DNA of 61,740 bases from Muribaculaceae bacterium Isolate-013 (NCI) (GTDB taxonomy: Bacteria > Bacteroidota > Bacteroidia > Bacteroidales > Muribaculaceae), in contig SCEJ01000014.1 of NCBI GenBank assembly GCA_004102785.1, positions 1 to 61,740 of the forward strand, given 5' to 3'. Below are positions 1-61,740 of this stretch, piece after piece (positions within the stretch are counted from its first letter, which is position 1; every line of letters begins with the position of its first letter). A program made the translations under genes and the position numbers. The notes under the pieces are model-generated. The model searched no databases. It worked only from the letters and a program-made list of their open reading frames with translations, and had not been told where the DNA came from.

Positions 1-1
1 C

Positions 2-91
2 AATGCCAAAATCAAGGCGTTCAGAACACAGTTCCGGGGAGTCGGAGACATCAAGTTCTTTATGTTCAGACTGGCCACACTATACTCTTGA
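2..91 (+). pseudogene. C-terminal end of an IS transposase, cut by the window edge
   Basis: An open frame running in from the left edge ends at the TGA at 89-91. It encodes about 29 residues, including NAKIKAFRTQFRGV and, near the end, KFFMFRLA. This is the typical C-terminus of Bacteroidetes ISAon1/ISL3-type transposases, which end in FNAKIK...FRGV...FFLFRL. Whether the gene is intact upstream cannot be seen. It does not belong to the prophage, which starts at the attachment core at 234. Confidence 0.55.
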
Positions 92-187
92 TACTCTCTC
101 CCGCCCACCGGAAAAATCCGCTGACCCTGATTTATAGATGTTTAGATAGTGACTATTGTAGTGACTATGGGCGATAGGGACTAAAAG

Positions 188-226
188 AAAAATCGCCAAC
201 TCTTTTGGAATTAGCGATTTAACTTT
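188..226 (-). terminator. Terminator-like hairpin beside the left attachment site
   Basis: On the minus strand AAATCGCTAA pairs with TTGGCGATTT (one G-U pair) around a short loop and is followed by a T-rich run. It sits about 10-45 bases from the tRNA 3'-end core. It would end a tRNA-Phe transcript if this copy of the core were attached to the tRNA. Equivalent hairpins lie beside the other two core copies. Confidence 0.55.
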
Positions 227-233
227 CTTGGAG

Positions 234-247
234 GTGGTGCCACCAGG
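234..247. other. Prophage left attachment site (att core)
   Basis: GTGGTGCCACCAGG matches the 3' end of the tRNA-Phe gene at 61225-61238. Thirteen of these bases recur at 45561-45573 next to the prophage integrase. The two copies at 234 and 45561 flank the prophage, as expected for integration into a tRNA 3' end. Confidence 0.8.
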
Positions 248-286
248 CACAACGCGGTTACTGCTCGTCAGTAGTTTAATACCCTA

Positions 287-309
287 TTGTGCCGACATTG
301 TGCCGACTT
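287..309 (+). repeat. Prophage integrase arm-type repeat, left
   Basis: The 15-mer TTGTGCCGACATTGT at 287-301 is followed at once by a second partial copy (TTGTGCCGACTT, 298-309). The identical 15-mer lies at 45460-45474, the same side of the opposite attachment site. Paired repeats close inside both att sites are typical integrase or excisionase arm sites. Confidence 0.5.
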
Positions 310-317
310 TAAGGGGT

Positions 318-620
318 TTATTTTGCTTTACGGTCGCTCATTAGTATTTCGATTGTCCGCTCTTTTTCCTTCAGTAGTTCCTTCAGGTGAGCCACCTCGC
401 GGCGGAGCGCGTCGGATTCATCGGCGGCGAATCCGTCGAAGAAGATACCAGCCGACACGCCTAATTCTTTGGCGATTAGCTCTATTGTTGTCGAGTTGGT
501 CGAACCGCGTCGGATTGCGCTCTGTATGGAGCTTTCATCGCGGCCTATTCGTTGCGACAGCTCTCGAATAGTCATTTTCTTGCGCTCACACAAATCTCTG
601 ATTAAAAGAAGATTAGCCAT
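318..620 (-). CDS. Prophage repressor, Cro/CI-type HTH protein
   Basis: A 100-residue protein with a helix-turn-helix of the Xre/CI family at about residues 12-58 (TIRELSQRIGRDESSIQ, then IELIAKELGV) and a heptad-rich C-terminal helix (about 68-95) that probably dimerises. It is the only leftward gene at this end and faces the early operon across a 105-base gap holding imperfect direct repeats (GGGATTATTTAC at 649-660 and GGGATTTATTAC at 670-681, 21 bases apart). This is the usual layout of a lysogeny switch. Domain assignment is firm; the repressor role is inferred from position. Confidence 0.72.
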   Translation of the reverse strand: MANLLLIRDLCERKKMTIRELSQRIGRDESSIQSAIRRGSTNSTTIELIAKELGVSAGIFFDGFAADESDALRREVAHLKELLKEKERTIEILMSDRKAK

Positions 621-648
621 CGGATTTAATATTTTACAATTTTTAACA

Positions 649-689
649 GGGATTATTTACCTGACTAATGGGATTTATTACTACATTTG
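649..689 (+). promoter_or_regulatory. Early promoter with probable repressor operators
   Basis: TACATTTG at 682-689 is a good Bacteroidetes -7 box. Two imperfect direct repeats (649-660 and 670-681) overlap its upstream part and are spaced 21 bases, two helical turns. The 11-mer ATTATTTACCT (652-662) recurs at 18434-18444, 29-30 bases before another -7 box. Confidence 0.55.
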
Positions 690-725
690 CAGAGTAAAAT
701 TAACAAAAATATTTCAGTTCTACAA

Positions 726-1016
726 ATGAAGAATCAAATTAAAGACCTTACGGACTCTAATATTTTGCGCGGTTGGCTGGATTCTCTCCCCCGCGCAGAC
801 TACAACAAGCATAAAGCCGGTTTGGTTGTCGCTTGTGCCGAAAGCAGAAGCAAAATACTGAACTGGATATACGGGCGTTGCAAAGTGCCAAACTCGGCAA
901 AGAAACTAATAAACGCCTATACCCTTCAGGTTTCAGGTAAGGAAATATTCACGATAGCCAAGCCGGAGGAATTGACCGAAGGCGTAAGCGGCCACGCCTC
1001 CGGCACGGCTATTTAA
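726..1016 (+). CDS. Small early phage protein, possible DNA-binding regulator
   Basis: First gene of the rightward early operon, 96 residues from the ATG at 726, which follows a TACATTTG promoter by about 35 bases. An upstream in-frame start at 687 would lie inside the promoter and is unlikely. The sequence is predicted mostly helical, with basic stretches (SRSKILNWIYGRCKVPNSAK). Facing the repressor, it occupies the position of a Cro-like or early control gene, but no clear HTH is visible. Function unknown. Confidence 0.6.
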   Translation: MKNQIKDLTDSNILRGWLDSLPRADYNKHKAGLVVACAESRSKILNWIYGRCKVPNSAKKLINAYTLQVSGKEIFTIAKPEELTEGVSGHASGTAI

Positions 1017-1040
1017 TAACCATATAACCCCGCTCGAAAT

Positions 1041-1322
1041 ATGAAAAAAATTATCACCTTCGGACAGCACTCCGCAGAACTCCATGCCGGCGAACATCGT
1101 GCCGCTCTCGTAATATCCGAAAAGTGCTTACCGGTTGGCCTCGCCGACGTGCTTAATGAAGCCGGCGACATACACGTCCACAACGTCCAGAAGAATGACG
1201 ACGGTTTCGGTTGTATCGGTATCACCCACGACCTCTCCGTTTCCGACCTTATAGCCGAGGTTCGTGACGCTATTACTCGCGTGTACGACACTGATACGAC
1301 CGTTTCAAATGCGCGACCCTAA
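1041..1322 (+). CDS. Hypothetical early phage protein
   Basis: A 93-residue mixed alpha/beta protein starting MKKIITFGQHSAEL, 24 bases after the previous stop. It has a run of His and Asp residues (HVHNVQKNDD) but no motif I recognise. Codon use matches the surrounding phage genes. It overlaps the next small gene by 14 bases, which suggests translational coupling within the early operon. Confidence 0.6.
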   Translation: MKKIITFGQHSAELHAGEHRAALVISEKCLPVGLADVLNEAGDIHVHNVQKNDDGFGCIGITHDLSVSDLIAEVRDAITRVYDTDTTVSNARP

Positions 1323-1488
1323 AACGCTGTATGATTTACGCTATTATGCCCGTCGACGTGGCTACCGTTTCAGTAAAACGGAGCGAGTAGTCACAACGCC
1401 GGAGGCGAATCGTTCCGCCCGCGTGGAGGAACGGCTGAAGGCTTTCGGTTATGGGATTCAACTAAATTTATTCAGCGATGAAAAATAA
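1309..1488 (+). CDS. Small basic early phage protein
   Basis: A 59-residue protein from the ATG at 1309; the upstream GTG at 1264 lies deep inside the preceding gene and is less likely. It is Arg-rich (LRYYARRRGYRFSKTE) and could bind nucleic acid. No family recognised. It precedes a 130-base gap and then the primase/helicase. Confidence 0.5.
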   Translation: MRDPKTLYDLRYYARRRGYRFSKTERVVTTPEANRSARVEERLKAFGYGIQLNLFSDEK

Positions 1489-1618
1489 TACCGTGTGCGT
1501 CCTTCCCCCTCTTTCGGTTTATTCGTCACTTTGCAAGACCGTTACCCCTCAATCTCGAAAAATGGGGGGGGGTAGAAATCGCCCTAAATTTTTGTAATTA
1601 TGTAACTTGTCACATGAT

Positions 1619-4525
1619 ATGGTAACACCTGAACAGTTATACGCCGCAACAGACGACGGCCTCCGTATCATTGCGCTGCATTACCCCGACGCTCCCGAAG
1701 CTGCAAGGACTAACAGGTCGTTCAAGGCAAGACCCGACGAGCGCACTCCGAGCGCAAGGGTCAAACTAATGAAAGCCAAGGATGGGGCGCAAGTCTGGAA
1801 AATGACAGATTTCGGCGACGAAGGCAGAGCCGAAAGCCCTATTTCCATACACATGAAGCAAACCGGGTTAACCTTCCGTGAAGCTATCCTCGACCTTTCG
1901 GCTATCTTTAATATTACCGATGAAATAAATCGTTCCGTCAACCGGCCGGACGTTCGCCGTCAACCGGCCACAGTGGAACAAACGGAGGGTTCATGGGATA
2001 AGGATATTAACCAAGAGTTTACGGCAAAGGAGTGCGAGATTATGGGGCCGCGTGTCACTCCTGACACACTGAAGGCTCTCCACTGGTACCGGGCTAACCA
2101 TGTCGTTACAGTCAGGAACCGCGAGGCTGTTTATAAATACTCAAACGAGAACTACCCGATTTTTATCCGCGAATGTTGGTTTACTGATTCAAAGGGTAAT
2201 CGTGATTGCTTTTATAAGATTTACGAGCCTCTGAACCCGGAGAAACAGTGGCGTTTCCAATACCAGCCAGCCGGGAAGAAACCACAAAGCTACATTAATG
2301 GTTTGTTTGAGCTTGCCGCAGCATGGAGAGCGTACAACGATACCGAGGAAGCAAAGTGGACCGCCGACCCTGCAAACGAGCACAAGCCCTACCGAGAACA
2401 AAAATTACCCGAAGCGATCATTTGCTCCGGCGAACGCGACGCGGTTTGTGTCCGCTCTCTCGGTTACTACCCTTTGTGGTTCAATTCCGAAACTTATCAA
2501 GTAAGCCAAGAGGAGTGGAACCAGATAACGAAATATGTCGAAACTGTCTATAATATACCTGACATCGACGCAACCGGTCGCCTGAAAGGTACGGAACTCG
2601 CTTTACGCTTTATCGACATACACACCATTTGGCTACCCGAAAAACTGTCCTCATACCGCGACAACCGAGGGAAACCCCGTAAGGATTTCCGAGATTGGAT
2701 GGAGATATGGAGCAGCAAGGGCGATTTTCGCGGCCTTCTGAACCTCGCTACACCCGCAAGGTTCTGGGTTGAATCATGGAACGAGAAAACCAAGAAGAAA
2801 AAATATTCGATAGACATTTCATGTCTGCACGAATTTTTAATGTTGAACGGATTCTACACCCTTCGCGACAAACACGCACCGGGTACGCAGTTCGTGAGGA
2901 TTCAAGGCAATATCGTGAAGCTCGTTACGCCCAAGGAGATACGCGAATTTGTTCTAAACTGGGCAATAGACAGCAAACAAGAGCGCGAACTGCGCAACCA
3001 GATATTGCAAGATTCCAAGTTGTCGGCTCAATACCTCGAAGCCCTTCGAGAAATTGACCCGGATTTCACCAACTACACCGAGCGTTCACAGTTCTTTTAT
3101 TTCCCGAAATTTACCGTCGAGGTTACAGGGCGCGAGATTATCAAGCACGACAACCGCGCCGCCTCTGCCGGTCGTTATGTCTGGGAGGAGAATGTTATCA
3201 ACCATAACATTAAATTCCTTCCTGATATGTTCACGATTACCCACCCCGAAGGGCAATACGAAAGCGAAGATTTCGACATCGAGGTGGCCGAAAATCAAAC
3301 CTCGAATTATTTCAAATACCTGATTAACTCCTCCCGTATTTATTGGCGCAAGGAGTTGGAGGAGCAAGTTAACGCTATGTCGCCGGAAGAAGGGGCGGCG
3401 TATCTCGCAGCTCATAAGTTTGACATCGCCGGCCCGGCGTTGACCGCCGCAGAGATTCAGGAGCAAAAACAGTGTCTTATCAACAAGATTTTTACAATCG
3501 GGTTTATGATGCACCGTTACAAGTCAGAGTCGAGAGCGTGGGCCCCGTTCGTCATGGATAACGTAGTGGGCGAGAACGACCAGTGTAACGGACGTTCCGG
3601 CAAATCCTTCATGTTCCGCGCCCTCTCGAATTTCACGCGCTGGCTGAAGCTGTCTGGGCGTAACCCTAAATTACTGGAGAATCAATTTGCTTTCGAGCAA
3701 GTAAGCAAACATCTCGGAATCGTTGTTGTTGACGATTGCGACGAATATTTACCGTTCAAACAGTTTTACGATAATATCACGTCGGACATCACGATTAACA
3801 CAAAGAATGTTTCAGCCTACACACTGACGTTTCAAGACGCGCCGAAATTCGCCTTTACTACGAACTACGTCCCGAAGGAGTTCGACGGTTCAAGTGTTGG
3901 CCGTATGCTGTTCGTCGTATTCTCCGACTACTACCACCAAAGAACAGAAGATAACGACTATCTCGAAACCCGTCAGATTCGCACGGACTTTAACAAAGAC
4001 CTGTTCGGCAGCGCATACACCGAAGCCGAGTGGGAGGCGGATATAAATTTTGTACTCCAGTGCGTGAAATTTTATCTTTCCGTCGCTCCGTTGCAAGTCA
4101 AAATCGAGCCGCAGATGGGTAATATCATATTCCGTAAGTATCTCCGGGATATGTCCGACAATTTCCGCGAGTGGGCCGAAGGTTATTTCTCTGTTGATGA
4201 AAACGGGTGCGGTGATAATCTTAACCGCGAAATCGTGAGGGAAGATGCTTTCGAGGCTTACAAACGATTCTCCGGCGTGTCTAAAATCACCATGCAGAAA
4301 TTTACAAAATCGCTGAAGGGATTCTGCTTTACTTGTGATTATATCGACTGCCTCAATCCTGAAGAACTACACAATTCAGGTTCGCGAATAATGCGCCGTA
4401 TCGAGGACCCGATAACACACAAGAAGGTACAGAAAGAAATGATTTATCTCCGCACCAAGAAAGAGGCCGAGCGTCTGAAGAATCCCCCGCCGCCCCCTCC
4501 AACCCAGCAGGAAATGCCCTTCTAA
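1619..4525 (+). CDS. Primase-helicase fusion, phage replication protein (SF3/DUF5906-like)
   Basis: A 968-residue replication protein. The N-terminal third resembles a DnaG/toprim-like primase region (AIICSGERDA near residue 265). The C-terminal part has an SF3-type ATPase: Walker A-like GRSGKS near 657-662, Walker B VVVDDCDEY near 702, and a sensor strand FAFTTNYVP near 744. It should prime and unwind phage DNA. The start is set at ATG 1619; a TTG four codons earlier is also open. The Pro-rich tail (PPPPPPT) is unusual. No origin-binding domain is evident; the nearby GTAACAAA repeats (7035-7282) are a candidate origin. Confidence 0.8.
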   Translation: MVTPEQLYAATDDGLRIIALHYPDAPEAARTNRSFKARPDERTPSARVKLMKAKDGAQVWKMTDFGDEGRAESPISIHMKQTGLTFREAILDLSAIFNITDEINRSVNRPDVRRQPATVEQTEGSWDKDINQEFTAKECEIMGPRVTPDTLKALHWYRANHVVTVRNREAVYKYSNENYPIFIRECWFTDSKGNRDCFYKIYEPLNPEKQWRFQYQPAGKKPQSYINGLFELAAAWRAYNDTEEAKWTADPANEHKPYREQKLPEAIICSGERDAVCVRSLGYYPLWFNSETYQVSQEEWNQITKYVETVYNIPDIDATGRLKGTELALRFIDIHTIWLPEKLSSYRDNRGKPRKDFRDWMEIWSSKGDFRGLLNLATPARFWVESWNEKTKKKKYSIDISCLHEFLMLNGFYTLRDKHAPGTQFVRIQGNIVKLVTPKEIREFVLNWAIDSKQERELRNQILQDSKLSAQYLEALREIDPDFTNYTERSQFFYFPKFTVEVTGREIIKHDNRAASAGRYVWEENVINHNIKFLPDMFTITHPEGQYESEDFDIEVAENQTSNYFKYLINSSRIYWRKELEEQVNAMSPEEGAAYLAAHKFDIAGPALTAAEIQEQKQCLINKIFTIGFMMHRYKSESRAWAPFVMDNVVGENDQCNGRSGKSFMFRALSNFTRWLKLSGRNPKLLENQFAFEQVSKHLGIVVVDDCDEYLPFKQFYDNITSDITINTKNVSAYTLTFQDAPKFAFTTNYVPKEFDGSSVGRMLFVVFSDYYHQRTEDNDYLETRQIRTDFNKDLFGSAYTEAEWEADINFVLQCVKFYLSVAPLQVKIEPQMGNIIFRKYLRDMSDNFREWAEGYFSVDENGCGDNLNREIVREDAFEAYKRFSGVSKITMQKFTKSLKGFCFTCDYIDCLNPEELHNSGSRIMRRIEDPITHKKVQKEMIYLRTKKEAERLKNPPPPPPTQQEMPF

Positions 4526-4537
4526 ACCGTTACAGTT

Positions 4538-5938
4538 ATGAAAATAAGAATATTCGAGGCGTTTGCCGGTTACGGCAGTCAGTCGATAGCCCTCCAGCGT
4601 CTGAAGGAGGATTATCCCGGATTCGATTACGAGGTGGCTGGATTCTCCGAAATAGACCGTTTCGCGGTCCTGGCATACTACGCAGCTCGTGACGCCCGTT
4701 TGCAAGGGCATAGTATCGACCGGCTAAATCTGGAGAAATACGAGCCGTCGCCGGAACTCCTCGCCAAATACCCAAACTTTGGAGATATTACCAAGATAGA
4801 ATGGGCAGAGGTGCCGGATTTCGATTTATTTACCTATTCGTTCCCGTGCCAAGACATAAGCACAGCAGGGAAACAAAGAGGTTTTGATGAGGGCAGCGGT
4901 TCGCGTTCCTCATTACTTTGGGAGTGTGCGAGAGCTATCGAGGTGAAACGTCCTAAATTCCTACTTATGGAGAATGTCAAGGCGTTGACCTTCAAGAAGC
5001 ACAAAGATAATTTCAAACGCTGGCGCGACACACTCGAAGCCCTCGGATATTCCAATTACTGGGCTATTCTCAACGCGAAGAATTTCGGCGTTCCGCAGAA
5101 TCGTGAGCGTGTTTTTATGGTAAGTATCTGGGGGGGGCAAAGTTACGAATTTCCGCAGCCTTCCGAAACCCTGACGCGGAGGTTAATCCACGTTCTCGAA
5201 GAAAATGTGGCTGATTCATGGTATCTAAACGAAAAGCAATTACACATGATTATCAACCACAACGAACGCAAACAGTCTGAAGGGTGCGGATTCTCTACGA
5301 GTTTCAAGACGGCCGACGGTATTTCTTGCGCCGTTACTACGCTTTGCGGCAGTCGTCCGACTGATACCTACCTCGCCGAGCCTGTCGCGTGTGCCTATCG
5401 AGGGAGAAACCCGGACAACCCCGGCGACCGCCGTTCCGGGATTCCAACCGTTCAAAGGCTGGAGTTAGGCGGTTCGGTGTCGAATTGTATAACAACAGTT
5501 GACAAGGATAGCCTTCTCGCAGAACCTAAAGTATTAGGCTACACGCGCGACAACAAAGGCGTGGTGGTAGCTCGCCACCTCAAAGACGTAGCCGGAACAG
5601 TATGCAGCTCAAACAGACGTTACACAGGTTCAACGGCTGAATTTATTGTTGAACCCACTGTTATACAGCTACCGCACGGTTTCGCCCGTGGGAACGTCCT
5701 CGATATTGCCCCGGCTGTCACCGCCTCGGCTTATACCGATAACAATTTGATTTGCGTCGGCCACCTCATACGTAAATTCACACCGCGCGAACTGTTCCGC
5801 CTCATGGACTTGCCGGACATCTATATCGACGCGATTCAAGCCGCCGGATTATCAACGACCCAACAACGCAAACTCGCCGGCAATTCTATCGTTGTCGAAC
5901 TCCTTTACCGCATTTTCAAAAACCTATTTATCCAATGA
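4538..5938 (+). CDS. DNA C5-cytosine methyltransferase (orphan, phage type)
   Basis: A 466-residue enzyme with all main m5C motifs: motif I FEAFAGYGSQS (residues 3-13), catalytic PCQ near 103, ENV near 145, QNRERV near 187, and motif X AGNS near 447. The target-recognition region (about 230-400) contains internally similar segments. No cognate restriction enzyme lies nearby, so it probably protects phage DNA from host restriction. Its stop overlaps the start of the CysH-like gene by four bases (ATGA), so the two are translationally coupled. The recognition sequence cannot be read from the protein. Confidence 0.92.
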   Translation: MKIRIFEAFAGYGSQSIALQRLKEDYPGFDYEVAGFSEIDRFAVLAYYAARDARLQGHSIDRLNLEKYEPSPELLAKYPNFGDITKIEWAEVPDFDLFTYSFPCQDISTAGKQRGFDEGSGSRSSLLWECARAIEVKRPKFLLMENVKALTFKKHKDNFKRWRDTLEALGYSNYWAILNAKNFGVPQNRERVFMVSIWGGQSYEFPQPSETLTRRLIHVLEENVADSWYLNEKQLHMIINHNERKQSEGCGFSTSFKTADGISCAVTTLCGSRPTDTYLAEPVACAYRGRNPDNPGDRRSGIPTVQRLELGGSVSNCITTVDKDSLLAEPKVLGYTRDNKGVVVARHLKDVAGTVCSSNRRYTGSTAEFIVEPTVIQLPHGFARGNVLDIAPAVTASAYTDNNLICVGHLIRKFTPRELFRLMDLPDIYIDAIQAAGLSTTQQRKLAGNSIVVELLYRIFKNLFIQ

Positions 5939-6879
5939 CAACCGATATACTTAAAGAGCGTCAGGCGTGGACGCTTGCGCAAAAAGTCGACCACGCTCTC
6001 GCTACTATCGACGTGTTTATTTCCCGTATGGGCGGTATTGACAAAGTGTATTGCTCATTTTCCGGCGGTAAGGATAGCACGGTTTTATTACACCTTTGCC
6101 GAGTTCTTTATCCTGACATTCTGGCGGTGTTTTGCTCTACCGGCAACGAATACCCCGAAATAATACAATTCGTCAGAGAACAAGCGAAGAAGGGCGCAAA
6201 TATACAAGTCATAAGGCCGGAGATTACACCGCGCCAAGTCTGGGCGAAATACGGCTTTCCTCTTGTCGGAAAAGAAACCGCACAAAAGGTTCACAAAGTA
6301 AGATTCAACCCGAACACCGTAACCGCGTCTATCATTATGGGAACCGGCTTTTTCTGTCTGGCTAAGAAATGGCGATACCTATTAACAGAACCTTACGAAA
6401 CATCATCGCAGTGTTGCGATATACTGAAGAAACGCCCGTTTCATAAGTTCGAGAAGATAACCGGACGTCGCCCAATTATTGGAGTAATGGCGGACGAAAA
6501 CGACCTACGAAAAGGCCAATATATCAAGGCTGGCGGTTGTAATGTGTTCGGAGAGAAAGCTGCTTCCCGACCGTTGTCAATATGGACGGAGGCAGACGTG
6601 TGGCAATATATCGAGGAGCAGCGGCTGGATATTGCCGAAATATACCACAAAGGCGCAGCGCGCACCGGCTGCATGGGTTGCGGATTCGGCGCACAGTTCG
6701 CAGACGACCGCCGGTTCTCTATTCTCCTCGATAATCACCCGAAGGCTTACGATATGGTAATGAACTACACGAACAACGGCGTAACCTTCCGCGAGGCTCT
6801 ACGCAAAGCCCTCGCAGTAAATGGGCGATACTTGCCTGACGAGGAGCCGAAGAATCTATTTACCTCGCCGTCATGCTGA
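5935..6879 (+). CDS. CysH/DndC-like ATP-pyrophosphatase with Fe-S cysteines
   Basis: A 314-residue PAPS-reductase-family protein. The PP-loop SFSGGKDS lies at about residues 41-48. Four cysteines fit the [4Fe-4S] pattern of APS reductase and DndC: C160-C161, then C246 and C249 (GCMGCG). Family members activate sulfate or sulfur for assimilation, tRNA thiolation or DNA phosphorothioation. It overlaps the C5 methyltransferase by four bases and ends the early operon just before a strong terminator. A role in nucleic-acid modification or modification-based anti-restriction is more likely than sulfate assimilation, but this is inference; no DndB, D or E partners are present. Confidence 0.8.
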   Translation: MTTDILKERQAWTLAQKVDHALATIDVFISRMGGIDKVYCSFSGGKDSTVLLHLCRVLYPDILAVFCSTGNEYPEIIQFVREQAKKGANIQVIRPEITPRQVWAKYGFPLVGKETAQKVHKVRFNPNTVTASIIMGTGFFCLAKKWRYLLTEPYETSSQCCDILKKRPFHKFEKITGRRPIIGVMADENDLRKGQYIKAGGCNVFGEKAASRPLSIWTEADVWQYIEEQRLDIAEIYHKGAARTGCMGCGFGAQFADDRRFSILLDNHPKAYDMVMNYTNNGVTFREALRKALAVNGRYLPDEEPKNLFTSPSC

Positions 6880-6920
6880 TGAACGCGCACCACACGCATA
6901 AGGTATTTTATTTCGAGCCG

Positions 6921-6970
6921 GGAGCCGGGTCAACTCGTAACAAACGAGGCGGCCCGGCTCCTTCTTTTTA
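6921..6970 (+). terminator. Early-operon terminator
   Basis: GGAGCCGGG (6921-6929) pairs with CCCGGCTCC (6953-6961), with an inner CTCG/CGAG stem, followed by TTCTTTTT. This is a strong intrinsic terminator after the CysH-like gene. Confidence 0.85.
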
Positions 6971-7034
6971 CCTCCGGCCTCGTCCGGCTCCTTCCTTGCC
7001 TCCCCAATACCCCCTCCCTATTTTATTATAAATC

Positions 7035-7282
7035 TTTGTTACCTTGTAACAGAATATTTGCAAAGAGTGTAACAAAGTAAAAATCAATAGAAAATAAAGA
7101 GGGGAAGGCCGTAACAAAAGCGGTAACAAAGGCTATAACAAAAAAATTTCGGTTTGTTACGGCTGTCAGTAGGGGGAAAGTGTGACAAAATGGCGAGGGC
7201 TGTCACAAATTGCGGTTTCGGTTTGTTTCGGTCTTACTTTGTTGACTTTCAAAAGGTTGGTAACGAATAACATTGTAACAAA
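7035..7282. repeat. GTAACAAA repeat array, iteron- or operator-like
   Basis: Exact octamers GTAACAAA or their complement lie at 7035-7042, 7069-7076, 7111-7118, 7123-7130, 7153-7160 and 7275-7282. Degenerate forms (TATAACAAA, TGTGACAAA, TGTCACAAA) lie between them. The block is AT-rich and sits between the early and late modules, so it could be the phage origin or a control region. Confidence 0.6.
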
Positions 7283-7363
7283 AATTTCCGATGATTTTTG
7301 AACTTGTAGGGTAAATAAATCAACACCAACGGAATATATTACCCGCATGTCGTGAAATTATTG

Positions 7364-7371
7364 TATCTTTG
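7364..7371 (+). promoter_or_regulatory. Promoter -7 box before the 7399 gene
   Basis: TATCTTTG fits the Bacteroidetes -7 consensus TAnnTTTG and lies 27 bases before the ATG at 7399. It is downstream of the GTAACAAA array. The -33 element is weak. Confidence 0.5.
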
Positions 7372-7398
7372 CGCTGTAATAATCCAATCCCTCCCCAC

Positions 7399-7866
7399 AT
7401 GATTACCGTTAAAATATCCGTTGAACAACACGTGGCCGAGTATATCCGAGGGAAATACTACGACCACGAAGCCGGAGCCGTCCGATTTCCGTCGGCTCTC
7501 GATATTTACATATTGATTTTCGACCTACTTAAGAAACGCCCCACGGGTTGCCCGGTAGATTCCGGCAATCTTGAATTTGCCTTACCTGAACGGCGCGAGG
7601 GTAAAGACCCGGAATATTACAACTACCTATCCGAGAGAGCGCAGAAGGTTCTCGGTGATAAATTACGTCTGATGATGTGGGCCGAGCTGCACGACTTTAT
7701 GGACGAGAACAAACATATAAACGGGGTTCAGTTCAAAGATTCCGTTTTCCTGTTCATGTCGAAATATGGAATCGAGGGAATCACCGAGGATGCTCTGTTG
7801 AAAAACTACCAGAGGTGGCGCGATAAGTTGCGCCGTAAGAAAAAACGCGGATATAATCGAAAATAA
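7399..7866 (+). CDS. Possible phage late-gene regulator, unknown family
   Basis: A 155-residue protein beginning MITVKISVEQHVAEYI; the frame is open further upstream, but the ATG at 7399 sits at a normal distance from the promoter. It is predicted mainly helical and ends in a very basic tail (RRKKKRGYNRK) that could bind DNA. It has its own promoter and stands alone between the early and head genes, the position where many phages encode the activator of late transcription. That role is inferred from position only. Confidence 0.6.
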   Translation: MITVKISVEQHVAEYIRGKYYDHEAGAVRFPSALDIYILIFDLLKKRPTGCPVDSGNLEFALPERREGKDPEYYNYLSERAQKVLGDKLRLMMWAELHDFMDENKHINGVQFKDSVFLFMSKYGIEGITEDALLKNYQRWRDKLRRKKKRGYNRK

Positions 7867-7995
7867 GTTCATTTTTATAGGGTATTATTTCCCCGACATC
7901 ATGCTCCGTTTTGTCCTTTTTTTGCGGTATTTTTGTCGGAAAAGTGTCGGAAAAATGCCGAGTGACTGATTTACAACATTTTACAACTCCAAAAT

Positions 7996-8403
7996 ATGAC
8001 CCGTTCCACTGTTTCAAGTTGCCACAGCCTTAAAATTATTCCGCTTTCGCGTGTATCGAGGTTCGCCCGGATAAAATCGCGTGTCGTTATGCTTATTCTC
8101 GGAAGTGAGGACGACGCGGTGGCGGTGCCGGGCAGCGTCAAGGTATCGACGACCTCCGATAACGGTATAATAAAGAAAAAAATCACCTTTGAGCGTTCCG
8201 ATGTTTCGGACAGCACCGCCGACGCTCTCGAAGGTTACAAGGTTTCGCGGCTGATAGCTACCTACGTCGATGAATCCGGCAAACGGAGGGTGGCCGGTTC
8301 TCCTGATTGGCCGCTCTCGCTTGATTACAGTATCGGCGACGGAGTTTTCTCCGTCACCCTTCAAGGCGAGGACACCGCGCCCGATGCTTTCCTTATGGAT
8401 TAA
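7996..8403 (+). CDS. Hypothetical phage protein at the head of the late cluster
   Basis: A 135-residue protein with a beta-rich C-terminal half (KVSTTSDNGIIKKKITFERS) directly before the head protease gene. It may be a minor head or connector protein, but I recognise no family. An internal ATG at 8089 would give a 105-residue form that starts at the better-conserved-looking part. The following gap holds a hairpin overlapping the protease start. Confidence 0.5.
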   Translation: MTRSTVSSCHSLKIIPLSRVSRFARIKSRVVMLILGSEDDAVAVPGSVKVSTTSDNGIIKKKITFERSDVSDSTADALEGYKVSRLIATYVDESGKRRVAGSPDWPLSLDYSIGDGVFSVTLQGEDTAPDAFLMD

Positions 8404-8425
8404 AGTCCTTCCGCGCCCGCGCGAT

Positions 8426-8457
8426 ATGTAGTTATTTTGCTGCAAAAATAGCTACAT
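8426..8457 (+). promoter_or_regulatory. Hairpin overlapping the start codon of the head protease gene
   Basis: ATGTAG (8426-8431) pairs with CTACAT (8452-8457), and inner ATTTT pairs with AAAAT around a GCTGC loop. The downstream arm contains the A and T of the protease ATG at 8456. It could limit translation or be a protein-binding site. Confidence 0.4.
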
Positions 8458-9322
8458 GAATAAGCTACAACGATTTTTCTCCGATAACTGGACTATCCAG
8501 CGGCACGACCTCGAAAACACCGTGTCGCTCCTTTTGCCGTGCATACTCAACGGCAATATAGAAGCAGCAGTGGCGCAGCTCTCAAAAGCGAAATGCACCG
8601 TCAAGGCTACCGCCGCGCCTTATATGGCTAAATGGTACGAACTCGACGACATCACCCTCCCCGTTGATTCTATCGCAGTGATAACGCTGACCGGTACCCT
8701 CTATTCGTGGGAATCGGAATGGGTAATAAAGCAGATAGAGGCGGCGGAACTGAATCCGAATATTTGCGGCGTGGTGTTCGTTATCGACGGCCCCGGTGGT
8801 ATGGTGTCGCACCTCGACATGGCAGCCGCAGCCGTAGAGAATTGCACCAAACCCACCGCCACAGTAGTAACCGGCATCATGGCCTCCGCTCATTTCTGGT
8901 TAGGAACTGCAAGCGACCGCACTTTTATAGCCTCGCCACTTTGCGAGGTTGGTAGTGTGGGTATCGTCTGCACTCATACCAGTTTCAAAGAATTTTTCAG
9001 GCAGAACGGAATCGACTACCGCGAAATTTACCCGGACACCGCCGACCTTAAAAATAAGGAATACCGCGCCATTGTTGACAACAACGATGAAACCCTCATA
9101 AAGCAGAAGGCCGAAAAGATTCACAAGGTATTTGCCGAAACCGTGGCGCGTAACCTCGGAATCACCTACGACCCTGAACTCCCTCTTTTCCGTGGCGAAA
9201 TGTTCGCCGCCGACGAAGCAGTCGCCGCCGGATATATCGACCAGTTCGGAGGATTGAAAGACGCGGTTACATGGGTACTTGCACAGGCAACGAGCCGGAA
9301 GGCAGAACAATTATACAAATAA
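8456..9322 (+). CDS. Phage head maturation protease, S49 (SppA-like) family
   Basis: A 288-residue serine peptidase of the SppA/S49 family. It has the family's core VFVIDGPGGMV (about residues 106-116), the nucleophile in GIMASAHFW (Ser144) and a Lys-rich segment near 200-220 that should supply the general base. In phages of this layout the enzyme cuts capsid and scaffold during prohead maturation. It sits directly before the major capsid gene. The length is normal for phage S49 proteases. Confidence 0.85.
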   Translation: MNKLQRFFSDNWTIQRHDLENTVSLLLPCILNGNIEAAVAQLSKAKCTVKATAAPYMAKWYELDDITLPVDSIAVITLTGTLYSWESEWVIKQIEAAELNPNICGVVFVIDGPGGMVSHLDMAAAAVENCTKPTATVVTGIMASAHFWLGTASDRTFIASPLCEVGSVGIVCTHTSFKEFFRQNGIDYREIYPDTADLKNKEYRAIVDNNDETLIKQKAEKIHKVFAETVARNLGITYDPELPLFRGEMFAADEAVAAGYIDQFGGLKDAVTWVLAQATSRKAEQLYK

Positions 9323-9347
9323 TTTTAACAACCAAACAGTTACAAAC

Positions 9348-11540
9348 ATGAATTTTGCGAATTTAATCCCCGCGATTCTCGGTATTCTCGGCCTTACCTC
9401 CTTCAGTAAGGTGGACGGCAAGGAGTGCCTTTCGGACGAGGAACGCGCAGCGTTGAAGGGCTACGGTTTTACCGACCGTTTCCTCGACGACTTTAACGCC
9501 TACCTTCAGAATCCACCCACAGCCGCAACCGGCTCAACTCCCAATCAGCAGATGGCAGCCGTCGCCGCTGTTCTCGGTCAGACTACCGAGCAGCTTCAGG
9601 CTAAAACCGCAGAACTCGACGCGCTCAAACAGAGCGTCGCCACCGACAAAGCAGCCCACACCGCAGCCATTCAAGCGAAGGAGGCGGAAATCGCCGCTCT
9701 GAACGCCAAGATTCAGACACTTTCAGCTCTCCCCGAAACCGACCCCGGCAAGGGTGCCGGTTCAGCCACCGCCACCGCTCCGGCCTTCAATCTCGCCGAT
9801 GAACAGCAGCTCGGCGGCCTCTCCGGCTCCTTCTTCAGCCTCGAACGCCCCTACAACCAGCGCGCCCGCGCCGCCCTTCTCGCCAACGAAGGCAAGATGC
9901 TGGCCGTCGCCGCTCCCTCGTCGGTCGATTACAAGGGCCTTCAGGACGACCTCGGAGCGTTCTACCGCACAAGCTGGAGCGAACGCCTTCAGTCGTTCCT
10001 CGTCGAACTCCCGACAATTACCAAGCTGTTCCCCACCGAAGCCGGACACCAGGACCTCGAAACCCTCGTTAATCTGTTCCTCGGTGAGTTCTCACAAGCC
10101 GACACCTCCGATAAGAGCGAGTTCGACAAGGTTACAAAAGGCACTTACGAGTTCGGACACGAAACGCTCCGTATGTACGGCGTTATGTTCGTCCACAAGT
10201 TCCAGAGCCTGAAGCAGCTCGAAAAGAGTTGGATTGGCTACCTCAATCGCGAAGGCTCGAACCCCGTAAAACTTTCGTTTATCGAGTACCTCCTCGTTGA
10301 AACCGCGAAGGCCCTCCACAACGAACGCGAACTCCGCTATGTCAACGGTGTGCGCAAAGAACCCGACCCCGACAAGCCCGGCCGAGCTATGGACGCGGCC
10401 GACGGCCTCTACGAATTTTTACGCAAGCGCGTGGACGGTCATGTCGATTTCACTCCCAACGGCGGCACAACCGGCAAAACTGTTTACCAGATTAAGCCTT
10501 TTGCGCTCCCCCGTATCACCCCCGGCAATATCGGCGAAGTGTTCTACCAAGGTACGAGCATGATTCCCTCCGTGTTCCGCGACACCGGCAAAATCGTGCT
10601 TTATATCCCCTCGTTCATGCTCCCGTGGTATCACAAGTACAACGAAACCCACTACGGCCAGAATCAGGACTACAAAGCCGGTATCAACTACGTTAAGGAG
10701 TTCCCCGGCGTAAAAATCGAAACGATTCCCAACGCCGACAACCACCATCGTATCTTCTGGACTATCGACGGCAATATTCAGACCTTCTGCCAGATTTCCG
10801 GCGAAATGCTCCGTTTCCACCTCGAACAGCAGGACTGGACCGTTAAGGTGTGGAGCAACTGGAAAGAATCAATTCAGGCCACTGCCGTAGGTTACAAGTA
10901 CATCAACCGCGCCGACATGGACGGTTCTCGTCAGCTCATCTGGTGCAACGACTACGACCTCCCCGAAACCTACTATGTAGAAGGCGACAAGGATAAAAAT
11001 CCCGACGCGCTCCGCCACTCGTCTATCGTCACCGTCGCCAACTCGACCGCTTTCGAGATTACCGACATCACCAACGCCGAGGTCGGCAAGGTTATCGCCC
11101 TCAAATGTGGCGCGGACGGTGAAAGTGGCGTGACTATCAAGAAGGCCGGTAAATTCGAGCTGCTGACCGAGACATGGACACCGAAGAAAGGCGACGTTCT
11201 CCGCGTGATGAAACGCGCCGACGGCAAGTTCATCGAGGTAAGCCGCGCAACTGCCGCCGCTGATTCCTACCAGTTCCCCACCGACGCAACAACCCCCAGC
11301 GTTCAGGGCGCGACCGTGTTCATCACAGCCGCCAACACCAAGGCGACCGCAATCACCGACCTGACCGACGCAGTAGCCGGAGTGGTTTACACAATCCACG
11401 GAGCCGGAGCCGCCAACGCCTCGACCATTGCCAACGGTGGAAACTTTGTTCTCACCGCAGCCATGACCCTGAAGGCCGGCGCGTTTATCCAGCTCGTGAA
11501 GGCAGCAGACGGCAAGTTCTACGAGGTGGCCCGCGGATAA
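9348..11540 (+). CDS. Major capsid protein with scaffold-like N-terminus and duplicated C-terminal domain
   Basis: A 730-residue protein starting at ATG 9348; an upstream frame from 9279 overlaps the protease and lacks support. Residues about 68-124 are a coiled coil typical of an internal scaffold (TAELDALKQSVATDKAAH), followed by a Gly/Ala linker. The central part (about 140-550) is the likely capsid fold. The C-terminus carries two similar beta-rich domains (about 556-632 and 652-729), both ending KADGK-like/ADGKFxEV; these may be surface decorations. Very high expression is suggested by strongly biased codons. Assignment rests on position after the S49 protease and size. Confidence 0.75.
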   Translation: MNFANLIPAILGILGLTSFSKVDGKECLSDEERAALKGYGFTDRFLDDFNAYLQNPPTAATGSTPNQQMAAVAAVLGQTTEQLQAKTAELDALKQSVATDKAAHTAAIQAKEAEIAALNAKIQTLSALPETDPGKGAGSATATAPAFNLADEQQLGGLSGSFFSLERPYNQRARAALLANEGKMLAVAAPSSVDYKGLQDDLGAFYRTSWSERLQSFLVELPTITKLFPTEAGHQDLETLVNLFLGEFSQADTSDKSEFDKVTKGTYEFGHETLRMYGVMFVHKFQSLKQLEKSWIGYLNREGSNPVKLSFIEYLLVETAKALHNERELRYVNGVRKEPDPDKPGRAMDAADGLYEFLRKRVDGHVDFTPNGGTTGKTVYQIKPFALPRITPGNIGEVFYQGTSMIPSVFRDTGKIVLYIPSFMLPWYHKYNETHYGQNQDYKAGINYVKEFPGVKIETIPNADNHHRIFWTIDGNIQTFCQISGEMLRFHLEQQDWTVKVWSNWKESIQATAVGYKYINRADMDGSRQLIWCNDYDLPETYYVEGDKDKNPDALRHSSIVTVANSTAFEITDITNAEVGKVIALKCGADGESGVTIKKAGKFELLTETWTPKKGDVLRVMKRADGKFIEVSRATAAADSYQFPTDATTPSVQGATVFITAANTKATAITDLTDAVAGVVYTIHGAGAANASTIANGGNFVLTAAMTLKAGAFIQLVKAADGKFYEVARG

Positions 11541-11559
11541 TAACCGCGCACCAACAAAC

Positions 11560-11597
11560 ACGGAGGGCGACTGCATCCGCTCTTGCCCTCCGTTTTA
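11560..11597 (+). terminator. Terminator-like hairpin after the capsid gene
   Basis: ACGGAGGGC (11560-11568) pairs perfectly with GCCCTCCGT (11585-11593), followed by TTTATT. It may reduce read-through or stabilise the capsid mRNA end. Confidence 0.75.
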
Positions 11598-11624
11598 TTC
11601 TCTAACTGTTATTATTTCAAGGAT

Positions 11625-12440
11625 ATGACATATATTAAAAAATCCGTACCACGCGCCGAAGGCAATCCCGGCACAGGTATTCAGCCGCGCGACCAGCTGA
11701 CCCTTATCGACATCGACGACATCGCTTTCATGCCGTCGGCCGACGACAAAGGGGTGGTTATCGCCGATAACATCGTAATGAAGCCCGGCCGTTACGGTTA
11801 TAACATCTACATGACACAGGGCACAATCGAGGTAACGAGCGCAGCCGAAGGCGATACCGACAAAATCGGTTTCACACCCTCGATTAAGTTTGAGCACCCC
11901 GGCAACGAGCAGGAGGTGCGCGAGTTCAAGGCCAACAGCATTAACCGCAAGTTCATTGTGGTAATCCGCTATTGTTCCGGCAAGCCCGCCGACCTTATCG
12001 GTACAATCTGCAACCCGTGCAAGCTCACCCCCTCTTACACCGGTAACAACGAGAGCAACACCAACGAAATGACCTTCACCCAGATTTCAAAGGGTAGCGA
12101 CATCTTTATTTATAAAGGTACTGTGACCCTCGAAGAACCCGTTTCAGTCGTTGAAACAGGGGTAACGGTAGTTCCGTTCATTTCCGAAGGCCAGTACCAG
12201 CTCACCGCCGGCGCCGCCGTTATCGACGAAATCGAGGGCGGCGCACACGACGCAGTTATTACCCTCCTCGGCGCGGCTGGAGGTTCATCGCCTACCGTTT
12301 CCGGCACCGGCGGTAAAATCCTCCTCCGTGGCGGCAAGGTGTTCACAGCCTCCGAAGGTTCACAGCTCACTCTCCGCGCGTTCGACAGCGGCGACGGCGG
12401 TATTATGTGGATTGAACAAAGCCGTTACGTCGCAGCCTGA
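11625..12440 (+). CDS. Probable major tail (tube) protein with a decoration-like C-terminal domain
   Basis: A 271-residue beta-rich protein, start ATG 11625. Residues 1-180 have the strand-rich, acidic character of tail tube proteins, including NESNTNEMTFTQISKGS. The last about 85 residues (183-264) resemble the two repeats at the C-terminus of the capsid protein, ending SQLTLRAFDSG...WIEQSR. It lies between two strong hairpin terminators, suggesting separate high-level expression. A head-decoration protein is the main alternative. Confidence 0.55.
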   Translation: MTYIKKSVPRAEGNPGTGIQPRDQLTLIDIDDIAFMPSADDKGVVIADNIVMKPGRYGYNIYMTQGTIEVTSAAEGDTDKIGFTPSIKFEHPGNEQEVREFKANSINRKFIVVIRYCSGKPADLIGTICNPCKLTPSYTGNNESNTNEMTFTQISKGSDIFIYKGTVTLEEPVSVVETGVTVVPFISEGQYQLTAGAAVIDEIEGGAHDAVITLLGAAGGSSPTVSGTGGKILLRGGKVFTASEGSQLTLRAFDSGDGGIMWIEQSRYVAA

Positions 12441-12463
12441 CAAATATCACCTACCTGATACCC

Positions 12464-12500
12464 ACGCCCCGAAGGAATTACCGACCTCCGGGGCGTTTTG
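12464..12500 (+). terminator. Terminator after the 11625 gene
   Basis: ACGCCCC (12464-12470) pairs with GGGGCGT (12490-12496), with extra inner pairing, followed by TTTTGTGT. Strong intrinsic terminator. Confidence 0.75.
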
Positions 12501-12528
12501 TGTCCTTCTGATTGGTAATTACCGGGCT

Positions 12529-12536
12529 TAATTTTG
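12529..12536 (+). promoter_or_regulatory. Possible promoter for the 12559 gene
   Basis: TAATTTTG fits TAnnTTTG and lies 22 bases before the ATG at 12559, right after a terminator. No clear -33 box is seen. Confidence 0.4.
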
Positions 12537-12558
12537 TAGCGTTAAATATAATAGCCTT

Positions 12559-13512
12559 ATGACTACCGAGCAGAAAAAGGAAATTACCGCCTACCTTTGC
12601 GGCCCTCGCGACTATGCCGAAGGCGTGGCACTTTACCAGCGTTACGGCGTAAATTTGCGCCTGAAGCGTCAATTTGCGGTCGAAGATACCGCCGTTATCC
12701 GTGAAATTCTTTTCGATGAACTCCGTAAACTTGCCGGACTGTCGGAAATCGAGTTTAATCACCTTCCACGTCAAGCCGTCAAGAAAACGGCGCAGCTCAA
12801 CGACGTACAAGCGAAATGCGTAATTCTCGACGACGAGAAAAACGACGAATCGGCGTTAATGGAACTCGCCGATTCTTTCGGTGTTACCGTTGACGAACTT
12901 GTTAGCCCTGATTTTCAGGAACGAGTGTTGGCAATGGACGAAAACGCCGACCGTATAGACGAACTTACCGACGAACTGGAGGCCGCACGTTCCAAGTATG
13001 CCGAAGCCCCGGAACCGGTTCGGAAAATGATACGTTTCCGCGAAAAATATCCCTTCCTCAATTCTACCGACTGCCCCGACGTACTGAAGATACTCGTGGC
13101 CGATATGTTCACCGCATACGGTAACTACAAGGCTGCACACGCCCGCCTTCAGGTACTCGGCGACGCAGATTCAGCCACCGCCGCCGCTGATTGCGAAACA
13201 GTAGTTACCGAGTATCTGAAAAACCGTGAAATCTGGGACGAACTCGAATATTACCGCGAAAACGGCGTGATTCTCGGCAAAGCTGCAAAGTTCCGCGAAA
13301 TGGAAGCCGCCGAGGACTTGACAAAAATCTCCGATGTTGACCTTATGGGCCAACTCCGGAGCGCAGGGGTTCAGGAATCCAAGGCGAAAAAGGCGGTCGA
13401 GGAAGCCAAGGCAAAAAAGCAACCTAACGAAAAGGCCGAAGCCGCTTTTGTGAAATGGTCTAACCGTAAAAAGGTACTGAAGGCGGAAATCGACCGCCGA
13501 AAAAAAAAGTAA
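12559..13512 (+). CDS. Hypothetical phage structural protein; ends in an A9 slippery run
   Basis: A 317-residue, mostly helical, charged protein (coiled-coil segments near residues 125-155 and 265-317). It follows the probable tail protein and precedes an adenine methyltransferase and terminase. Its last codons are CGA AAA AAA AAG TAA within nine consecutive A's (13500-13508). A -1 shift there would bypass the stop and add 58 codons in the frame ending at 13685. Function not recognised; it could be a tail assembly or head-tail protein. Confidence 0.65.
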   Translation: MTTEQKKEITAYLCGPRDYAEGVALYQRYGVNLRLKRQFAVEDTAVIREILFDELRKLAGLSEIEFNHLPRQAVKKTAQLNDVQAKCVILDDEKNDESALMELADSFGVTVDELVSPDFQERVLAMDENADRIDELTDELEAARSKYAEAPEPVRKMIRFREKYPFLNSTDCPDVLKILVADMFTAYGNYKAAHARLQVLGDADSATAAADCETVVTEYLKNREIWDELEYYRENGVILGKAAKFREMEAAEDLTKISDVDLMGQLRSAGVQESKAKKAVEEAKAKKQPNEKAEAAFVKWSNRKKVLKAEIDRRKKK

Positions 13513-13685
13513 TTGAGGCTATCGAGAGCGCGGAACGGTCGAGGGAGTATTTTACAAAATACCTCTCCCGTTCCGGCTGTCACCCGTGCGACCGCTCCGA
13601 GGCCGGGCATCAACTCTCTATCGTTAACAAGAAAATCGACGCGCTGAATGTATCGTTATCCCTCTTACAATCTTTCAACGACTGA
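13512..13685 (+). CDS. Short downstream frame without a start codon, candidate -1 frameshift extension
   Basis: Fifty-seven codons read in the -1 frame relative to the 12559 gene, beginning at its stop codon and ending with the TGA at 13683-13685. The codons use the same G/C-ending pattern as neighbouring phage genes, and the peptide looks real (EYFTKYLSRSGCHPCDRSE). No ATG, GTG or TTG start is present upstream in this frame. It is best explained as the extension made by -1 slippage on A9, or by one missing A in the assembly. It overlaps the methyltransferase start at 13648. Confidence 0.5.
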   Translation: MEAIESAERSREYFTKYLSRSGCHPCDRSEAGHQLSIVNKKIDALNVSLSLLQSFND

Positions 13686-14355
13686 CCTCCGCGAGTTTCC
13701 CGGCGGTACGTTGTTCAACGGCGACTGCCTCGACGTTATAAAGACGCTCCCGGCGGCCTCTGTTGACTGTATTATTACCGACCCTCCTTATTTTTTAGGT
13801 ATGACCCACAACGGGCAAAAGGGTAATTTCCGCGAATTGTCGATTTGCCGACCATTTTACCGTGATTTATTCCACGAGTACCGCCGAGTTGCCAAGCCCG
13901 AAGCCTGTATTTACTTTTTCTGTGACTGGCGCGGATATGCTTTTTATTACCCTCTGTTCGATGAAATCCTGAAGGCCCATAATATGCTCGTTTGGGATAA
14001 ATTGAGCGGTCCTGGCAATCATTACGCATTTATCCACGAACTTGTGTTGTTTCATGCTGGCAAGGGCGCGAATATCGGCGGAACAAACATAATTTCCGAC
14101 ATAAAAAGTTTCACCTCCGGGGCAAAAACAACCGACGGCGCGAAGGTTCACCCCACGCAAAAGCCGGTAGCCCTGATTCAAAAGTTTATCGAGGACGCGA
14201 CCGAGCCGGGCGCGGTGATTCTCGACACTTTCGGCGGTTCTGGCTCTACCGCCGTGGCTGCTGTACGCTCCGGCCGTCGCTTTATCCTCATGGAGCAAGA
14301 CGAAGGATATTACCACACCGCTTGCAAACGCCTCGAAGATGAATACCGAGAATAA
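13648..14355 (+). CDS. DNA adenine-N6 or cytosine-N4 methyltransferase, beta class
   Basis: A 235-residue amino-methyltransferase with the catalytic DPPY at about residues 45-48 and the SAM-binding DTFGGSGST at about 193-201. Motif IV before motif I marks the beta class. No restriction partner is adjacent. It lies between structural genes and the terminase, so it is expressed late or with packaging and probably protects DNA from host restriction. With the C5 enzyme at 4538 the phage has two orphan methyltransferases of different chemistry. Confidence 0.9.
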   Translation: MYRYPSYNLSTTDLREFPGGTLFNGDCLDVIKTLPAASVDCIITDPPYFLGMTHNGQKGNFRELSICRPFYRDLFHEYRRVAKPEACIYFFCDWRGYAFYYPLFDEILKAHNMLVWDKLSGPGNHYAFIHELVLFHAGKGANIGGTNIISDIKSFTSGAKTTDGAKVHPTQKPVALIQKFIEDATEPGAVILDTFGGSGSTAVAAVRSGRRFILMEQDEGYYHTACKRLEDEYRE

Positions 14356-14698
14356 CAACAAACCTACATTACCGGCCTTTCCTCTAACGAAAGCGGAGGA
14401 GGACGAGGTTATGAAACTGGCAGCCGTGGGATTCATGCCCCACGAAATCGCCGTGTCTATGGAATGGACGCGAGAGCGACGCACCGCCTTCTGTATTCTT
14501 GCAAATGTGCCCGGCTCCGCAATCTCCGTACTGATTACCGCCGGACGTGCAACCGGACGCGCTCAACCCCAGATAAAACTGCAAGAAGCCGCAAAAGCCG
14601 GTAACATAGAGGCGATAAAGGCACTCCAGAACCTCCAACGAACGAACCGATTTAATGAACTCGTTAACAATATGGACGATGACGAATTTACTCCGTAA
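14339..14698 (+). CDS. Probable terminase small subunit
   Basis: A 119-residue protein with an N-terminal HTH-like region (MKLAAVGFMPHEIAVSMEW) and helical remainder, overlapping the methyltransferase by 17 bases. It sits two genes before the large terminase. Small terminase subunits bind the packaging site through such an HTH. Assignment is by position and fold impression. Confidence 0.55.
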   Translation: MNTENNNKPTLPAFPLTKAEEDEVMKLAAVGFMPHEIAVSMEWTRERRTAFCILANVPGSAISVLITAGRATGRAQPQIKLQEAAKAGNIEAIKALQNLQRTNRFNELVNNMDDDEFTP

Positions 14699-15356
14699 GC
14701 CCTCCCGAATTGATTTTGAGGCGTTGGATTCCCACCAGATTGAACGGATTCTTAAAACCGGCGACCTCGAAAGCCTTACACCGGCCGAACGCGAATATTT
14801 CAACCTTATGGAACTTGTTCGTGGCCTACGGGCGCGAATGATGATGCCCGGAGGCAATCGCATAGTTACCAAGGCCGGAATTATCAAGGTTCTGAAATCT
14901 GATGTTTACGGGCTGTCAGACTGGATGGCGCGGCGTGTCTATTCCGACGCGCTGAATTTCTTTTATTCCGTCGATGATGTCACTCCCCGCGCATGGCGCA
15001 ACCTCTACGCCGAACGCCTCGATAATATGGCGAATTTGTCCGCGTCAATGGGTAAAATGAAAGAGGCCCGTAGCTTTATGGTTGAAGCTGCCAAATTGCG
15101 AGGCTGCTACGAGGACCAGGCCCCCGAAATTCCGCAGGAACTCCTCGACGCTGCTCCAACGGTTATTTATACCGCCGACCCCGAAAGTATGGGCGCACCG
15201 AAGGCCGACCGCAAGGAACTGGAGGCGTTTATTGATTCAATACCGGATATTCCCGAAATATCGTTACGCCGTGTCAAGGAGGATGCCGGTATTACCAAAC
15301 GTAACCTATTAAGCCGCATGATTGAGGACGCTAAAGAGTTTGGCGATGAAGAATAA
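14679..15356 (+). CDS. Hypothetical phage protein next to the terminase
   Basis: About 225 residues from the ATG at 14679; an ATG at 14655 is also possible. Predicted helical, with a conserved-looking core (YGLSDWMARRVYSDALNFF). It overlaps both neighbours by 10-20 bases, so the three genes are coupled. It may be a packaging accessory or the true DNA-recognition subunit; no family recognised. Confidence 0.55.
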   Translation: MTNLLRKPSRIDFEALDSHQIERILKTGDLESLTPAEREYFNLMELVRGLRARMMMPGGNRIVTKAGIIKVLKSDVYGLSDWMARRVYSDALNFFYSVDDVTPRAWRNLYAERLDNMANLSASMGKMKEARSFMVEAAKLRGCYEDQAPEIPQELLDAAPTVIYTADPESMGAPKADRKELEAFIDSIPDIPEISLRRVKEDAGITKRNLLSRMIEDAKEFGDEE

Positions 15357-17049
15357 ATTTAACGACCCTGATGTTCCGGTAAAATTCGGCTCTGACGCGC
15401 TGATTTTCTGCGACTGGATAGATACGACAAATTTCGTATCTATCGGCGGCCGTGGTGTGGCAAAGAGTACCGTTATTCTGGCGCGACGCTCTGAACGCTG
15501 TGTGCGCCTCATGCCGGGCGCACCCGTGGCAATCGTCGCAAATACCTATTCTAACCTCGTCGATAACATCATGCCCGCCGTGCAAAACGGTTGGAAACTT
15601 AACGGGCTGATAGAAGGCGTTCACTATATCAAGGGTAAGAAGCCCCCGGAGGAGTGGCGGCGACGCTGCTCCGTTATTGTCGATGATTACCGGCACGTTT
15701 ATAGCTTTTGGAATGGCTCGGTTATATTCCTCGGCTCTCTCGATAACCCCTCGTTACTGGCCGGTAAATCCGTGGCCCACCTTTTGTTTGATGAAGCAAA
15801 ATACGCCTCTGATACAAGGGCGGCCCGTGTTCTGCCTATCCTACGCGGCGACGCTATCACCTACGGACGCTGCCACCTCTACGGCGGTGTTACCATTACC
15901 ACCGATATGCCCGACGTTACCGAAGGCGAATATGATTGGTTTTTCCGCTATGCCTCCGAAATGAATCCGGAACGCATTATAAAGATTATGCAAGCCGCCG
16001 GGGAACTCAACCGCCTACGGATAAAACAGGAGCGCGAGAACCGCGCCCCTCGTCCTGATGAACGCAAGATCGCGAGGGTAGAAAAGAAAATCGACTATTA
16101 TACCGAGGGCCTTCTGAAGCTGCGCAAGGGGCAAACCTTCTTTATGAATATTTCGAGTTTCGTTAATATCGACATTCTTACGGTCGATTATGCGAAACGC
16201 CTCTATAATGGCGCGTTGGAGCTGCACGAGTTCCTTAAATCCGTGTTAGGTATGCGCCCCGGCGTTCGCAAGGACGCGAGGTTTTACGTTCTGTTTGGCG
16301 ATAAACACAAGTACACCGACGGAACTTATTCAGGTGAAGCGGCGTTCACATGGAACGAACTCCGTTACCTCGACCCCTCCCGACCTCTCGACGGCGGTAT
16401 GGATTTCGGTAATATGCTTTCTTTGGTTATCGGACAGGAGGACGGTAAATATTACCGTGTGCATAAAAATTTCTACGAGATACCTCCGGGCTGGATGCGT
16501 GAACTTGCCGACCAGTTTCTTGACTTTTTCGCCGATTACCCTACAAAGGTGCTAAACCTCTATTACGACCGTTCAGGTAATAACCTCCAGCGTCAGGGCG
16601 TTGACTATGCCCGGCAAATAAAAGAGGCTATCGAGAAGGACGGCGACGGGCGGCGTACCGGCTGGACTGTTAACCTTAAATCAAGGAAACAGGCCAACCT
16701 TCCGCAGAACGCCGAATATAATTTCATGCACGAACTTATGCGCGGTGAGAATAAGAAATTACCGCTCCTTCTGGTTGATGTGCTGAACTGTTCCGAAATG
16801 ATTTCAAGTATCGAGGGAGCAAAAGCCGAGGTAAAGTACCGGGGCAGTGTCAAGGTAGTGGCGAAGGTGAAGAAAACCGAGAAGCTGGAGGCAAAGAAAT
16901 TGCCGAGGTTATCGACCAATTTCTCCGACGCTTTCAAGTACCTGATGATGCGCCGCCGTTGGTTGACCGCTACACGAGCCGCAGCCGATTCCAACACAGG
17001 AGCCGACGCAATGGCAGCGCAGTGGGTAGCCGACAAGTTCGACGGCTGA
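15346..17049 (+). CDS. Terminase large subunit
   Basis: A 567-residue packaging motor, start ATG 15346 inside the previous gene's end. The ATPase has a Walker A-like GGRGVAKST (about residues 34-42) and Walker B HLLFDEA near 145-151. The nuclease half has GMDFG near 351 and YYDRSGNN near 405-412, where acidic residues bind metal. It cuts concatemeric DNA and drives it into the prohead through the portal. Length is normal for the family. Confidence 0.88.
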   Translation: MKNKFNDPDVPVKFGSDALIFCDWIDTTNFVSIGGRGVAKSTVILARRSERCVRLMPGAPVAIVANTYSNLVDNIMPAVQNGWKLNGLIEGVHYIKGKKPPEEWRRRCSVIVDDYRHVYSFWNGSVIFLGSLDNPSLLAGKSVAHLLFDEAKYASDTRAARVLPILRGDAITYGRCHLYGGVTITTDMPDVTEGEYDWFFRYASEMNPERIIKIMQAAGELNRLRIKQERENRAPRPDERKIARVEKKIDYYTEGLLKLRKGQTFFMNISSFVNIDILTVDYAKRLYNGALELHEFLKSVLGMRPGVRKDARFYVLFGDKHKYTDGTYSGEAAFTWNELRYLDPSRPLDGGMDFGNMLSLVIGQEDGKYYRVHKNFYEIPPGWMRELADQFLDFFADYPTKVLNLYYDRSGNNLQRQGVDYARQIKEAIEKDGDGRRTGWTVNLKSRKQANLPQNAEYNFMHELMRGENKKLPLLLVDVLNCSEMISSIEGAKAEVKYRGSVKVVAKVKKTEKLEAKKLPRLSTNFSDAFKYLMMRRRWLTATRAAADSNTGADAMAAQWVADKFDG

Positions 17050-17432
17050 CCGACCTACATACCGACTATTATCCGACCATGTTACCGCCCGACGACAGCA
17101 CAGCCGCCGGGCGGTGTCGTGTGCGCCCTCTCATAACGCCGTAACAGTTCAAAACCTCACATTTCACCCCCGGTAAGGGGTGGTAATTACTTTCGGCCGT
17201 CAGAGCGGGCCGCCCTACGGAGCGCGTCAAAAATTGCGTTTTTCGTTTCGGTCGCATTTAGTTGCTTGATATAGTGATGTTTGGCGAAAAGTAGAGCAAA
17301 ATTTTACGCTAAAAACCGCATTTTTTGTGTTGCAATCTCCAATTTTTCACCCTATTACCGTGAAAAATCCGTAAATTTGTGCTGTCAAACTCCCGAAAAC
17401 CGGCGGAAGATATTCAAAATCTTACGCCAAAG
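17050..17432. other. Gene-free gap after the terminase
   Basis: About 380 bases. A hairpin ACCGCCCG/CGGGCGGT lies at 17084-17115 without a T-run. A promoter-like TAAATTTG (17372-17379) precedes the lipoprotein gene. Nothing else recognised. Confidence 0.6.
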
Positions 17433-17993
17433 ATGAAATATTTAACTTTGTTGTTCGGACTTCTTCTGGTTAGTTGCTCTGGGAACGTTAAAACCACAGC
17501 GCCGGAAAACATAGGAGCTGCAGCCGACAATATTACAGAATCCATTACCGTCGAAAAATCCGATACCTTACCCCCGTTTGAGGTCGCAAAAAGAAAGGCC
17601 GGAGGGTTCGACGCATGGACAATAACCGAAAACAGGAACAAAATAGCTGATATTCCATGTGTGTTGGAATCATGTCCCGCCGGCATCTTCGACACTCCGG
17701 CTTCCAAGAAGATACAAGGGGAACCAGTGTCGGCGCGCGATGCAACATGGTCAGCAGCTCTCCGCGCTCTGAAAAATCTCGTTCCCAATCCTGATGCAAA
17801 GATAATTTTTGATTATTCCAAGTTGAACAGACAAATAAACAACGGGAAACAGTGTCTATTTGCTGGACCGATTCAGATCAAGAATGAAAACGGTAAATAC
17901 GTTGAAGCTGAAATCAATCTTACCGTCACTCACTTTTGGGATGATTATCGACAGCCTTCCTCGTGGTATGTTACTGGAAATATTGTTTTTTGA
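17433..17993 (+). CDS. Prophage-encoded lipoprotein, possible lysogenic conversion gene
   Basis: A 186-residue protein whose first 15 residues are a lipoprotein signal peptide (LLFGLLLVSC, lipid-modified Cys15). The rest is soluble and would face the periplasm or surface. It has its own promoter-like box (17372) and is followed by a T-rich terminator, so it behaves as an independent unit within the structural genes. Such genes often alter the lysogen surface or exclude other phages. No fold recognised. Confidence 0.65.
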   Translation: MKYLTLLFGLLLVSCSGNVKTTAPENIGAAADNITESITVEKSDTLPPFEVAKRKAGGFDAWTITENRNKIADIPCVLESCPAGIFDTPASKKIQGEPVSARDATWSAALRALKNLVPNPDAKIIFDYSKLNRQINNGKQCLFAGPIQIKNENGKYVEAEINLTVTHFWDDYRQPSSWYVTGNIVF

Positions 17994-18358
17994 TTTTAGA
18001 AATTACACATTATAATGCGCCGGAGCCTACGGGTTTCGGCGTTGTTATGTTAATTTATTTTTCTTTTCGTTAATAACATTTATTAACGCCTTTTTTTTTT
18101 TGTTCACATTATTCTGCCGAAATTTGCGGTGTCAAACATCACCAGTCACCCAACTGGAGTAGCCGTTTAATCGGCTCGAAATCTTTCGGGCGTTTTTTAT
18201 GCCCGATTACATACGATACAGGCGACCGCCTACCTCCGCACTAATTAACACGACTATTCCGTCGGTTTCTCGGTGATGTTTGACGACATGGAGAGGTGGT
18301 CGCCTTTTTCATGTCCTAACGAAAACGTCAAACATCAAATTACAAACATCACCGAGAA
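17994..18358. other. Gene-free gap with terminator and nested inverted repeats
   Basis: About 365 bases. It contains a terminator at 18068-18101, a CGGGC/GCCCG hairpin at 18188-18206, and three segments able to pair in turn with 18266-18285 (18131-18143, 18326-18337, 18343-18359). It looks like a structured leader or operator region. Confidence 0.65.
18068..18101 (+). terminator. Terminator after the lipoprotein gene
   Basis: CGTTAATAA pairs perfectly with TTATTAACG around a CAT loop, followed by CC and eleven T's. Confidence 0.8.
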
Positions 18359-18359
18359 A
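18266..18359 (+). promoter_or_regulatory. 17-bp perfect inverted repeat reaching the 18359 start codon
   Basis: TTTCTCGGTGATGTTTG (18266-18282) is the exact reverse complement of 18343-18359, whose last A is the first base of the ATG at 18359. The loop includes CGTCAAACATCA (18326-18337), which pairs with 18274-18285 instead. Mutually exclusive pairing suggests an RNA switch, attenuator or operator array. Confidence 0.5.
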
Positions 18360-18634
18360 TGAAAACAGTTACAGCGTTACCAGCTCCGGCTTTGTCATAC
18401 AAGCCAAGAGTGAAAAAACTCCTTATTAAAGGAATTATTTACCTTACATCAGAAAAATTGTTTACCTTTGCAAGCGTAATCGCCGTTCTCTGGGAATGGT
18501 GGGGCGTATGCACCGACGACACTCACACAATCGCCTACGGTGCTATGGTATGGCTTGCAGCCTTCACCCCGTGGGCATGGCGACAGACAGCCCGCGACCT
18601 CCGTCAAGACCGCCTCGGCCTGAAGCAATGGTAA
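18359..18634 (+). CDS. Small possible membrane protein
   Basis: A 91-residue open frame with two hydrophobic stretches (FTFASVIAVLWEWWGV and YGAMVWLAAFTPWAW) and a basic end. Its ATG is the last base of a 17-bp inverted repeat. A good promoter (18463-18470) lies inside the frame, so either this gene overlaps regulatory DNA or only the downstream part is used. Could be a small holin-like or conversion protein. Uncertain. Confidence 0.4.
   Translation: MKTVTALPAPALSYKPRVKKLLIKGIIYLTSEKLFTFASVIAVLWEWWGVCTDDTHTIAYGAMVWLAAFTPWAWRQTARDLRQDRLGLKQW
18434..18470 (+). promoter_or_regulatory. Promoter sharing an 11-mer with the early promoter
   Basis: TACCTTTG at 18463-18470 is a good -7 box. ATTATTTACCT at 18434-18444 matches the early promoter region (652-662) at nearly the same distance. 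The repressor may act at both. Confidence 0.5.
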
Positions 18635-18663
18635 ACCAACAATCACAACAAAAAATTACCGAT

Positions 18664-19194
18664 ATGGAAAATAATATCAACCTCACCCCCGACGCTGTAA
18701 AAGCAATCCAAGCACTCCAACACCCCTGCGGAACTTACCAGTTCTACCGCGCCCACCTCGACCGCCTGTTTAACTACATACTCAACTACTCCGACGAAAT
18801 CGGCATGAGCGACAACGAGGCAATGCACACACTCCGCGCCCTGAACGCCCTCCGCGCCGATATTGCCGACATCGCCGGCCCTCCGGCGCCGCTCAACGAA
18901 TACGTCGACCCCTTCGACGGCATCACCCTAACCGCCGTACCTGAACGGCTCGACTGCGACGCTAACGAAATCCCAACGTTTGAGGAGGTAACGACAGCCT
19001 TCAAAGAAGCGTGGGAATCCCTCAACACGGCACGTTACGCAATATTCCGTTTACTCCACTTTTCAGAGGTGGCCGAAAACGTCGAAGAACTCCGCAACCT
19101 TCCCGAACACATCGAAAGAGCGATGGTGAAAATCGGAGAGATTCGGAAACTGGAAGCCGACGGTGGCACTCAAACAGCAGATACAGACGAATAA
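18664..19194 (+). CDS. Hypothetical phage protein
   Basis: A 176-residue acidic helical protein starting MENNINLTPDAVKAIQ; open frame upstream to 18496 but those codons overlap another frame and look non-coding. It lies about 190 bases after a strong promoter box and is followed by a terminator (19267-19295), so it may be transcribed alone, possibly in the lysogen. No family recognised. Confidence 0.6.
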   Translation: MENNINLTPDAVKAIQALQHPCGTYQFYRAHLDRLFNYILNYSDEIGMSDNEAMHTLRALNALRADIADIAGPPAPLNEYVDPFDGITLTAVPERLDCDANEIPTFEEVTTAFKEAWESLNTARYAIFRLLHFSEVAENVEELRNLPEHIERAMVKIGEIRKLEADGGTQTADTDE

Positions 19195-19266
19195 GATACA
19201 GCCCCAAGGTAAAAGATTGATTTAGGTTTACCACATAAGCAGACGCTATCCAACCACCAAGAAAGG

Positions 19267-19295
19267 AACGTCCGTTGTGAAACGGGCGTTTTTTG
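19267..19295 (+). terminator. Terminator after the 18664 gene
   Basis: ACGTCCGTT pairs with AACGGGCGT (one wobble) around a GTGA loop, followed by TTTTTGTT. Confidence 0.7.
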
Positions 19296-19366
19296 TTGCT
19301 TCCGGGCATGTCCTTCGTTACGCGCGATATATATAAGACCTTTGCAGCAAAATAATACGAATCACG

Positions 19367-19645
19367 ATGAAACACTTAAAACAAGAGTTCGACAAATTGA
19401 CCTTCAAGGAGGTTATAATCTACATTTTGGCAATCGTGGTAATGATTGCCGGCCTCTCCCTTCTGTTTATCGGTTTATTCATACCGCCGGAGGGTGAAAT
19501 CCATAGTTCAGTATTAACCGCGTTCGGAACGGTATGTATTTTCGTCGCCTCCCTTCTGGGTATCTCTATCCACTACGCTAACGAACTCGACAAGTTCAAG
19601 GCCAATGTTCAGGAACGCCTCGACGAAATCACGCAACCCCAATAA
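19367..19645 (+). CDS. Two-TM membrane protein, holin or lysis candidate
   Basis: A 92-residue protein with transmembrane segments at about 16-38 and 50-70 and a charged C-terminal helix. It lies 9 bases before the spanin-like gene. Small two-TM proteins beside spanins are often holins or antiholins. A TAAGACCTTTG promoter-like sequence lies just upstream. Function inferred. Confidence 0.5.
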   Translation: MKHLKQEFDKLTFKEVIIYILAIVVMIAGLSLLFIGLFIPPEGEIHSSVLTAFGTVCIFVASLLGISIHYANELDKFKANVQERLDEITQPQ

Positions 19646-19654
19646 GTCACATAT

Positions 19655-20215
19655 ATGAAACATGGAAATAAAATTTTTTGTCAGCCTTTTGGCGTTCTCG
19701 CCCTTGTTGTTCTTATTCTTACCGCTTATTCTTTCACAAGTTGCAAAAGTAATAGAAAGGCAGTCGAAGAAACCAGAACCGAATTTCATTACTCTGGGCA
19801 AGATAGTACCCGGTTCGATTCGGTACTCATCGGAGGAAACGAGCGAAACAGCGAGAGCGACACAACAAGCGTTTCAACGGGTGCAAGTGGAACTGTCGAG
19901 ATTAAACGCGATTCAGCCGGACGAGCTATTAAAATTATTTGGACGCGTTCGGCGCTTGTTTCGACCCTCTCGAAAAGAGATACGGAGAAGGAACGCTGGT
20001 TTTACGGCCTCAATGCAACGCGACACTCCGAGAGTTCCGGCGCGGTGGATTCCGTCAACGAGAAAACGGAAGAAACTACGGAGGAAATTAACACCGCAAT
20101 ATCTTTAGAGAATATCATCGGCCCCGGATTGCTGGGCCTGATTCTCCTTTACCTGATATATCTATTTTTCGCCGACATAGTATGGCCGTGGATAAAACAG
20201 AAGCGCAGCCGATAG
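19655..20215 (+). CDS. Unimolecular spanin candidate
   Basis: A 186-residue protein with an N-terminal lipoprotein signal (ILTAYSFTSC, Cys30), a polar Ser/Thr/Glu-rich middle of about 125 residues, and one C-terminal transmembrane helix (about 156-178) ending in KQKRSR. This layout, outer-membrane lipid anchor plus inner-membrane helix in one chain, is that of u-spanins such as phage T1 gp11, which fuse the two membranes at the last step of lysis. It follows a two-TM protein. The 20182 gene starts inside its last codons. Confidence 0.55.
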   Translation: MKHGNKIFCQPFGVLALVVLILTAYSFTSCKSNRKAVEETRTEFHYSGQDSTRFDSVLIGGNERNSESDTTSVSTGASGTVEIKRDSAGRAIKIIWTRSALVSTLSKRDTEKERWFYGLNATRHSESSGAVDSVNEKTEETTEEINTAISLENIIGPGLLGLILLYLIYLFFADIVWPWIKQKRSR

Positions 20216-20484
20216 ACCTTTACGACGCTATCGAGCAGATGAAGCGGATAAGCCTCGCCGGTGGTACGTTCTCGCTCACCTTCCGCAAGTGGAACAGGCA
20301 GACGCGCAACGGTGGCTACGTGGTTAAAGTCAATGCGGCGCGAATCCGCCCCAAGACAAAAGACGACAAAATTTCAGACGCAAGTTATAAACTATTTTTC
20401 ACCGATACGGAAACAGGCCTCGCCCGTAATTGCTGGCAGGTTTTAATTACCGAGTTCAACGGTCGCCGAACGGTGTTAAACTAA
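20182..20484 (+). CDS. Small conserved-type phage protein before the portal
   Basis: A 100-residue basic beta-rich protein (GGTFSLTFRKWNRQTRNGG) that overlaps the spanin candidate by 34 bases and ends 13 bases before the portal gene. It may be a head-tail accessory. No family recognised. Confidence 0.55.
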   Translation: MAVDKTEAQPIDLYDAIEQMKRISLAGGTFSLTFRKWNRQTRNGGYVVKVNAARIRPKTKDDKISDASYKLFFTDTETGLARNCWQVLITEFNGRRTVLN

Positions 20485-20497
20485 CACTTTAAGCAAG

Positions 20498-21853
20498 ATG
20501 ATACGCAGAAGCGGAAATTTCGGTTTCGTAGATAATGGAGCCGGTGAAATATACACCTTCAGCATGAACGCCAAGGGTCGCGGATTCACACCCTCGACCT
20601 TCATGTTACGCGGCGGCTCTATCGCCTCGTTTGGTTATAAATATATGAACGTGAACGGTACGCCGATAATACCGTTTGGACGCGACAACGACCTCCCTAA
20701 CCGTGTGTGTATGTTGCTCGAAAAGTTCTACGCCGGTGAAGGTATCATGGGCAAGAAGGCCGGCCTCCAGTGGGGCGAGGGTCCGAGGCTCTACCGCGAC
20801 GCTGTGGACGCGAACAATATCTTTTACCGGGCGTGGGCTGTTGACGACCAGATTACCGCCGACCTGAAGGCTACCGACTACCTCACACAAATGCACCGTT
20901 GTCTGATAGACCTCTGTCATTTGGAGGGGTTCTGGGTTAAATTCACACGTTCACGCGGGGCGCGTATCGGCTCCGGGCGTATTGCGAGGGTCGAACACGT
21001 TCCGGCTGGAAAGGTGCGTTTCGTATGGCCCGGAGAAAATAAGCTGCCTACACAAGCGATGGTGGCAGATTGGCCGCTGGCCGACCCTCGTACCTCACAC
21101 GTTTACCCTCTGTTTGACCCCTCCGACCCTCTGAAATATCCCGTTTCGCTGGCATATTACAACATTTACAGTTACAACCACGACCATTACAGCGTACCGC
21201 GCTTTATCGGTGCGTTCGATTGGCTGGAGTTGGCCGGAACACTCGCGCCACTCCTCGCAGCGTACAACGAGAACGCCTCGGCTATCTCGAAACATATCGA
21301 ATCGCCCCAGTCATATTGGGACCGCGCCGAGGAACAGATAAAAATGGCCTGTCAGCAAAGGGGCATACCCTATAAAAAGGAAATGTTAGAGGAGTTCAAG
21401 GACGCAGCGATGGAGAAATTTGCCGCCTCGATGTCCGGCAAGGAGAACGCGGGCAAGTTCCTGCATACCTCGCAGTTCTGGAACGAGGAGGCTAACAATT
21501 TCGAGGGGTGGAAGATTACCGCTATCGACAACAAGGTTAAAGAGTACATCGAAGCAATGGTGGCAATATGCAAAAAGTCAGAGGCCGCCGCGACCTCCGG
21601 TTTTGGCCTCGACCCCTCACTCTCTAACTTGATACTTGATACAAAACTCGGTTCAGGCTCCGAAAAACTCTACGCCCTGAAGGTGTATAACGCCACAGAA
21701 ACCGCCGTGCCTGATATGGTGCTATGTAAGCCGTTCCAACAGTTCATCGACACCAACCACCCCGGCACAGATATACGAATCGGCCTATATCGTACCGTTG
21801 TCGAGGCCGAAAAAAATGTCAACCCCGAAAACAGAGTGAAAGCAAATGCGTGA
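20498..21853 (+). CDS. Probable portal protein
   Basis: A 451-residue protein of portal size and character, with an alpha/beta body, a helical stem-like part (about 265-330) and a Lys/Glu-rich end. Positions near the N-terminus (IPFGRDNDLPNRV) resemble portal proteins of Bacteroides phages that act on a small set of conserved loops. It should form the dodecameric DNA gate. The next gene starts 8 bases before its stop. Assignment is by size, position and general character. Confidence 0.6.
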   Translation: MIRRSGNFGFVDNGAGEIYTFSMNAKGRGFTPSTFMLRGGSIASFGYKYMNVNGTPIIPFGRDNDLPNRVCMLLEKFYAGEGIMGKKAGLQWGEGPRLYRDAVDANNIFYRAWAVDDQITADLKATDYLTQMHRCLIDLCHLEGFWVKFTRSRGARIGSGRIARVEHVPAGKVRFVWPGENKLPTQAMVADWPLADPRTSHVYPLFDPSDPLKYPVSLAYYNIYSYNHDHYSVPRFIGAFDWLELAGTLAPLLAAYNENASAISKHIESPQSYWDRAEEQIKMACQQRGIPYKKEMLEEFKDAAMEKFAASMSGKENAGKFLHTSQFWNEEANNFEGWKITAIDNKVKEYIEAMVAICKKSEAAATSGFGLDPSLSNLILDTKLGSGSEKLYALKVYNATETAVPDMVLCKPFQQFIDTNHPGTDIRIGLYRTVVEAEKNVNPENRVKANA

Positions 21854-22529
21854 TTTATTCGCCACCCCGGAGCAACAGCCGGAGAACAAAGGCAAAGGCA
21901 AGGACGAGGCCAAAGAACGCGCCGAGGATAGGAACACCGGGAAAGAAACGAGGGTATTCCGCTCGATGTCGCGCAACTTTGAACGCCGCGTAAAATCCGA
22001 GCTTTTTCTCGAAAATGTCCTTCCGTGGCACTTTTCACCGGGCGAGGCGTATCACTGTTTTTCTTTCGGCGATGTTGACGCGCTGACCTATCTCCGGGCA
22101 ATTCTCAAACAGCAACCGCTGGAGTACGTTTGTTTGTCCACCTTCTCTATGGCGTTGACCGACGCGGAAACGCTTTTGAAATGGCAGCGCAGCGGATTGA
22201 TTGGACGGCTCGACCTCTATCTCGGTGAAATTTTCGATTCCAAGTTTGCCGAGGTTTACAACACTTTGCACGAGGCCGTCGCGCTCATGGGCGGCCGCGT
22301 TGCCGTGTTCCGGAATCACTCTAAAGTTATGGCCGGTTTCGGTGAACGCTTTGATTTTGCGGTCGAAGGTTCGGCAAACCTTAACAGTAATCCGCGTTGT
22401 GAGCAGACGGTTATAACAGTCGATGAAGGCGTGGCAAGGTTCTACAAAGAAGAAATTTTCGACAAAATCCATTCGTTTAACAATGATTTTGCCGATTGGA
22501 AACCCTATAAACTGAAACGCGATGAATAA
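21846..22529 (+). CDS. PLD-like (single HxK motif) protein next to the portal
   Basis: A 227-residue protein. NHSKVMAG (H158, K160) followed by EGSANLNSNP (from about 174) matches one phospholipase D-superfamily HxK...GSxN active site. Such proteins are phosphodiesterases or nucleases that act as dimers. The N-terminal about 40 residues are charged and probably disordered. It overlaps both neighbours, so it is made with the portal; a virion-associated or packaging-linked nuclease is one reading, and anti-host function another. Confidence 0.65.
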   Translation: MRDLFATPEQQPENKGKGKDEAKERAEDRNTGKETRVFRSMSRNFERRVKSELFLENVLPWHFSPGEAYHCFSFGDVDALTYLRAILKQQPLEYVCLSTFSMALTDAETLLKWQRSGLIGRLDLYLGEIFDSKFAEVYNTLHEAVALMGGRVAVFRNHSKVMAGFGERFDFAVEGSANLNSNPRCEQTVITVDEGVARFYKEEIFDKIHSFNNDFADWKPYKLKRDE

Positions 22530-22806
22530 AAGAACGACGCATTACATTAAGCGCGTTTGGCTTAATGCAGAAAATTCACCTTCTACTGGTTCAATAGTAG
22601 TTTTTGATGGTGAGCTACTCGACCATGATAATAGTGTTTATCGTTCAACCTTTTTTCGACTGTCGGACTGTCATGTTTCCGCTAATATCCATAAAGCCTC
22701 ATACGACACAGATAAAGAATTTATCGAAAAAATGGAGATTGTTCGCAATACTCTCAGTGATTTTATTGAGCATCTAAAGAAACAATATAAAAATGAAACT
22801 ATTTGA
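22522..22806 (+). CDS. AT-rich accessory phage protein (moron)
   Basis: A 94-residue protein of unknown function. Its codons end in A/T far more often than those of its neighbours, which suggests recent acquisition. It is nevertheless embedded with short overlaps (8 bases upstream, 14 downstream). Confidence 0.6.
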   Translation: MNKRTTHYIKRVWLNAENSPSTGSIVVFDGELLDHDNSVYRSTFFRLSDCHVSANIHKASYDTDKEFIEKMEIVRNTLSDFIEHLKKQYKNETI

Positions 22807-23731
22807 CCGCGACGGAAACGGAAGCGAGGAAATTACCGCAGCCGTCGGAATAATCTCTAACGGTATCACTTTCGACAAGTGGCGGCCCCTGATTCCGTTC
22901 GGAATCCGCGATGTCGTCGCAATCGTAGGCCGTGAACCGGTCGAGGCTCTGGCCGACTATTACGAAAACGGAGAAGGCGACGACGCGGCTATGGCTGACG
23001 CTCTGGCTTATCTGCAACAGGCGGTGGCCTTCTTTACATGGCTGAAGATAATCCCGACCCTCGACGCACAGCACGGAGATACAGGAAGGGCGAAAAGCCT
23101 CGGAGAGAACGAAAAAGGGTTAACGGCCCTTCAGGAGTTCAAGGACGAGGAAAATATTTTACGTCTGGCCTACGAGGCTACCGACGCACTTGTCGAAGCC
23201 TTAGACCGCGAGGCGTTCCCGTTTTGGATTGAATCGCCCAAGTGCCGCCAGCGCGAAGGGTTGTTAATACGCAGTAAGGAGGAGTTCGATAATTACTACA
23301 TTATCGGTTCTCATCGCCTTTTCGTTACCCTCGTTCCTATTATCCGCGAGGTTCAAGGCGCAACCGTCGCCCCGGTACTCGGCAAGTATCTCGCTCCGAT
23401 TCTTTCGGGCGAGGATTCCGATACCTTCACGCTGATGAAGGCGACAGCAGCCCGCGCCGTGGCTTTGCTAACTATGCAGAAGGCGGTGGAACGCCTTCCG
23501 GTCGAGGTTATCCCGGAGGGTATCGTACAGGTTCAGCAGTCGCAGCCGGTGAAATCAAGGTTACGCGCCGAGCAATCGGCCCGCGCCTCGGTCGCCGCCT
23601 CTCTGGGTGCTGACGCTACCCGCGCACTCGAATACCTTCAGCAACTCGTGGCGCAGCTCGACGCAGACGGCGAGGAGGTAGATACATCAATTACCGGGCC
23701 TATCGTCCACAGTAAAGGAATGTCGTTTTAA
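22793..23731 (+). CDS. Phage structural or connector protein (DUF6712-like)
   Basis: A 312-residue helical protein with the look of the DUF6712 family found in Bacteroidetes phages between portal and tail genes. Helical repeats and the position suggest a head-tail connector, but the family has no firm function. Its stop overlaps the next start (TAATG). Confidence 0.5.
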   Translation: MKLFDRDGNGSEEITAAVGIISNGITFDKWRPLIPFGIRDVVAIVGREPVEALADYYENGEGDDAAMADALAYLQQAVAFFTWLKIIPTLDAQHGDTGRAKSLGENEKGLTALQEFKDEENILRLAYEATDALVEALDREAFPFWIESPKCRQREGLLIRSKEEFDNYYIIGSHRLFVTLVPIIREVQGATVAPVLGKYLAPILSGEDSDTFTLMKATAARAVALLTMQKAVERLPVEVIPEGIVQVQQSQPVKSRLRAEQSARASVAASLGADATRALEYLQQLVAQLDADGEEVDTSITGPIVHSKGMSF

Positions 23732-24513
23732 TGGAAACAATTACCACACGAGGCCGCTCCGTCAAAATTCCGACCCATGTCAGCGAATTGACCCCGGCGC
23801 AATACGAATATTACGTTTTTCTCGCCTACGCTCTGGGCGCGGGTGTGATTGACGGCGATTATTTCCGGGTTCGCTGGCTCTCCTTCCTGATTGGCCTCGG
23901 CAAAGCGGATTACACGTTGTTGAAGGAGCAACACGTCGAGGAACTGAAAGCACAGGCCGGAGCGATTGAAGGTTTTTTCGTGGCTGAAGGCGACCGCGTT
24001 CATCTTGATTTCAATACGCCCGTTAACCTCCTGCCTTCATACGGAGGCTATCAAGGCCCCGGCGATTGGCTGGAGGGTGTGACATACGGCGAGTTTGTGG
24101 AGTGCCTTACCATAGCCGAGAATCTTCACCAAATGGACGAGCAAGAGGTGGCTGAAGGTTACGCCCATATTGCCCGGCGGCTCTACCATATTCCCGACGG
24201 AGAGAAAGTGCCCGACCTTCTGGCGTTCCATGCCCCGACGCTCCTCGCCTCCGTCTGGAAGGCAATCCTTGCCGGCCCCGTGGAAATCAACGGAAAGAAA
24301 ATTGATTTACGGATTATCTTCCGCAGTTCCGGCGGAGGAAAGAAGCCGGACGACAAGACCGGATGGACCGGTATAACCTTCGAGGTCGCTACCGCCGGAC
24401 TATTCGGGAACGTGGCGGAGGTGGAGCGCACCGATATGTGGGCCGTCCTCATTTACCTGTATAAATGCAAGTTTGAATATCTCAACGAGAAACGTAACAC
24501 CCCAAATAAATAA
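23731..24513 (+). CDS. Hypothetical phage protein, head-tail or tail-assembly region
   Basis: A 260-residue protein beginning METITTRGRSVKIP. It has a helical middle and ends FEYLNEKRNTPNK. It lies between the connector-like protein and the lysozyme and is coupled to the former. No family recognised. Confidence 0.55.
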   Translation: METITTRGRSVKIPTHVSELTPAQYEYYVFLAYALGAGVIDGDYFRVRWLSFLIGLGKADYTLLKEQHVEELKAQAGAIEGFFVAEGDRVHLDFNTPVNLLPSYGGYQGPGDWLEGVTYGEFVECLTIAENLHQMDEQEVAEGYAHIARRLYHIPDGEKVPDLLAFHAPTLLASVWKAILAGPVEINGKKIDLRIIFRSSGGGKKPDDKTGWTGITFEVATAGLFGNVAEVERTDMWAVLIYLYKCKFEYLNEKRNTPNK

Positions 24514-24519
24514 ATCATC

Positions 24520-24972
24520 ATGCAACTTTCAACCACAATCAAGAAAAAAATTAAGGCGTGGGAAGGCTGTCGGCTTACTGCCTACCGTTGCCCTGCCGGA
24601 GTTCTCACAATCGGCTACGGCCACACCGGAAAAGATGTCACCCCCGGCAAGAAAATCACACAAGCGGAGGCTGACGCGCTTTTCGATACCGATATTACCA
24701 AGTTCGCCGCCACAGTTGCGCCGACCTTTGCCGGGGTGCGGCTCAATGGCAACCAGTTCGACGCGCTTGTTTCGCTGTCTTACAATATCGGTTCGCTCAC
24801 CGTCAAGGCCCCGACGCTTGTCCGTAAAGTTAAGGCCGACCCCAACGACCCCACTATCCGCGCCGAGTTCATGAAACACGTTAACGCAAGGGTTAACGGT
24901 GTACTGAAGCCCCTCCCCGGACTAATGAAACGCCGAGCAGCCGAAGCCGACCACTATTTCGGGAAGATATGA
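24520..24972 (+). CDS. Endolysin, GH24 (T4-type) lysozyme
   Basis: A 150-residue muramidase that cuts peptidoglycan between MurNAc and GlcNAc. The catalytic spacing E-8-C-5-T is present as E15, C24 and T30 in WEGCRLTAYRCPAGVLTIGY; Cys replaces the Asp of T4 lysozyme, as in many phage endolysins. No signal peptide, so it needs a holin; 25826 and 19367 are candidates. It overlaps the next gene by 4 bases. Confidence 0.9.
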   Translation: MQLSTTIKKKIKAWEGCRLTAYRCPAGVLTIGYGHTGKDVTPGKKITQAEADALFDTDITKFAATVAPTFAGVRLNGNQFDALVSLSYNIGSLTVKAPTLVRKVKADPNDPTIRAEFMKHVNARVNGVLKPLPGLMKRRAAEADHYFGKI

Positions 24973-25406
24973 TAAATCTCTTACAGTACCGCGAATATTG
25001 GGAAGGAGTAGGCCGCCGCGTCGATTCAATAACCGAGGTTCTGCCAGTCACCATAGACGAGCAGATGGGTAAGAAAATTCAGTCGTTACCGGCGAACTCT
25101 GTAAATCTTTTCGTTTTTCCTCCTTTGGCTGAATCCGACGCGAAGAATGTCGATAATTTCAAGGAGGTGAACAAATGCGTGGTTTTCGTTATGGCGAAAT
25201 ACGACCCGCAACGCCGCAGCTCCTTCGACGTGCTGGAGCAGACACAGCCGATTATCGACGAGGTAAAAAGTATATTGCTCAACGACCAGAGAGCAGGATG
25301 CCCGGTTATGCGTGTCGAGGTTGACAGTATCGACACCGCTCCGGAAACGGAACTTTACGGACGCTTTGCCGGTTGGTCGATAGCCTTCAAAGTAACATCT
25401 TACTGA
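24969..25406 (+). CDS. Probable head-tail joining / neck protein
   Basis: A 145-residue alpha/beta protein in the slot of a minor neck protein, directly before the tail-completion-like gene and overlapping the lysozyme. The sequence (DEVKSILLNDQRAGC) resembles Bacteroides phage proteins of this position. Function inferred. Confidence 0.5.
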   Translation: MINLLQYREYWEGVGRRVDSITEVLPVTIDEQMGKKIQSLPANSVNLFVFPPLAESDAKNVDNFKEVNKCVVFVMAKYDPQRRSSFDVLEQTQPIIDEVKSILLNDQRAGCPVMRVEVDSIDTAPETELYGRFAGWSIAFKVTSY

Positions 25407-25407
25407 T

Positions 25408-25812
25408 ATGGACGACCCCGACCAGATAGCAAAGTATTTCACCGAATACGTTAACCGAGGATTCCGCCGGATATTCGAGGAGCAGCGACGTATAGCCGCC
25501 GCCAAGATATACGGAAAACAAGCCTACCGCACCGACGGAACACCCCGGAGCCGTTCGGGGAGGCTGCAACAGGCGTTAGCCTCGCCGACCTTCTCGATAA
25601 CCGGCTCCGGCTCCGGCATATCGGCAAACGCGCAGTACCCGACATATCTCCGATTCCTCGACATGAAGCGGCTCGGTAATTACCGAATCTATAACCGCCC
25701 GGTCTGGGGGATTCTCTATAAAGAAACATTCAACGACATACGGTTTGAGTTCTCGGCGTGGTTACGCAAGAATTTGGCCGATTCTATCCGCGAGAGTTAT
25801 CAACAGTCATAA
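25408..25812 (+). CDS. Probable tail completion protein (gp10/Mu gpG-like)
   Basis: A 134-residue basic protein with TPRSRSGRLQQALAS, which is the typical short motif of phage virion-morphogenesis/tail-completion proteins, then ISANAQYPTYLRFLD. It follows the neck-protein candidate by one base. Confidence 0.6.
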   Translation: MDDPDQIAKYFTEYVNRGFRRIFEEQRRIAAAKIYGKQAYRTDGTPRSRSGRLQQALASPTFSITGSGSGISANAQYPTYLRFLDMKRLGNYRIYNRPVWGILYKETFNDIRFEFSAWLRKNLADSIRESYQQS

Positions 25813-25825
25813 CAAGTTATCAACA

Positions 25826-26080
25826 ATGAAGAAAGTAAAAATTATTGTGGGCGCAATCCTTCGGGGTGCGCTCCTCGTTGCCCCCGGTGTCGCTTTCGGC
25901 TGGTGGGCATGGTACAAAGCAATGGCGTTAATCGCTATCCTCGCAGCCGTCGGTGTCGAAACCCTGTTCCTGTTCGTGTTCTCGTTCATCACCGTGGCCG
26001 TCCAGGCCCGCCGCGACCTCCGACGTAAGAAGGCGGAGGAAGCAGAGGCGGACGAGGGAAACGACACCGCAGCACAGTAA
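25826..26080 (+). CDS. Holin candidate
   Basis: An 84-residue protein with two transmembrane segments (about 7-26 and 32-57) and a highly charged C-terminal tail (RRDLRRKKAEEAEADEG), the form of class II holins. It lies 0.85 kb after the lysozyme. The start is ATG 25826. Confidence 0.55.
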   Translation: MKKVKIIVGAILRGALLVAPGVAFGWWAWYKAMALIAILAAVGVETLFLFVFSFITVAVQARRDLRRKKAEEAEADEGNDTAAQ

Positions 26081-26111
26081 ACCAATTTTCACTAACTTAA
26101 ATTTTTGCATT

Positions 26112-26408
26112 ATGTCAGTATGTAAAGACAGTAAGGGGCAGGATAAACTCCTGCACATTTTTGTGGTGTTCTGTATCGCCGCACTCATCGGCGCACTCAT
26201 CGCCCACATTCCGCCACATAAGGAGTGGGTGGCCGCTCTTGTCGCTTTTACCGTAGCCCTCGCCGTCGGTATCTGGAAAGAGTTCCGCGACCGTCGCCAG
26301 AAGGGAAACCACTTTTGTGTCTGGGACATCGTGGCCGACATCATCGGCGCGGTTCTCGGTAGTGGTGTCGCATGGCTTGCGGCTCATTTCATCACGCGCA
26401 CCCTCTAA
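26112..26408 (+). CDS. Small membrane protein, DUF2279/YfiM-like
   Basis: A 98-residue protein with about three transmembrane segments. KDKLLH-like start, WKEFRDRRQKGN and WDIVADIIGAVLGSGVAW match the pattern of YfiM/DUF2279 proteins (DK..H, KE..D, D...G). Phage versions often sit in lysis cassettes. Followed by a terminator. Confidence 0.5.
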   Translation: MSVCKDSKGQDKLLHIFVVFCIAALIGALIAHIPPHKEWVAALVAFTVALAVGIWKEFRDRRQKGNHFCVWDIVADIIGAVLGSGVAWLAAHFITRTL

Positions 26409-26435
26409 AGGGTGAACCCTTCCAACTCGTTGCGC

Positions 26436-26468
26436 ACCTCGCCCGAAATCGTGGCGGGGTGTTTTATG
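26436..26468 (+). terminator. Terminator before the RHH gene
   Basis: CACCTCGCC pairs with GGCGGGGTG (one wobble), followed by TTTTATG. Confidence 0.65.
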
Positions 26469-26523
26469 TTTTATAACATATACTTTTTTATTTGAATATG
26501 TCGCCTAAATCAAATAATTTGCT

Positions 26524-26531
26524 TAACTTTG
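26524..26531 (+). promoter_or_regulatory. Promoter for the RHH regulator gene
   Basis: TAACTTTG fits the -7 consensus and lies 25 bases before the ATG at 26556. Confidence 0.5.
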
Positions 26532-26555
26532 TGGAAACGAAAATAATATACAGTT

Positions 26556-26747
26556 ATGGGCGGTATAGGCAGCGGCGGAGCACGAGAAGGCGCAGGGCGT
26601 AAAACAGTGGACGGAGAGCCGAGGACTAAAATCTCGGTCACTTTGCCCACATGGTTGTTAAACCTCATACGCGACGAAGCAGACCGCCGGAAAGTTTCGA
26701 CCTCTCAACTTATTACCGAATTTTTAACGAAAGGGCTTGAACGATGA
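26556..26747 (+). CDS. Ribbon-helix-helix (CopG/Arc-type) regulator
   Basis: A 63-residue protein with the Gly/Arg-rich start AREGAGRK, then one beta strand (KISVTLP) and two helices, the ribbon-helix-helix fold. It has its own terminator-insulated promoter and overlaps the next small membrane-protein gene (ATGA), a likely regulated pair. It could regulate late or lysogenic genes. Confidence 0.7.
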   Translation: MGGIGSGGAREGAGRKTVDGEPRTKISVTLPTWLLNLIRDEADRRKVSTSQLITEFLTKGLER

Positions 26748-27004
26748 AACGGACACTGAAATATATATTACTTGCTATCGTGGTAGTCGCATGGTATGGA
26801 GTATTCTATCGTATCGACCCCACAACTCCAATACAGGCGTTTTTTGCGGCACTGTTTTTAAGTGCTGTAAGTGTAATGATATATTTGGCTATTGCTGAAA
26901 TAGTCAGGCGCTATAAATCCGGTGAGCAGATATGGACGTGGCAGGAAGAAAAGCCGCGAAAACTACCGTTATGGTATAGGATATTATCGAAGATTTTCCG
27001 TTAA
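26744..27004 (+). CDS. Two-TM small membrane protein coupled to the RHH gene
   Basis: An 86-residue protein with hydrophobic segments at about 6-24 and 30-52 and a basic tail. Slightly AT-rich compared with the structural genes. Superinfection exclusion or a toxin-like role with the RHH protein is possible but unproved. Confidence 0.5.
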   Translation: MKRTLKYILLAIVVVAWYGVFYRIDPTTPIQAFFAALFLSAVSVMIYLAIAEIVRRYKSGEQIWTWQEEKPRKLPLWYRILSKIFR

Positions 27005-27030
27005 TTAGGTGTCCTTCATAGACTAACCCG

Positions 27031-27067
27031 AAGGGGGTAATTTTGCCGCAAACAAGATTACCCCCTT
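27031..27067 (+). promoter_or_regulatory. Hairpin directly before the tape measure gene
   Basis: AAGGGGGTAAT (27031-27041) pairs with ATTACCCCCTT (27057-27067) four bases before the ATG at 27072. The sequence TAATTTTG in its 5' half also resembles a -7 box. Terminator-like with a short T-run, or a regulatory structure. Confidence 0.5.
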
Positions 27068-27071
27068 TGTC

Positions 27072-30000
27072 ATGGCGAAATTAAATAACGATAAAATCGC
27101 GGTCGAACTCGACCTTAAAGCACAGAAGGCACAAGAGGAAATTCACCGACTTACCAAAGCGACAAAAGAACTACGCGACCAAAACAGCCAACACCGTAAG
27201 GAGATTTCGCGCCTTGCCGCTACTGAAGGTGACTACTCGGCGGAAATTAAAAGGCTTAACGAGCTGATTCGATCCAACAAGCGAGATATTGAAGCCAATA
27301 ACCGTGCAATGGAGAAAGCACGGAAAGAGATCGACATTTCAAGAATGTCGGCCGCTGATCTTGGAAAAGAATTAAAGCGACTGAAGGGCGAACTGAACAA
27401 GACTTCAAAAACCCTATACCCGGAAAGATATAGAGAGTTGGAGAATGAGATCCGGCGAGTTGAAAAGGCTCACGCCGAAGCAACCCGTTCGACACGCGGT
27501 TTTCTGGCGTCGCTCCTGTCGCTCGATAAGATAGCCACCTCGATAAAGGGCTTTTTCATGGGCCTGGGTATGGTGATAATGACGCAAGTTATCGGGGCGT
27601 TCAAGCAACTGACAAACATTATTCAGGATTTCGAACGGGCTAACTCCAAACTTGCCTCCGTACTGGGTACGACTATCGACGGAGTTTCACGTCTGACCGA
27701 TCAAGCGAAATATTTAGGGCGCACCACTACCGCCACCGCCTCGCAAGTTACCGGCCTTCAGACCGAACTTGCAAAACTCGGATTCACGCAGGACGTTATC
27801 GAGAAACTGACCCCCTCGGTTCTGAAATTCGCGAAGGCTGTCGATACTGACCTATCGAGCGCGGCAGCGTTCGCCGGTGCCGCCATGCGTATGTTTAACA
27901 AGGACGCAGACCAAGCCGAAGCGGTGATGGCCTCTTTTGCCGTTGCCACAACTAAAAGCGCACTTGATTTTCACAAGCTGGAGGCTTCGCTGTCAACTGT
28001 CGGCCCGGTTGCCAATGCGTTCGGGTTCTCCCTCGAAGAAACGACCGCACTACTCGGCCAACTCTCAAACGCCGGATTCGACGCAAGCAGTGCAGCCACT
28101 GCAACCCGTAATATCCTCCTGAATCTGGCAGACGCTAACGGCGACCTCGCGAAAGCCCTCGGTGGCCCGGTGACTAACCTCGACGAACTGGTTAACGGGC
28201 TGAACAAACTTAACGCGGAAGGTGTGAACCTCGCGAAAGCCCTCGAACTGACCGACAATCGAAGCGTGGCCGCGTTCTCGACTTTCCTTAACGGTTCTGA
28301 TTCAATTCTCGCGCTCCGTGATTCGATAACCGATTGTACCGGTGATTTCCAACAAATGGCCGCGACAATGGCCGACAACGCAGCCGGTTCGTTCGCCGGA
28401 TTCCAGTCAGCAGTGGAGGGCTTAATTTTGAAATTCTTTGATTTCCGCGAAGCCCTGAAAACTCTCTACGAGTGGGGTACGGCCGTAGTTAACTGGTTAG
28501 GTACGTTTATCGATGCACTGACACCCGTCGGAACGGCGTTCGGTTTTGTCGTTAAAGCCGTTGGAGGATTGATTTCCGTACTCGGTTCGGCGATTGGTTG
28601 GTTTACAAATCTATTCACACAAACAAAATTAGGAATCGCGGTTATTAACGCGCTGGTAGCCGCTTTCGTGGTGTATGAACTTTCGGTAATCGCCACCTCC
28701 GCAGCCGTAAAAAGGTTTATCACCGATATTGTAGCGAAAAAGGTAGCGATGATTTCCGAAATATCCGTTACCAAACTCGCAACCGCAGCCACCCACGCCT
28801 TCAACACCGCGTTAAAGTCGAATCCTATCGGTTTGGTTTTGGCTGGTATCGCGTTACTTGTTACGGGTATCATGTCGTTTATAGACGCTTCAAAGAAGGC
28901 TACGACCGAAACCTCCTATCTTACCGAGGCTACAAATAAGTATCGGGAGGCCGTGACAAAGGCCAACGCGCAAGCGCAAATGGAACGCGACCGCCTTATG
29001 GAGTTGCGGCGTGTCGCTATGGACGAACTCGAAACGAAGGAACACCGTATAAAGGCAATAAATGAACTGAATCGAATAATTCCGGGCTACAAGGCTCAAC
29101 TTGATTCTGAAACTGGGGCTTATCGGGAGAATAAAAAAGCCCTCGACGATTATATTTTGTCGCTTGAAAAGAAATTAAGAATCGAAGCCGCAAAAGGCCA
29201 ATATCAAGAGTTATTAAAAGCCGACGCAGACGCACAGCAGGAAGCCTACGAAAAGTGGAAACAGCAGCGTATGCGATTAGCGATTTTGCAAGCCGGCAAG
29301 GCTAAACGCGACCAAGATTTAATGAGGGCGAACGACCCTTACGGCATATTAAGGAGCGAAAATGCCGAAATGCTGAAACTGCAACAAGAATTATCCGGCT
29401 CGTTTACTGACTGGTATAAACAGCAACGCACCGAACAAACCCGCGCTCTTGAAGAATTTCAGGAATATCTTCACGAAATTAGCCTTACTTTCGACGACCT
29501 CGCCGACCCTGAACCGGAGGTGGACCCGTTCAAACCCCTGAACGATTCAGCAAAGGAGGCCGTTACCAGAATTAAAGAAATTAACGCAGAGTTAAAACGC
29601 CTCCGAAAAATTGACCCGGAGAGTGATGAAGATCTCGACCGTATTCAGAAACGTATCAAACTCCTTCAGGAAGAAAAAAAGGAACTCCTCGGAAAAAATA
29701 AGATAAAGAGAGAGCCGGGTACTTACGGCGCGGATTCTCTCGACGAGGTTACAAATCCTATTTCCGACGCTCATCAACGCCGACTACTGGAAATAAATAA
29801 ACAAAATCTTACTCAATCGGAGCAGACGATCGCGAAGAGCCGGGAGTTAATTCGGTATGGCCGCGAACTTTCGGCTGCCCTCGAAACGCTCCGAGAAAAA
29901 ACAGACAGCACCCACACGAAAACCCTCGACGCAATCAACGCCGCCCAGACCCAAATCGAACAACAGACGGCGGCAGCTCAAAAGGAAATCGACAAGGCTA

Positions 30001-31466
30001 TCATAAAGCAAAATGATGAATATTATAAAAATCGACTGACCGCAGTAAAACGATTCTACTCGGAACAGGAGTTTATAATAAAAGAATCTCAGGCAAAAGG
30101 CGAAATCTCACAAGAGGCCGCAAGTTTATACAGCCTTAATTTGCAGCGTCAGAGCCACGCCGACCAACTCGCCGAAATACAACGGTATTACGACGAGTTG
30201 GAGGACGATTATAGCATGGACGCGGAAACGTGGCAGCGTACCCGTGAACAGTTGGAGGCAAAGATGCGCGAAATGAATAGCAATTTACTCACTGATACGG
30301 GTAAACTTGTCGAGCAAATCCGCCAACTCTCTACCGATACCACCAGCGCAGAAGGGATAAAAAACGCCTTCGACCTTCAGCGTCAAGGTATCGAACAGAC
30401 ATACGCCGCAGCGGTGAAAGTTGTCGGAGAAGGTACAGAGCAAGCGGTAGCACTCGAAACGGAGAAACAACGCCGTATCGCCGCCCTTAATTACCAGTAT
30501 CAAGAGCAGATGTGGCAGCTTCAGGAACTTGTCGGGCTATCATGGGCCGACGAGTACGAACGCGAACTCGCCCAACTCGAAAATTACCACCGTCAGGGCC
30601 TTATCTCAACTAAGGACTACGAAAAGAAAAAATTACAGTTAGGCGTTACCAACGCTAAAAAGTATTTCGATTATTACGCCAATCTTTCCGGCTCGATGTT
30701 CTCGGCCATACAAGATGCTGAAATCGCGCAGAGTGACGCGAAATATGATGTCTTGATACAACAGGCAAAGAATAACGGAGAGGACACTGCAGCCCTCGAA
30801 GAAGAAAAGGAAAACAAGAAACTCGAAATACAAAAGAAATACGCCGATGTTGATTTTGCGATTAAAATCTCCACGATTATAGGAAATACCGCCGTCGCCA
30901 TAATGCAGGCTTTCGCGCAGCTCGGCCCGATTGGTGGAGCTATAGCCGCCGCCATGTTGACTGCTACCGGCGTGGCCCAAGTAGTGAGCGCAAAAGCCGA
31001 ACGCGACAAAATCAAGAATATGCAGCCGAGCAATACCGCCGGCAGCTCCGGCACCGTTGCCGCTCCGGCCAAGGCTGAACGAGTGCTATCCGGCTACTCT
31101 GACGGCGGATATACAGGCGACGGTGACCGCTACGAGGTTGCGGGTGTCGTTCATCGCGGCGAGTACGTCGTGCCGAAGCCTATTATGGACAACCCTCGCG
31201 TAGTTGACGCGGTGGGTACAATCGAGGCGATACGCCGTAATAAAATCCTCGGTTCAGGTATGGCCGCCGCTCCTTCCGCCGGTTACGCCGACGGAGGTTA
31301 TACCGTCCCGGCTCCCTCGTTGAGCATGGAGGAATTTACAAAGGCCGTTCAGGAGTTCCGGGCGGCAACAAAGGCAATCCGGGCATATATCGTTTACAAG
31401 GACATAGAGGACGCGAAGGAAACGATGGACCGCGCCCGCGCTCCGTTCACCAGAAACAAAAAGTAA
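27072..31466 (+). CDS. Tail tape measure protein
   Basis: A 1464-residue protein: N-terminal coiled coil (about 1-145), a TP901-type conserved region (about 190-470, with [20 protein letters not shown]), transmembrane-like segments (about 515-545 and 580-605), long coiled coils (about 610-1230), and a Gly-rich end with [20 protein letters not shown]. It sets tail length and may help DNA pass the membrane. At the usual 0.15 nm per residue the tail would be about 200 nm. Confidence 0.9.
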
Positions 31467-31474
31467 TTACCGCT

Positions 31475-33703
31475 ATGATAAAAATACTTATCAAAGGGGA
31501 AGCCCTCGACCTCCCCGAAGGTTTCAGCATGGCCGTTGAAGATACCAACCCGATATTTAACGACCAAGGCAGCCAATCAATACCGGCCACCGTTCCACCG
31601 ACGAGGCGTAACAACCGACTGACCGGCCACGTTGTCCGAGTTGACAACGCCGAGAATCCGAACGAGCCGGAGCGGACTTGTATCATAGAGAACGGCGCGT
31701 ACCAACGTCGCGGCACACTGAATTACACAAGCGCAAACAGCCGCGACGGTATAACCTTTAACGTCGGGTTCGACAACTCCACGGCCTACGAAAAATGGAA
31801 AAATAAGAAACTGACCGAACTTTCGACACTCCCCATGTGGCGACACTCATCGCTTGCCGTCCTGATGTCGGAACTTAACGAGATATATCACAACGCTGAC
31901 CCGAAAACCAACCCTTTGGCGGTTTTCCCTATTGTTACCGCTATCGACAAAGAAGGATGGCTCGAAACATATTCTATTATCGACCCCGAAAAGGTCGAAA
32001 TATTGAATATGTGGACGCGCACCGCAATGCAATACAAAGCGTTAAGAAGCGTCGATAAGGTGACAAGGACAATCAACGGAACAGTTACGGAGGTTTCAGT
32101 TCCGGAAAACTACGGGTTCACGCCATTTGTAAGGGTGTGGCGTGTTCTGGAGTTGATATTTTCCGATTTAGGTATGTCAATCGCTGCGAATCCGTTCAAG
32201 ACTGATAACGACCTCGCCCGGCTTGTCGTGCTGAATAATTGCGCTGATTCCTGTTGTCAGAAAGATGTTAATTATATCGACCTCATGCCGGACGTGACGG
32301 TCGAGGCGTTCATGGCCGCCCTCTGGGCGCGTTTCGGCCTCGTCTATCATGTCGATTTCAGCACTTGCCGCGTAACTATGGCCTTTATCGGCGACATAAT
32401 CAACAAACCGGCTCAAAAGGATTTAAGTAATATAATATCCGAGCCGCCCGTGGTGAACTACGACAAGGGGAAATATATCAAGTTATCCGCCTCCACCTCG
32501 ATAGATTGCGCCGAGCCGGAAACGGAGAGATTCGAGGACTTTTTTAAGAATTTCGATTCCTCTCAAATCGGTGATTCAGTTGTCGAAAATGAAAATATAA
32601 GTTTTACTTTTAACCGAAAAACGGCGGTATGGTCGAGATATGATAAAGTAAACAGGAAATCGAAGGAAGGTTCTACCAGCTTTTTTAATTGGGACCCGAA
32701 AACGCCCGGAGTAGAGGCTGAAGAAATCACATCGGACGACGAATTTGTGCCGCTGGCTCATGTCCAGATACGAAAAACCGCTTACGGAACTTACGGCGAT
32801 TTTGCCGACGACGTACCTTTTTATCTGAAGGGTATGCGTCACAACCACAGTTATATTAAAGGTTCTGACGGACCGGAGGGTGGAGATACGCCGCTGGCGT
32901 TTATGTTCGCTTTTACCGGAATTGAAACGAGCTACGACAGTACAGAAGGCCGGTTCGCGTCAGTGACAGGCGACACGTTCAAGGACGGAAAGCAGCACAC
33001 AACCTCCCTACTGTTTCAGTATAAAGGCGGCCTGTTCGATAAGTATTGGCGGCAGTATGATGAAATTTTGAGGCATGGAGCGCGAACGATTGAAATTAAA
33101 GGCCGCCTAAAGCTGCAAGAGATTCAGCAGCTCGATATGTTCCGCCCGGTAATGTTCAAGGGTGTGCGCTGCCTGATTGATACCGTTAACTATTCTTTGC
33201 CCGGTGGTAAAGAGATTGCCGTGGAAATCAAGTTACGGACAATTCAAACGCAAGGAACGTACAACATCGCCACTGAACAGAATATACCGAATTTTACTTT
33301 GTTAGATACCGACTATTACTGGAAATACGTTTCGGACACCCTTCAGACGGTTTATAACTCAACCGAGAGCAAAAACGCCGCAATCAAGGCGTGGAAAAAT
33401 GCTAACCCGGACTATCAAGCACCAAATATTTACACATGGCCCGGCCTTGCCATGCCTGTAACTGTGCAGAAAACCGGCTTAACGTGGGAATCCGACCCGT
33501 ACAACGCGGACGGTACTTGTAATATGGAGGGAGCGACCAGAACGCGCCAGTACCAGGCCCGCGCCACCTACGAAATATGGGAACTGTACGACGTTTCAGA
33601 AGGCGACCCGGACCATTACGAAACGGAGCCGGGCGAAATCCCGTTAGGACAAATCACTATTACAATCACCTATACCGTAACGCTCGTAAGTGCGCATCGT
33701 TAG
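31475..33703 (+). CDS. Distal tail or baseplate hub protein
   Basis: A 742-residue beta-rich protein starting 8 bases after the tape measure, the position of distal tail/hub proteins. The middle (about 100-400) has tail-hub character and the C-terminus ends in strand-rich ITITYTVTLV. It should close the tail tip and hold the fibres. No single motif proves it. Confidence 0.6.
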   Translation: MIKILIKGEALDLPEGFSMAVEDTNPIFNDQGSQSIPATVPPTRRNNRLTGHVVRVDNAENPNEPERTCIIENGAYQRRGTLNYTSANSRDGITFNVGFDNSTAYEKWKNKKLTELSTLPMWRHSSLAVLMSELNEIYHNADPKTNPLAVFPIVTAIDKEGWLETYSIIDPEKVEILNMWTRTAMQYKALRSVDKVTRTINGTVTEVSVPENYGFTPFVRVWRVLELIFSDLGMSIAANPFKTDNDLARLVVLNNCADSCCQKDVNYIDLMPDVTVEAFMAALWARFGLVYHVDFSTCRVTMAFIGDIINKPAQKDLSNIISEPPVVNYDKGKYIKLSASTSIDCAEPETERFEDFFKNFDSSQIGDSVVENENISFTFNRKTAVWSRYDKVNRKSKEGSTSFFNWDPKTPGVEAEEITSDDEFVPLAHVQIRKTAYGTYGDFADDVPFYLKGMRHNHSYIKGSDGPEGGDTPLAFMFAFTGIETSYDSTEGRFASVTGDTFKDGKQHTTSLLFQYKGGLFDKYWRQYDEILRHGARTIEIKGRLKLQEIQQLDMFRPVMFKGVRCLIDTVNYSLPGGKEIAVEIKLRTIQTQGTYNIATEQNIPNFTLLDTDYYWKYVSDTLQTVYNSTESKNAAIKAWKNANPDYQAPNIYTWPGLAMPVTVQKTGLTWESDPYNADGTCNMEGATRTRQYQARATYEIWELYDVSEGDPDHYETEPGEIPLGQITITITYTVTLVSAHR

Positions 33704-33727
33704 TCCTTTGCCCTCCGTGGCAATTCA

Positions 33728-33949
33728 ATGAAATTTGCAATCATGGAAGCCAATAACATAACAGCAGCCCCACAAGCGGCAGACGTTAACGCCCTCTACG
33801 AAGTGTGGCGTGAAACGAATGTGGGGAATAAGGAACAGTTTTACAAGTTCCTGACAACACCCAGTACCGAGCGCGACGAGTTTATTAACGCTCACCCCGT
33901 TGAAATCTCCTTCACCGGTTCTATACTCATGGTTACGGCCAAACCTTAA
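33728..33949 (+). CDS. Small tail-tip protein
   Basis: A 73-residue protein between two tail genes. A start at ATG 33743 is equally possible. It may be a small tail-tip accessory or chaperone. No family recognised. Confidence 0.5.
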   Translation: MKFAIMEANNITAAPQAADVNALYEVWRETNVGNKEQFYKFLTTPSTERDEFINAHPVEISFTGSILMVTAKP

Positions 33950-33960
33950 ACCCGCTTACA

Positions 33961-35148
33961 ATGGATTCAAATGTAAAAAAGGGTATCGCCTTTTCAAAAA
34001 ATCCGATATTGCTACGCAGCAGCTTGACGGTTGACGACTACAATCCTATTACCGGGATTCCGTTCACCGTCTATGCCAGCGGCATGAACCAACGCTATGT
34101 GGGTCGTTATAACCAGCCCTTTAGCGTCAATATCTCCGAGATTGTGGACGCATACGCCTACACTATCGGCGAACCGATAATGTCGTACCACATAAACGGA
34201 GTTCGTGAGGTCGAGGACAACGGCACGATTTCCGAACGCAAAATTTACGTTGATATTACCGAGGATAATCTGGACGAATGGGAGTGCCTTATTATCGCCG
34301 GAGGCGTTTCGCGTCAGAATTACCGACGTTATGCCAGAATGAAAACCGACGCTTTCGAGGCCCGTTTTCTCAACAACGCCAATAACTTTTTTATGACAAC
34401 CCGAACCGCAGGGTGGCGCATAGTGATGAAGGAAACGGAACTTTATCCGCTCTATTTCATAAGTCTGGAGAGATTTCTGTATATGACCGTTGTAGAACGA
34501 ACGACGGGCAAAACTCTGATACAAGACGGGAATTTCGACAGCGGTATTTTTGCGCTTGATATTGACGCGCTACGAAAACAGTTTTTCGATGAATACGGAG
34601 TTTTGTCGAATAGTTTCGACATATACAAGGGCGACCCCTCACAATACTCTTGCAGTATAGTAATTGAGCGGAGCGACCCGGCGCGGGAACGCTACCGCCT
34701 GAAATTCCGCAATTCTCTCGGTGTATTCGAGATTATCGAACTTGCCGGAGAACTTACCATTACACCCGATTACGCCGCAGCCGATGAAGCAAGATTCAGC
34801 AGATACGACGCTGAAACCGACGATTTCACCGCCGACCGCGAACGTATCACACGCCCCCAATCGCTAACAATCGAAACCGGAGTTATGCGGGCTGATACCG
34901 TCCGTTTCCTCATGGATATGATAGGCAGCGAGGAGGTTTATTTGCTCGACCTCTCGGAACTCCCGGTTAAAGTTATACCCTCTATCGAGGAACTCAAATA
35001 CAAGCCGCGTCCGGAAACGCCCCAAAAATTCACCGTCAAGTTGCAAATGGCAGAAGATGAAACCAACATCATGCAAGACATCATCGACGGAACGGAAGGC
35101 CGCAAACCGCGAGTATTCTCGAAGCAGTTCAGCAAACAATTTAATTAA
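33961..35148 (+). CDS. Tail-tip protein upstream of the fibre
   Basis: A 395-residue beta-rich protein directly before the 2252-residue receptor-binding protein (12 bases). Likely the adaptor that attaches the fibre to the tail. It ends in a basic repeat (SKQFSKQFN). Function inferred. Confidence 0.55.
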   Translation: MDSNVKKGIAFSKNPILLRSSLTVDDYNPITGIPFTVYASGMNQRYVGRYNQPFSVNISEIVDAYAYTIGEPIMSYHINGVREVEDNGTISERKIYVDITEDNLDEWECLIIAGGVSRQNYRRYARMKTDAFEARFLNNANNFFMTTRTAGWRIVMKETELYPLYFISLERFLYMTVVERTTGKTLIQDGNFDSGIFALDIDALRKQFFDEYGVLSNSFDIYKGDPSQYSCSIVIERSDPARERYRLKFRNSLGVFEIIELAGELTITPDYAAADEARFSRYDAETDDFTADRERITRPQSLTIETGVMRADTVRFLMDMIGSEEVYLLDLSELPVKVIPSIEELKYKPRPETPQKFTVKLQMAEDETNIMQDIIDGTEGRKPRVFSKQFSKQFN

Positions 35149-35160
35149 CTCATTATCACA

Positions 35161-38100
35161 ATGGCAGACACGACACAACAGTTTATTGATAACCTTATAA
35201 CGGTTATCTGGAACGCCGAGGACCCCGAAAGCGTTACAAACGAGATGGTCGCCCGTGTGTTCGATTTTCTCAATAAGGGATATAAAGACCTTTTGACGAA
35301 TAACTCGGCGGTAGCAACCGAGAAAGCCGAACGACAGGCAGCCGACGCGGCTCTGCAACGCACTATCGACACGCTTAAGCTCGCTCTCCAGACGGTGACG
35401 CGAAAAGCTTCAGACGCGCAGACGGCCGCAGCCACTAACCGAACGGCAATTAACAACCTTCTCGGCAAGAACGCATCGACGGCAATCGAGAATTTTAACG
35501 AAATTATCACCTTCCTGAATGGCATAAAGGATTCGGACAGCCTTGTGGCGTTGCTCTCGGCTATTGACGAGCGTATCACCGAAAACGCCAAGAAAATACG
35601 CGAACAAGGCTATTCGATTAGTGAACTCCAATATAAAACCGAACTCCTCGAAGCCGGTTTCAAGGTTGAAGATAACGGCTACAATCTGAACGCGCTCACC
35701 GAAGCGGGATTCTATTTTCTGGAAGGCCCGACCGATGAAATTCTTATTGTTTACCGTTATGCCGGTCCGAACGCCGTAGGAAAACCAACAACGTACCACT
35801 TTGTTCAATATCTGTTTACCGCCGGAGGCTTGAAATTCCGTAACGGTAGAGCCGCAGGCCTGACAGCGGCGGCAGAGTGGGAGGATTGGCAGGGTGTAGG
35901 CCAAAAGGGCGCGGGTAATCTTATTAACGTGACGGAACTCGTTCCGCCCGAAAACGGATTCTATGACCTTCAGGCCGCTATCGAGGCAGTTCCGGCCACT
36001 CACCGCGCTCTCGGTCGCTGGATAACCTACCGCCTCGGCACAGGCGACTGGGAAACGAAGCAGTTCAAAGGCTCGACGCTCACCCAGTGGGAAAAGGCGG
36101 AAAGCTGGGAGGACACCGGCGGAAAGGGTACAATTACCGGGATTAAACTCAACAACATCCCCGTAAATCCAGACGCTGAAGGTATCGTAAATATCACCGT
36201 TGACGAGGTGGAGGTGGACGAAACTCTAAACGACAAGTCAACCAACCCGGTACAAAACAACGTAGTAACGCAAGCAATTACCGACCTTCAGGGTAAAACA
36301 GTCGCCGACCTTGACGCTACGATGAACGACGAGGGAACGGAGATTCACCTCGCAATCATCAACGACCAGCGTCAAGAGATTGCCGGGTGTGATATTCCCG
36401 TAAGTACAGGCGGAAGCGGTGAAACCGGGGCTACCGCTAAAATCATACTTTCCGCCTCGGTTGATAACGATACAATCCGCGAGGGTAGCCCCGTGAAACT
36501 CCTTTACCGATACGACCACCAGTATCTCGGAGGCGACCAAGGCGGAGAATCGACCGGCCAACGCGCCGACATCGAAATTACTGTCAAGAACGGCGCGGTT
36601 ACTACTTTTACGACCACTCTCAACGACGTGGCCGCAGGTGATTACGAACTCGACATAACAAGTTACGTCCGAAGCGGAACAACCGACATCACGGTTAAAG
36701 CCTCGGTAATCGACCCGGAAACAGGAGCCACGCGCACCCGTCAGGCTACCGCCCGCGTCAAGGCTATGACGCTGACCCTTTCGAGTGCCTACTCGTTGGC
36801 GAACTCTATCGCCGGAGGCGGTTACGGCCCATACGATACCGTTGCGATTCCTTTCACTGTGTCGGGTTCCGGCCGCAAGACCATAACCCTATATCTCGAC
36901 GGAGAGGCATACGACACGAAGGAGGTAACGAAATCCGGCAAAACGAACGGCAGCTTTACCGTTCCGTTGTCGGGGCTTACTGTCGGACGGCACAACGTTC
37001 AGATGGTCGCCGAACTCGAAGCCTCGGACACTCTTACTCTCCGTTCGGAATCTATTTTTATCGACCTTCTGAAGAAACCGGCCACCGGTTACGCTCCGGC
37101 TCCGTTTATCGGTACGATGATTATCTTCCCCGACGGGCGGATTTTCGAGAATAACGATTACCTTACTCCAACGCTGGAAATCGGTCAGTTTGAACGCCTC
37201 GATTTTGATTTTGTGGTGTTCGACCCCGATACTACTCCGGCGAGCATGGACGTATATCACGACGGAGTGGTTACGCAGTCTATAACAGCACCGCGCACCG
37301 TTCAGCGGTACACTAACCGTTTCACCGCTCCCGGAACGGAGGCGATGAAATTCAAAACAGGCGAAACCGATTACCTCTTTAATATCGAGGTTGTAGAATC
37401 CGACATTGATTTAATAGAGGTTACGGATTCCCTTCGTGTAAGGTTGTCCGCAGCCGGACGCAGTAACGCTGAGGGGAATCCGGGCGTTTGGGAATTTGAA
37501 GGTATAACGACCGATTTCCACGGTTTCGACTGGAGCAACAACGGATGGACAGGCGACGCGCTTTTACTTACAAACGGTGCAAGTATCACAATTAACGATA
37601 CCCCGTTTGCAAAAGACGCGACAGCGACAGGCTTCACCGTGGAGGCGGAACTGATGTGTTCCAACGTGTCAGACCGTAACGGCGTTGTTATGTCGTGTTT
37701 CGCCGACGGCGTGGGTTTTGAAATGACTACCGAACAGGCTCGTATGGTTGTTTCAGGCGGTCAGGAACTTGAAACGAAATTCGCCCCGGATATTCCGATT
37801 AAAATAGCGTTCGTGGTTGAGAGCAAAAACGAAAACCGCCTTTTACATCTGTATGTTAACGGTATTCGCGACCGCTCACTCCAGTACCAGGCCGCCGCCT
37901 CGCTCATGCAGATAAACCCGGCTAAAATTACCGTAAGTTCTGACGCGGCAGACGTGGAACTCCGTAACGTGCGCATATACGACCGCGCCCTCTCTGATGA
38001 TGAAATGTTGTCTAACTTTATGGTTGACCGCTCGACGGCTGACGAAATGGTTATACTGTTCCAGAAAAACGACATTCTCAACGACGAGGACGCGGTGGAC

Positions 38101-41100
38101 ATCGACAAACTCCGCGCACAGGGTAAAGGCTGTATGCGCATTGTCGGCGATGTTGACCTTGTTAACCAGACGAATAACAAGAAATTCGAGGTTACGGTTG
38201 ATATATACTTTTATTCGCCCTACGGCAAGGAATACGATTTCGTTGCCCGTAATGTAGGTTTGCGAATACAGGGTACCAGTTCGACGACATACCCGCGTAA
38301 AAACTACCGTATCTATTTACTCCGAGAGCAATACGGTTGCACTCTGGAGGTTAACGGAGTTCCGGTTCCGGATATGACTTACAGTTTCAAGCCGGGGGCG
38401 CGTCCTGTATCAATCTTCTGTCTGAAGGCGGATTTTTCGGATTCGTCGAGTACGCACAACACCGGCGGCGTTCGTATAGTTAACGATATTTTCCGCCGCT
38501 GTGGCTGGCTCACACCCCCGCAAGCTGCCTATAAAGGTGACTACGATGTGCGCGTGGGCGTTGACGGTTTCCCGATAAACCTTTTCTACGACAACAACGG
38601 CGAGGGAGTGGCGAAATTCCTCGGTAAATACAATTTCAACAACGAGAAATCGGAATCGCACCAAGTTTACGGGTTCGAGGGTATCGAAGGTTTCAACGAT
38701 GAAGCAGCCCTCGGCGGTGAACGTAATCGCTGTATCTGTGTCGAGTTCCTGAACAACTCGGCGGCTCTCTGTCTGTTCGGCACGGCTGACATGACGAATT
38801 TCGATGATGAATTGGAGTTCCGATTTAAGGCCGACACCAAATGGGCAGACGCTCACGAGGACGACAAAGCGGCAGTTATACGCTTATGGTCGTGGATTCA
38901 GAGTTGTAAGGGCAATCCGTCGAAATTCCTCCGCGAATATACGCAGTATTTCGCCAATGAAGCCCCGTTCGCATGGTACGCGCTGACGAACTATTTCATG
39001 GCGGTGGATAACCGCGCGAAAAACATGATGTTCGCAACGTGGGATGGCCTTATATGGTACATTTTGCCCTACGATATGGATACGCTTTTCGGCGAACGAA
39101 ACGATTCGTACCTGAAATTCGATTACATGATTGATTTCGATACCGTGGACGAGAGCCAAGGCGCGTACTGTTTCGCCGGACATGATTCGGTACTCTGGGA
39201 ACTCGTTCGCGGTTGCCCCGAAAAACTCGCCGAGGTTGCCCGTTCTATCCGTTCGGTGATGTCAACGGAGTACGTTCTGGACGTGTTCAACAACCAATTT
39301 ATGGGCGAATGGTGCGAACGTATCTACAATAAGGACGGAGAATATAAATATATTCTTCCGCTCATCGAAGAAGGGCGCGACTATCTCTACGCCCTTCAGG
39401 GTTCGCGCTACGCTCATCGTACCTATACAATCGTTAACCGCTTCAACCTTCTGGATTCGGAGTATTGCGCCGGCACATACCGCGACGACGCGTTCCCGGT
39501 GTATTTCTCGTATAACTTTGCGGCGAATCCTCGCAACGTGAAGATAACGGCGGCGGAAAGATTTTGTTTCGGCTATGGCTACACCAACGGCGACCCCACG
39601 GTTTCTGGCCTCCGTGCAAATGGCCAAGGTGACGAAATAACTCTTACCTTCAAACAAAATCTTATCATCAACGACCCGCAGAACATTTACGGGGCCTCTC
39701 GTATTCAGTCGCTCAACCTTACGGACATAAGTCACGCTATTGTCGGAACGCTTAACCTTAACAAGTGTATTCGCCTCCGCAATCTTGACGCTTCTTGCTC
39801 GACTGGGCAGAAGGCTCTCACAGGCCTGATTCTCGAAAATTGCCGGAACCTCCGTTCTCTTGATGTTAACGGACTGAACGGCCTTACCTCTCTGAATCTG
39901 GCCGAAAATCGTAAACTCGAAACTCTCGACGCGGCAGATACGCAGCTTACAAACGTGATATTCGCACAAGGCGGAACGATGTCAACGGCAAAGTTACCGG
40001 CCTCGCTCCAGACGCTCGAATTACGATACCTTCAGAACCTCGCGCCCGACGCGCTGACCTTCTCCGGAACTCCGGCGGTTACTCGCCTTGTCGTTGATAA
40101 CTGTCCGCTGATTGACTGGCAGACCCTTCTCAACCGTTGCCCCTCTACGACCTACCTCCGTGTTACGGGCATAGACGAGAGCGGTCGCGGTGAACTCCTC
40201 CGCAAGTTCCTGACGATGAAGGGTGTCGATGAAAACGGTAACAACGTGACGACTTGCCGCCTCGTAGGTACTTACCAACTCACGAAATACCTCGAAGAAT
40301 CGGAGTTCAACGAGTTACAGGCCCATTTCCCCGAACTGAACATAAAGCAGCCGGAATGGACAGTTATAAAGTACGATGAAACGGTGTCAGATTCAAAAAA
40401 TATCTCAAACCTCGATAACGAAACGGGCTACGACTACGACAACACTTTCAAACCGTCGGCGCACGTCGCCGCTATCATGGCGAAGCGTCACCGCGTAATG
40501 GCTAAATATGTAGCGTCCGGCAAAATGCTTGTTTGTCCTCTCGACGATACCGATAGCCGCCGTTATCACGACGGCACGGAGGCCAATACGCAAGGGTTCA
40601 ACCACCCGACGAAGGCAGACGAAGGCGATTTCATGATGTACGAGCCTGACCGTTGGTGCAAGGGTATCGACGATTTTATTAACCGTTGCCATTACCACTG
40701 CTTCAGCTCTCTGAAGGCTGTAACGCAGCCGGAGGGCCGTAAACTTTACCCGGAAGATATGGAGTTGCACGACCGCGCAGCTTGCCGAGTGGCTACCACT
40801 TACACCACCTTTGACGACTGCCTCGCGGTTTACGATGATTACCGCGTATATGTTGCCCCGGTGAAGGGTTACAAGCAAGCACGATGGCCGGCCGTGAACT
40901 CATCGGTTTACGGCGCGGTGTTCCTCGACGCAGACAACAACGTGGTGGGTCGTGCCGCAGCCAATAGCGGACGAATGACCGAAGGCTCTTACCTGTTTAC
41001 CTCCGTTCCGGCCAACGCTGAAAAAATCGCGTTCACCTGCCACGCCGACGCTCCTTTCTCCTTCGTATGGCTTACCACCTCGCCGGAGATTCACGCTATC

Positions 41101-41919
41101 GAGCCGGACGCATGGCGAACCGGCCAATGGCTTGCCGGTGTTGTGAAAGCCTATTACGGTAATTTGCAGATTCGCAGTATTACGGGCGTTTCGGCGACCG
41201 TCAGCGTATCACAATCGCAGTTCGTTGATTACTGCCGCAGACGTGGTGAGGGATTCACCCCGATAACGTACCCAATGCACCGCGATATTGCTTGTTTGTT
41301 CTGGGCCAACTATGGCGACCGTGACAGTTCAGGCGTGTGCGGATATGGCTCCGGCTCAAATACTACCGTTCAAGGCTTGACCGCCTTCCTCGGCATGAAG
41401 GACACCATAGCGAACCCGGCTAATGCTATCGGTGCGGCCGGAGGCTGGTATTACGACGATACGCAGACGTTACGAAATGCGACATCTATCAACGCCATAG
41501 GTTACGAAAATCTTTGGGGCAATGTCGCAGAATGGATGGGCGGAGTTACCTCCGATTACTACGTTTGGAAATTTACCGAGTACGGAACCGGTGAAGAAAG
41601 AACCGTCAAGAGTGGTACAATCTCCGATTCATGGATTACCGAATTACATAACGGTCGTTTCATGGACGTGGTGCCGGTGTTGCTCAACGCCACAGAAACA
41701 ACCCACTACGGCGACAAATTCTGGTGTTCCAACTCGTCGGCCCGTGTGGTGTACCGCTCCCACTACTACGCCAGCTCGAGCGCCGGTGTTTCGTACACGA
41801 ACGCGTTCAACGATTCATCGAGCACGAGCGCGTGGGGCGGGTCGCGCCTTGCCTTCATCGGAGAAATCGAATATACGTTAAACGTCGCGGCCTTCTTGGA
41901 GGCCGAGGCCATAGCCTAA
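35161..41919 (+). CDS. Giant tail receptor-binding protein, target of the DGR
   Basis: A 2252-residue tail protein. Visible parts: N-terminal coiled coil (about 50-120); beta-rich domains; a LamG/concanavalin-like domain (about 777-950); a CotH-like domain (about 1010-1400) with GTSSTTYPRKNYRIYL and LPYDMDTLFG; leucine-rich repeats (about 1518-1675); and a C-terminal C-type-lectin fold of the formylglycine-enzyme type (about 1950-2245) with GNVAEWMGG near 2120. The variable repeat covers residues 2192-2231, where the diversified residues (from RSHYYASSSAG to SAWGGSRLAF) would form the ligand surface. Adenine-directed changes in the DGR alter only these residues, so the phage can switch receptors. 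Confidence 0.87.
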   Translation: MADTTQQFIDNLITVIWNAEDPESVTNEMVARVFDFLNKGYKDLLTNNSAVATEKAERQAADAALQRTIDTLKLALQTVTRKASDAQTAAATNRTAINNLLGKNASTAIENFNEIITFLNGIKDSDSLVALLSAIDERITENAKKIREQGYSISELQYKTELLEAGFKVEDNGYNLNALTEAGFYFLEGPTDEILIVYRYAGPNAVGKPTTYHFVQYLFTAGGLKFRNGRAAGLTAAAEWEDWQGVGQKGAGNLINVTELVPPENGFYDLQAAIEAVPATHRALGRWITYRLGTGDWETKQFKGSTLTQWEKAESWEDTGGKGTITGIKLNNIPVNPDAEGIVNITVDEVEVDETLNDKSTNPVQNNVVTQAITDLQGKTVADLDATMNDEGTEIHLAIINDQRQEIAGCDIPVSTGGSGETGATAKIILSASVDNDTIREGSPVKLLYRYDHQYLGGDQGGESTGQRADIEITVKNGAVTTFTTTLNDVAAGDYELDITSYVRSGTTDITVKASVIDPETGATRTRQATARVKAMTLTLSSAYSLANSIAGGGYGPYDTVAIPFTVSGSGRKTITLYLDGEAYDTKEVTKSGKTNGSFTVPLSGLTVGRHNVQMVAELEASDTLTLRSESIFIDLLKKPATGYAPAPFIGTMIIFPDGRIFENNDYLTPTLEIGQFERLDFDFVVFDPDTTPASMDVYHDGVVTQSITAPRTVQRYTNRFTAPGTEAMKFKTGETDYLFNIEVVESDIDLIEVTDSLRVRLSAAGRSNAEGNPGVWEFEGITTDFHGFDWSNNGWTGDALLLTNGASITINDTPFAKDATATGFTVEAELMCSNVSDRNGVVMSCFADGVGFEMTTEQARMVVSGGQELETKFAPDIPIKIAFVVESKNENRLLHLYVNGIRDRSLQYQAAASLMQINPAKITVSSDAADVELRNVRIYDRALSDDEMLSNFMVDRSTADEMVILFQKNDILNDEDAVDIDKLRAQGKGCMRIVGDVDLVNQTNNKKFEVTVDIYFYSPYGKEYDFVARNVGLRIQGTSSTTYPRKNYRIYLLREQYGCTLEVNGVPVPDMTYSFKPGARPVSIFCLKADFSDSSSTHNTGGVRIVNDIFRRCGWLTPPQAAYKGDYDVRVGVDGFPINLFYDNNGEGVAKFLGKYNFNNEKSESHQVYGFEGIEGFNDEAALGGERNRCICVEFLNNSAALCLFGTADMTNFDDELEFRFKADTKWADAHEDDKAAVIRLWSWIQSCKGNPSKFLREYTQYFANEAPFAWYALTNYFMAVDNRAKNMMFATWDGLIWYILPYDMDTLFGERNDSYLKFDYMIDFDTVDESQGAYCFAGHDSVLWELVRGCPEKLAEVARSIRSVMSTEYVLDVFNNQFMGEWCERIYNKDGEYKYILPLIEEGRDYLYALQGSRYAHRTYTIVNRFNLLDSEYCAGTYRDDAFPVYFSYNFAANPRNVKITAAERFCFGYGYTNGDPTVSGLRANGQGDEITLTFKQNLIINDPQNIYGASRIQSLNLTDISHAIVGTLNLNKCIRLRNLDASCSTGQKALTGLILENCRNLRSLDVNGLNGLTSLNLAENRKLETLDAADTQLTNVIFAQGGTMSTAKLPASLQTLELRYLQNLAPDALTFSGTPAVTRLVVDNCPLIDWQTLLNRCPSTTYLRVTGIDESGRGELLRKFLTMKGVDENGNNVTTCRLVGTYQLTKYLEESEFNELQAHFPELNIKQPEWTVIKYDETVSDSKNISNLDNETGYDYDNTFKPSAHVAAIMAKRHRVMAKYVASGKMLVCPLDDTDSRRYHDGTEANTQGFNHPTKADEGDFMMYEPDRWCKGIDDFINRCHYHCFSSLKAVTQPEGRKLYPEDMELHDRAACRVATTYTTFDDCLAVYDDYRVYVAPVKGYKQARWPAVNSSVYGAVFLDADNNVVGRAAANSGRMTEGSYLFTSVPANAEKIAFTCHADAPFSFVWLTTSPEIHAIEPDAWRTGQWLAGVVKAYYGNLQIRSITGVSATVSVSQSQFVDYCRRRGEGFTPITYPMHRDIACLFWANYGDRDSSGVCGYGSGSNTTVQGLTAFLGMKDTIANPANAIGAAGGWYYDDTQTLRNATSINAIGYENLWGNVAEWMGGVTSDYYVWKFTEYGTGEERTVKSGTISDSWITELHNGRFMDVVPVLLNATETTHYGDKFWCSNSSARVVYRSHYYASSSAGVSYTNAFNDSSSTSAWGGSRLAFIGEIEYTLNVAAFLEAEAIA
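41734..41852 (+). repeat. DGR variable repeat (VR)
   Basis: 119 bases aligned without gaps to the template repeat at 42014-42132 (offset 280). There are 11 differences, all at template adenines: to C once, T four times, G six times. It encodes residues 2192-2231 of the tail protein. The invariant GC-rich end GGGTCGCGCCTTGC fits the initiation site of mutagenic homing. Confidence 0.95.
41888..41905 (+). other. Hairpin 36 bases after the VR
   Basis: CGGCCT (41888-41893) pairs with AGGCCG (41900-41905) around TCTTGG, inside the last codons of the target gene. In phage BPP-1 a hairpin after the VR is required for efficient homing; this is a candidate equivalent. Confidence 0.4.
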
Positions 41920-42013
41920 CCGAATAAACTTGAACGTATGATGTTAAACGATACACGAGGGCGCAGCCCTCCCACCGCAGAGCAGCCCCCGAAATGGTAG
42001 ATTTCCCCAATCG

Positions 42014-42132
42014 TCGTCGGCCCGTGTGGTGTACCGCTCCAACAACAACGCCAACTCGAACGCCGGTGTTTCGTACACGAACGCGAACAACGATTCATCG
42101 AACACGAACGCGTGGAACGGGTCGCGCCTTGC
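42014..42132 (+). repeat. DGR template repeat (TR)
   Basis: 119 bases with 28 adenines, mainly in AAC codons (TR-coded Asn), 11 of which differ in the VR. AAC is the preferred DGR template codon because changes at its two A's reach many residues without making stops. It lies 94 bases after the target gene's stop and 195 bases before the reverse transcriptase gene. Confidence 0.95.
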
Positions 42133-42327
42133 ACTCAAAGCGTTAATTTGCCAAAATCGAAAATATATAGTTTCTCGTATCGTCAGCGAGAAGCAGGGGA
42201 GAGAGCCACGGCACAGCCGTCCACAGGACGGAACGCCGAAACATCACGCGCAGGGGTGGAGTTTAGTAGGGCCAGCAATGGCAGCCGAATAACTTAGGCC
42301 CCAGAAAATGAAGGCAAAACAAACAAC
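42133..42327 (+). ncRNA. Probable DGR template RNA 3' region
   Basis: 195 bases without a gene between TR and reverse transcriptase. It holds inverted repeats such as CGTCAGCGAG neighbours and GTCCACAGGAC and is the expected place for the structured RNA part that recruits the enzyme for cDNA priming (as in BPP-1). Structure not computed. Confidence 0.5.
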
Positions 42328-43761
42328 ATGAAACGTATAAAGGATTCCGAAATAATTCCGCTGATTGTCGCCCCGTCCAATATCCGGGAATCTATTGCAG
42401 CCGTACTCCGTGGAACTGCCCGAAAGCAGTCTAAACAGGGGCGCGAGATTCTTGCGCATATCGACGGGATAGAGGCATGGCTGGCCGCTGAAATATCGGC
42501 GGGCGTGTTTCGACTTACCTCCTACGGAGAGGAGATAATTACCGAAGGAGGGAAGAAACGGCGGATTCAATTCCTTTACTCGTATTATGAAAAAATAGGT
42601 ATTCATGCAATAATGAATATCGTCGAGGAACTGACGTTCAAAAAGTTGATACGAACCACCGGGGCATCGCTGAAAAACCGTGGTACGCACGACCTTCTGA
42701 AGCTGATACGCCGCGACCTCGAATTATACCCCGATGAAATACAATATGTTTACGAGGACGATATTACGAAATTCTACGAAAGCATATTGCAGGACATCAT
42801 GATGGACACGTTACGCCGCTTATTCAAAGGGCCGATAATCCTTACCCTTCTGGAACGGTTTGTGCGTTTCCTCGTCCGTGGGCTGTCTATTGGGTTACGC
42901 AGCTCCCAACATTTCGGCAACCTCCTTTTATCGGTATGGCTCGACCACCACGTTAAGGACAAACACCGCTTCAAATTTTATTATCGTTATTGTGACGATA
43001 AGAGGGCGTTCGGTTGTGATAAGCCGACACTTTGGAAATTGAGCGGTATCGTTCACGAACAGGTCGAGGGCATAGGGCTGAAGGTGAAAGCGAATGAACG
43101 TATTTACCCGGTTTCACAGGGTATCGACTTTGTCGGATATGACATTTACAAGGATTATACTCGTATTCGTAAGCGCAACAAGAAGAAGGCAGCCCGTCGC
43201 CTCCACAAAATCAAAAGCAAACGCCGACGCGCTGAAATACTCGCGTCGTTTTACTCGCTCTGCAAACACGCAGACGCTAAACATCTTTTTTACAAAATAA
43301 CAGGCTTAAAAATGGCTGATTACTCAAATCTTAAATCGTTGGCCGACCTCGGTATCTCGACATCGCCGGGAGTGCGTCGGAACGGTCAGAAAAATTTTAC
43401 TTGCCGCGAGGTCACTCTTAACGCGCTCGTAGGCTCGACGCTTTGTATTCTGGATTTCCAAACAGGCGTTTCGACAAAGTGGTCGCGTAGAGAACACAAG
43501 GAAGCGGTGGCCAACGGTGACACGGAGGCAAAGGAGAAAACGAAATATCTCGTTTGCGCCCGTCTTATCGTCCCGAACCGGGCGCAGCTTGCGGCCTGTA
43601 ACTTACCCCTGAAGAAGGGCGACGTGGTTAAATTCTTTACCGGCTATCCTGATATGTGCGATATATGCGACGCGCTGAAAGAAAAGGAACTACTGGGCGA
43701 GAATAAGGTGACTATGGCGCGTAACGCACAGGGTAATTTTACCGAATATCTTTTCACTTAA
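42328..43761 (+). CDS. DGR reverse transcriptase with C-terminal extension
   Basis: A 477-residue reverse transcriptase. Motif A DDITKFYES lies at about 144-152. The DGR-type motif IGLRSSQHFGN lies at about 188-198, where the usual group II QG is replaced. The active site is YCDD (221-224), and FVGYD follows near 268. It copies the TR RNA into cDNA with errors at adenines. Residues about 330-477 form an extension not expected in a minimal DGR enzyme (usual length about 300-400); it has beta-rich parts and Lys/Arg patches. Avd, the usual partner, is not seen nearby. Confidence 0.93.
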   Translation: MKRIKDSEIIPLIVAPSNIRESIAAVLRGTARKQSKQGREILAHIDGIEAWLAAEISAGVFRLTSYGEEIITEGGKKRRIQFLYSYYEKIGIHAIMNIVEELTFKKLIRTTGASLKNRGTHDLLKLIRRDLELYPDEIQYVYEDDITKFYESILQDIMMDTLRRLFKGPIILTLLERFVRFLVRGLSIGLRSSQHFGNLLLSVWLDHHVKDKHRFKFYYRYCDDKRAFGCDKPTLWKLSGIVHEQVEGIGLKVKANERIYPVSQGIDFVGYDIYKDYTRIRKRNKKKAARRLHKIKSKRRRAEILASFYSLCKHADAKHLFYKITGLKMADYSNLKSLADLGISTSPGVRRNGQKNFTCREVTLNALVGSTLCILDFQTGVSTKWSRREHKEAVANGDTEAKEKTKYLVCARLIVPNRAQLAACNLPLKKGDVVKFFTGYPDMCDICDALKEKELLGENKVTMARNAQGNFTEYLFT

Positions 43762-43773
43762 CAATATATCGAC

Positions 43774-44250
43774 ATGAAAACGAGAGAAATATCATGTTCC
43801 GAGGTGCTTGCGCCTATCGAGTGCATAAACCCACGCCGCGACCGCTGGGCGGTGCGCTGGAATCACCACCGCGACGAGGAGCGCGGATGGCTGGCCGTTG
43901 AAATGATTACCGACGGCCGTCCGACTATTGACGAGATACGCGACGCAGTGGCGGAGTATTTCGACGCACAGACCCAGGACCGAATCGCTAATACGTTCTT
44001 TTGGAATGGACGGAAGGTAAGGCTGACAGACGCGGCACAGCGTAATTTTCTGTTTGCGGTGTACTCGCTCGATAAGACCGGCGAAATCGACCGCGCCCCG
44101 TTCATCGGACTGCTGGAGGCTGATACGGACGCAGCCGCAGCCGACGAACTGGGCGATATGGTCGCAGCCATGTGGACGCACATCAAAGAGTGCCGAGCCG
44201 CAGGAATCGAAGCGAAAAACGCCGTCGATTACTCACAATACGAGTTATAA
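43774..44250 (+). CDS. Possible tail fibre assembly protein (DUF4376-like), after the RT
   Basis: A 158-residue acidic protein, last gene of the late operon. FFWNGRKVRLTDAAQRNF resembles the C-terminal DUF4376 domain of phage tail-fibre-assembly proteins. It is not like Avd, which is a small basic four-helix bundle. A chaperone for the giant fibre is one reading. It overlaps the integrase gene tail-to-tail by 6 bases. Confidence 0.5.
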   Translation: MKTREISCSEVLAPIECINPRRDRWAVRWNHHRDEERGWLAVEMITDGRPTIDEIRDAVAEYFDAQTQDRIANTFFWNGRKVRLTDAAQRNFLFAVYSLDKTGEIDRAPFIGLLEADTDAAAADELGDMVAAMWTHIKECRAAGIEAKNAVDYSQYEL

Positions 44251-45399
44251 CATATCGTCGAAGGCAGACACCCCGGCGACGCGGTTTTCTTTCATTATGT
44301 GGGCGTATATCATGGTGGTTGTTACCGAGGTATGCCCCAAGAGTTTTGAAAGAGTGCCAAGGTCGCCGGAGTTCTTTTTGTAGTAAAGGGTGGCGAAGGT
44401 GTGCCGGGCAGCTTTCGCGCTGACCGCTTTTTCGATACCTTCACGTTTACAGATTCTTTTTATTATTCTGTTGAACGCCTGGTCCGTCGGCAATTTCCTG
44501 AACAGATTGCCACGATACCGTCCGTCGCGGTAGTATTCGGCCAATTCAGCCGCCGGACGCGATAGCGGCATATTTACGCGCGTGCGTGTCTTGATTCTCT
44601 GGTAATGGATTTCGCCGCCGCTTATCTGCTCTAAATGCAACGCTCTGGCGTCGGATATGTGCATGGCCGTGAATGTCATAAACAGGAAGAAGCGAAGCAC
44701 GTCCTGTTCTCCTTCGTCAAGAATGGCGGAGCGATAGAGGCTTGTCAGTTTGTTTAATTCCTGTTCGGTAAGAAATATAACAGCAGGGTCGGCGGCCGGA
44801 ACCCGATACACCTCGAACGGGTTAACCTTCACTTTCCCGGCTCTCATAGCCGCATAATAGTGCATACGGATAACGCACATATTTTTGCGTATTGTTCCGG
44901 CGTTGTTATTGTGCTTATCTCGGAGGTGGGCGGCATATACGCGCAGCCATTCGGGCGTTATCTCGGCTATCTGGAGCCGTGGGTTATAGTGCTGGAGTTT
45001 CGTTAACGCCGCTTTGTGGTGCCGGATTGTTTCGGGCTGCATGGCCGTGCGCAGCTCGTCGAGGTGCCGGAAGGCGTATTCAAGAAAATTCATCGTTTCA
45101 CCCGGACGACGGTAGAGCGCGAGAAAACTGTCTTTCGTGAGTGTTTCGCCCGTGAGCCTCGCCCGGACGAGTATGTCCGAGATTTTCGCTTTCGTGTTGG
45201 AAATTATAAGGTTCTTATCTTTTACCTCCTGACCGCGCCCCTTGATTCTCTCCGTTACCGGGTCCCATTCCGCACCCGTTACCGCTATATCCAGAGGGAG
45301 GCGGATTTTTATACGCTCGATGTTTAACACCGCATACAGAGCGGCGCGGCCGTCCGCTCTTTCGCTCTCATTTCGCCGCTTGATTGTTACTTTCGCCAT
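44245..45399 (-). CDS. int: Prophage tyrosine integrase
   Basis: A 384-residue tyrosine recombinase with an N-terminal arm-binding domain, core-binding SAM-like domain (about 105-205), and catalytic domain. The nucleophile is in TTTMIYAHI near the C-terminus; ARHTFAT supplies the second Arg. The first catalytic Arg position reads TAMHISDAR (His in the place of Arg) and the usual His before ARHTFAT reads Lys (SAKAARHTFAT). Such substitutions occur in Bacteroidetes recombinases, and adjacent Arg/His residues may compensate. It starts 160 bases from the attachment core. Confidence 0.85.
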   Translation of the reverse strand: MAKVTIKRRNESERADGRAALYAVLNIERIKIRLPLDIAVTGAEWDPVTERIKGRGQEVKDKNLIISNTKAKISDILVRARLTGETLTKDSFLALYRRPGETMNFLEYAFRHLDELRTAMQPETIRHHKAALTKLQHYNPRLQIAEITPEWLRVYAAHLRDKHNNNAGTIRKNMCVIRMHYYAAMRAGKVKVNPFEVYRVPAADPAVIFLTEQELNKLTSLYRSAILDEGEQDVLRFFLFMTFTAMHISDARALHLEQISGGEIHYQRIKTRTRVNMPLSRPAAELAEYYRDGRYRGNLFRKLPTDQAFNRIIKRICKREGIEKAVSAKAARHTFATLYYKKNSGDLGTLSKLLGHTSVTTTMIYAHIMKENRVAGVSAFDDML

Positions 45400-45459
45400 T
45401 TTGGGTGTGCCAACTTTTGTGACGACATTTTTTGTAACGCTCTGATTTTGAGCCTACAT

Positions 45460-45474
45460 TTGTGCCGACATTGT
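45460..45474 (+). repeat. Prophage integrase arm-type repeat, right
   Basis: TTGTGCCGACATTGT, identical to 287-301 at the left end of the prophage. Confidence 0.5.
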
Positions 45475-45532
45475 TTGAAAATTGACTACCGACGGGGCGT
45501 AAGTAATCCGCTGATAATCTGCTATATAAGCA

Positions 45533-45558
45533 AAAAACCCGACCGAAGTCGAGTTTTT
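45533..45558 (-). terminator. Terminator next to the middle att core
   Basis: On the minus strand ACTCGAC-TTCG-GTCGGGT (7 pairs, one G-U) forms a stable tetraloop hairpin followed by TTTTTTGC. It would end a tRNA-Phe transcript reading through this core. Confidence 0.7.
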
Positions 45559-45560
45559 TC

Positions 45561-45573
45561 GTGGTGCCACCAG
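45561..45573. other. att core between prophage and mobilizable element
   Basis: GTGGTGCCACCAG, identical to 13 bases at 234-246 and 61225-61237. Confidence 0.85.
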
Positions 45574-45717
45574 CACCTGAGTTTCTGAATGAATACGAAT
45601 GAATTTGAATGGCTTGTTTAGGCAAAATACTGAATAATAGTGCAATATGAACTTTGATGAATTTTGGGAATTTTCAGATTTATTCAAAAAACGTGGTGAC
45701 CTGCGTGGTGACCCGAC

Positions 45718-45749
45718 TTGACAAAATGCGGTTTGGGTTGTTATATTTG
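45718..45749 (+). promoter_or_regulatory. Integrase promoter
   Basis: TTG (45718-45720), 21 bases, TATATTTG (45742-45749): a good Bacteroidetes promoter, directly after the GTGGTGACC repeats. Confidence 0.7.
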
Positions 45750-45817
45750 CAGAACCAAAGTGGCTGATTGTGAATAACTGTGAACGCCACCACTCAGAAA
45801 TTTATAACATCGAAGAT

Positions 45818-47281
45818 ATGACAAAAACACCCTCTCCGAAAAAATTGACCCCGTTTCATGTCCGAACCAAGGATTTGAAGAAGGATACCGCGACTCTCTT
45901 TATCCGTATCCATACCCGCAAGGTTGATGTGCTGATTTCGACCATGCTTCAGGTTGAGGTTGCCGACTGGCAGAAGGCTACGACATCACCCCGCGCATGG
46001 CTGGCGCATCAGAAGAAGAATTATCAGCTTCATGCCAAGCTCACGCAGATTGAGGGCATAGTCAAGGCCCATCTCGCAAAGGTGAACTTTGACCGCGAGG
46101 CTCTCGACATGGATGTGCGCTATATCTCAGAGCCGGAGAAAGTGGACGCTGAACGTCGGGCGATGGAGGAAGCCGCCGAGGCTGAGCGTAAGGCTATCGC
46201 CAAACGTGAGGCGGCGAAAGAAAAAGCCCGCAAGAAAGCCGAGGAAAAGAAACGTATCGAGGATGAGAAGAACCGCCTTATCTGGCCGTTCCTCGTTCAG
46301 TTTGTCGATGACATCAAGAGCGGGGCGCGCAAGATTGGCAGTGACGACTATGCACCCGGCACATGCAAGGCATGGAAAAGTTTTATTGGTGTCTATGAAG
46401 GCTTCGACACATTGCACAAGTTCGGATGGGCAGACATCGACCGTGCGTTTGTGTCACGCTACATCAACTACTTACAGAAGCACGGCTACATGGCGAAGGT
46501 GGTCAACAAGCATCTGACAAACCTGAAGGCTCTTATCAATGCCGCATTCGTTGACGGCGTACATGATAATCAGAGAGCTGCCGCGCTCATTGTCAAGAAG
46601 AAGATTGAAGACCGCGACAAGGCTGTCGAGATTTATCTCACCGAGGAGGAGTTGCAGGCTCTCTATGAAATGCCTCTGACCGGGAAGAAAGAACACATCC
46701 GCGATGTTTTTCTCATTGGCTGCTACACCTGTCAGCGTGTAAGCGATTACAACAACCTCAATGTTGACAATTTTGAGACCACCCGCAAGGGGACGCGCAT
46801 CATCCGTCTTGTGCAGCAGAAGACCAAGACCGAGGTAACAATCCCCATTCTCAACGAGAACCTTATCACCATCTGCGAGAAGTACGGCTACAATATTCCG
46901 AAAGCCAACGAGCAGGTGCTGAACCGCTACATCAAGGATATTCTCAAAGACCTGTCGGAGCAGTTGCCGTCACTGAAAGAGAAAGTGCCGACCAAGCTCA
47001 CCATGAAGCAGAAGGAGGCGTTGAGAAAAGAGAAGAAGGAACCGGAGACCGACCTCAACGGCAACGTGATTGTGCCGCGCTATGAGTGTGTGACAAGCCA
47101 CACCGCCCGACGCACCGGCATCACGAATATGTACCTCAGCCACAGGTACACCATCTTCCAGATGATGCACGTCAGCGGTCATAAGACCCAAAAGACCTTC
47201 ATGGACTACATCAAGCTATCCTCCGAGGAGATAGCCGACGAAATTGCCGCCATGTCCAAGAAAGAGAATGATATGTGGTAA
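45818..47281 (+). CDS. int: Tyrosine integrase of the mobilizable element
   Basis: A 487-residue tyrosine recombinase, start ATG 45818 (a GTG at 45770 is also open). It has an Ala/Lys/Glu-rich coiled coil at about 110-160 between arm-binding and core-binding domains, and a full catalytic set: Arg in CQRVSDY (about 307), Lys in QQKTKTEV, His-x-x-Arg in SHTARRTG (about 429-432), His in SGHKT and Tyr464 in FMDYIKL. It integrates the element at the tRNA-Phe 3' end. Confidence 0.9.
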   Translation: MTKTPSPKKLTPFHVRTKDLKKDTATLFIRIHTRKVDVLISTMLQVEVADWQKATTSPRAWLAHQKKNYQLHAKLTQIEGIVKAHLAKVNFDREALDMDVRYISEPEKVDAERRAMEEAAEAERKAIAKREAAKEKARKKAEEKKRIEDEKNRLIWPFLVQFVDDIKSGARKIGSDDYAPGTCKAWKSFIGVYEGFDTLHKFGWADIDRAFVSRYINYLQKHGYMAKVVNKHLTNLKALINAAFVDGVHDNQRAAALIVKKKIEDRDKAVEIYLTEEELQALYEMPLTGKKEHIRDVFLIGCYTCQRVSDYNNLNVDNFETTRKGTRIIRLVQQKTKTEVTIPILNENLITICEKYGYNIPKANEQVLNRYIKDILKDLSEQLPSLKEKVPTKLTMKQKEALRKEKKEPETDLNGNVIVPRYECVTSHTARRTGITNMYLSHRYTIFQMMHVSGHKTQKTFMDYIKLSSEEIADEIAAMSKKENDMW

Positions 47282-47377
47282 ACCCTTGGCTCAACTCCTC
47301 TCAAGTGGCAAAATAGCCGCTTTCTGGGGTGGTGAGCCTTTAATCCTCTCACTAAAAGCGGATAATTCAGCATAATT

Positions 47378-47391
47378 TTGTATCTTTGCAA
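47378..47391 (+). promoter_or_regulatory. Promoter of the cargo pair
   Basis: TTTTGTATCTTTGC contains TATCTTTG, a clear -7 box about 25 bases before the ATG at 47411. Confidence 0.6.
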
Positions 47392-47410
47392 AAAAATAAT
47401 TGCGCAATAA

Positions 47411-48205
47411 ATGAACAATCTATATACTAAAGATACGCTCAAGCACTATCTCCATAATCCTCTTGGAATATTGGGGATGTTTATTACCCTCTGTTATCTA
47501 ATTGCGGGCATTGTCTTTTCAATAGGATTAGGTCAGCTGCAAGGAGATTCTGAAAGATTGCCATTCATATATTTCATTATAGGTTTCCCCTTAGTTATTT
47601 TGATCGCGTTTTTATTTTTGGTTATATGTCACCACGAAAAGCTTTATAGCCCACAAGATTTTTCAGATGAAGCAAATTTTGTAAAATTAACCGGTAAAGA
47701 GAGCACTGAAAAACTTAGGAAGGAGGCAGTAGAAATAATTTCCCATGGGAACAATGTCCTCAGAGAAACAAAAAATGTTACAGAAAAAGTCCATGCATTG
47801 ATGCCAATAGTAGAAAATGTAGAGAAATTAGCCGTAAAAAAAATAGAGAGTATCTATGGCATTCAATTTCAAAGGGAAGTTCAGTATGTTTTAAACCGCC
47901 ATCGATATATATTTGATGCTTTTGCACAAAAGGATGAGATTTTTTATATTTTTGAATGCAAATATGTAAGAAATGCCATCTCTCGTGAAAGGTTGAGGAG
48001 TGTGTTAGAGCAAATGTTACGATATAAACAGATGTTCAAAGATCAAGGTATTGCAACTAAATTTATTGTTGCATTTGTATTAGATGAATTTACCGAAAAC
48101 CGTCAGCACGAAATTATGGATTTTTATTCATCAGTTGCACCTGAAATGACAGTATATGTATTTGATTTCAACAAATTAAAGGTAGAATTCTCTACAAAAT
48201 CCTGA
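47411..48205 (+). CDS. Membrane-anchored PD-(D/E)XK nuclease-like protein
   Basis: A 264-residue protein with two N-terminal transmembrane helices (about 17-40 and 48-72) and a C-terminal restriction-endonuclease-like domain. D169 and E182-x-K184 (IFECKYV) are the metal-binding set, with a Glu-bearing helix before them. It is much more AT-rich than the integrase gene. It is followed after 2 bases by the AlbA/Schlafen ATPase gene, so the two probably act together. A defence role, with membrane tethering of the nuclease, is plausible. Confidence 0.7.
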   Translation: MNNLYTKDTLKHYLHNPLGILGMFITLCYLIAGIVFSIGLGQLQGDSERLPFIYFIIGFPLVILIAFLFLVICHHEKLYSPQDFSDEANFVKLTGKESTEKLRKEAVEIISHGNNVLRETKNVTEKVHALMPIVENVEKLAVKKIESIYGIQFQREVQYVLNRHRYIFDAFAQKDEIFYIFECKYVRNAISRERLRSVLEQMLRYKQMFKDQGIATKFIVAFVLDEFTENRQHEIMDFYSSVAPEMTVYVFDFNKLKVEFSTKS

Positions 48206-48207
48206 AA

Positions 48208-49890
48208 ATGCCCAGATATACAATAGAACAACTTCAACATATGCGTGAGTCGGAAGACCACGTTGAGTTCAAAAAAGGGGAACACGGAAACGTATCCTAT
48301 AACGGTGCGGGTAAAGACAAACCACAGGAGCGTCGCCGGTGTATCCTCGGATATGTCGCTGCTCTCTGTAACGAGGGTGGCGGTCGTATCGTCATAGGTA
48401 TGCACGATGCCTATCCTCATAAGGTTATCGGCACAAAACAGTGTCTTAACGGTATCGGGCAACTTGAGAGTGACATATATCGGGATATGGGCATACGCCC
48501 CGACATCTACGAATTGTATGAGGACGAGGAAGCAAAATCCGGGCGAGTGCTTGTAATCGAGGTTCCTCCGCATCCGATTGGCAAGGTATTCAAATTCGAG
48601 GACGTAGCACTTATGCGTGTGGGAGAGGAATTGAAGCCAATGGATGACAAGACTTTCATCTCCATCATTCAGGAGCAGGAGCCTGATTTCTCGGAGCACA
48701 TCTGCGAAGGTATCACCATTGATGACCTGGACAAAGAGGCAATCAAAGTGATGAAGGAAAGATACGCTGAAAAGCAGAAGAATCCAACATTTACATCATT
48801 GTCCGATGCACAGGCATTAAGCGACCTTAGGCTGATAATTGGAGATAAGGTTACGAATGCCGCGCTACTGCTGGTCGGCAAGGAAGAAGTGATTGAGCGT
48901 TTCTATCCTCAGGCAAAAGTAATGCTTGAATATCGCAATACAGAAAGCCAGATACACTTTGACAACAGAAAATCTTTCGGTCAGCCGTTCTTCCTTCTGA
49001 TTGACGAGCTTTGGGAGGAAATAAATCGACGTAACGGTTCCGTGCCGGTAAGAAAAGGTCCGTACATATTCGACATTCCTTTCTTCAACGAGGACGTTAT
49101 ACGAGAGATTGTTAATAACGCTTTTTCTCATAGAGATTATAGATTTGGCAGTGAGATTGTAATCAAGCAATATCCTCTAAAATTCACAATCATCAATGGT
49201 GGCGGTTTTCCTCATGGCGTGTCAGTCGATAATCTTCTGACTACTCCGAGTATGCCACGAAACAGGCTCATCGCTGATGTTCTGTCCAAGACCGGTATCG
49301 TAGAACGCTCCGGCCAAGGAGTTGACAAGATATTTCTATACACGCTTTCAGAAGGGAAGCCTGCTCCGGATTACTCAAAGACTGACGAGTTCAATGTTAC
49401 AGCGACATTATCAGCCACTGTGAAGGATACCGGATTCGCCCTTTATGTGCAGGATATTCAGGATGGACTGCCGGATGACAAGAAACTTACGGTGTTTGAG
49501 GTGCTTGCTCTATGTGAAATACGGGATGGAGCAAAACGACCATCTGACAAGGAGATAGCCTTAAAGCTTGAAAAACTTGGATTCATAGAGAAGCATGGCA
49601 AGACCAACGCACAATACTACATTCTACCCCGCAAATATTATGAACTGAGTGGTGATTTGGCAGCCTATTCGTTAAAGACCGATTGGGACATCAATCAGGT
49701 ATGGGCTGTACTTCATCCTTTTATGGTCAAATATGGCAAGGCAAAGCGGGCTGATATAAATACCCTTATTGGAACCCATTTGTCGGAAAAGCAACTTCGT
49801 AATTTTATTGAGGAGTTGAAACAGCAGGGAAAATTGAGAGCAGAAGGAGGAAGAGGGTATGTAGTGTATTATCTTGGAGAGAACGCTTAA
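48208..49890 (+). CDS. AlbA_2/Schlafen-type protein with C-terminal HATPase domain
   Basis: A 560-residue protein. The N-terminal AlbA_2/Schlafen-AAA domain has EDHVEFKKGEHG near 16-27 and CNEGGGRIVIGM near 54-65. The RecG-like HATPase_c_4 domain follows (REIVNNAFSHRDY near 298-310, and ERSGQGVDKI). C-terminal winged-helix segments come last. Such proteins are regulators or effectors on mobile elements, some within defence islands. It starts 2 bases after the membrane nuclease gene, and codon use also differs from that gene, so the pair may have mixed origin. Confidence 0.75.
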   Translation: MPRYTIEQLQHMRESEDHVEFKKGEHGNVSYNGAGKDKPQERRRCILGYVAALCNEGGGRIVIGMHDAYPHKVIGTKQCLNGIGQLESDIYRDMGIRPDIYELYEDEEAKSGRVLVIEVPPHPIGKVFKFEDVALMRVGEELKPMDDKTFISIIQEQEPDFSEHICEGITIDDLDKEAIKVMKERYAEKQKNPTFTSLSDAQALSDLRLIIGDKVTNAALLLVGKEEVIERFYPQAKVMLEYRNTESQIHFDNRKSFGQPFFLLIDELWEEINRRNGSVPVRKGPYIFDIPFFNEDVIREIVNNAFSHRDYRFGSEIVIKQYPLKFTIINGGGFPHGVSVDNLLTTPSMPRNRLIADVLSKTGIVERSGQGVDKIFLYTLSEGKPAPDYSKTDEFNVTATLSATVKDTGFALYVQDIQDGLPDDKKLTVFEVLALCEIRDGAKRPSDKEIALKLEKLGFIEKHGKTNAQYYILPRKYYELSGDLAAYSLKTDWDINQVWAVLHPFMVKYGKAKRADINTLIGTHLSEKQLRNFIEELKQQGKLRAEGGRGYVVYYLGENA

Positions 49891-50012
49891 AGGGCGAACT
49901 AAAGGGCGAACTTTTACGCCTTATAAGCCATTTCAACTTGAAATCATCCTCTTATCATGTTGATAATTAGAACTAAACATTAACCGTCAAAGGGCGAACT
50001 AAAGGGCAAAAG
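49889..50012 (+). repeat. AAAGGGCGAACT repeats after the cargo pair
   Basis: Exact 12-mers at 49889-49900, 49901-49912 and 49989-50000, with a weaker copy at 50001-50012. The first overlaps the stop codon of the AlbA/Schlafen gene. Possibly a duplicated 3' end of the gene in another frame or a transcription-control repeat. Confidence 0.5.
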
Positions 50013-50101
50013 GATTATAAGCATATTTTAGGAGACAAAGGGTACTCAGAAAGGAAAAGAAGGGAGCCAGAACGCAATAACGGGAACCATGCCCGGAATA
50101 A

Positions 50102-50134
50102 TTTGGAAAGTCTGATAAGGTGGTATTATCTTTG
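50102..50134 (+). promoter_or_regulatory. Promoter in the gene-free block (first)
   Basis: TTTG (50102-50105), 21 bases, TATCTTTG (50127-50134). Confidence 0.65.
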
Positions 50135-50220
50135 CCAGAGAATTGTGAGGCGACCATTGCTATATCGGTTATATATACTGAGATACATGTACAACCTTGT
50201 GCTATATCCGGCGGAAAATA

Positions 50221-50253
50221 TTTGGCGGGATTGAAAATTACACTTTATCTTTG
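50221..50253 (+). promoter_or_regulatory. Promoter in the gene-free block (second)
   Basis: TTTG (50221-50224), 21 bases, TATCTTTG (50246-50253). A consensus promoter with no gene after it for over 1.1 kb, which suggests a transcribed RNA. Confidence 0.7.
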
Positions 50254-51452
50254 CCGCTGTAAGGATGAAAAGAAAGTCCGGAACCAGGAGTAGGGGCTAA
50301 TGCCCGGTCATGCACTACTTTTGGCTATGGATGATTTTCTTTCATCGAATCGTGAACTTTTTTGAACAACGCTTTGTTAGGAAAGTTGCGGTGGCAAATT
50401 TTGCGACCATAGCGGAGCGTCAGATTGCTCTGCCGTGACGGTTGCGCCCTTATCCGCCGCAGACATAACCCACAGCCCAAGAGTGGGCTGACTCTCTATG
50501 AGCCGACCCCGATGGGTCAGACTCCCCACGCACAACACCCGGAAGTGTGTGCCTGAATTTCGCAGCCGGATGCGCAATACCTTGCGAACAAATCGGTGTG
50601 CGGGTACTTGCCCGAACCTTACACCGACATCGGTGCCCATGTTCAGGCATGACACTTGTGGACGCTATCGACACACACCTACATCGTACACACCCGATAG
50701 CGGACAATGTCAACCGCCGACGGGAGATTGTGCAGATTTGGAAGTCTCGTAAAATTTTGTTATCTTTATGTAACGATTGAAGGCAGCGCAAGCCCGAAGC
50801 GACACGTTCAGCTTTATAGACCGGAACAGGAACGATGCTACCCGACGGATGCCATGCCCGATATTGACACTGAAACAATAATAACGAGGTACCTGATCAG
50901 AAGACCGGACTCAGAATCCGGAACCACTATGAAAAGCCTGCTGTTGAATGCGGAACAAACCGCAACGGTTTAACCCGGCAACAACTCGCACTAAGGAAGC
51001 GATGCTCAACGGATTAAATGCGTGGAACAACGGCAGAAGAAGAAAGAACGGCACAGCCATAAACTGTCATAGAGCCTATACGAGCTGAATTTTGCGACAG
51101 CCACAACTGTGCCCGTACAGAATCTGTACGTCAAAAAAATCAATTAAAAAGAAGAAAAACGCGTATGCCTTACCTTATTGCAAAGTAAGACACAACCGCC
51201 CTTGTATCTGCCCTGTATAAGGAACAGATGCCCCTCATGTTGTTGCCTTTCGGCACGGCGTGGGAAAGGGTGAGCTACGCCCTCTGCCGACCCTGACAAG
51301 CCGGCAGCAACAACCGTCGGCTTTAACAATACATAGCCGACAGCCCCTCCTATGTCCTTTCGGGGACACGTCACCGCAGCCTCTTTCATCGCCGGGGCTG
51401 TGGTTGATGTAAGTTACTCGGCGATATAACTCTTCAAATTCATTTTCCTCAG

Positions 51453-51782
51453 ATGAAATTGAATCTTTTTGACCTCCTTCAGGCGTCGGCACTCGACCCT
51501 GACTCTCCAAATATCCTCCTCAACGTCCGCCTCTCTGACCTTCATCAGCTTGTGGTGGACACAATCGAAGCCACCCGCGAGCGTCTGCTCCCCCTCTACA
51601 TGGAGGCGGAGCAGGACAAATCAATCACCAAGAAAGAGGTTGCCGAGCGGCTCGGCGTCTGCGAGACCACGGTCTATAACATGACCAAAGACGGCAGACT
51701 ACACCCATTCAAGGTGAACGGCAGCACCCGCTACAGCCTGCGGGAAGTCAACTCCATTATCAACCCCTCTAACGATGACTGA
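51453..51782 (+). CDS. Excisionase-like HTH protein
   Basis: A 109-residue protein with a C-terminal MerR/excisionase-type HTH (TKKEVAERLGVCETTVYNM, about 60-78, then RYSLREVNSI). Such genes on Bacteroides elements direct excision or regulate the mobilization genes. It overlaps the helicase gene by 8 bases. Confidence 0.75.
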   Translation: MKLNLFDLLQASALDPDSPNILLNVRLSDLHQLVVDTIEATRERLLPLYMEAEQDKSITKKEVAERLGVCETTVYNMTKDGRLHPFKVNGSTRYSLREVNSIINPSNDD

Positions 51783-53004
51783 GCTTATGGAAGACGTAAT
51801 AGTTACACCTCCCGCCGACGACCGCTTCGAGCGCATCGGTACCACTTACTACAAGATTGTCCGCCAGCCCAACGCTGCCGGACAGCTCATCGAGCGCAGC
51901 ATACCGTGGACTATCGAGGCAATCCGTCAGGACTACGGCAAGGACTTCCTTGCCAACTTGCCCAAGTACGACGGCTTCTGCTGTGTTCCCTCGCATCTGG
52001 ACTATAAGCCGGTTGTCGGCAGTTTCAAGAACAAGTATTCGCCGTTGAGCCATATTCCCGCCGATGGAGAATGGCCATGCATCGAATCGCTTGTGCGCCA
52101 TATCTTCGGCGAACAGTACGACCTCGGTCTCGACTACCTGCAAATACTTTACACCATACCGTTGCAGAAACTTCCGATACTGCTGCTGGTGTCGGAGGAA
52201 CGGAACACCGGCAAATCCACCTTCCTCAATTTCCTCAAACTGCTCTTTGAGGCTAATGTCACGTTCAACACCAACGAGAACTTCCGCAGCCAGTTTAACG
52301 ATGATTGGAACGGCAAGCTGGTAATCGTAGTGGACGAGGTGTTGCTCAACAAGCGAGAGGATTCCGAGCGTCTGAAAAACCTCAGCACCACCTACAACTA
52401 CAAGATGGAGGCCAAAGGACGCGACCGCGAGGAGGTGAGTTTCTTCGCCAAGTTCGTACTATGCTCCAACAACGAGTATCTCCCCGTGGTCATCGACCCC
52501 GGCGAGACCCGCTACTGGGTGCGGAAGGTTCCGAGGCTTACCACGGACGATACCACGTTTCTGGAGAAAATCCGCTACGAGATACCGGCATTTCTCCATG
52601 CCCTGACCTATCGGCAGCTGATAACCGCCGAGGAAAGCCGCATGTGGTTCAATCCCGCGCTGCTCGACACCGAGGCATTGCAGAAAATCATCCGCGCCAA
52701 CCGCAACCGTGTGGAGCTGGAGCTTGCCGAGCTGCTGACCGAGATAATGGACTCGCGCAAAATCGACGAGGTGGATTTCTGCTTCAACGACATCCTGAGT
52801 CTATTCGGCTACCGTCAAGTCAAGGCTGACCGTAGCCAGCTCCGGAAGGTGGTGCAGGACTGCTGGAAGCTCAGACCTGCCTCCAACTCGTTCTGCTACA
52901 CGACCTACACCGTCGGGATGTTCCTCAACGAAGAAACATACGTTGAGACCCGCCGTTGCGGACGATACTACACCGTCACCCGTCAGATGTTGGAAAATTT
53001 ATAA
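51775..53004 (+). CDS. DUF5906-type SF3 helicase, element replication protein
   Basis: A 409-residue helicase: Walker A ERNTGKSTF near 143-151, Walker B VIVVDEVLL near 182-190, motif C VLCSNNEY near 227-234, Arg-finger-like region ETRYWVRKV. No primase domain. Known relatives replicate mobilizable elements. It is preceded by the excisionase-like gene and followed by a GATGAA repeat array that may be its origin. Confidence 0.8.
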   Translation: MTELMEDVIVTPPADDRFERIGTTYYKIVRQPNAAGQLIERSIPWTIEAIRQDYGKDFLANLPKYDGFCCVPSHLDYKPVVGSFKNKYSPLSHIPADGEWPCIESLVRHIFGEQYDLGLDYLQILYTIPLQKLPILLLVSEERNTGKSTFLNFLKLLFEANVTFNTNENFRSQFNDDWNGKLVIVVDEVLLNKREDSERLKNLSTTYNYKMEAKGRDREEVSFFAKFVLCSNNEYLPVVIDPGETRYWVRKVPRLTTDDTTFLEKIRYEIPAFLHALTYRQLITAEESRMWFNPALLDTEALQKIIRANRNRVELELAELLTEIMDSRKIDEVDFCFNDILSLFGYRQVKADRSQLRKVVQDCWKLRPASNSFCYTTYTVGMFLNEETYVETRRCGRYYTVTRQMLENL

Positions 53005-53334
53005 TTTTTTCTCGTTGAAATTTGATGAACTGATGAAAGGAGAGACAGTCTATTGTTTTTCAGTGCCTTTTCTTCTCATCGGTTATTCATCAACGCTTCA
53101 TCAAAGGATGAAAGGCAATGAAAAGAAAATATAGTGGCACTGAGAGAAAACCTCAATTTTCTTTTCCCTCGCCGAAATTTTCTTCTCACCGCCCATATAA
53201 TAACGATGAAACAATGATGAACAGATAACGCACTGATATGATTAAATATACCTGTCCGATTCATCAGTTTATCAAATTCAACACCTCACCCGGTCGCCGA
53301 GACTTTTATCTCGGTGTCCACAATTCACAATGAT
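53005..53334. other. AT-rich repeat block, candidate replication origin
   Basis: 330 bases without a gene between the helicase and the DUF3408 gene. It holds eight GATGAA/TTCATC hexamers and two nested inverted repeats; see the repeat entry. Confidence 0.6.
53024..53265. repeat. GATGAA repeat array with flanking inverted repeats
   Basis: GATGAA at 53024, 53032, 53107, 53205 and 53216; TTCATC at 53086, 53097 and 53260. The outer copies lie in a 16/17-base inverted repeat, TTTGATGAACTGATGAA against its partner ending at 53276. CAGTGCC (53061) and GGCACTG (53136) form an inner pair. The layout is iteron-like. Confidence 0.6.
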
Positions 53335-54240
53335 ATGGCAAAATCAACCAAATCCACCAAAGCATCAGGTTTTGATGCGGATAAATACCTTGAGGAACTG
53401 GAAGAGGAGTCCCGAAAGGAAAAAGAAGCTGCAAAGAAAAAGGAAGCTCGCATTATGGAATATTCAATTCCATGGAACATGACAGATAGAGAGCCTCCGC
53501 TCCCGGAAATGAAGTTGAACGCATGGCGTTTCAGATGGGAGCCCGAGAATCTGGAAGAGTTCATACCGAAATATGGCGAAGATTGCAAGAGGATAATTGC
53601 GGAAATCAACGCCGAAAAGAAAAGACGACTCGACACGATTCCGGACGTAAGGCGACCGGGCTACTCGGTGACAGGGAATAAGCTCGATACTGATGAGCCA
53701 GCCAATCAACCGGATGCACAGGCAAGCAGTCAACCGGAACATCAGTCAACCAAGACAACGGAGACCGAGATACCGGACGATGCGGTGCAACCGCAACCTC
53801 AGTCTACCGGTACACCGGTTACACCGTCCGCAGCTTCCGAGCCGGAGGTGAAAGATGTATTGCCTCCGTCATCGCCGATCACCGATGCTCCCGACGTTCA
53901 GAACTCCGACACGGACACAGCTTCTGTTCCGCCACAAGCTGAGTCGCGGCCAAACTCCGCCACCGTGGAACAATTGAAAAAGTCCCGCGTCAGTGCCAGG
54001 AAGGTCGATGCCGATTTCGAGGAATTGTCCCGAAGGTATCTCCACGTCGTCAGTCTCGGCGAGAAGAAACCGGTGTTCCTCCCTCTCGAACTCCGCAACG
54101 CTTTGGATACTCTCGCCCGGTTGAGTGGTGTACCGAATCTGGCACCGTCTCACATTGTCATCAACATTCTTAAAGCGTTCTTTGACGATAACCGCGAACT
54201 TATCAACTGCAAACTCTCACGTGAGAAATTAAGAATCTGA
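53335..54240 (+). CDS. DUF3408-like mobilization accessory protein
   Basis: A 301-residue protein, start ATG 53335. It has a charged N-terminus, a Pro/Gln/Thr-rich middle (about 120-225) of low complexity, and a C-terminal ribbon-helix-helix-like domain (FLPLELRNALDTLARLSG). This matches DUF3408 proteins of Bacteroides conjugative and mobilizable elements, which sit with mob genes. Its gene contains a 14-base sequence (53806-53819) repeated in the oriT region. Confidence 0.6.
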   Translation: MAKSTKSTKASGFDADKYLEELEEESRKEKEAAKKKEARIMEYSIPWNMTDREPPLPEMKLNAWRFRWEPENLEEFIPKYGEDCKRIIAEINAEKKRRLDTIPDVRRPGYSVTGNKLDTDEPANQPDAQASSQPEHQSTKTTETEIPDDAVQPQPQSTGTPVTPSAASEPEVKDVLPPSSPITDAPDVQNSDTDTASVPPQAESRPNSATVEQLKKSRVSARKVDADFEELSRRYLHVVSLGEKKPVFLPLELRNALDTLARLSGVPNLAPSHIVINILKAFFDDNRELINCKLSREKLRI

Positions 54241-54441
54241 AATCTACGTGATTCAGGGCGCGGCGGTATCCATCCGCAGGGCTAATGGAGGGGCTAAGCG
54301 AGGTTAGATTTTTGTGATACAAAAATCGTCGCAACCATGTTGCTCCCCTCGCCACCCTCCATTACACCGGGTGGACCGGTACACCGGTGTAACGAATCCG
54401 CTTTGCCCCTCCATTTTCAAACCCTCAATCCACCCACGCCA
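54241..54441. other. Probable oriT region
   Basis: 200 bases without a gene before mobC and the relaxase. GATTTTTG/CAAAAATC (54307-54327) is an 8-bp stem around TGATA. TTACACCGG/CCGGTGTAA (54362-54392) is a 9-bp stem around two ACCGGT palindromes. These inverted repeats in front of the mobilization genes are typical of oriT. The nick site is not identified. Confidence 0.55.
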
Positions 54442-54825
54442 ATGAAACCGAAATCCCCGACCCGCAAATCGAATCTCAAGGCAGGACACCGCAACGGCCG
54501 TCCCGCCTTGCCGGAAGAAGAACGTCAGTCCTACGTCCGGCACACGCGATACAACGAGGCTGAAAACACCCTCCTGCTTGCCAATGTCAAGCGCACGGGA
54601 ATGAAAAATGTCAGCGAATATATACGATCGGTGACGCTCAATCCTCACATTGTTCCACGACTCGATGAGTCAGAAATGAGAATCGCCCGCAATCTCTCCG
54701 GCATGAGCAACAATTTCAATCAGCTTCTGCGTCTCTGCCATCAGCGCGGACTCGACGCCATGGCCCGCGATGTGCAATACTGCCTCAGCCAATTCCGCGG
54801 ACTTTTCGCAAAATTAAGTTCCTAA
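54442..54825 (+). CDS. mobC: MobC-like relaxosome protein
   Basis: A 127-residue basic protein, start ATG 54442. The core SEYIRSVTLNP followed by a helical NNFNQLLRLCHQ is the signature of MobC/BmgB proteins, which bind oriT and help the relaxase. It lies 6 bases before the relaxase gene. Confidence 0.8.
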   Translation: MKPKSPTRKSNLKAGHRNGRPALPEEERQSYVRHTRYNEAENTLLLANVKRTGMKNVSEYIRSVTLNPHIVPRLDESEMRIARNLSGMSNNFNQLLRLCHQRGLDAMARDVQYCLSQFRGLFAKLSS

Positions 54826-54831
54826 TTTCCT

Positions 54832-56301
54832 ATGATAGCATATATAATAAGCGGCTCAGGCTTTGGCGGATGTGTCGATTATGTCACCCGCCGCAAGCTC
54901 GAAGAGAAGCTCTATAAGGAGCAGTCGAAAGGTCTGAAAGCCGATGAAAGAAAATATGAACCCGCGAAGCGGCTCGCGAGTGGGCTTGAAGCGCATGTCA
55001 GCGGAGCTGGTGCGCGGTGGCAAAGCCATCAAGACCCACCGCAGCGCAACAAAGGAGAGGATATAATCGACCATCTTTCCAAAGACTGGAAACTCCTGTC
55101 TTCCTCCGGCGACATAAGGATATATGAAGGCCGCAAGGCTATGGCTGACGACATCGCCCGACCGTCACGACAACGTAAGCCTATAAAAGACCCGGTCGGT
55201 CATATATCACTCGACTTTCATCCAGACGATGCTCCGAAGATGACGGACGAACTTATGACCGAGGTGGCGCAGGAATATATGAGGCAGATGGGGCTGACCA
55301 ATACCCCGTACATAGTGGTACGACATTTTGACAAGGCGCATCCGCACTGTCATATAGTTTTCAGCCGGGTTGATTATGACGGCAAGATTCTGACTCAGAC
55401 CACCAACTTCAAGAAGAATGAGCGCGTCTGCAAGGCTCTCAATCTGAAACACCGTCTTACGCAGGGAAAGAGCAAACTTAATACAGATGTTTCAAAACTG
55501 CGGGGAAAAGATAAAATCCGTTACCCACTTGTCCACAATATAGCCGGAGTGTACATCCGTCCGGAGATTCAGGACTGGAACTCGTTTCTCATTGCTCTTA
55601 AGCAACAGGGTATAAGGGTCAAGGAAAAGACCGGCCAATCAGGGAAAACGAATCTGTATTACTGCACAGGCAGACATGAATTCTGGTATAAGAAACTCGA
55701 TTCCTTTTTCAGCCGCGAGAATCTTGAATTGAAATTCAAGGCTCGTCGAGAGAAACAGCAAGCGGCAAAGACTCAACCCGGAACCGCACCACAGCCTAAA
55801 CCGCAACGGCAGTCACAGCCTAAATCAAAGCAGCCGGAGCCTATTGTTATCCCGCCATTGCCGGATATCGTATGCGGCGTAAGGATTGACCGACTAAAGC
55901 AGCAAGCCTATCAGGAAGGCAAGTTCATCAGCATCGGAATCTGTGACCCCGGAGGCGTTGTGCCAATCAATCATTGGATTTGGTACGATTTCGACAAACG
56001 AGAACCCGTAATGAGCCGTACATATCCCTACGACCACAAAATCCCCGAAGCCTTCCAGCGACAGTTGGCGTCTAAGCAATCTCCCGCATCATCATCGCAG
56101 GGCACCGGAATCCGATTCTCATCGCCTTCTCTCGGTGGAAACATTCCTGAAGAACAAGGTTTCGCTCACGACAGAGGAATGCCGGACGACTTCAAGCACT
56201 TCCTTGAATTGCACCCCGGCATGAGCTTTGAGGAAGCCAAACGCCGCTTTAAGGACGAGCAAAAAGCCAAGCAACAACGCAAAGGTCCTAAACTGCACTA
56301 A
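54832..56301 (+). CDS. mobA: MOBP-type relaxase (MobA)
   Basis: A 489-residue relaxase that nicks oriT and stays bound to the transferred strand. The HUH motif is in VRHFDKAHPHCHIVFSRVD (about 163-180, metal-binding His set), with the catalytic Tyr probably at about residue 17 (GGCVDYV). The Pro/Gln/Lys-rich region at about 305-345 is a linker before a C-terminal domain of unknown role. It is the last gene of the mobilization operon and is followed by a strong terminator. Confidence 0.85.
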   Translation: MIAYIISGSGFGGCVDYVTRRKLEEKLYKEQSKGLKADERKYEPAKRLASGLEAHVSGAGARWQSHQDPPQRNKGEDIIDHLSKDWKLLSSSGDIRIYEGRKAMADDIARPSRQRKPIKDPVGHISLDFHPDDAPKMTDELMTEVAQEYMRQMGLTNTPYIVVRHFDKAHPHCHIVFSRVDYDGKILTQTTNFKKNERVCKALNLKHRLTQGKSKLNTDVSKLRGKDKIRYPLVHNIAGVYIRPEIQDWNSFLIALKQQGIRVKEKTGQSGKTNLYYCTGRHEFWYKKLDSFFSRENLELKFKARREKQQAAKTQPGTAPQPKPQRQSQPKSKQPEPIVIPPLPDIVCGVRIDRLKQQAYQEGKFISIGICDPGGVVPINHWIWYDFDKREPVMSRTYPYDHKIPEAFQRQLASKQSPASSSQGTGIRFSSPSLGGNIPEEQGFAHDRGMPDDFKHFLELHPGMSFEEAKRRFKDEQKAKQQRKGPKLH

Positions 56302-56306
56302 TCAAA

Positions 56307-56357
56307 AATCCACCGAGAGAAGATCGTTTCTTTCGGTGGATTAACTTTGTTTTTTTG
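56307..56357 (+). terminator. Terminator of the mobilization operon
   Basis: AATCCACCGA (56307-56316) pairs with TCGGTGGATT (56333-56342), followed by AACTTTGTTTTTTTG. Confidence 0.8.
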
Positions 56358-56544
56358 TGTAATAGTTCGACGAAATAATTTCGTTCTTAGCTCATAAAGT
56401 CTGTCCAATATCTATTTTTCTTTGCCTACAAGCCATTGCATACTCATATTCAAAGCCATTGCTTTGATACTATTTGGTGCCTCTGATTAAATTAGTTAAA
56501 ATTATCAATGACAAATGCCTGTCCAATATTTGATGTCTGATTAT

Positions 56545-57186
56545 TTATAATTTAGACGAATTTTTGCTCTCCCTTTTTTCTTTGTTTCGTAGGTATCTAG
56601 TAGCCAACTCATGATATGATGAGTCTGATTTACTTAAAAATAATTTGCGTGTGTCGCTGTCGATATCATATTCATCAATTATATCGAAAGTGTTTTGGAG
56701 CATTTTAATCTTGACATTGACTCGATCTATTCGTGACGATATAACCCCCTGCCTTGAAGCCATATCTTCAATTACTGAAAAATCGAGCACTATTTCTTTA
56801 AATAGTTTAAGTGCTTCAGGGAGATTTGTCAGAGACAGTTGTCTTTGACATTTTTGTATCAGGCTATGGACGAAAACAAGCATTTCTGAAAGTTTTTGCC
56901 CTTCAGATGTTTGTGGGAGTTTATCCCTACGCAAATCCCTAATCTTATACCAAGTTTTTTTATCACGGATATCATTAGCCACGGCTTCCCCCTCATTGTC
57001 TACGCTGGTTACATGCCAGGCACAACAAAATGAGCAGTAGTAGCTTCTGGACGGGACTTTCCCAGACAAAGAGGCTATTTCATCTCGATTGAACTTGATG
57101 AAATTATCTGCCTTTGCTTGAGTTTCAAAGAGCATCTTTGGATGTCTGCATCCAATGCAGTATACACGGTTCTTCGTTGGCTTCAT
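56545..57186 (-). CDS. Zinc-finger-like protein coupled to a DNA glycosylase gene
   Basis: A 213-residue protein. The N-terminal CIGC (about residues 10-13) and CSFCCAWH (about 51-58) form a treble-clef or zinc-finger-like site, with a helical remainder. It overlaps the glycosylase gene by 4 bases (ATGA), so both are made together. AT-rich compared with the mobilization genes. No family recognised. Confidence 0.65.
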   Translation of the reverse strand: MKPTKNRVYCIGCRHPKMLFETQAKADNFIKFNRDEIASLSGKVPSRSYYCSFCCAWHVTSVDNEGEAVANDIRDKKTWYKIRDLRRDKLPQTSEGQKLSEMLVFVHSLIQKCQRQLSLTNLPEALKLFKEIVLDFSVIEDMASRQGVISSRIDRVNVKIKMLQNTFDIIDEYDIDSDTRKLFLSKSDSSYHELATRYLRNKEKRESKNSSKL

Positions 57187-57974
57187 TGTTTTAGAATCGT
57201 TTCCCAGCGGTCTATTTTAGCGTCTAGCGTAAAATGGGTGTTTGTTGAACTGGAACTTGGGAGAGAAACGACACGTATATGTTTCGGTAGTTCATCTATA
57301 TTTATATATGTTCTAAAATAAGTTGAAGCTTTGTCTCCGTTTAGACCGATGACACGAATATTTGGATGCTTTGAAATAAACCCTAATATATCATTGATAG
57401 TTAAGTTTTTGATGTCTGAATCGAGACTACTGATTCTTTCTGCTGATTTGAGCACATCCCACAATGCGATATGGTGTTTCTCCAAAAATCGTAGCCTGTC
57501 TTCATAAGCGAGTGGTATACTTTCGTCAAACAGACTTGACATGATTTTCCAGAATTGATTACCCTGATTCGCATAGTAACATTGTGTCTCCAATGATACT
57601 TTGCCCGGCAATGTCCCTAAGATCAGAAATTCCGATTCTGAATCGGCGATGGGCGCAAGACCCTCTGTGACAACGCTGGATGTCAGGACTTTTGTCATGA
57701 TGACTTCTGTCTCTGACGTATGTGCCGGGGTGGAAAGCGATGTTTTTTTACAATTTGAATGTCGGATATACCATGATTGTTTTTTACCGCCGGGTTGCTC
57801 TGCATTAGGAATTTTGCCATCTCGCAGGTGTCTGCGTAAAGTTTTTCCTCCGTCGGAAGGCAAAGCCCCGTTTTTAGCTAAATAGGCGGCGACTTCACTG
57901 GGCCCCACATGATTTAATCTGTTTGATTCGAGGTATTCATCAATCAGATATATGATTCTGTTTATGTCTGCCAT
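57183..57974 (-). CDS. Hypoxanthine-DNA glycosylase (UDG family 6) with added N-terminal domain
   Basis: A 263-residue protein. Residues about 100-263 match the HDG family: FLILGTLPGKVSLETQ, then YYANQGNQFW, HHIALWDVLKS, LDSDIKN, VIGLNGDKA and VVSLPSSS. Such enzymes remove deaminated bases such as hypoxanthine from DNA. The first about 75 residues (MADINRIIYLIDEYLES...) are not part of the family and look like a winged-helix or DNA-binding domain. On a mobile element, and coupled to a zinc-finger-like gene, it could act against DNA with modified or deaminated bases; that is inference. Confidence 0.87.
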   Translation of the reverse strand: MADINRIIYLIDEYLESNRLNHVGPSEVAAYLAKNGALPSDGGKTLRRHLRDGKIPNAEQPGGKKQSWYIRHSNCKKTSLSTPAHTSETEVIMTKVLTSSVVTEGLAPIADSESEFLILGTLPGKVSLETQCYYANQGNQFWKIMSSLFDESIPLAYEDRLRFLEKHHIALWDVLKSAERISSLDSDIKNLTINDILGFISKHPNIRVIGLNGDKASTYFRTYINIDELPKHIRVVSLPSSSSTNTHFTLDAKIDRWETILKQ

Positions 57975-58015
57975 AGCTGAAATATTTGTTTTACGGTATT
58001 ATCATTTTTATGGGG

Positions 58016-59125
58016 TTATTTAAAAATTCGGTCTTTATAAGGCGTAGATTCAACGCCATTTACTTGAAGTTTACGAACAAGTCCGTCAAGTAGAGCAAGA
58101 CAGATTCTCTTAAAGATTGCAGTGTTGCCAACCCATTTTACAAGGGTCGGACTAACAGCATAGTAGGTGCGTATGAAAGCGCGCCCATACCAAGTTTCGG
58201 CGAGTGTGTAATCGCGGAATCTGCGTAGTGTCCAAACTTCGGGACAATCGTAAGAGCCATATACCGCTGTTGCAACATAGCACGGTCCGGAAGATGGATT
58301 TGATATATGCTCCTCATTAAACGTGTCAAGATTTCCGCTTGGAAGACCCTGCTTGATTCTATTAAGTATAGCGCGAAATTCCGTAACGGATTCTTCGTTA
58401 AGATTCGATTTAAATACGTTAAAACGAGCGTTAACAGCTTGCGTGAAATTAATCCAGTTTTTTGCCGCAAATCCTACAAGGCAAGAAAGTTCCTCATGTG
58501 CGACTTTATCATCCGGGATCACATAGCGTAAACTCAGCAACAATTCATATTGGCTCATTATAAAAGCAAATATTTCATCTGAATCGGCTGTAAGTTCTGA
58601 TGCTTTAAATGGATTCGATATACAATTCAGTTCATATATCTGCTTTAAAGCCCCTGTGTTTTGTAATTGCTCGGTAAACGACTGAAGGTTTACGTTGAGA
58701 ACTGTTATATAGAAGCCGTATACGTCTATTTCCAATTCTCCATTGGATTTTTCGATAGCCTTTTTTCCGGCAGATATTATCTCTGTGACTCTAAGGTTGT
58801 CAATACTTGAGGATAATCCGATGGCTTTCATCTTAATAAACCATGCCTGGGCATTGTCGCAGTCAATTTCAAGAATACGTTTAACATATGACTCCGCTTC
58901 ATCAACATTTAAACTGTCAATGGCATTCTGAGCAAGAGACAACAAGTTTGGAACTTTGTCCGATTGATCAATCTTGACTTTCCCTTCAATGTTGACAACT
59001 CCTTCGACCATCATTTTCTTGGCTTCTTCAACGGAGTATTTGGTTCCGCATGACTGACATACGAATACACCATCTTGTTTAAGGATATTTGTGCTTCCGC
59101 ACATTTCACAGGTAAGTGGTTTCAT
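58016..59125 (-). CDS. Zinc-ribbon protein with C-terminal CFI-box
   Basis: A 369-residue protein. The N-terminal zinc ribbon has two CxxC knuckles (CEMCGS, about 6-9, and CQSCGT, about 23-26). A helical TPR-like region follows (about 55-270). The end has the CFI-box pattern CYVATAVYGSYDCPEVWTLR with YYAVSP. CFI-box proteins occur in operons with membrane and SPFH partners. It overlaps the membrane-protein gene by 4 bases. Function unknown. Confidence 0.75.
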   Translation of the reverse strand: MKPLTCEMCGSTNILKQDGVFVCQSCGTKYSVEEAKKMMVEGVVNIEGKVKIDQSDKVPNLLSLAQNAIDSLNVDEAESYVKRILEIDCDNAQAWFIKMKAIGLSSSIDNLRVTEIISAGKKAIEKSNGELEIDVYGFYITVLNVNLQSFTEQLQNTGALKQIYELNCISNPFKASELTADSDEIFAFIMSQYELLLSLRYVIPDDKVAHEELSCLVGFAAKNWINFTQAVNARFNVFKSNLNEESVTEFRAILNRIKQGLPSGNLDTFNEEHISNPSSGPCYVATAVYGSYDCPEVWTLRRFRDYTLAETWYGRAFIRTYYAVSPTLVKWVGNTAIFKRICLALLDGLVRKLQVNGVESTPYKDRIFK

Positions 59126-59499
59126 GAGGATTTACAGTCTTGTGAGGGTTTATTTTTGACTTGATTTGCAGAACGTTTGGCAATGGCATAAATGAGACAG
59201 CCATTAAATGCCATTAGACAGAGGATAGCAATGATTCCCCAATTGTCTTCTAACTGAGAAGGCATTAATAGTCCCATAATAAATTCTATTAAAGTAAATA
59301 ACGGGATGATAAAAGCCAGAGATATTGTAAATGCAGATTTAAAAGACCCTTTGTTGACCCAGTAGGAAAACAAGGCTGCAACGCAGATTACAACTGTATT
59401 TATTCCCATATTGAACATGGGATAGCAGGATAATATCAATCCGGCTACGATATTTATCATCAGAAAGATGACATATAAGATTGGGAATATTTGTTTCAT
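59122..59499 (-). CDS. Membrane protein of the SPFH operon
   Basis: A 125-residue protein with four predicted transmembrane segments (about 6-26, 30-46, 52-75 and 82-106). It lies one base after the SPFH gene and overlaps the zinc-ribbon gene, so the three form one operon. Confidence 0.7.
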   Translation of the reverse strand: MKQIFPILYVIFLMINIVAGLILSCYPMFNMGINTVVICVAALFSYWVNKGSFKSAFTISLAFIIPLFTLIEFIMGLLMPSQLEDNWGIIAILCLMAFNGCLIYAIAKRSANQVKNKPSQDCKSS

Positions 59500-59500
59500 A

Positions 59501-60604
59501 TTATGGCAAAGGTGGTGGTGTAATAGAATTGATTAACGATGCTAATGTCGGAATCTGAGAGATAGGAAGCCAAGCAGACATTCCAATCGTCCACGCAAGC
59601 GTGGAACCATCGACAACACCACTTGAGATGTAAGCCGAAATACTCTCGGTCGTTAGATTGGGGACTTGTTGACCATCTATCAGCAAATAGTATGTCGGAG
59701 CGGACTGAGGGATGGGCGGCACATGAGGATTGGTGTTTAGATACTGGCCGGCAATATTACCGGCTGCATTACCCACGCCCATCCCAGCTCCGAGACCTAC
59801 GCCTAACCCCATCATCTGACCTCCTGCGCCATCATTGTTAGCAGCGGCTTCAAGGACGTTGAAACTACGTTCCATTTGGTATACATCGCGTCCGGTAATA
59901 CGAAGACGCGCGGCAAGATCTTTGGCGTTTTTTAGCTTAATAACACTTTCGTCATCCTGAGGGAAAGTAATTGACATTATCGAAAATTCGATAATTGAAA
60001 CTCCGTATTTCCCAAGCAGTTGATTGAGTTGCTCATTAATGGAATCAGACATTGACAACAATAATGTATTGATGTCAAGAATTGATATGCCGTTGGTAAC
60101 AATTTGCCTCGCGAGCAAAGAGTTTAGGGCGGAAATGATTCTGCCCTTATAAAATTGTTCAATCTGTTCAGATGTAAACGCCCCCATGCTGCCGATAAGA
60201 GTTTCCAAGAAGATACGGGGATTAGTGACACGGATACCATATTGACCATGAGCTCGAACAGGCACAATAATATGATACCGAGGATCTTCAATTTGAATTG
60301 GGTGCGGAGTGCCCCAGGGAAGATTGAGTTTTGCTGTTTGATTTATAAACCATACCTCGGCTTGGAACGGAGATTCCGAGCCAAAAGGCAAGTTTATAAT
60401 CTTATTAAGTATCGGTATATTTTCAGTATCAATTCTATATGTTCCCGCAGTAAATTCATCACAGATGGCACCTCCTTTTACAAAGAAAGCTGTTTGAGCT
60501 GGGTGTACCACAAGCTGAGTACCCATACGCAGGTCATCGGAGTCGAACTTATGACAAAGTTCACCATCAACCGTTTGATATTTTACAACGTCTATTATTG
60601 CCAT
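59501..60604 (-). CDS. SPFH-domain protein with C-terminal GYF_2 domain
   Basis: A 367-residue protein. Residues about 1-235 resemble the SPFH/virion-core-protein family (YdjI-like): an N-terminal beta-rich part, IRVTNPRIFLETLIGS, and a helical end. A Gly-rich hydrophobic linker (about 260-290) leads to a GYF_2 (DUF4339) domain (YYLLIDGQQVPNL, LAWTIGMSAWLP, about 305-355). Such proteins form membrane-associated assemblies and GYF_2 may bind proline-rich partners. First gene of the minus-strand operon. Confidence 0.78.
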   Translation of the reverse strand: MAIIDVVKYQTVDGELCHKFDSDDLRMGTQLVVHPAQTAFFVKGGAICDEFTAGTYRIDTENIPILNKIINLPFGSESPFQAEVWFINQTAKLNLPWGTPHPIQIEDPRYHIIVPVRAHGQYGIRVTNPRIFLETLIGSMGAFTSEQIEQFYKGRIISALNSLLARQIVTNGISILDINTLLLSMSDSINEQLNQLLGKYGVSIIEFSIMSITFPQDDESVIKLKNAKDLAARLRITGRDVYQMERSFNVLEAAANNDGAGGQMMGLGVGLGAGMGVGNAAGNIAGQYLNTNPHVPPIPQSAPTYYLLIDGQQVPNLTTESISAYISSGVVDGSTLAWTIGMSAWLPISQIPTLASLINSITPPPLP

Positions 60605-60647
60605 ATACTCAACTTAAAACTGACCAAAAGCCCACTTGGTCATAAAT

Positions 60648-60869
60648 AAAAAAGAGGCGTGGGCTGCTATGCCACGCCTTTACGGATAGGTGGTAGGAAT
60701 ACCTGTATATGAAGATGTGGAAATAACAGCTCCACGCCGTATGGCATGGAGACTGTCATGACTTTCTCTTGCATATACTTGGATGTAAGTTTCCTACGCT
60801 TTATCCGTACAAGCAGAAGACATAACGCCTCTTTGATTCAAAAATGTTTGGACAGACCACGGCCTATCC
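60648..60869 (-). ncRNA. Structured small RNA, 6S-like fold
   Basis: About 222 bases, bounded by a promoter (TAACTTTG on the minus strand at 60875-60882) and a GC-rich terminator (AGGCGTGG/CCACGCCT, 60655-60679, then U-run). The 5' end CGGATAGG pairs with CCTATCCG near the 3' end (8 bp), and internal arms GTAGGAA/TTCCTAC and GTATATG/CATATAC pair, leading to a terminal hairpin CTCCATGCC/GGCGTGGAG. A long closed rod with a central open region and a terminal hairpin is the plan of 6S RNA; the Bacteroidales-1 motif is such a family. That identity is not proved. Confidence 0.55.
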
Positions 60870-60874
60870 GACTG

Positions 60875-60882
60875 CAAAGTTA
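60875..60882 (-). promoter_or_regulatory. Promoter of the structured RNA
   Basis: TAACTTTG on the minus strand, fitting the -7 consensus, about 7 bases before the predicted RNA start. Confidence 0.6.
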
Positions 60883-61147
60883 CGAAAATATTTTGATATT
60901 TTAACCCTAAGGTGTGGTGACCCGGCGAGATTTTGGCTGAGGTCACCACATTTTTATTGCTGGAATATGGTTAAAGTCTGTTAATGTTTGGGGTCATCAG
61001 GCGGTGATGTGGGGATGAATGACGCTGAACGGATTTGGTTGAATTTGAAATATATACTGATTATCAGCGCATTAAACCGCCATGATAAAAGATATGCGCC
61101 TATACAGACACGCATAATAAACAATATTTCAGTGTATTAGGATGGGC

Positions 61148-61172
61148 GTGGTGACTTTTGTGGTGACTTGGA
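61148..61172. repeat. GTGGTGACTT arm-type repeats of the element, right
   Basis: Two GTGGTGACTT copies (11-12 base spacing) close inside the att core, matching the GTGGTGACC pair at 45692-45714 inside the left core. A further GTGGTGACC is at about 60916. Confidence 0.5.
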
Positions 61173-61192
61173 GGGGTATGATTGAATAAAAG

Positions 61193-61222
61193 ACCGCTAA
61201 CTCATTGAGAATTAGCGGTCTT
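61193..61222 (-). terminator. tRNA-Phe terminator next to the att core
   Basis: On the minus strand GACCGCTAATTC...GAGTTAGCGGTC (about 10 pairs) is followed by TTTTATTC. It ends the tRNA-Phe transcript about 3 bases after the tRNA and belongs to the integrated element. Confidence 0.75.
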
Positions 61223-61224
61223 TT

Positions 61225-61238
61225 GTGGTGCCACCAGG
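61225..61238. other. att core in the tRNA-Phe gene
   Basis: GTGGTGCCACCAGG, the 3' end of tRNA-Phe (complement), site of integration of the stacked elements. Confidence 0.85.
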
Positions 61239-61298
61239 AATCGAACCGGGGACACAAGGATTTTCAGTCCTTTGCTCTACCAACTGAGCTATGGCACC
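61226..61298 (-). tRNA. tRNA-Phe (anticodon GAA)
   Basis: A 73-base tRNA read on the minus strand: acceptor GGTGCCA/TGGCACC with discriminator A, D-arm GCTCAGTTGGTAGAGC, anticodon loop CTGAAAA (GAA), T-loop TTCGATT. CCA is not encoded. The T-stem reads CCCGG/CCTGG with one C-U mismatch (51-63) on the side supplied by the integrated element. Promoter TTTG, 19 bases, TACCTTTG lies upstream (61340-61370). Confidence 0.95.
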
Positions 61299-61339
61299 GT
61301 GCAACTGTTGTGATAAGCAGGCTATCTGTTTTTGCGTTG

Positions 61340-61370
61340 CAAAGGTAGGGGTAATTTTTGAATTGACAAA
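61340..61370 (-). promoter_or_regulatory. Promoter of tRNA-Phe
   Basis: On the minus strand TTTG (61367-61370), 19 bases, TACCTTTG (61340-61347), the exact Bacteroidetes consensus. Confidence 0.75.
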
Positions 61371-61656
61371 ATTTTTGGAGAAGAATTTGTGATTTTTTTG
61401 CAAGTTGAGGTATCCTACACTCAACCCTACACTCAACTGACATGTGCAAAATTAGCGATTTGTCGGAAGAAAACATTTTTAGGAGAGTCGAAATTTAGAG
61501 GTTGTAAAAAAATAACCTCTAATGCTTCGATATTGCCTGATTTGGTGTCATGTATAGATTCCTTTATTCCTATAACGGCCAATGAGCTTTGCCAATTTCA
61601 CCTGAGTAAGTATCACGGCTTTTTCATTTAAGATAAAATAAAGCGTATACCTGCCC

Positions 61657-61683
61657 TTACCCGCTTCAGCCCGAAGCGGGTAA
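61657..61683. terminator. Perfect 11-bp hairpin, probable bidirectional terminator
   Basis: TTACCCGCTTC pairs with GAAGCGGGTAA around AGCCC. Position suits the end of converging transcripts, but no long T-run follows on the plus strand. Confidence 0.5.
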
Positions 61684-61740
61684 TCTGTTATATCTGTATT
61701 TCAGTTGTTTATCTCTTCGTTAAAATCGTATTTTTTTCAT

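Follow-up and report, generated by a model that had tools for sequence, protein, structure and literature searches.

A predicted OB-fold domain fused to the reverse transcriptase of a hankyphage-type diversity-generating retroelement, a candidate substitute for Avd

In Muribaculaceae bacterium Isolate-013 (NCI), probably an inhabitant of the mouse gut, a giant tail protein gene is followed by a reverse transcriptase (RT) gene in the manner of a diversity-generating retroelement (DGR), and the question raised by this locus is which protein, if any, serves there as the accessory factor. According to PMC7290462, which cites others on this point, Avd is essential in BPP-1, yet an accessory homologue is absent from about one DGR in four. 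The window, the whole stretch of DNA analysed here, comprises 61,740 nucleotides (contig SCEJ01000014.1 of assembly GCA_004102785.1, positions 1 to 61,740), and its relevant features are listed in Table 1. A sequence-only reading of this window had proposed a complete DGR. That it is a DGR held up, but "complete" did not stand in full, since only 94 nt separate the tail gene from the template repeat (TR) and there is therefore no gene where BPP-1 has avd.

Table 1. Features of the retroelement and its surroundings (positions are those of the window).
Feature	Position	Strand	Basis or remark
Giant tail protein gene, 2252 aa, DGR target, variable repeat at C-terminus	35161..41919	+	ORF, Pfam, PHROG
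Variable repeat (VR)	41734..41852	+	Codons 2192-2231 of the tail gene, at its 3' end
GC-rich 3' end common to VR and TR, divergence beyond	41838..41852	+	Sequence; candidate IMH
Candidate target hairpin: 6-bp inverted repeat, 6-nt loop, 35 nt past VR	41888..41905	+	Sequence, putative
Template repeat (TR)	42014..42132	+	28 adenines; 11 AAC codons; beside RT
RT-3 RNA (RF03068), TR-RT spacer	42166..42302	+	61.3 bits, gathering 40.5, E 2.5e-13, model 1-148/148
DGR reverse transcriptase, 477 aa, C-terminal OB-fold domain predicted	42328..43761	+	ORF, profiles
Predicted OB-fold domain of RT, about residues 360-477 (last ~120)	43405..43758	+	AF2 model
DUF4376-like gene, 158 aa, for a probable Tfa-type tail-fibre chaperone; 12 nt past RT	43774..44250	+	Pfam, relatives
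Tyrosine integrase (context)	44245..45399	-	Pfam

The coordinates confirmed the order VR-TR-RT, with VR closing the tail gene, and the two copies of this 119-bp direct repeat are 280 bp apart (start to start). VR and TR differ at 11 sites, all of them adenines in TR as had been claimed (six replaced by G, four by T and one by C), and the chance that 11 random TR sites would all be A is 2e-8. The number of altered codons, previously put at seven or more, is nine; each is AAC in TR, and they encode residues 2201-2226 of the tail protein. AAC accounts for 11 of the 39 TR codons, and none of the 17 codons containing an A can become a stop, whatever base replaces the A. By analogy with BPP-1, from which the names are taken, the shared GC-rich end is a candidate IMH in VR and a candidate IMH* in TR. 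An 88-aa GTG frame in the ORF list overlaps TR and was taken as a chance frame.

Sibling contigs in which TR is identical to that of the window, or one base off, carry VRs that differ from the window's. One carrier of the identical TR is Duncaniella muris DSM 103720 (L009/L021). Three different VRs occur among contigs with an identical TR, and the comparison of four distinct VRs (those of the window, L006, L009 and L014) placed 48/48 differences at adenines. The check suggested along with the sequence-only reading, namely for a non-adenine change or a fixed VR, thus found neither, and these different VRs, together with the adenine-only differences in the window, support its claim that the system has been used. 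A base-blind repeat search in 91 loci with an RT of the same fused type detected a repeat in 53, corresponding to 48 distinct pairs, in which 507 of 558 differences are at TR adenines (A being 1261 of 5437 TR bases). In the lineage of locus L048, TR itself has eroded significantly, with 12 of 28 adenines lost against 5 of 91 other bases changed (Fisher 9e-6) and spacer changes of 15/64 and 23/122; such erosion was not significant in L045 (4/28 adenines, 10/91 others) or L051 (1/28 and 0/91).

The results also support the C-terminus of the giant tail gene as the target. Its product matches the Pfam families laminin-G-like (residues 805-948) and CotH-kinase (1228-1317), and residues 1998-2233 match the tail protein PHROG 5302 (2e-12). 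A sequence comparison of the window's protein with the PDB gave no credible match to a C-type-lectin fold, and a profile of 25 relatives gave 21 matches at E<=1, none of them credible; the Pfam FGE-sulfatase family was matched by one of the 25 relatives. By analogy with the hankyphage and other DGR targets, as described in PMC6199706 and PMC8144416, the variable domain may have a lectin fold, and its variation could allow the phage to switch receptor.

The RT, whose reading frame is open along its whole length, carries the motifs IGLRSSQ (residue 188) and YCDD (residue 221), the latter conforming to the YxDD that marks DGR RTs, and its core is followed by a basic stretch (15 K/R in 25 residues). 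Among solved structures, 8ub7 is the one closest to it in sequence (4e-15 over residues 52-321), and we take this entry to be the BPP-1 RT complex. The SQ motif and a basic patch are listed as DGR RT marks in PMC3521204. PADLOC profiles for defence RTs (DRT) were matched as well (best RT_UG17, 2e-15), but because of the adenine-only change in the TR/VR pair the protein was read as a DGR RT and not as a defence RT. The fused RTs form one clade (support 100/100, 42 of 94 tree rows), and the position of the window's RT in this hankyphage clade, its C-terminal domain, the RT-3 RNA and the DUF4376-like neighbour are features of a hankyphage-type DGR.

Hankyphage p00 (BK010646; PMC6199706, PMC12135933) has the same order of giant tail gene with VR, TR, RT and DUF4376-like ORF, differences at A, an RT-3 RNA, and an RT that is 45-48% identical to that of the window and has the C-terminal domain, although the C-terminal stretches that align measure 171 residues in the window and 130 in hankyphage. 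Hankyphage is described as transposable in PMC12135933, whereas in the window phage a tyrosine integrase gene adjoins the cassette. The hankyphage DGR is active, and its activity can be followed in a Bacteroides thetaiotaomicron laboratory lysogen by sequencing VR (PMC12135933); since the arrangement is that of the published hankyphage, the window DGR itself counts as already known. Bacteroides phage BT-TP2 (PQ571279), likened here by gene order, shows the succession giant ORF, RT, DUF4376 and integrase, with an RT 44% identical to the window's. The BPP-1 DGR (NC_005357) shares the VR in a tail gene, TR, spacer RNA, RT and adenine mutagenesis, but there avd lies between mtd and TR, the RT is 328 aa long and lacks the OB domain, and the equivalent TR-RT position holds a Phage_DGR RNA instead of RT-3. 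RT-3 RNA was present in 11/11 OB-fused relatives examined, RT-17 RNA in 4/7 loci with OB-less RTs, and RT-3 RNA probably makes up a structured 3' portion of the template RNA. Both "RT-3 RNA" and RF03068 occur as terms in PMC7657543; in the titles and abstract openings listed by searches of the open PMC literature it was not named as a DGR RNA.

In the AF2 model of the RT C-terminal domain, the first four VIA rows were T4/RB69 gp32 cores. The domain is thus predicted to be an OB fold, with these ssDNA-binding cores as its closest solved folds in the model comparison, although identity is 12-16% and there is no sequence-profile link between the two. The domain is conserved and also exists as a gene of its own, mostly in the avd slot between VR and TR. 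This stand-alone homologue was found with a profile of the fused domains (3e-14 to 1e-11), and hhalign joined the two with 98.6% (6e-16). Using tblastn against 50,697 phage records, it gave 21 matches (best 2e-8), 19 of them annotated as RT and two in unannotated records that were matched separately by RT, and a second, downstream-type stand-alone OB protein gave 29 (best 1e-15). The order VR-OB-TR-RT was found in 55 of the 69 stand-alone loci with a detected repeat. Three of the 83 OB-RT pairs in the stand-alone loci examined were labelled "fused" by our script, with gaps of -410 to -446 that suggest overlapping stop-to-stop frames. Conversely, of the viral loci whose RT lacks OB the best 80 out of 551 were examined; 52 of these have a separate OB protein at E<=1e-3, and when only those with more than 1 kb on both sides of RT were considered, it was 36 of 57 at 1e-2. 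In 22 of 27 OB-free loci the downstream ORFs looked alike by eye, but these divergent ORFs were not counted because hhalign gave only 0.5, 1.0 and 34.5%. The OB-fold protein corresponds to phrog_19665 and its relatives, which have no Pfam model, and every named carrier of an OB-DGR encountered in this analysis was a member of the Bacteroidota or a phage of one. No OB-fold DGR partner was found in the titles and abstract openings listed by searches of the open PMC literature.

Alternatively, the locus could be a hankyphage-type DGR of the ordinary kind, with Avd encoded by the 158-aa downstream ORF and the RT extension acting as a passive tail. A small ORF near the hankyphage RT has an Avd-like pI and mass according to PMC6199706, and Avd is marked in a figure legend of PMC12135933. 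A relative of the 158-aa gene follows RT in 86 of 91 loci, so that this ORF is a constant partner of RT too. However, its AF2 model (pLDDT 95) combines four strands at the N-terminus with three long helices, unlike Avd, which is a helical bundle. Comparison with solved structures gave no clear match, and as Avd was absent from the lists compared, this excludes nothing. DUF4376, according to PMC7882524 the C-terminal domain of Tfa chaperones, is matched at 0.01 by 45 of 50 relatives, the window's own protein scoring 0.0096 and 16.8 bits, below the cut-off of 25. Like TfaMu-type chaperone genes the gene lies downstream of the fibre region, but TR and RT stand between it and the fibre gene. We regard it as a probable Tfa-type chaperone gene rather than an evident avd, an assignment not met with in our searches of the open PMC literature; the cassette would then be inserted between the gene for a tail fibre and that for its chaperone. 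PF05635 was rejected as an Avd detector because it misses BPP-1's own Avd; it occurs in five places in the window's genome, none on the window's contig. BPP-1 Avd found five Bordetella and two Marinomonas records by tblastn, which is uninformative for Bacteroidota. A passive tail is at odds with the conservation of the OB part and its existence as a separate gene in the avd slot, and we consider this explanation unlikely.

Slightly less probable still is that the OB protein or domain is an inhibitor, a host-takeover factor or an ssDNA-binding protein of general use to the phage, carried along with DGRs as a passenger. The folds closest to it belong to phage replication SSBs, some relatives have it upstream of RT and others downstream, and 28 of the above 80 loci (best 80 of 551) have none detectable; yet a DGR-type RT was present in 83/83 stand-alone loci examined (the best 80 of 118 viral matches and three stand-alone of eight genomic ones), the fusion to RT extends across the whole clade, and 30 of 31 phage records with a fused-type domain also have an RT match, the last being a match at a contig edge. 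That the repeat pair is a decayed DGR, no longer in use, seems very improbable: some relatives have few TR adenines (16 in L048) or a single repeat left (L050), but the window has an open RT frame, a TR with 28 adenines and siblings whose VRs differ over the same TR.

We favour, with a probability of roughly 70%, a hankyphage-type prophage DGR with a template RNA of TR and RT-3, an OB-fold accessory factor fused to RT in place of Avd, and a Tfa-type chaperone downstream. The template RNA would consist of TR followed by the RT-3 domain; RT would copy TR with misincorporation opposite adenines, and the cDNA would replace VR, leaving as many as 17 codons, including 11 AAC, open to change at the tip of the tail protein. 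The OB-fold protein, joined to the RT C-terminus here and separate in related DGRs, would act in Avd's stead. Its fold, linkage and fusion suggest that it binds nucleic acid, most likely holding single-stranded cDNA or template RNA in the RT complex, and that it may be needed for retrohoming. The chaperone, judging from DUF4376, probably assists in folding the variable tail tip or in capping it.

It also seems fairly likely, with somewhat less confidence, that a large set of DGRs uses this unnamed OB-fold accessory protein instead of Avd, HRDC or MSL, as a separate protein mostly in the avd slot, accompanied by RT-17 RNA, or fused in the hankyphage clade, accompanied by RT-3. This would amount to a second kind of ribonucleoprotein among DGRs. 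It may also account for accessory-less DGRs, for which the OB-fold partner, conserved and either fused or separate, offers a concrete candidate. If true, the RT-3 and RT-17 RNA motifs would gain a role as template-RNA spacers, and the small gene beside hankyphage-type RTs would receive a corrected probable identity.

As shown in the table, the window contains two copies of a direct repeat, separated by 280 bp, upstream of the reverse transcriptase (RT) gene. The sequence-only reading held that the variable repeat (VR) differs from the template repeat (TR) solely at TR adenines, and this was borne out, with 11 of 11 differences at a TR A (6 to G, 4 to T, and 1 to C); the chance of 11 random sites all being A is 2e-8, given the 28 A in the 119-bp TR. 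Codons of the tail gene are indeed altered, and the "seven-plus" of that reading can be set at nine, every one of them AAC in the TR, spanning residues 2201-2226 of the 2252-aa product. A stop codon cannot arise from any of the 17 A-containing TR codons.

Coordinates of the features discussed; positions are those of the window unless a locus or contig is named
Feature	Position	Remarks
VR	41734-41852	119-bp copy of direct repeat
TR	42014-42132	119-bp copy of direct repeat, 28 A
RT ORF	42328-43761	
ORF after the RT	43774-44250	
Tail ORF	35161-41919	phage tail protein that includes laminin-G-like and CotH-kinase domains (residues 805-1317)
Genes upstream of the structural genes	4538-6879	DNA methyltransferase and phosphoadenosine phosphosulfate reductase-type genes
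Region adjoining the prophage	45770-56301	second integrase, schlafen/AlbA-type protein, MobA-type relaxase; perhaps a mobilisable element
Extra RTs of the host genome (handles L121, L122, L123, L124)	C319:6539-7921 (-); C319:77586-78887 (-); C214:11834-13189 (+)	
Single repeat	L050:3680-3810	
LoVEphage split RT	L125:3871-5414	
crAssphage LMMB RT	L319:3501-4796	
Bacteroides phage Versailles ORF	L321:4950-5330	divergent stand-alone OB downstream of RT, 6e-6
158-aa ORF	L143:2339-2812 (-)	upstream of an OB-less RT; HRDC-type accessory look by eye

An RT scan of viral contigs yielded nine related loci, and one of genome contigs three. The window's TR recurs letter for letter in four contigs (L006, L007, L008, and L009) and with one change in a fifth (L014), and in the 3 kb upstream these five differ from the window at 14 to 73 sites. 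One VR is common to L006, L007, and L008, and L009 and L014 have separate VRs; these three differ from their own TR at 16, 9, and 12 sites, respectively, all at A. L021, from Duncaniella muris DSM 103720, has a VR and TR identical to those of L009. In this comparison of sibling VRs, which the sequence-only reading had proposed, 48 of 48 differences from the same or one-change TR are therefore at A when the window is included, the VRs differ between siblings, and 23 of the 28 TR A sites are changed in at least one VR. The pooled changes (25 to G, 18 to T, and 5 to C) create no stop codons. Non-A differences do occur in further relatives (2 of 14 in L010, 3 of 13 in L011 and L012, and 7 of 12 in L013); in L010-L012 two of them lie at the first two positions of the comparison, and at four of the L013 sites its own TR lacks an A of the window's TR that its VR still has. 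A base-blind repeat search covered 91 loci whose RT carries the C-terminal predicted OB-fold domain (80, plus the window and 10 earlier ones, with some contigs recurring): 53 have a repeat upstream of the RT, and the other 38 have none within the stretch searched. The 48 distinct pairs contain 558 differences, 507 of them at TR A, with A making up 1261 of the 5437 TR bases. The window's repeat pair is changed at A only, its VR is naturally diverse, and the system is almost certainly a diversity-generating retroelement (DGR) that has been used. In itself the DGR is not novel, since that of hankyphage is described in passages of PMC6199706 and reported as active in culture in those of PMC12135933. 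Hankyphage p00 has the same gene order as the window, and its RT is 47% identical to the window RT over residues 9-384 (tblastn). The same-genus genome G001 carries the RT of locus L022 (a Bacteroidales bacterium), and related RTs are also carried by Duncaniella muris and Muribaculaceae bacterium, which points to a member of the Muribaculaceae as the probable host.

The host genome encodes a further three DGR RTs, each with the C-terminal domain. Two have adjoining TR/VR pairs with 14 and 15 differences, none off A; the third has an adjoining TR, and its VR lies ~26 kb off in a frame of 2326 codons on the opposite strand, with 7 of 8 differences at A. Adenine-poor TRs were seen in L013 (identical to L048 and L040; 16 A) and L053 (17 A). 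Compared to the window's TR, that of L013/L048 has lost 12 of 28 A, versus changes at 5 of 91 other sites (9e-6). The loss is concentrated at A, a bias absent from the spacer, so it seems that the template itself was rewritten, through mutagenic homing or conversion from the VR. L050 has a sole repeat between tail gene and RT, and its near-twin L053 has both VR and TR; collapse or recombination between the repeats is a possible explanation, as is an assembly effect.

The spacer between TR and RT contains the Rfam family RT-3 (61.3 bits, cut-off 40.5). In a hand-chosen set of 20 loci, RT-3 was found in all 11 OB-fused DGRs and RT-17 in 4 of 7 with OB-less RTs, and cr10_1 had no such RNA family. 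In Bordetella phage BPP-1, the stretch from TR to its RT gene brt contains Phage_DGR RNA, and, judged from position, the three families represent one and the same section of the template RNA. According to passages in PMC12875486, the BPP-1 spacer recruits the RT-Avd complex.

In 149 genomes of the family, some RTs match the profile only up to ~position 325, and at four such loci (L141, L142, L151, and L154) a ~115-aa ORF lies between the VR gene and the RT. The fused-domain profile finds these ORFs at 3e-14 to 1e-11 (7813 ORFs), and profile-profile comparison of stand-alone versus fused OB gave 98.6% and 6e-16: the domain exists in homologous fused and separate forms. A stand-alone query matches 21 phage records, 19 under an annotated RT and 2 unannotated but RT-matched. 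A second, downstream OB type matches 29 records, in the OB part of hankyphage-type RTs and, in six, in a LoVEphage-type ORF. Among the best 80 of 551 viral loci with OB-less RTs, a stand-alone OB was found in 52 at E<=1e-3 and 53 at 1e-2, with 42 upstream and 12 downstream ORFs, and in 36 of the 57 loci having >1 kb on both sides of the RT. Conversely, 19 stand-alone proteins were used to scan for relatives, and the best 80 of 118 plus 3 genomic loci all had a DGR-type RT (83/83; DGR-RT profile, E<=1e-8), although many of these contigs recur from the forward set and some are near-copies. The OB is upstream on the + strand in 78 of them, upstream with both on the - strand in 2, and in an overlapping frame in 3. 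The order VR-OB-TR-RT, in which the OB occupies the place of BPP-1 avd, between VR gene and TR, holds in 55 of the 69 repeat-bearing loci. In 295 genomes of the order there were 8 OB matches in 6 genomes, in frames of 464-550 aa (5) and 120-150 aa (3). A tree of 94 RTs has a single branch (100/100) that separates all 42 fused rows from the rest, the long BPP-1, HRDC-type, and crAss rows being unsure in placement. It is fairly probable (roughly 0.6 to 0.65) that the OB is the accessory factor of this DGR. At a threshold of 0.01, Pfam matches none of the 19 stand-alone proteins, and surveys of DGR partners that rely on Pfam, such as PMC10053308 (whose passages list Avd, HRDC, and MSL as the known ones), would therefore have missed the OB.

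In LoVEphage the RT is split over separate ORFs, the last one with the OB, and six records show the same split. The C-terminus of the crAssphage LMMB RT is extended by ~100 aa, which look OB-like in pattern by eye and give no OB profile match; its DGR is reported to be without avd.

An ORF similar to the one after the window's RT follows the RT in 86 of the 91 loci, often with a 4-nt overlap, and the remaining five have no ORF of at least 80 aa there. The predicted model of its product (pLDDT 95) has an N-terminal sheet and long helices, and 45 of 50 relatives match DUF4376 at 0.01. According to passages of PMC7882524, Tfa chaperones bind the fibre tip through their N-terminal part and have DUF4376 as their C-terminal domain. 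Hankyphage papers assign Avd to a small ORF near the RT, PMC6199706 by size and charge, and their relevant passages do not specify which ORF is so labelled. We infer that the product is a chaperone of the variable tail tip, and on our reading the DGR was inserted between the fibre and chaperone genes. In the mechanism that we propose, the window RT would misincorporate and retrohoming to the VR would follow, with the OB as a partner that may hold cDNA or RNA and the DUF4376-like product as a putative chaperone, and the variable tail tip, with its presumed lectin fold, would serve receptor choice.
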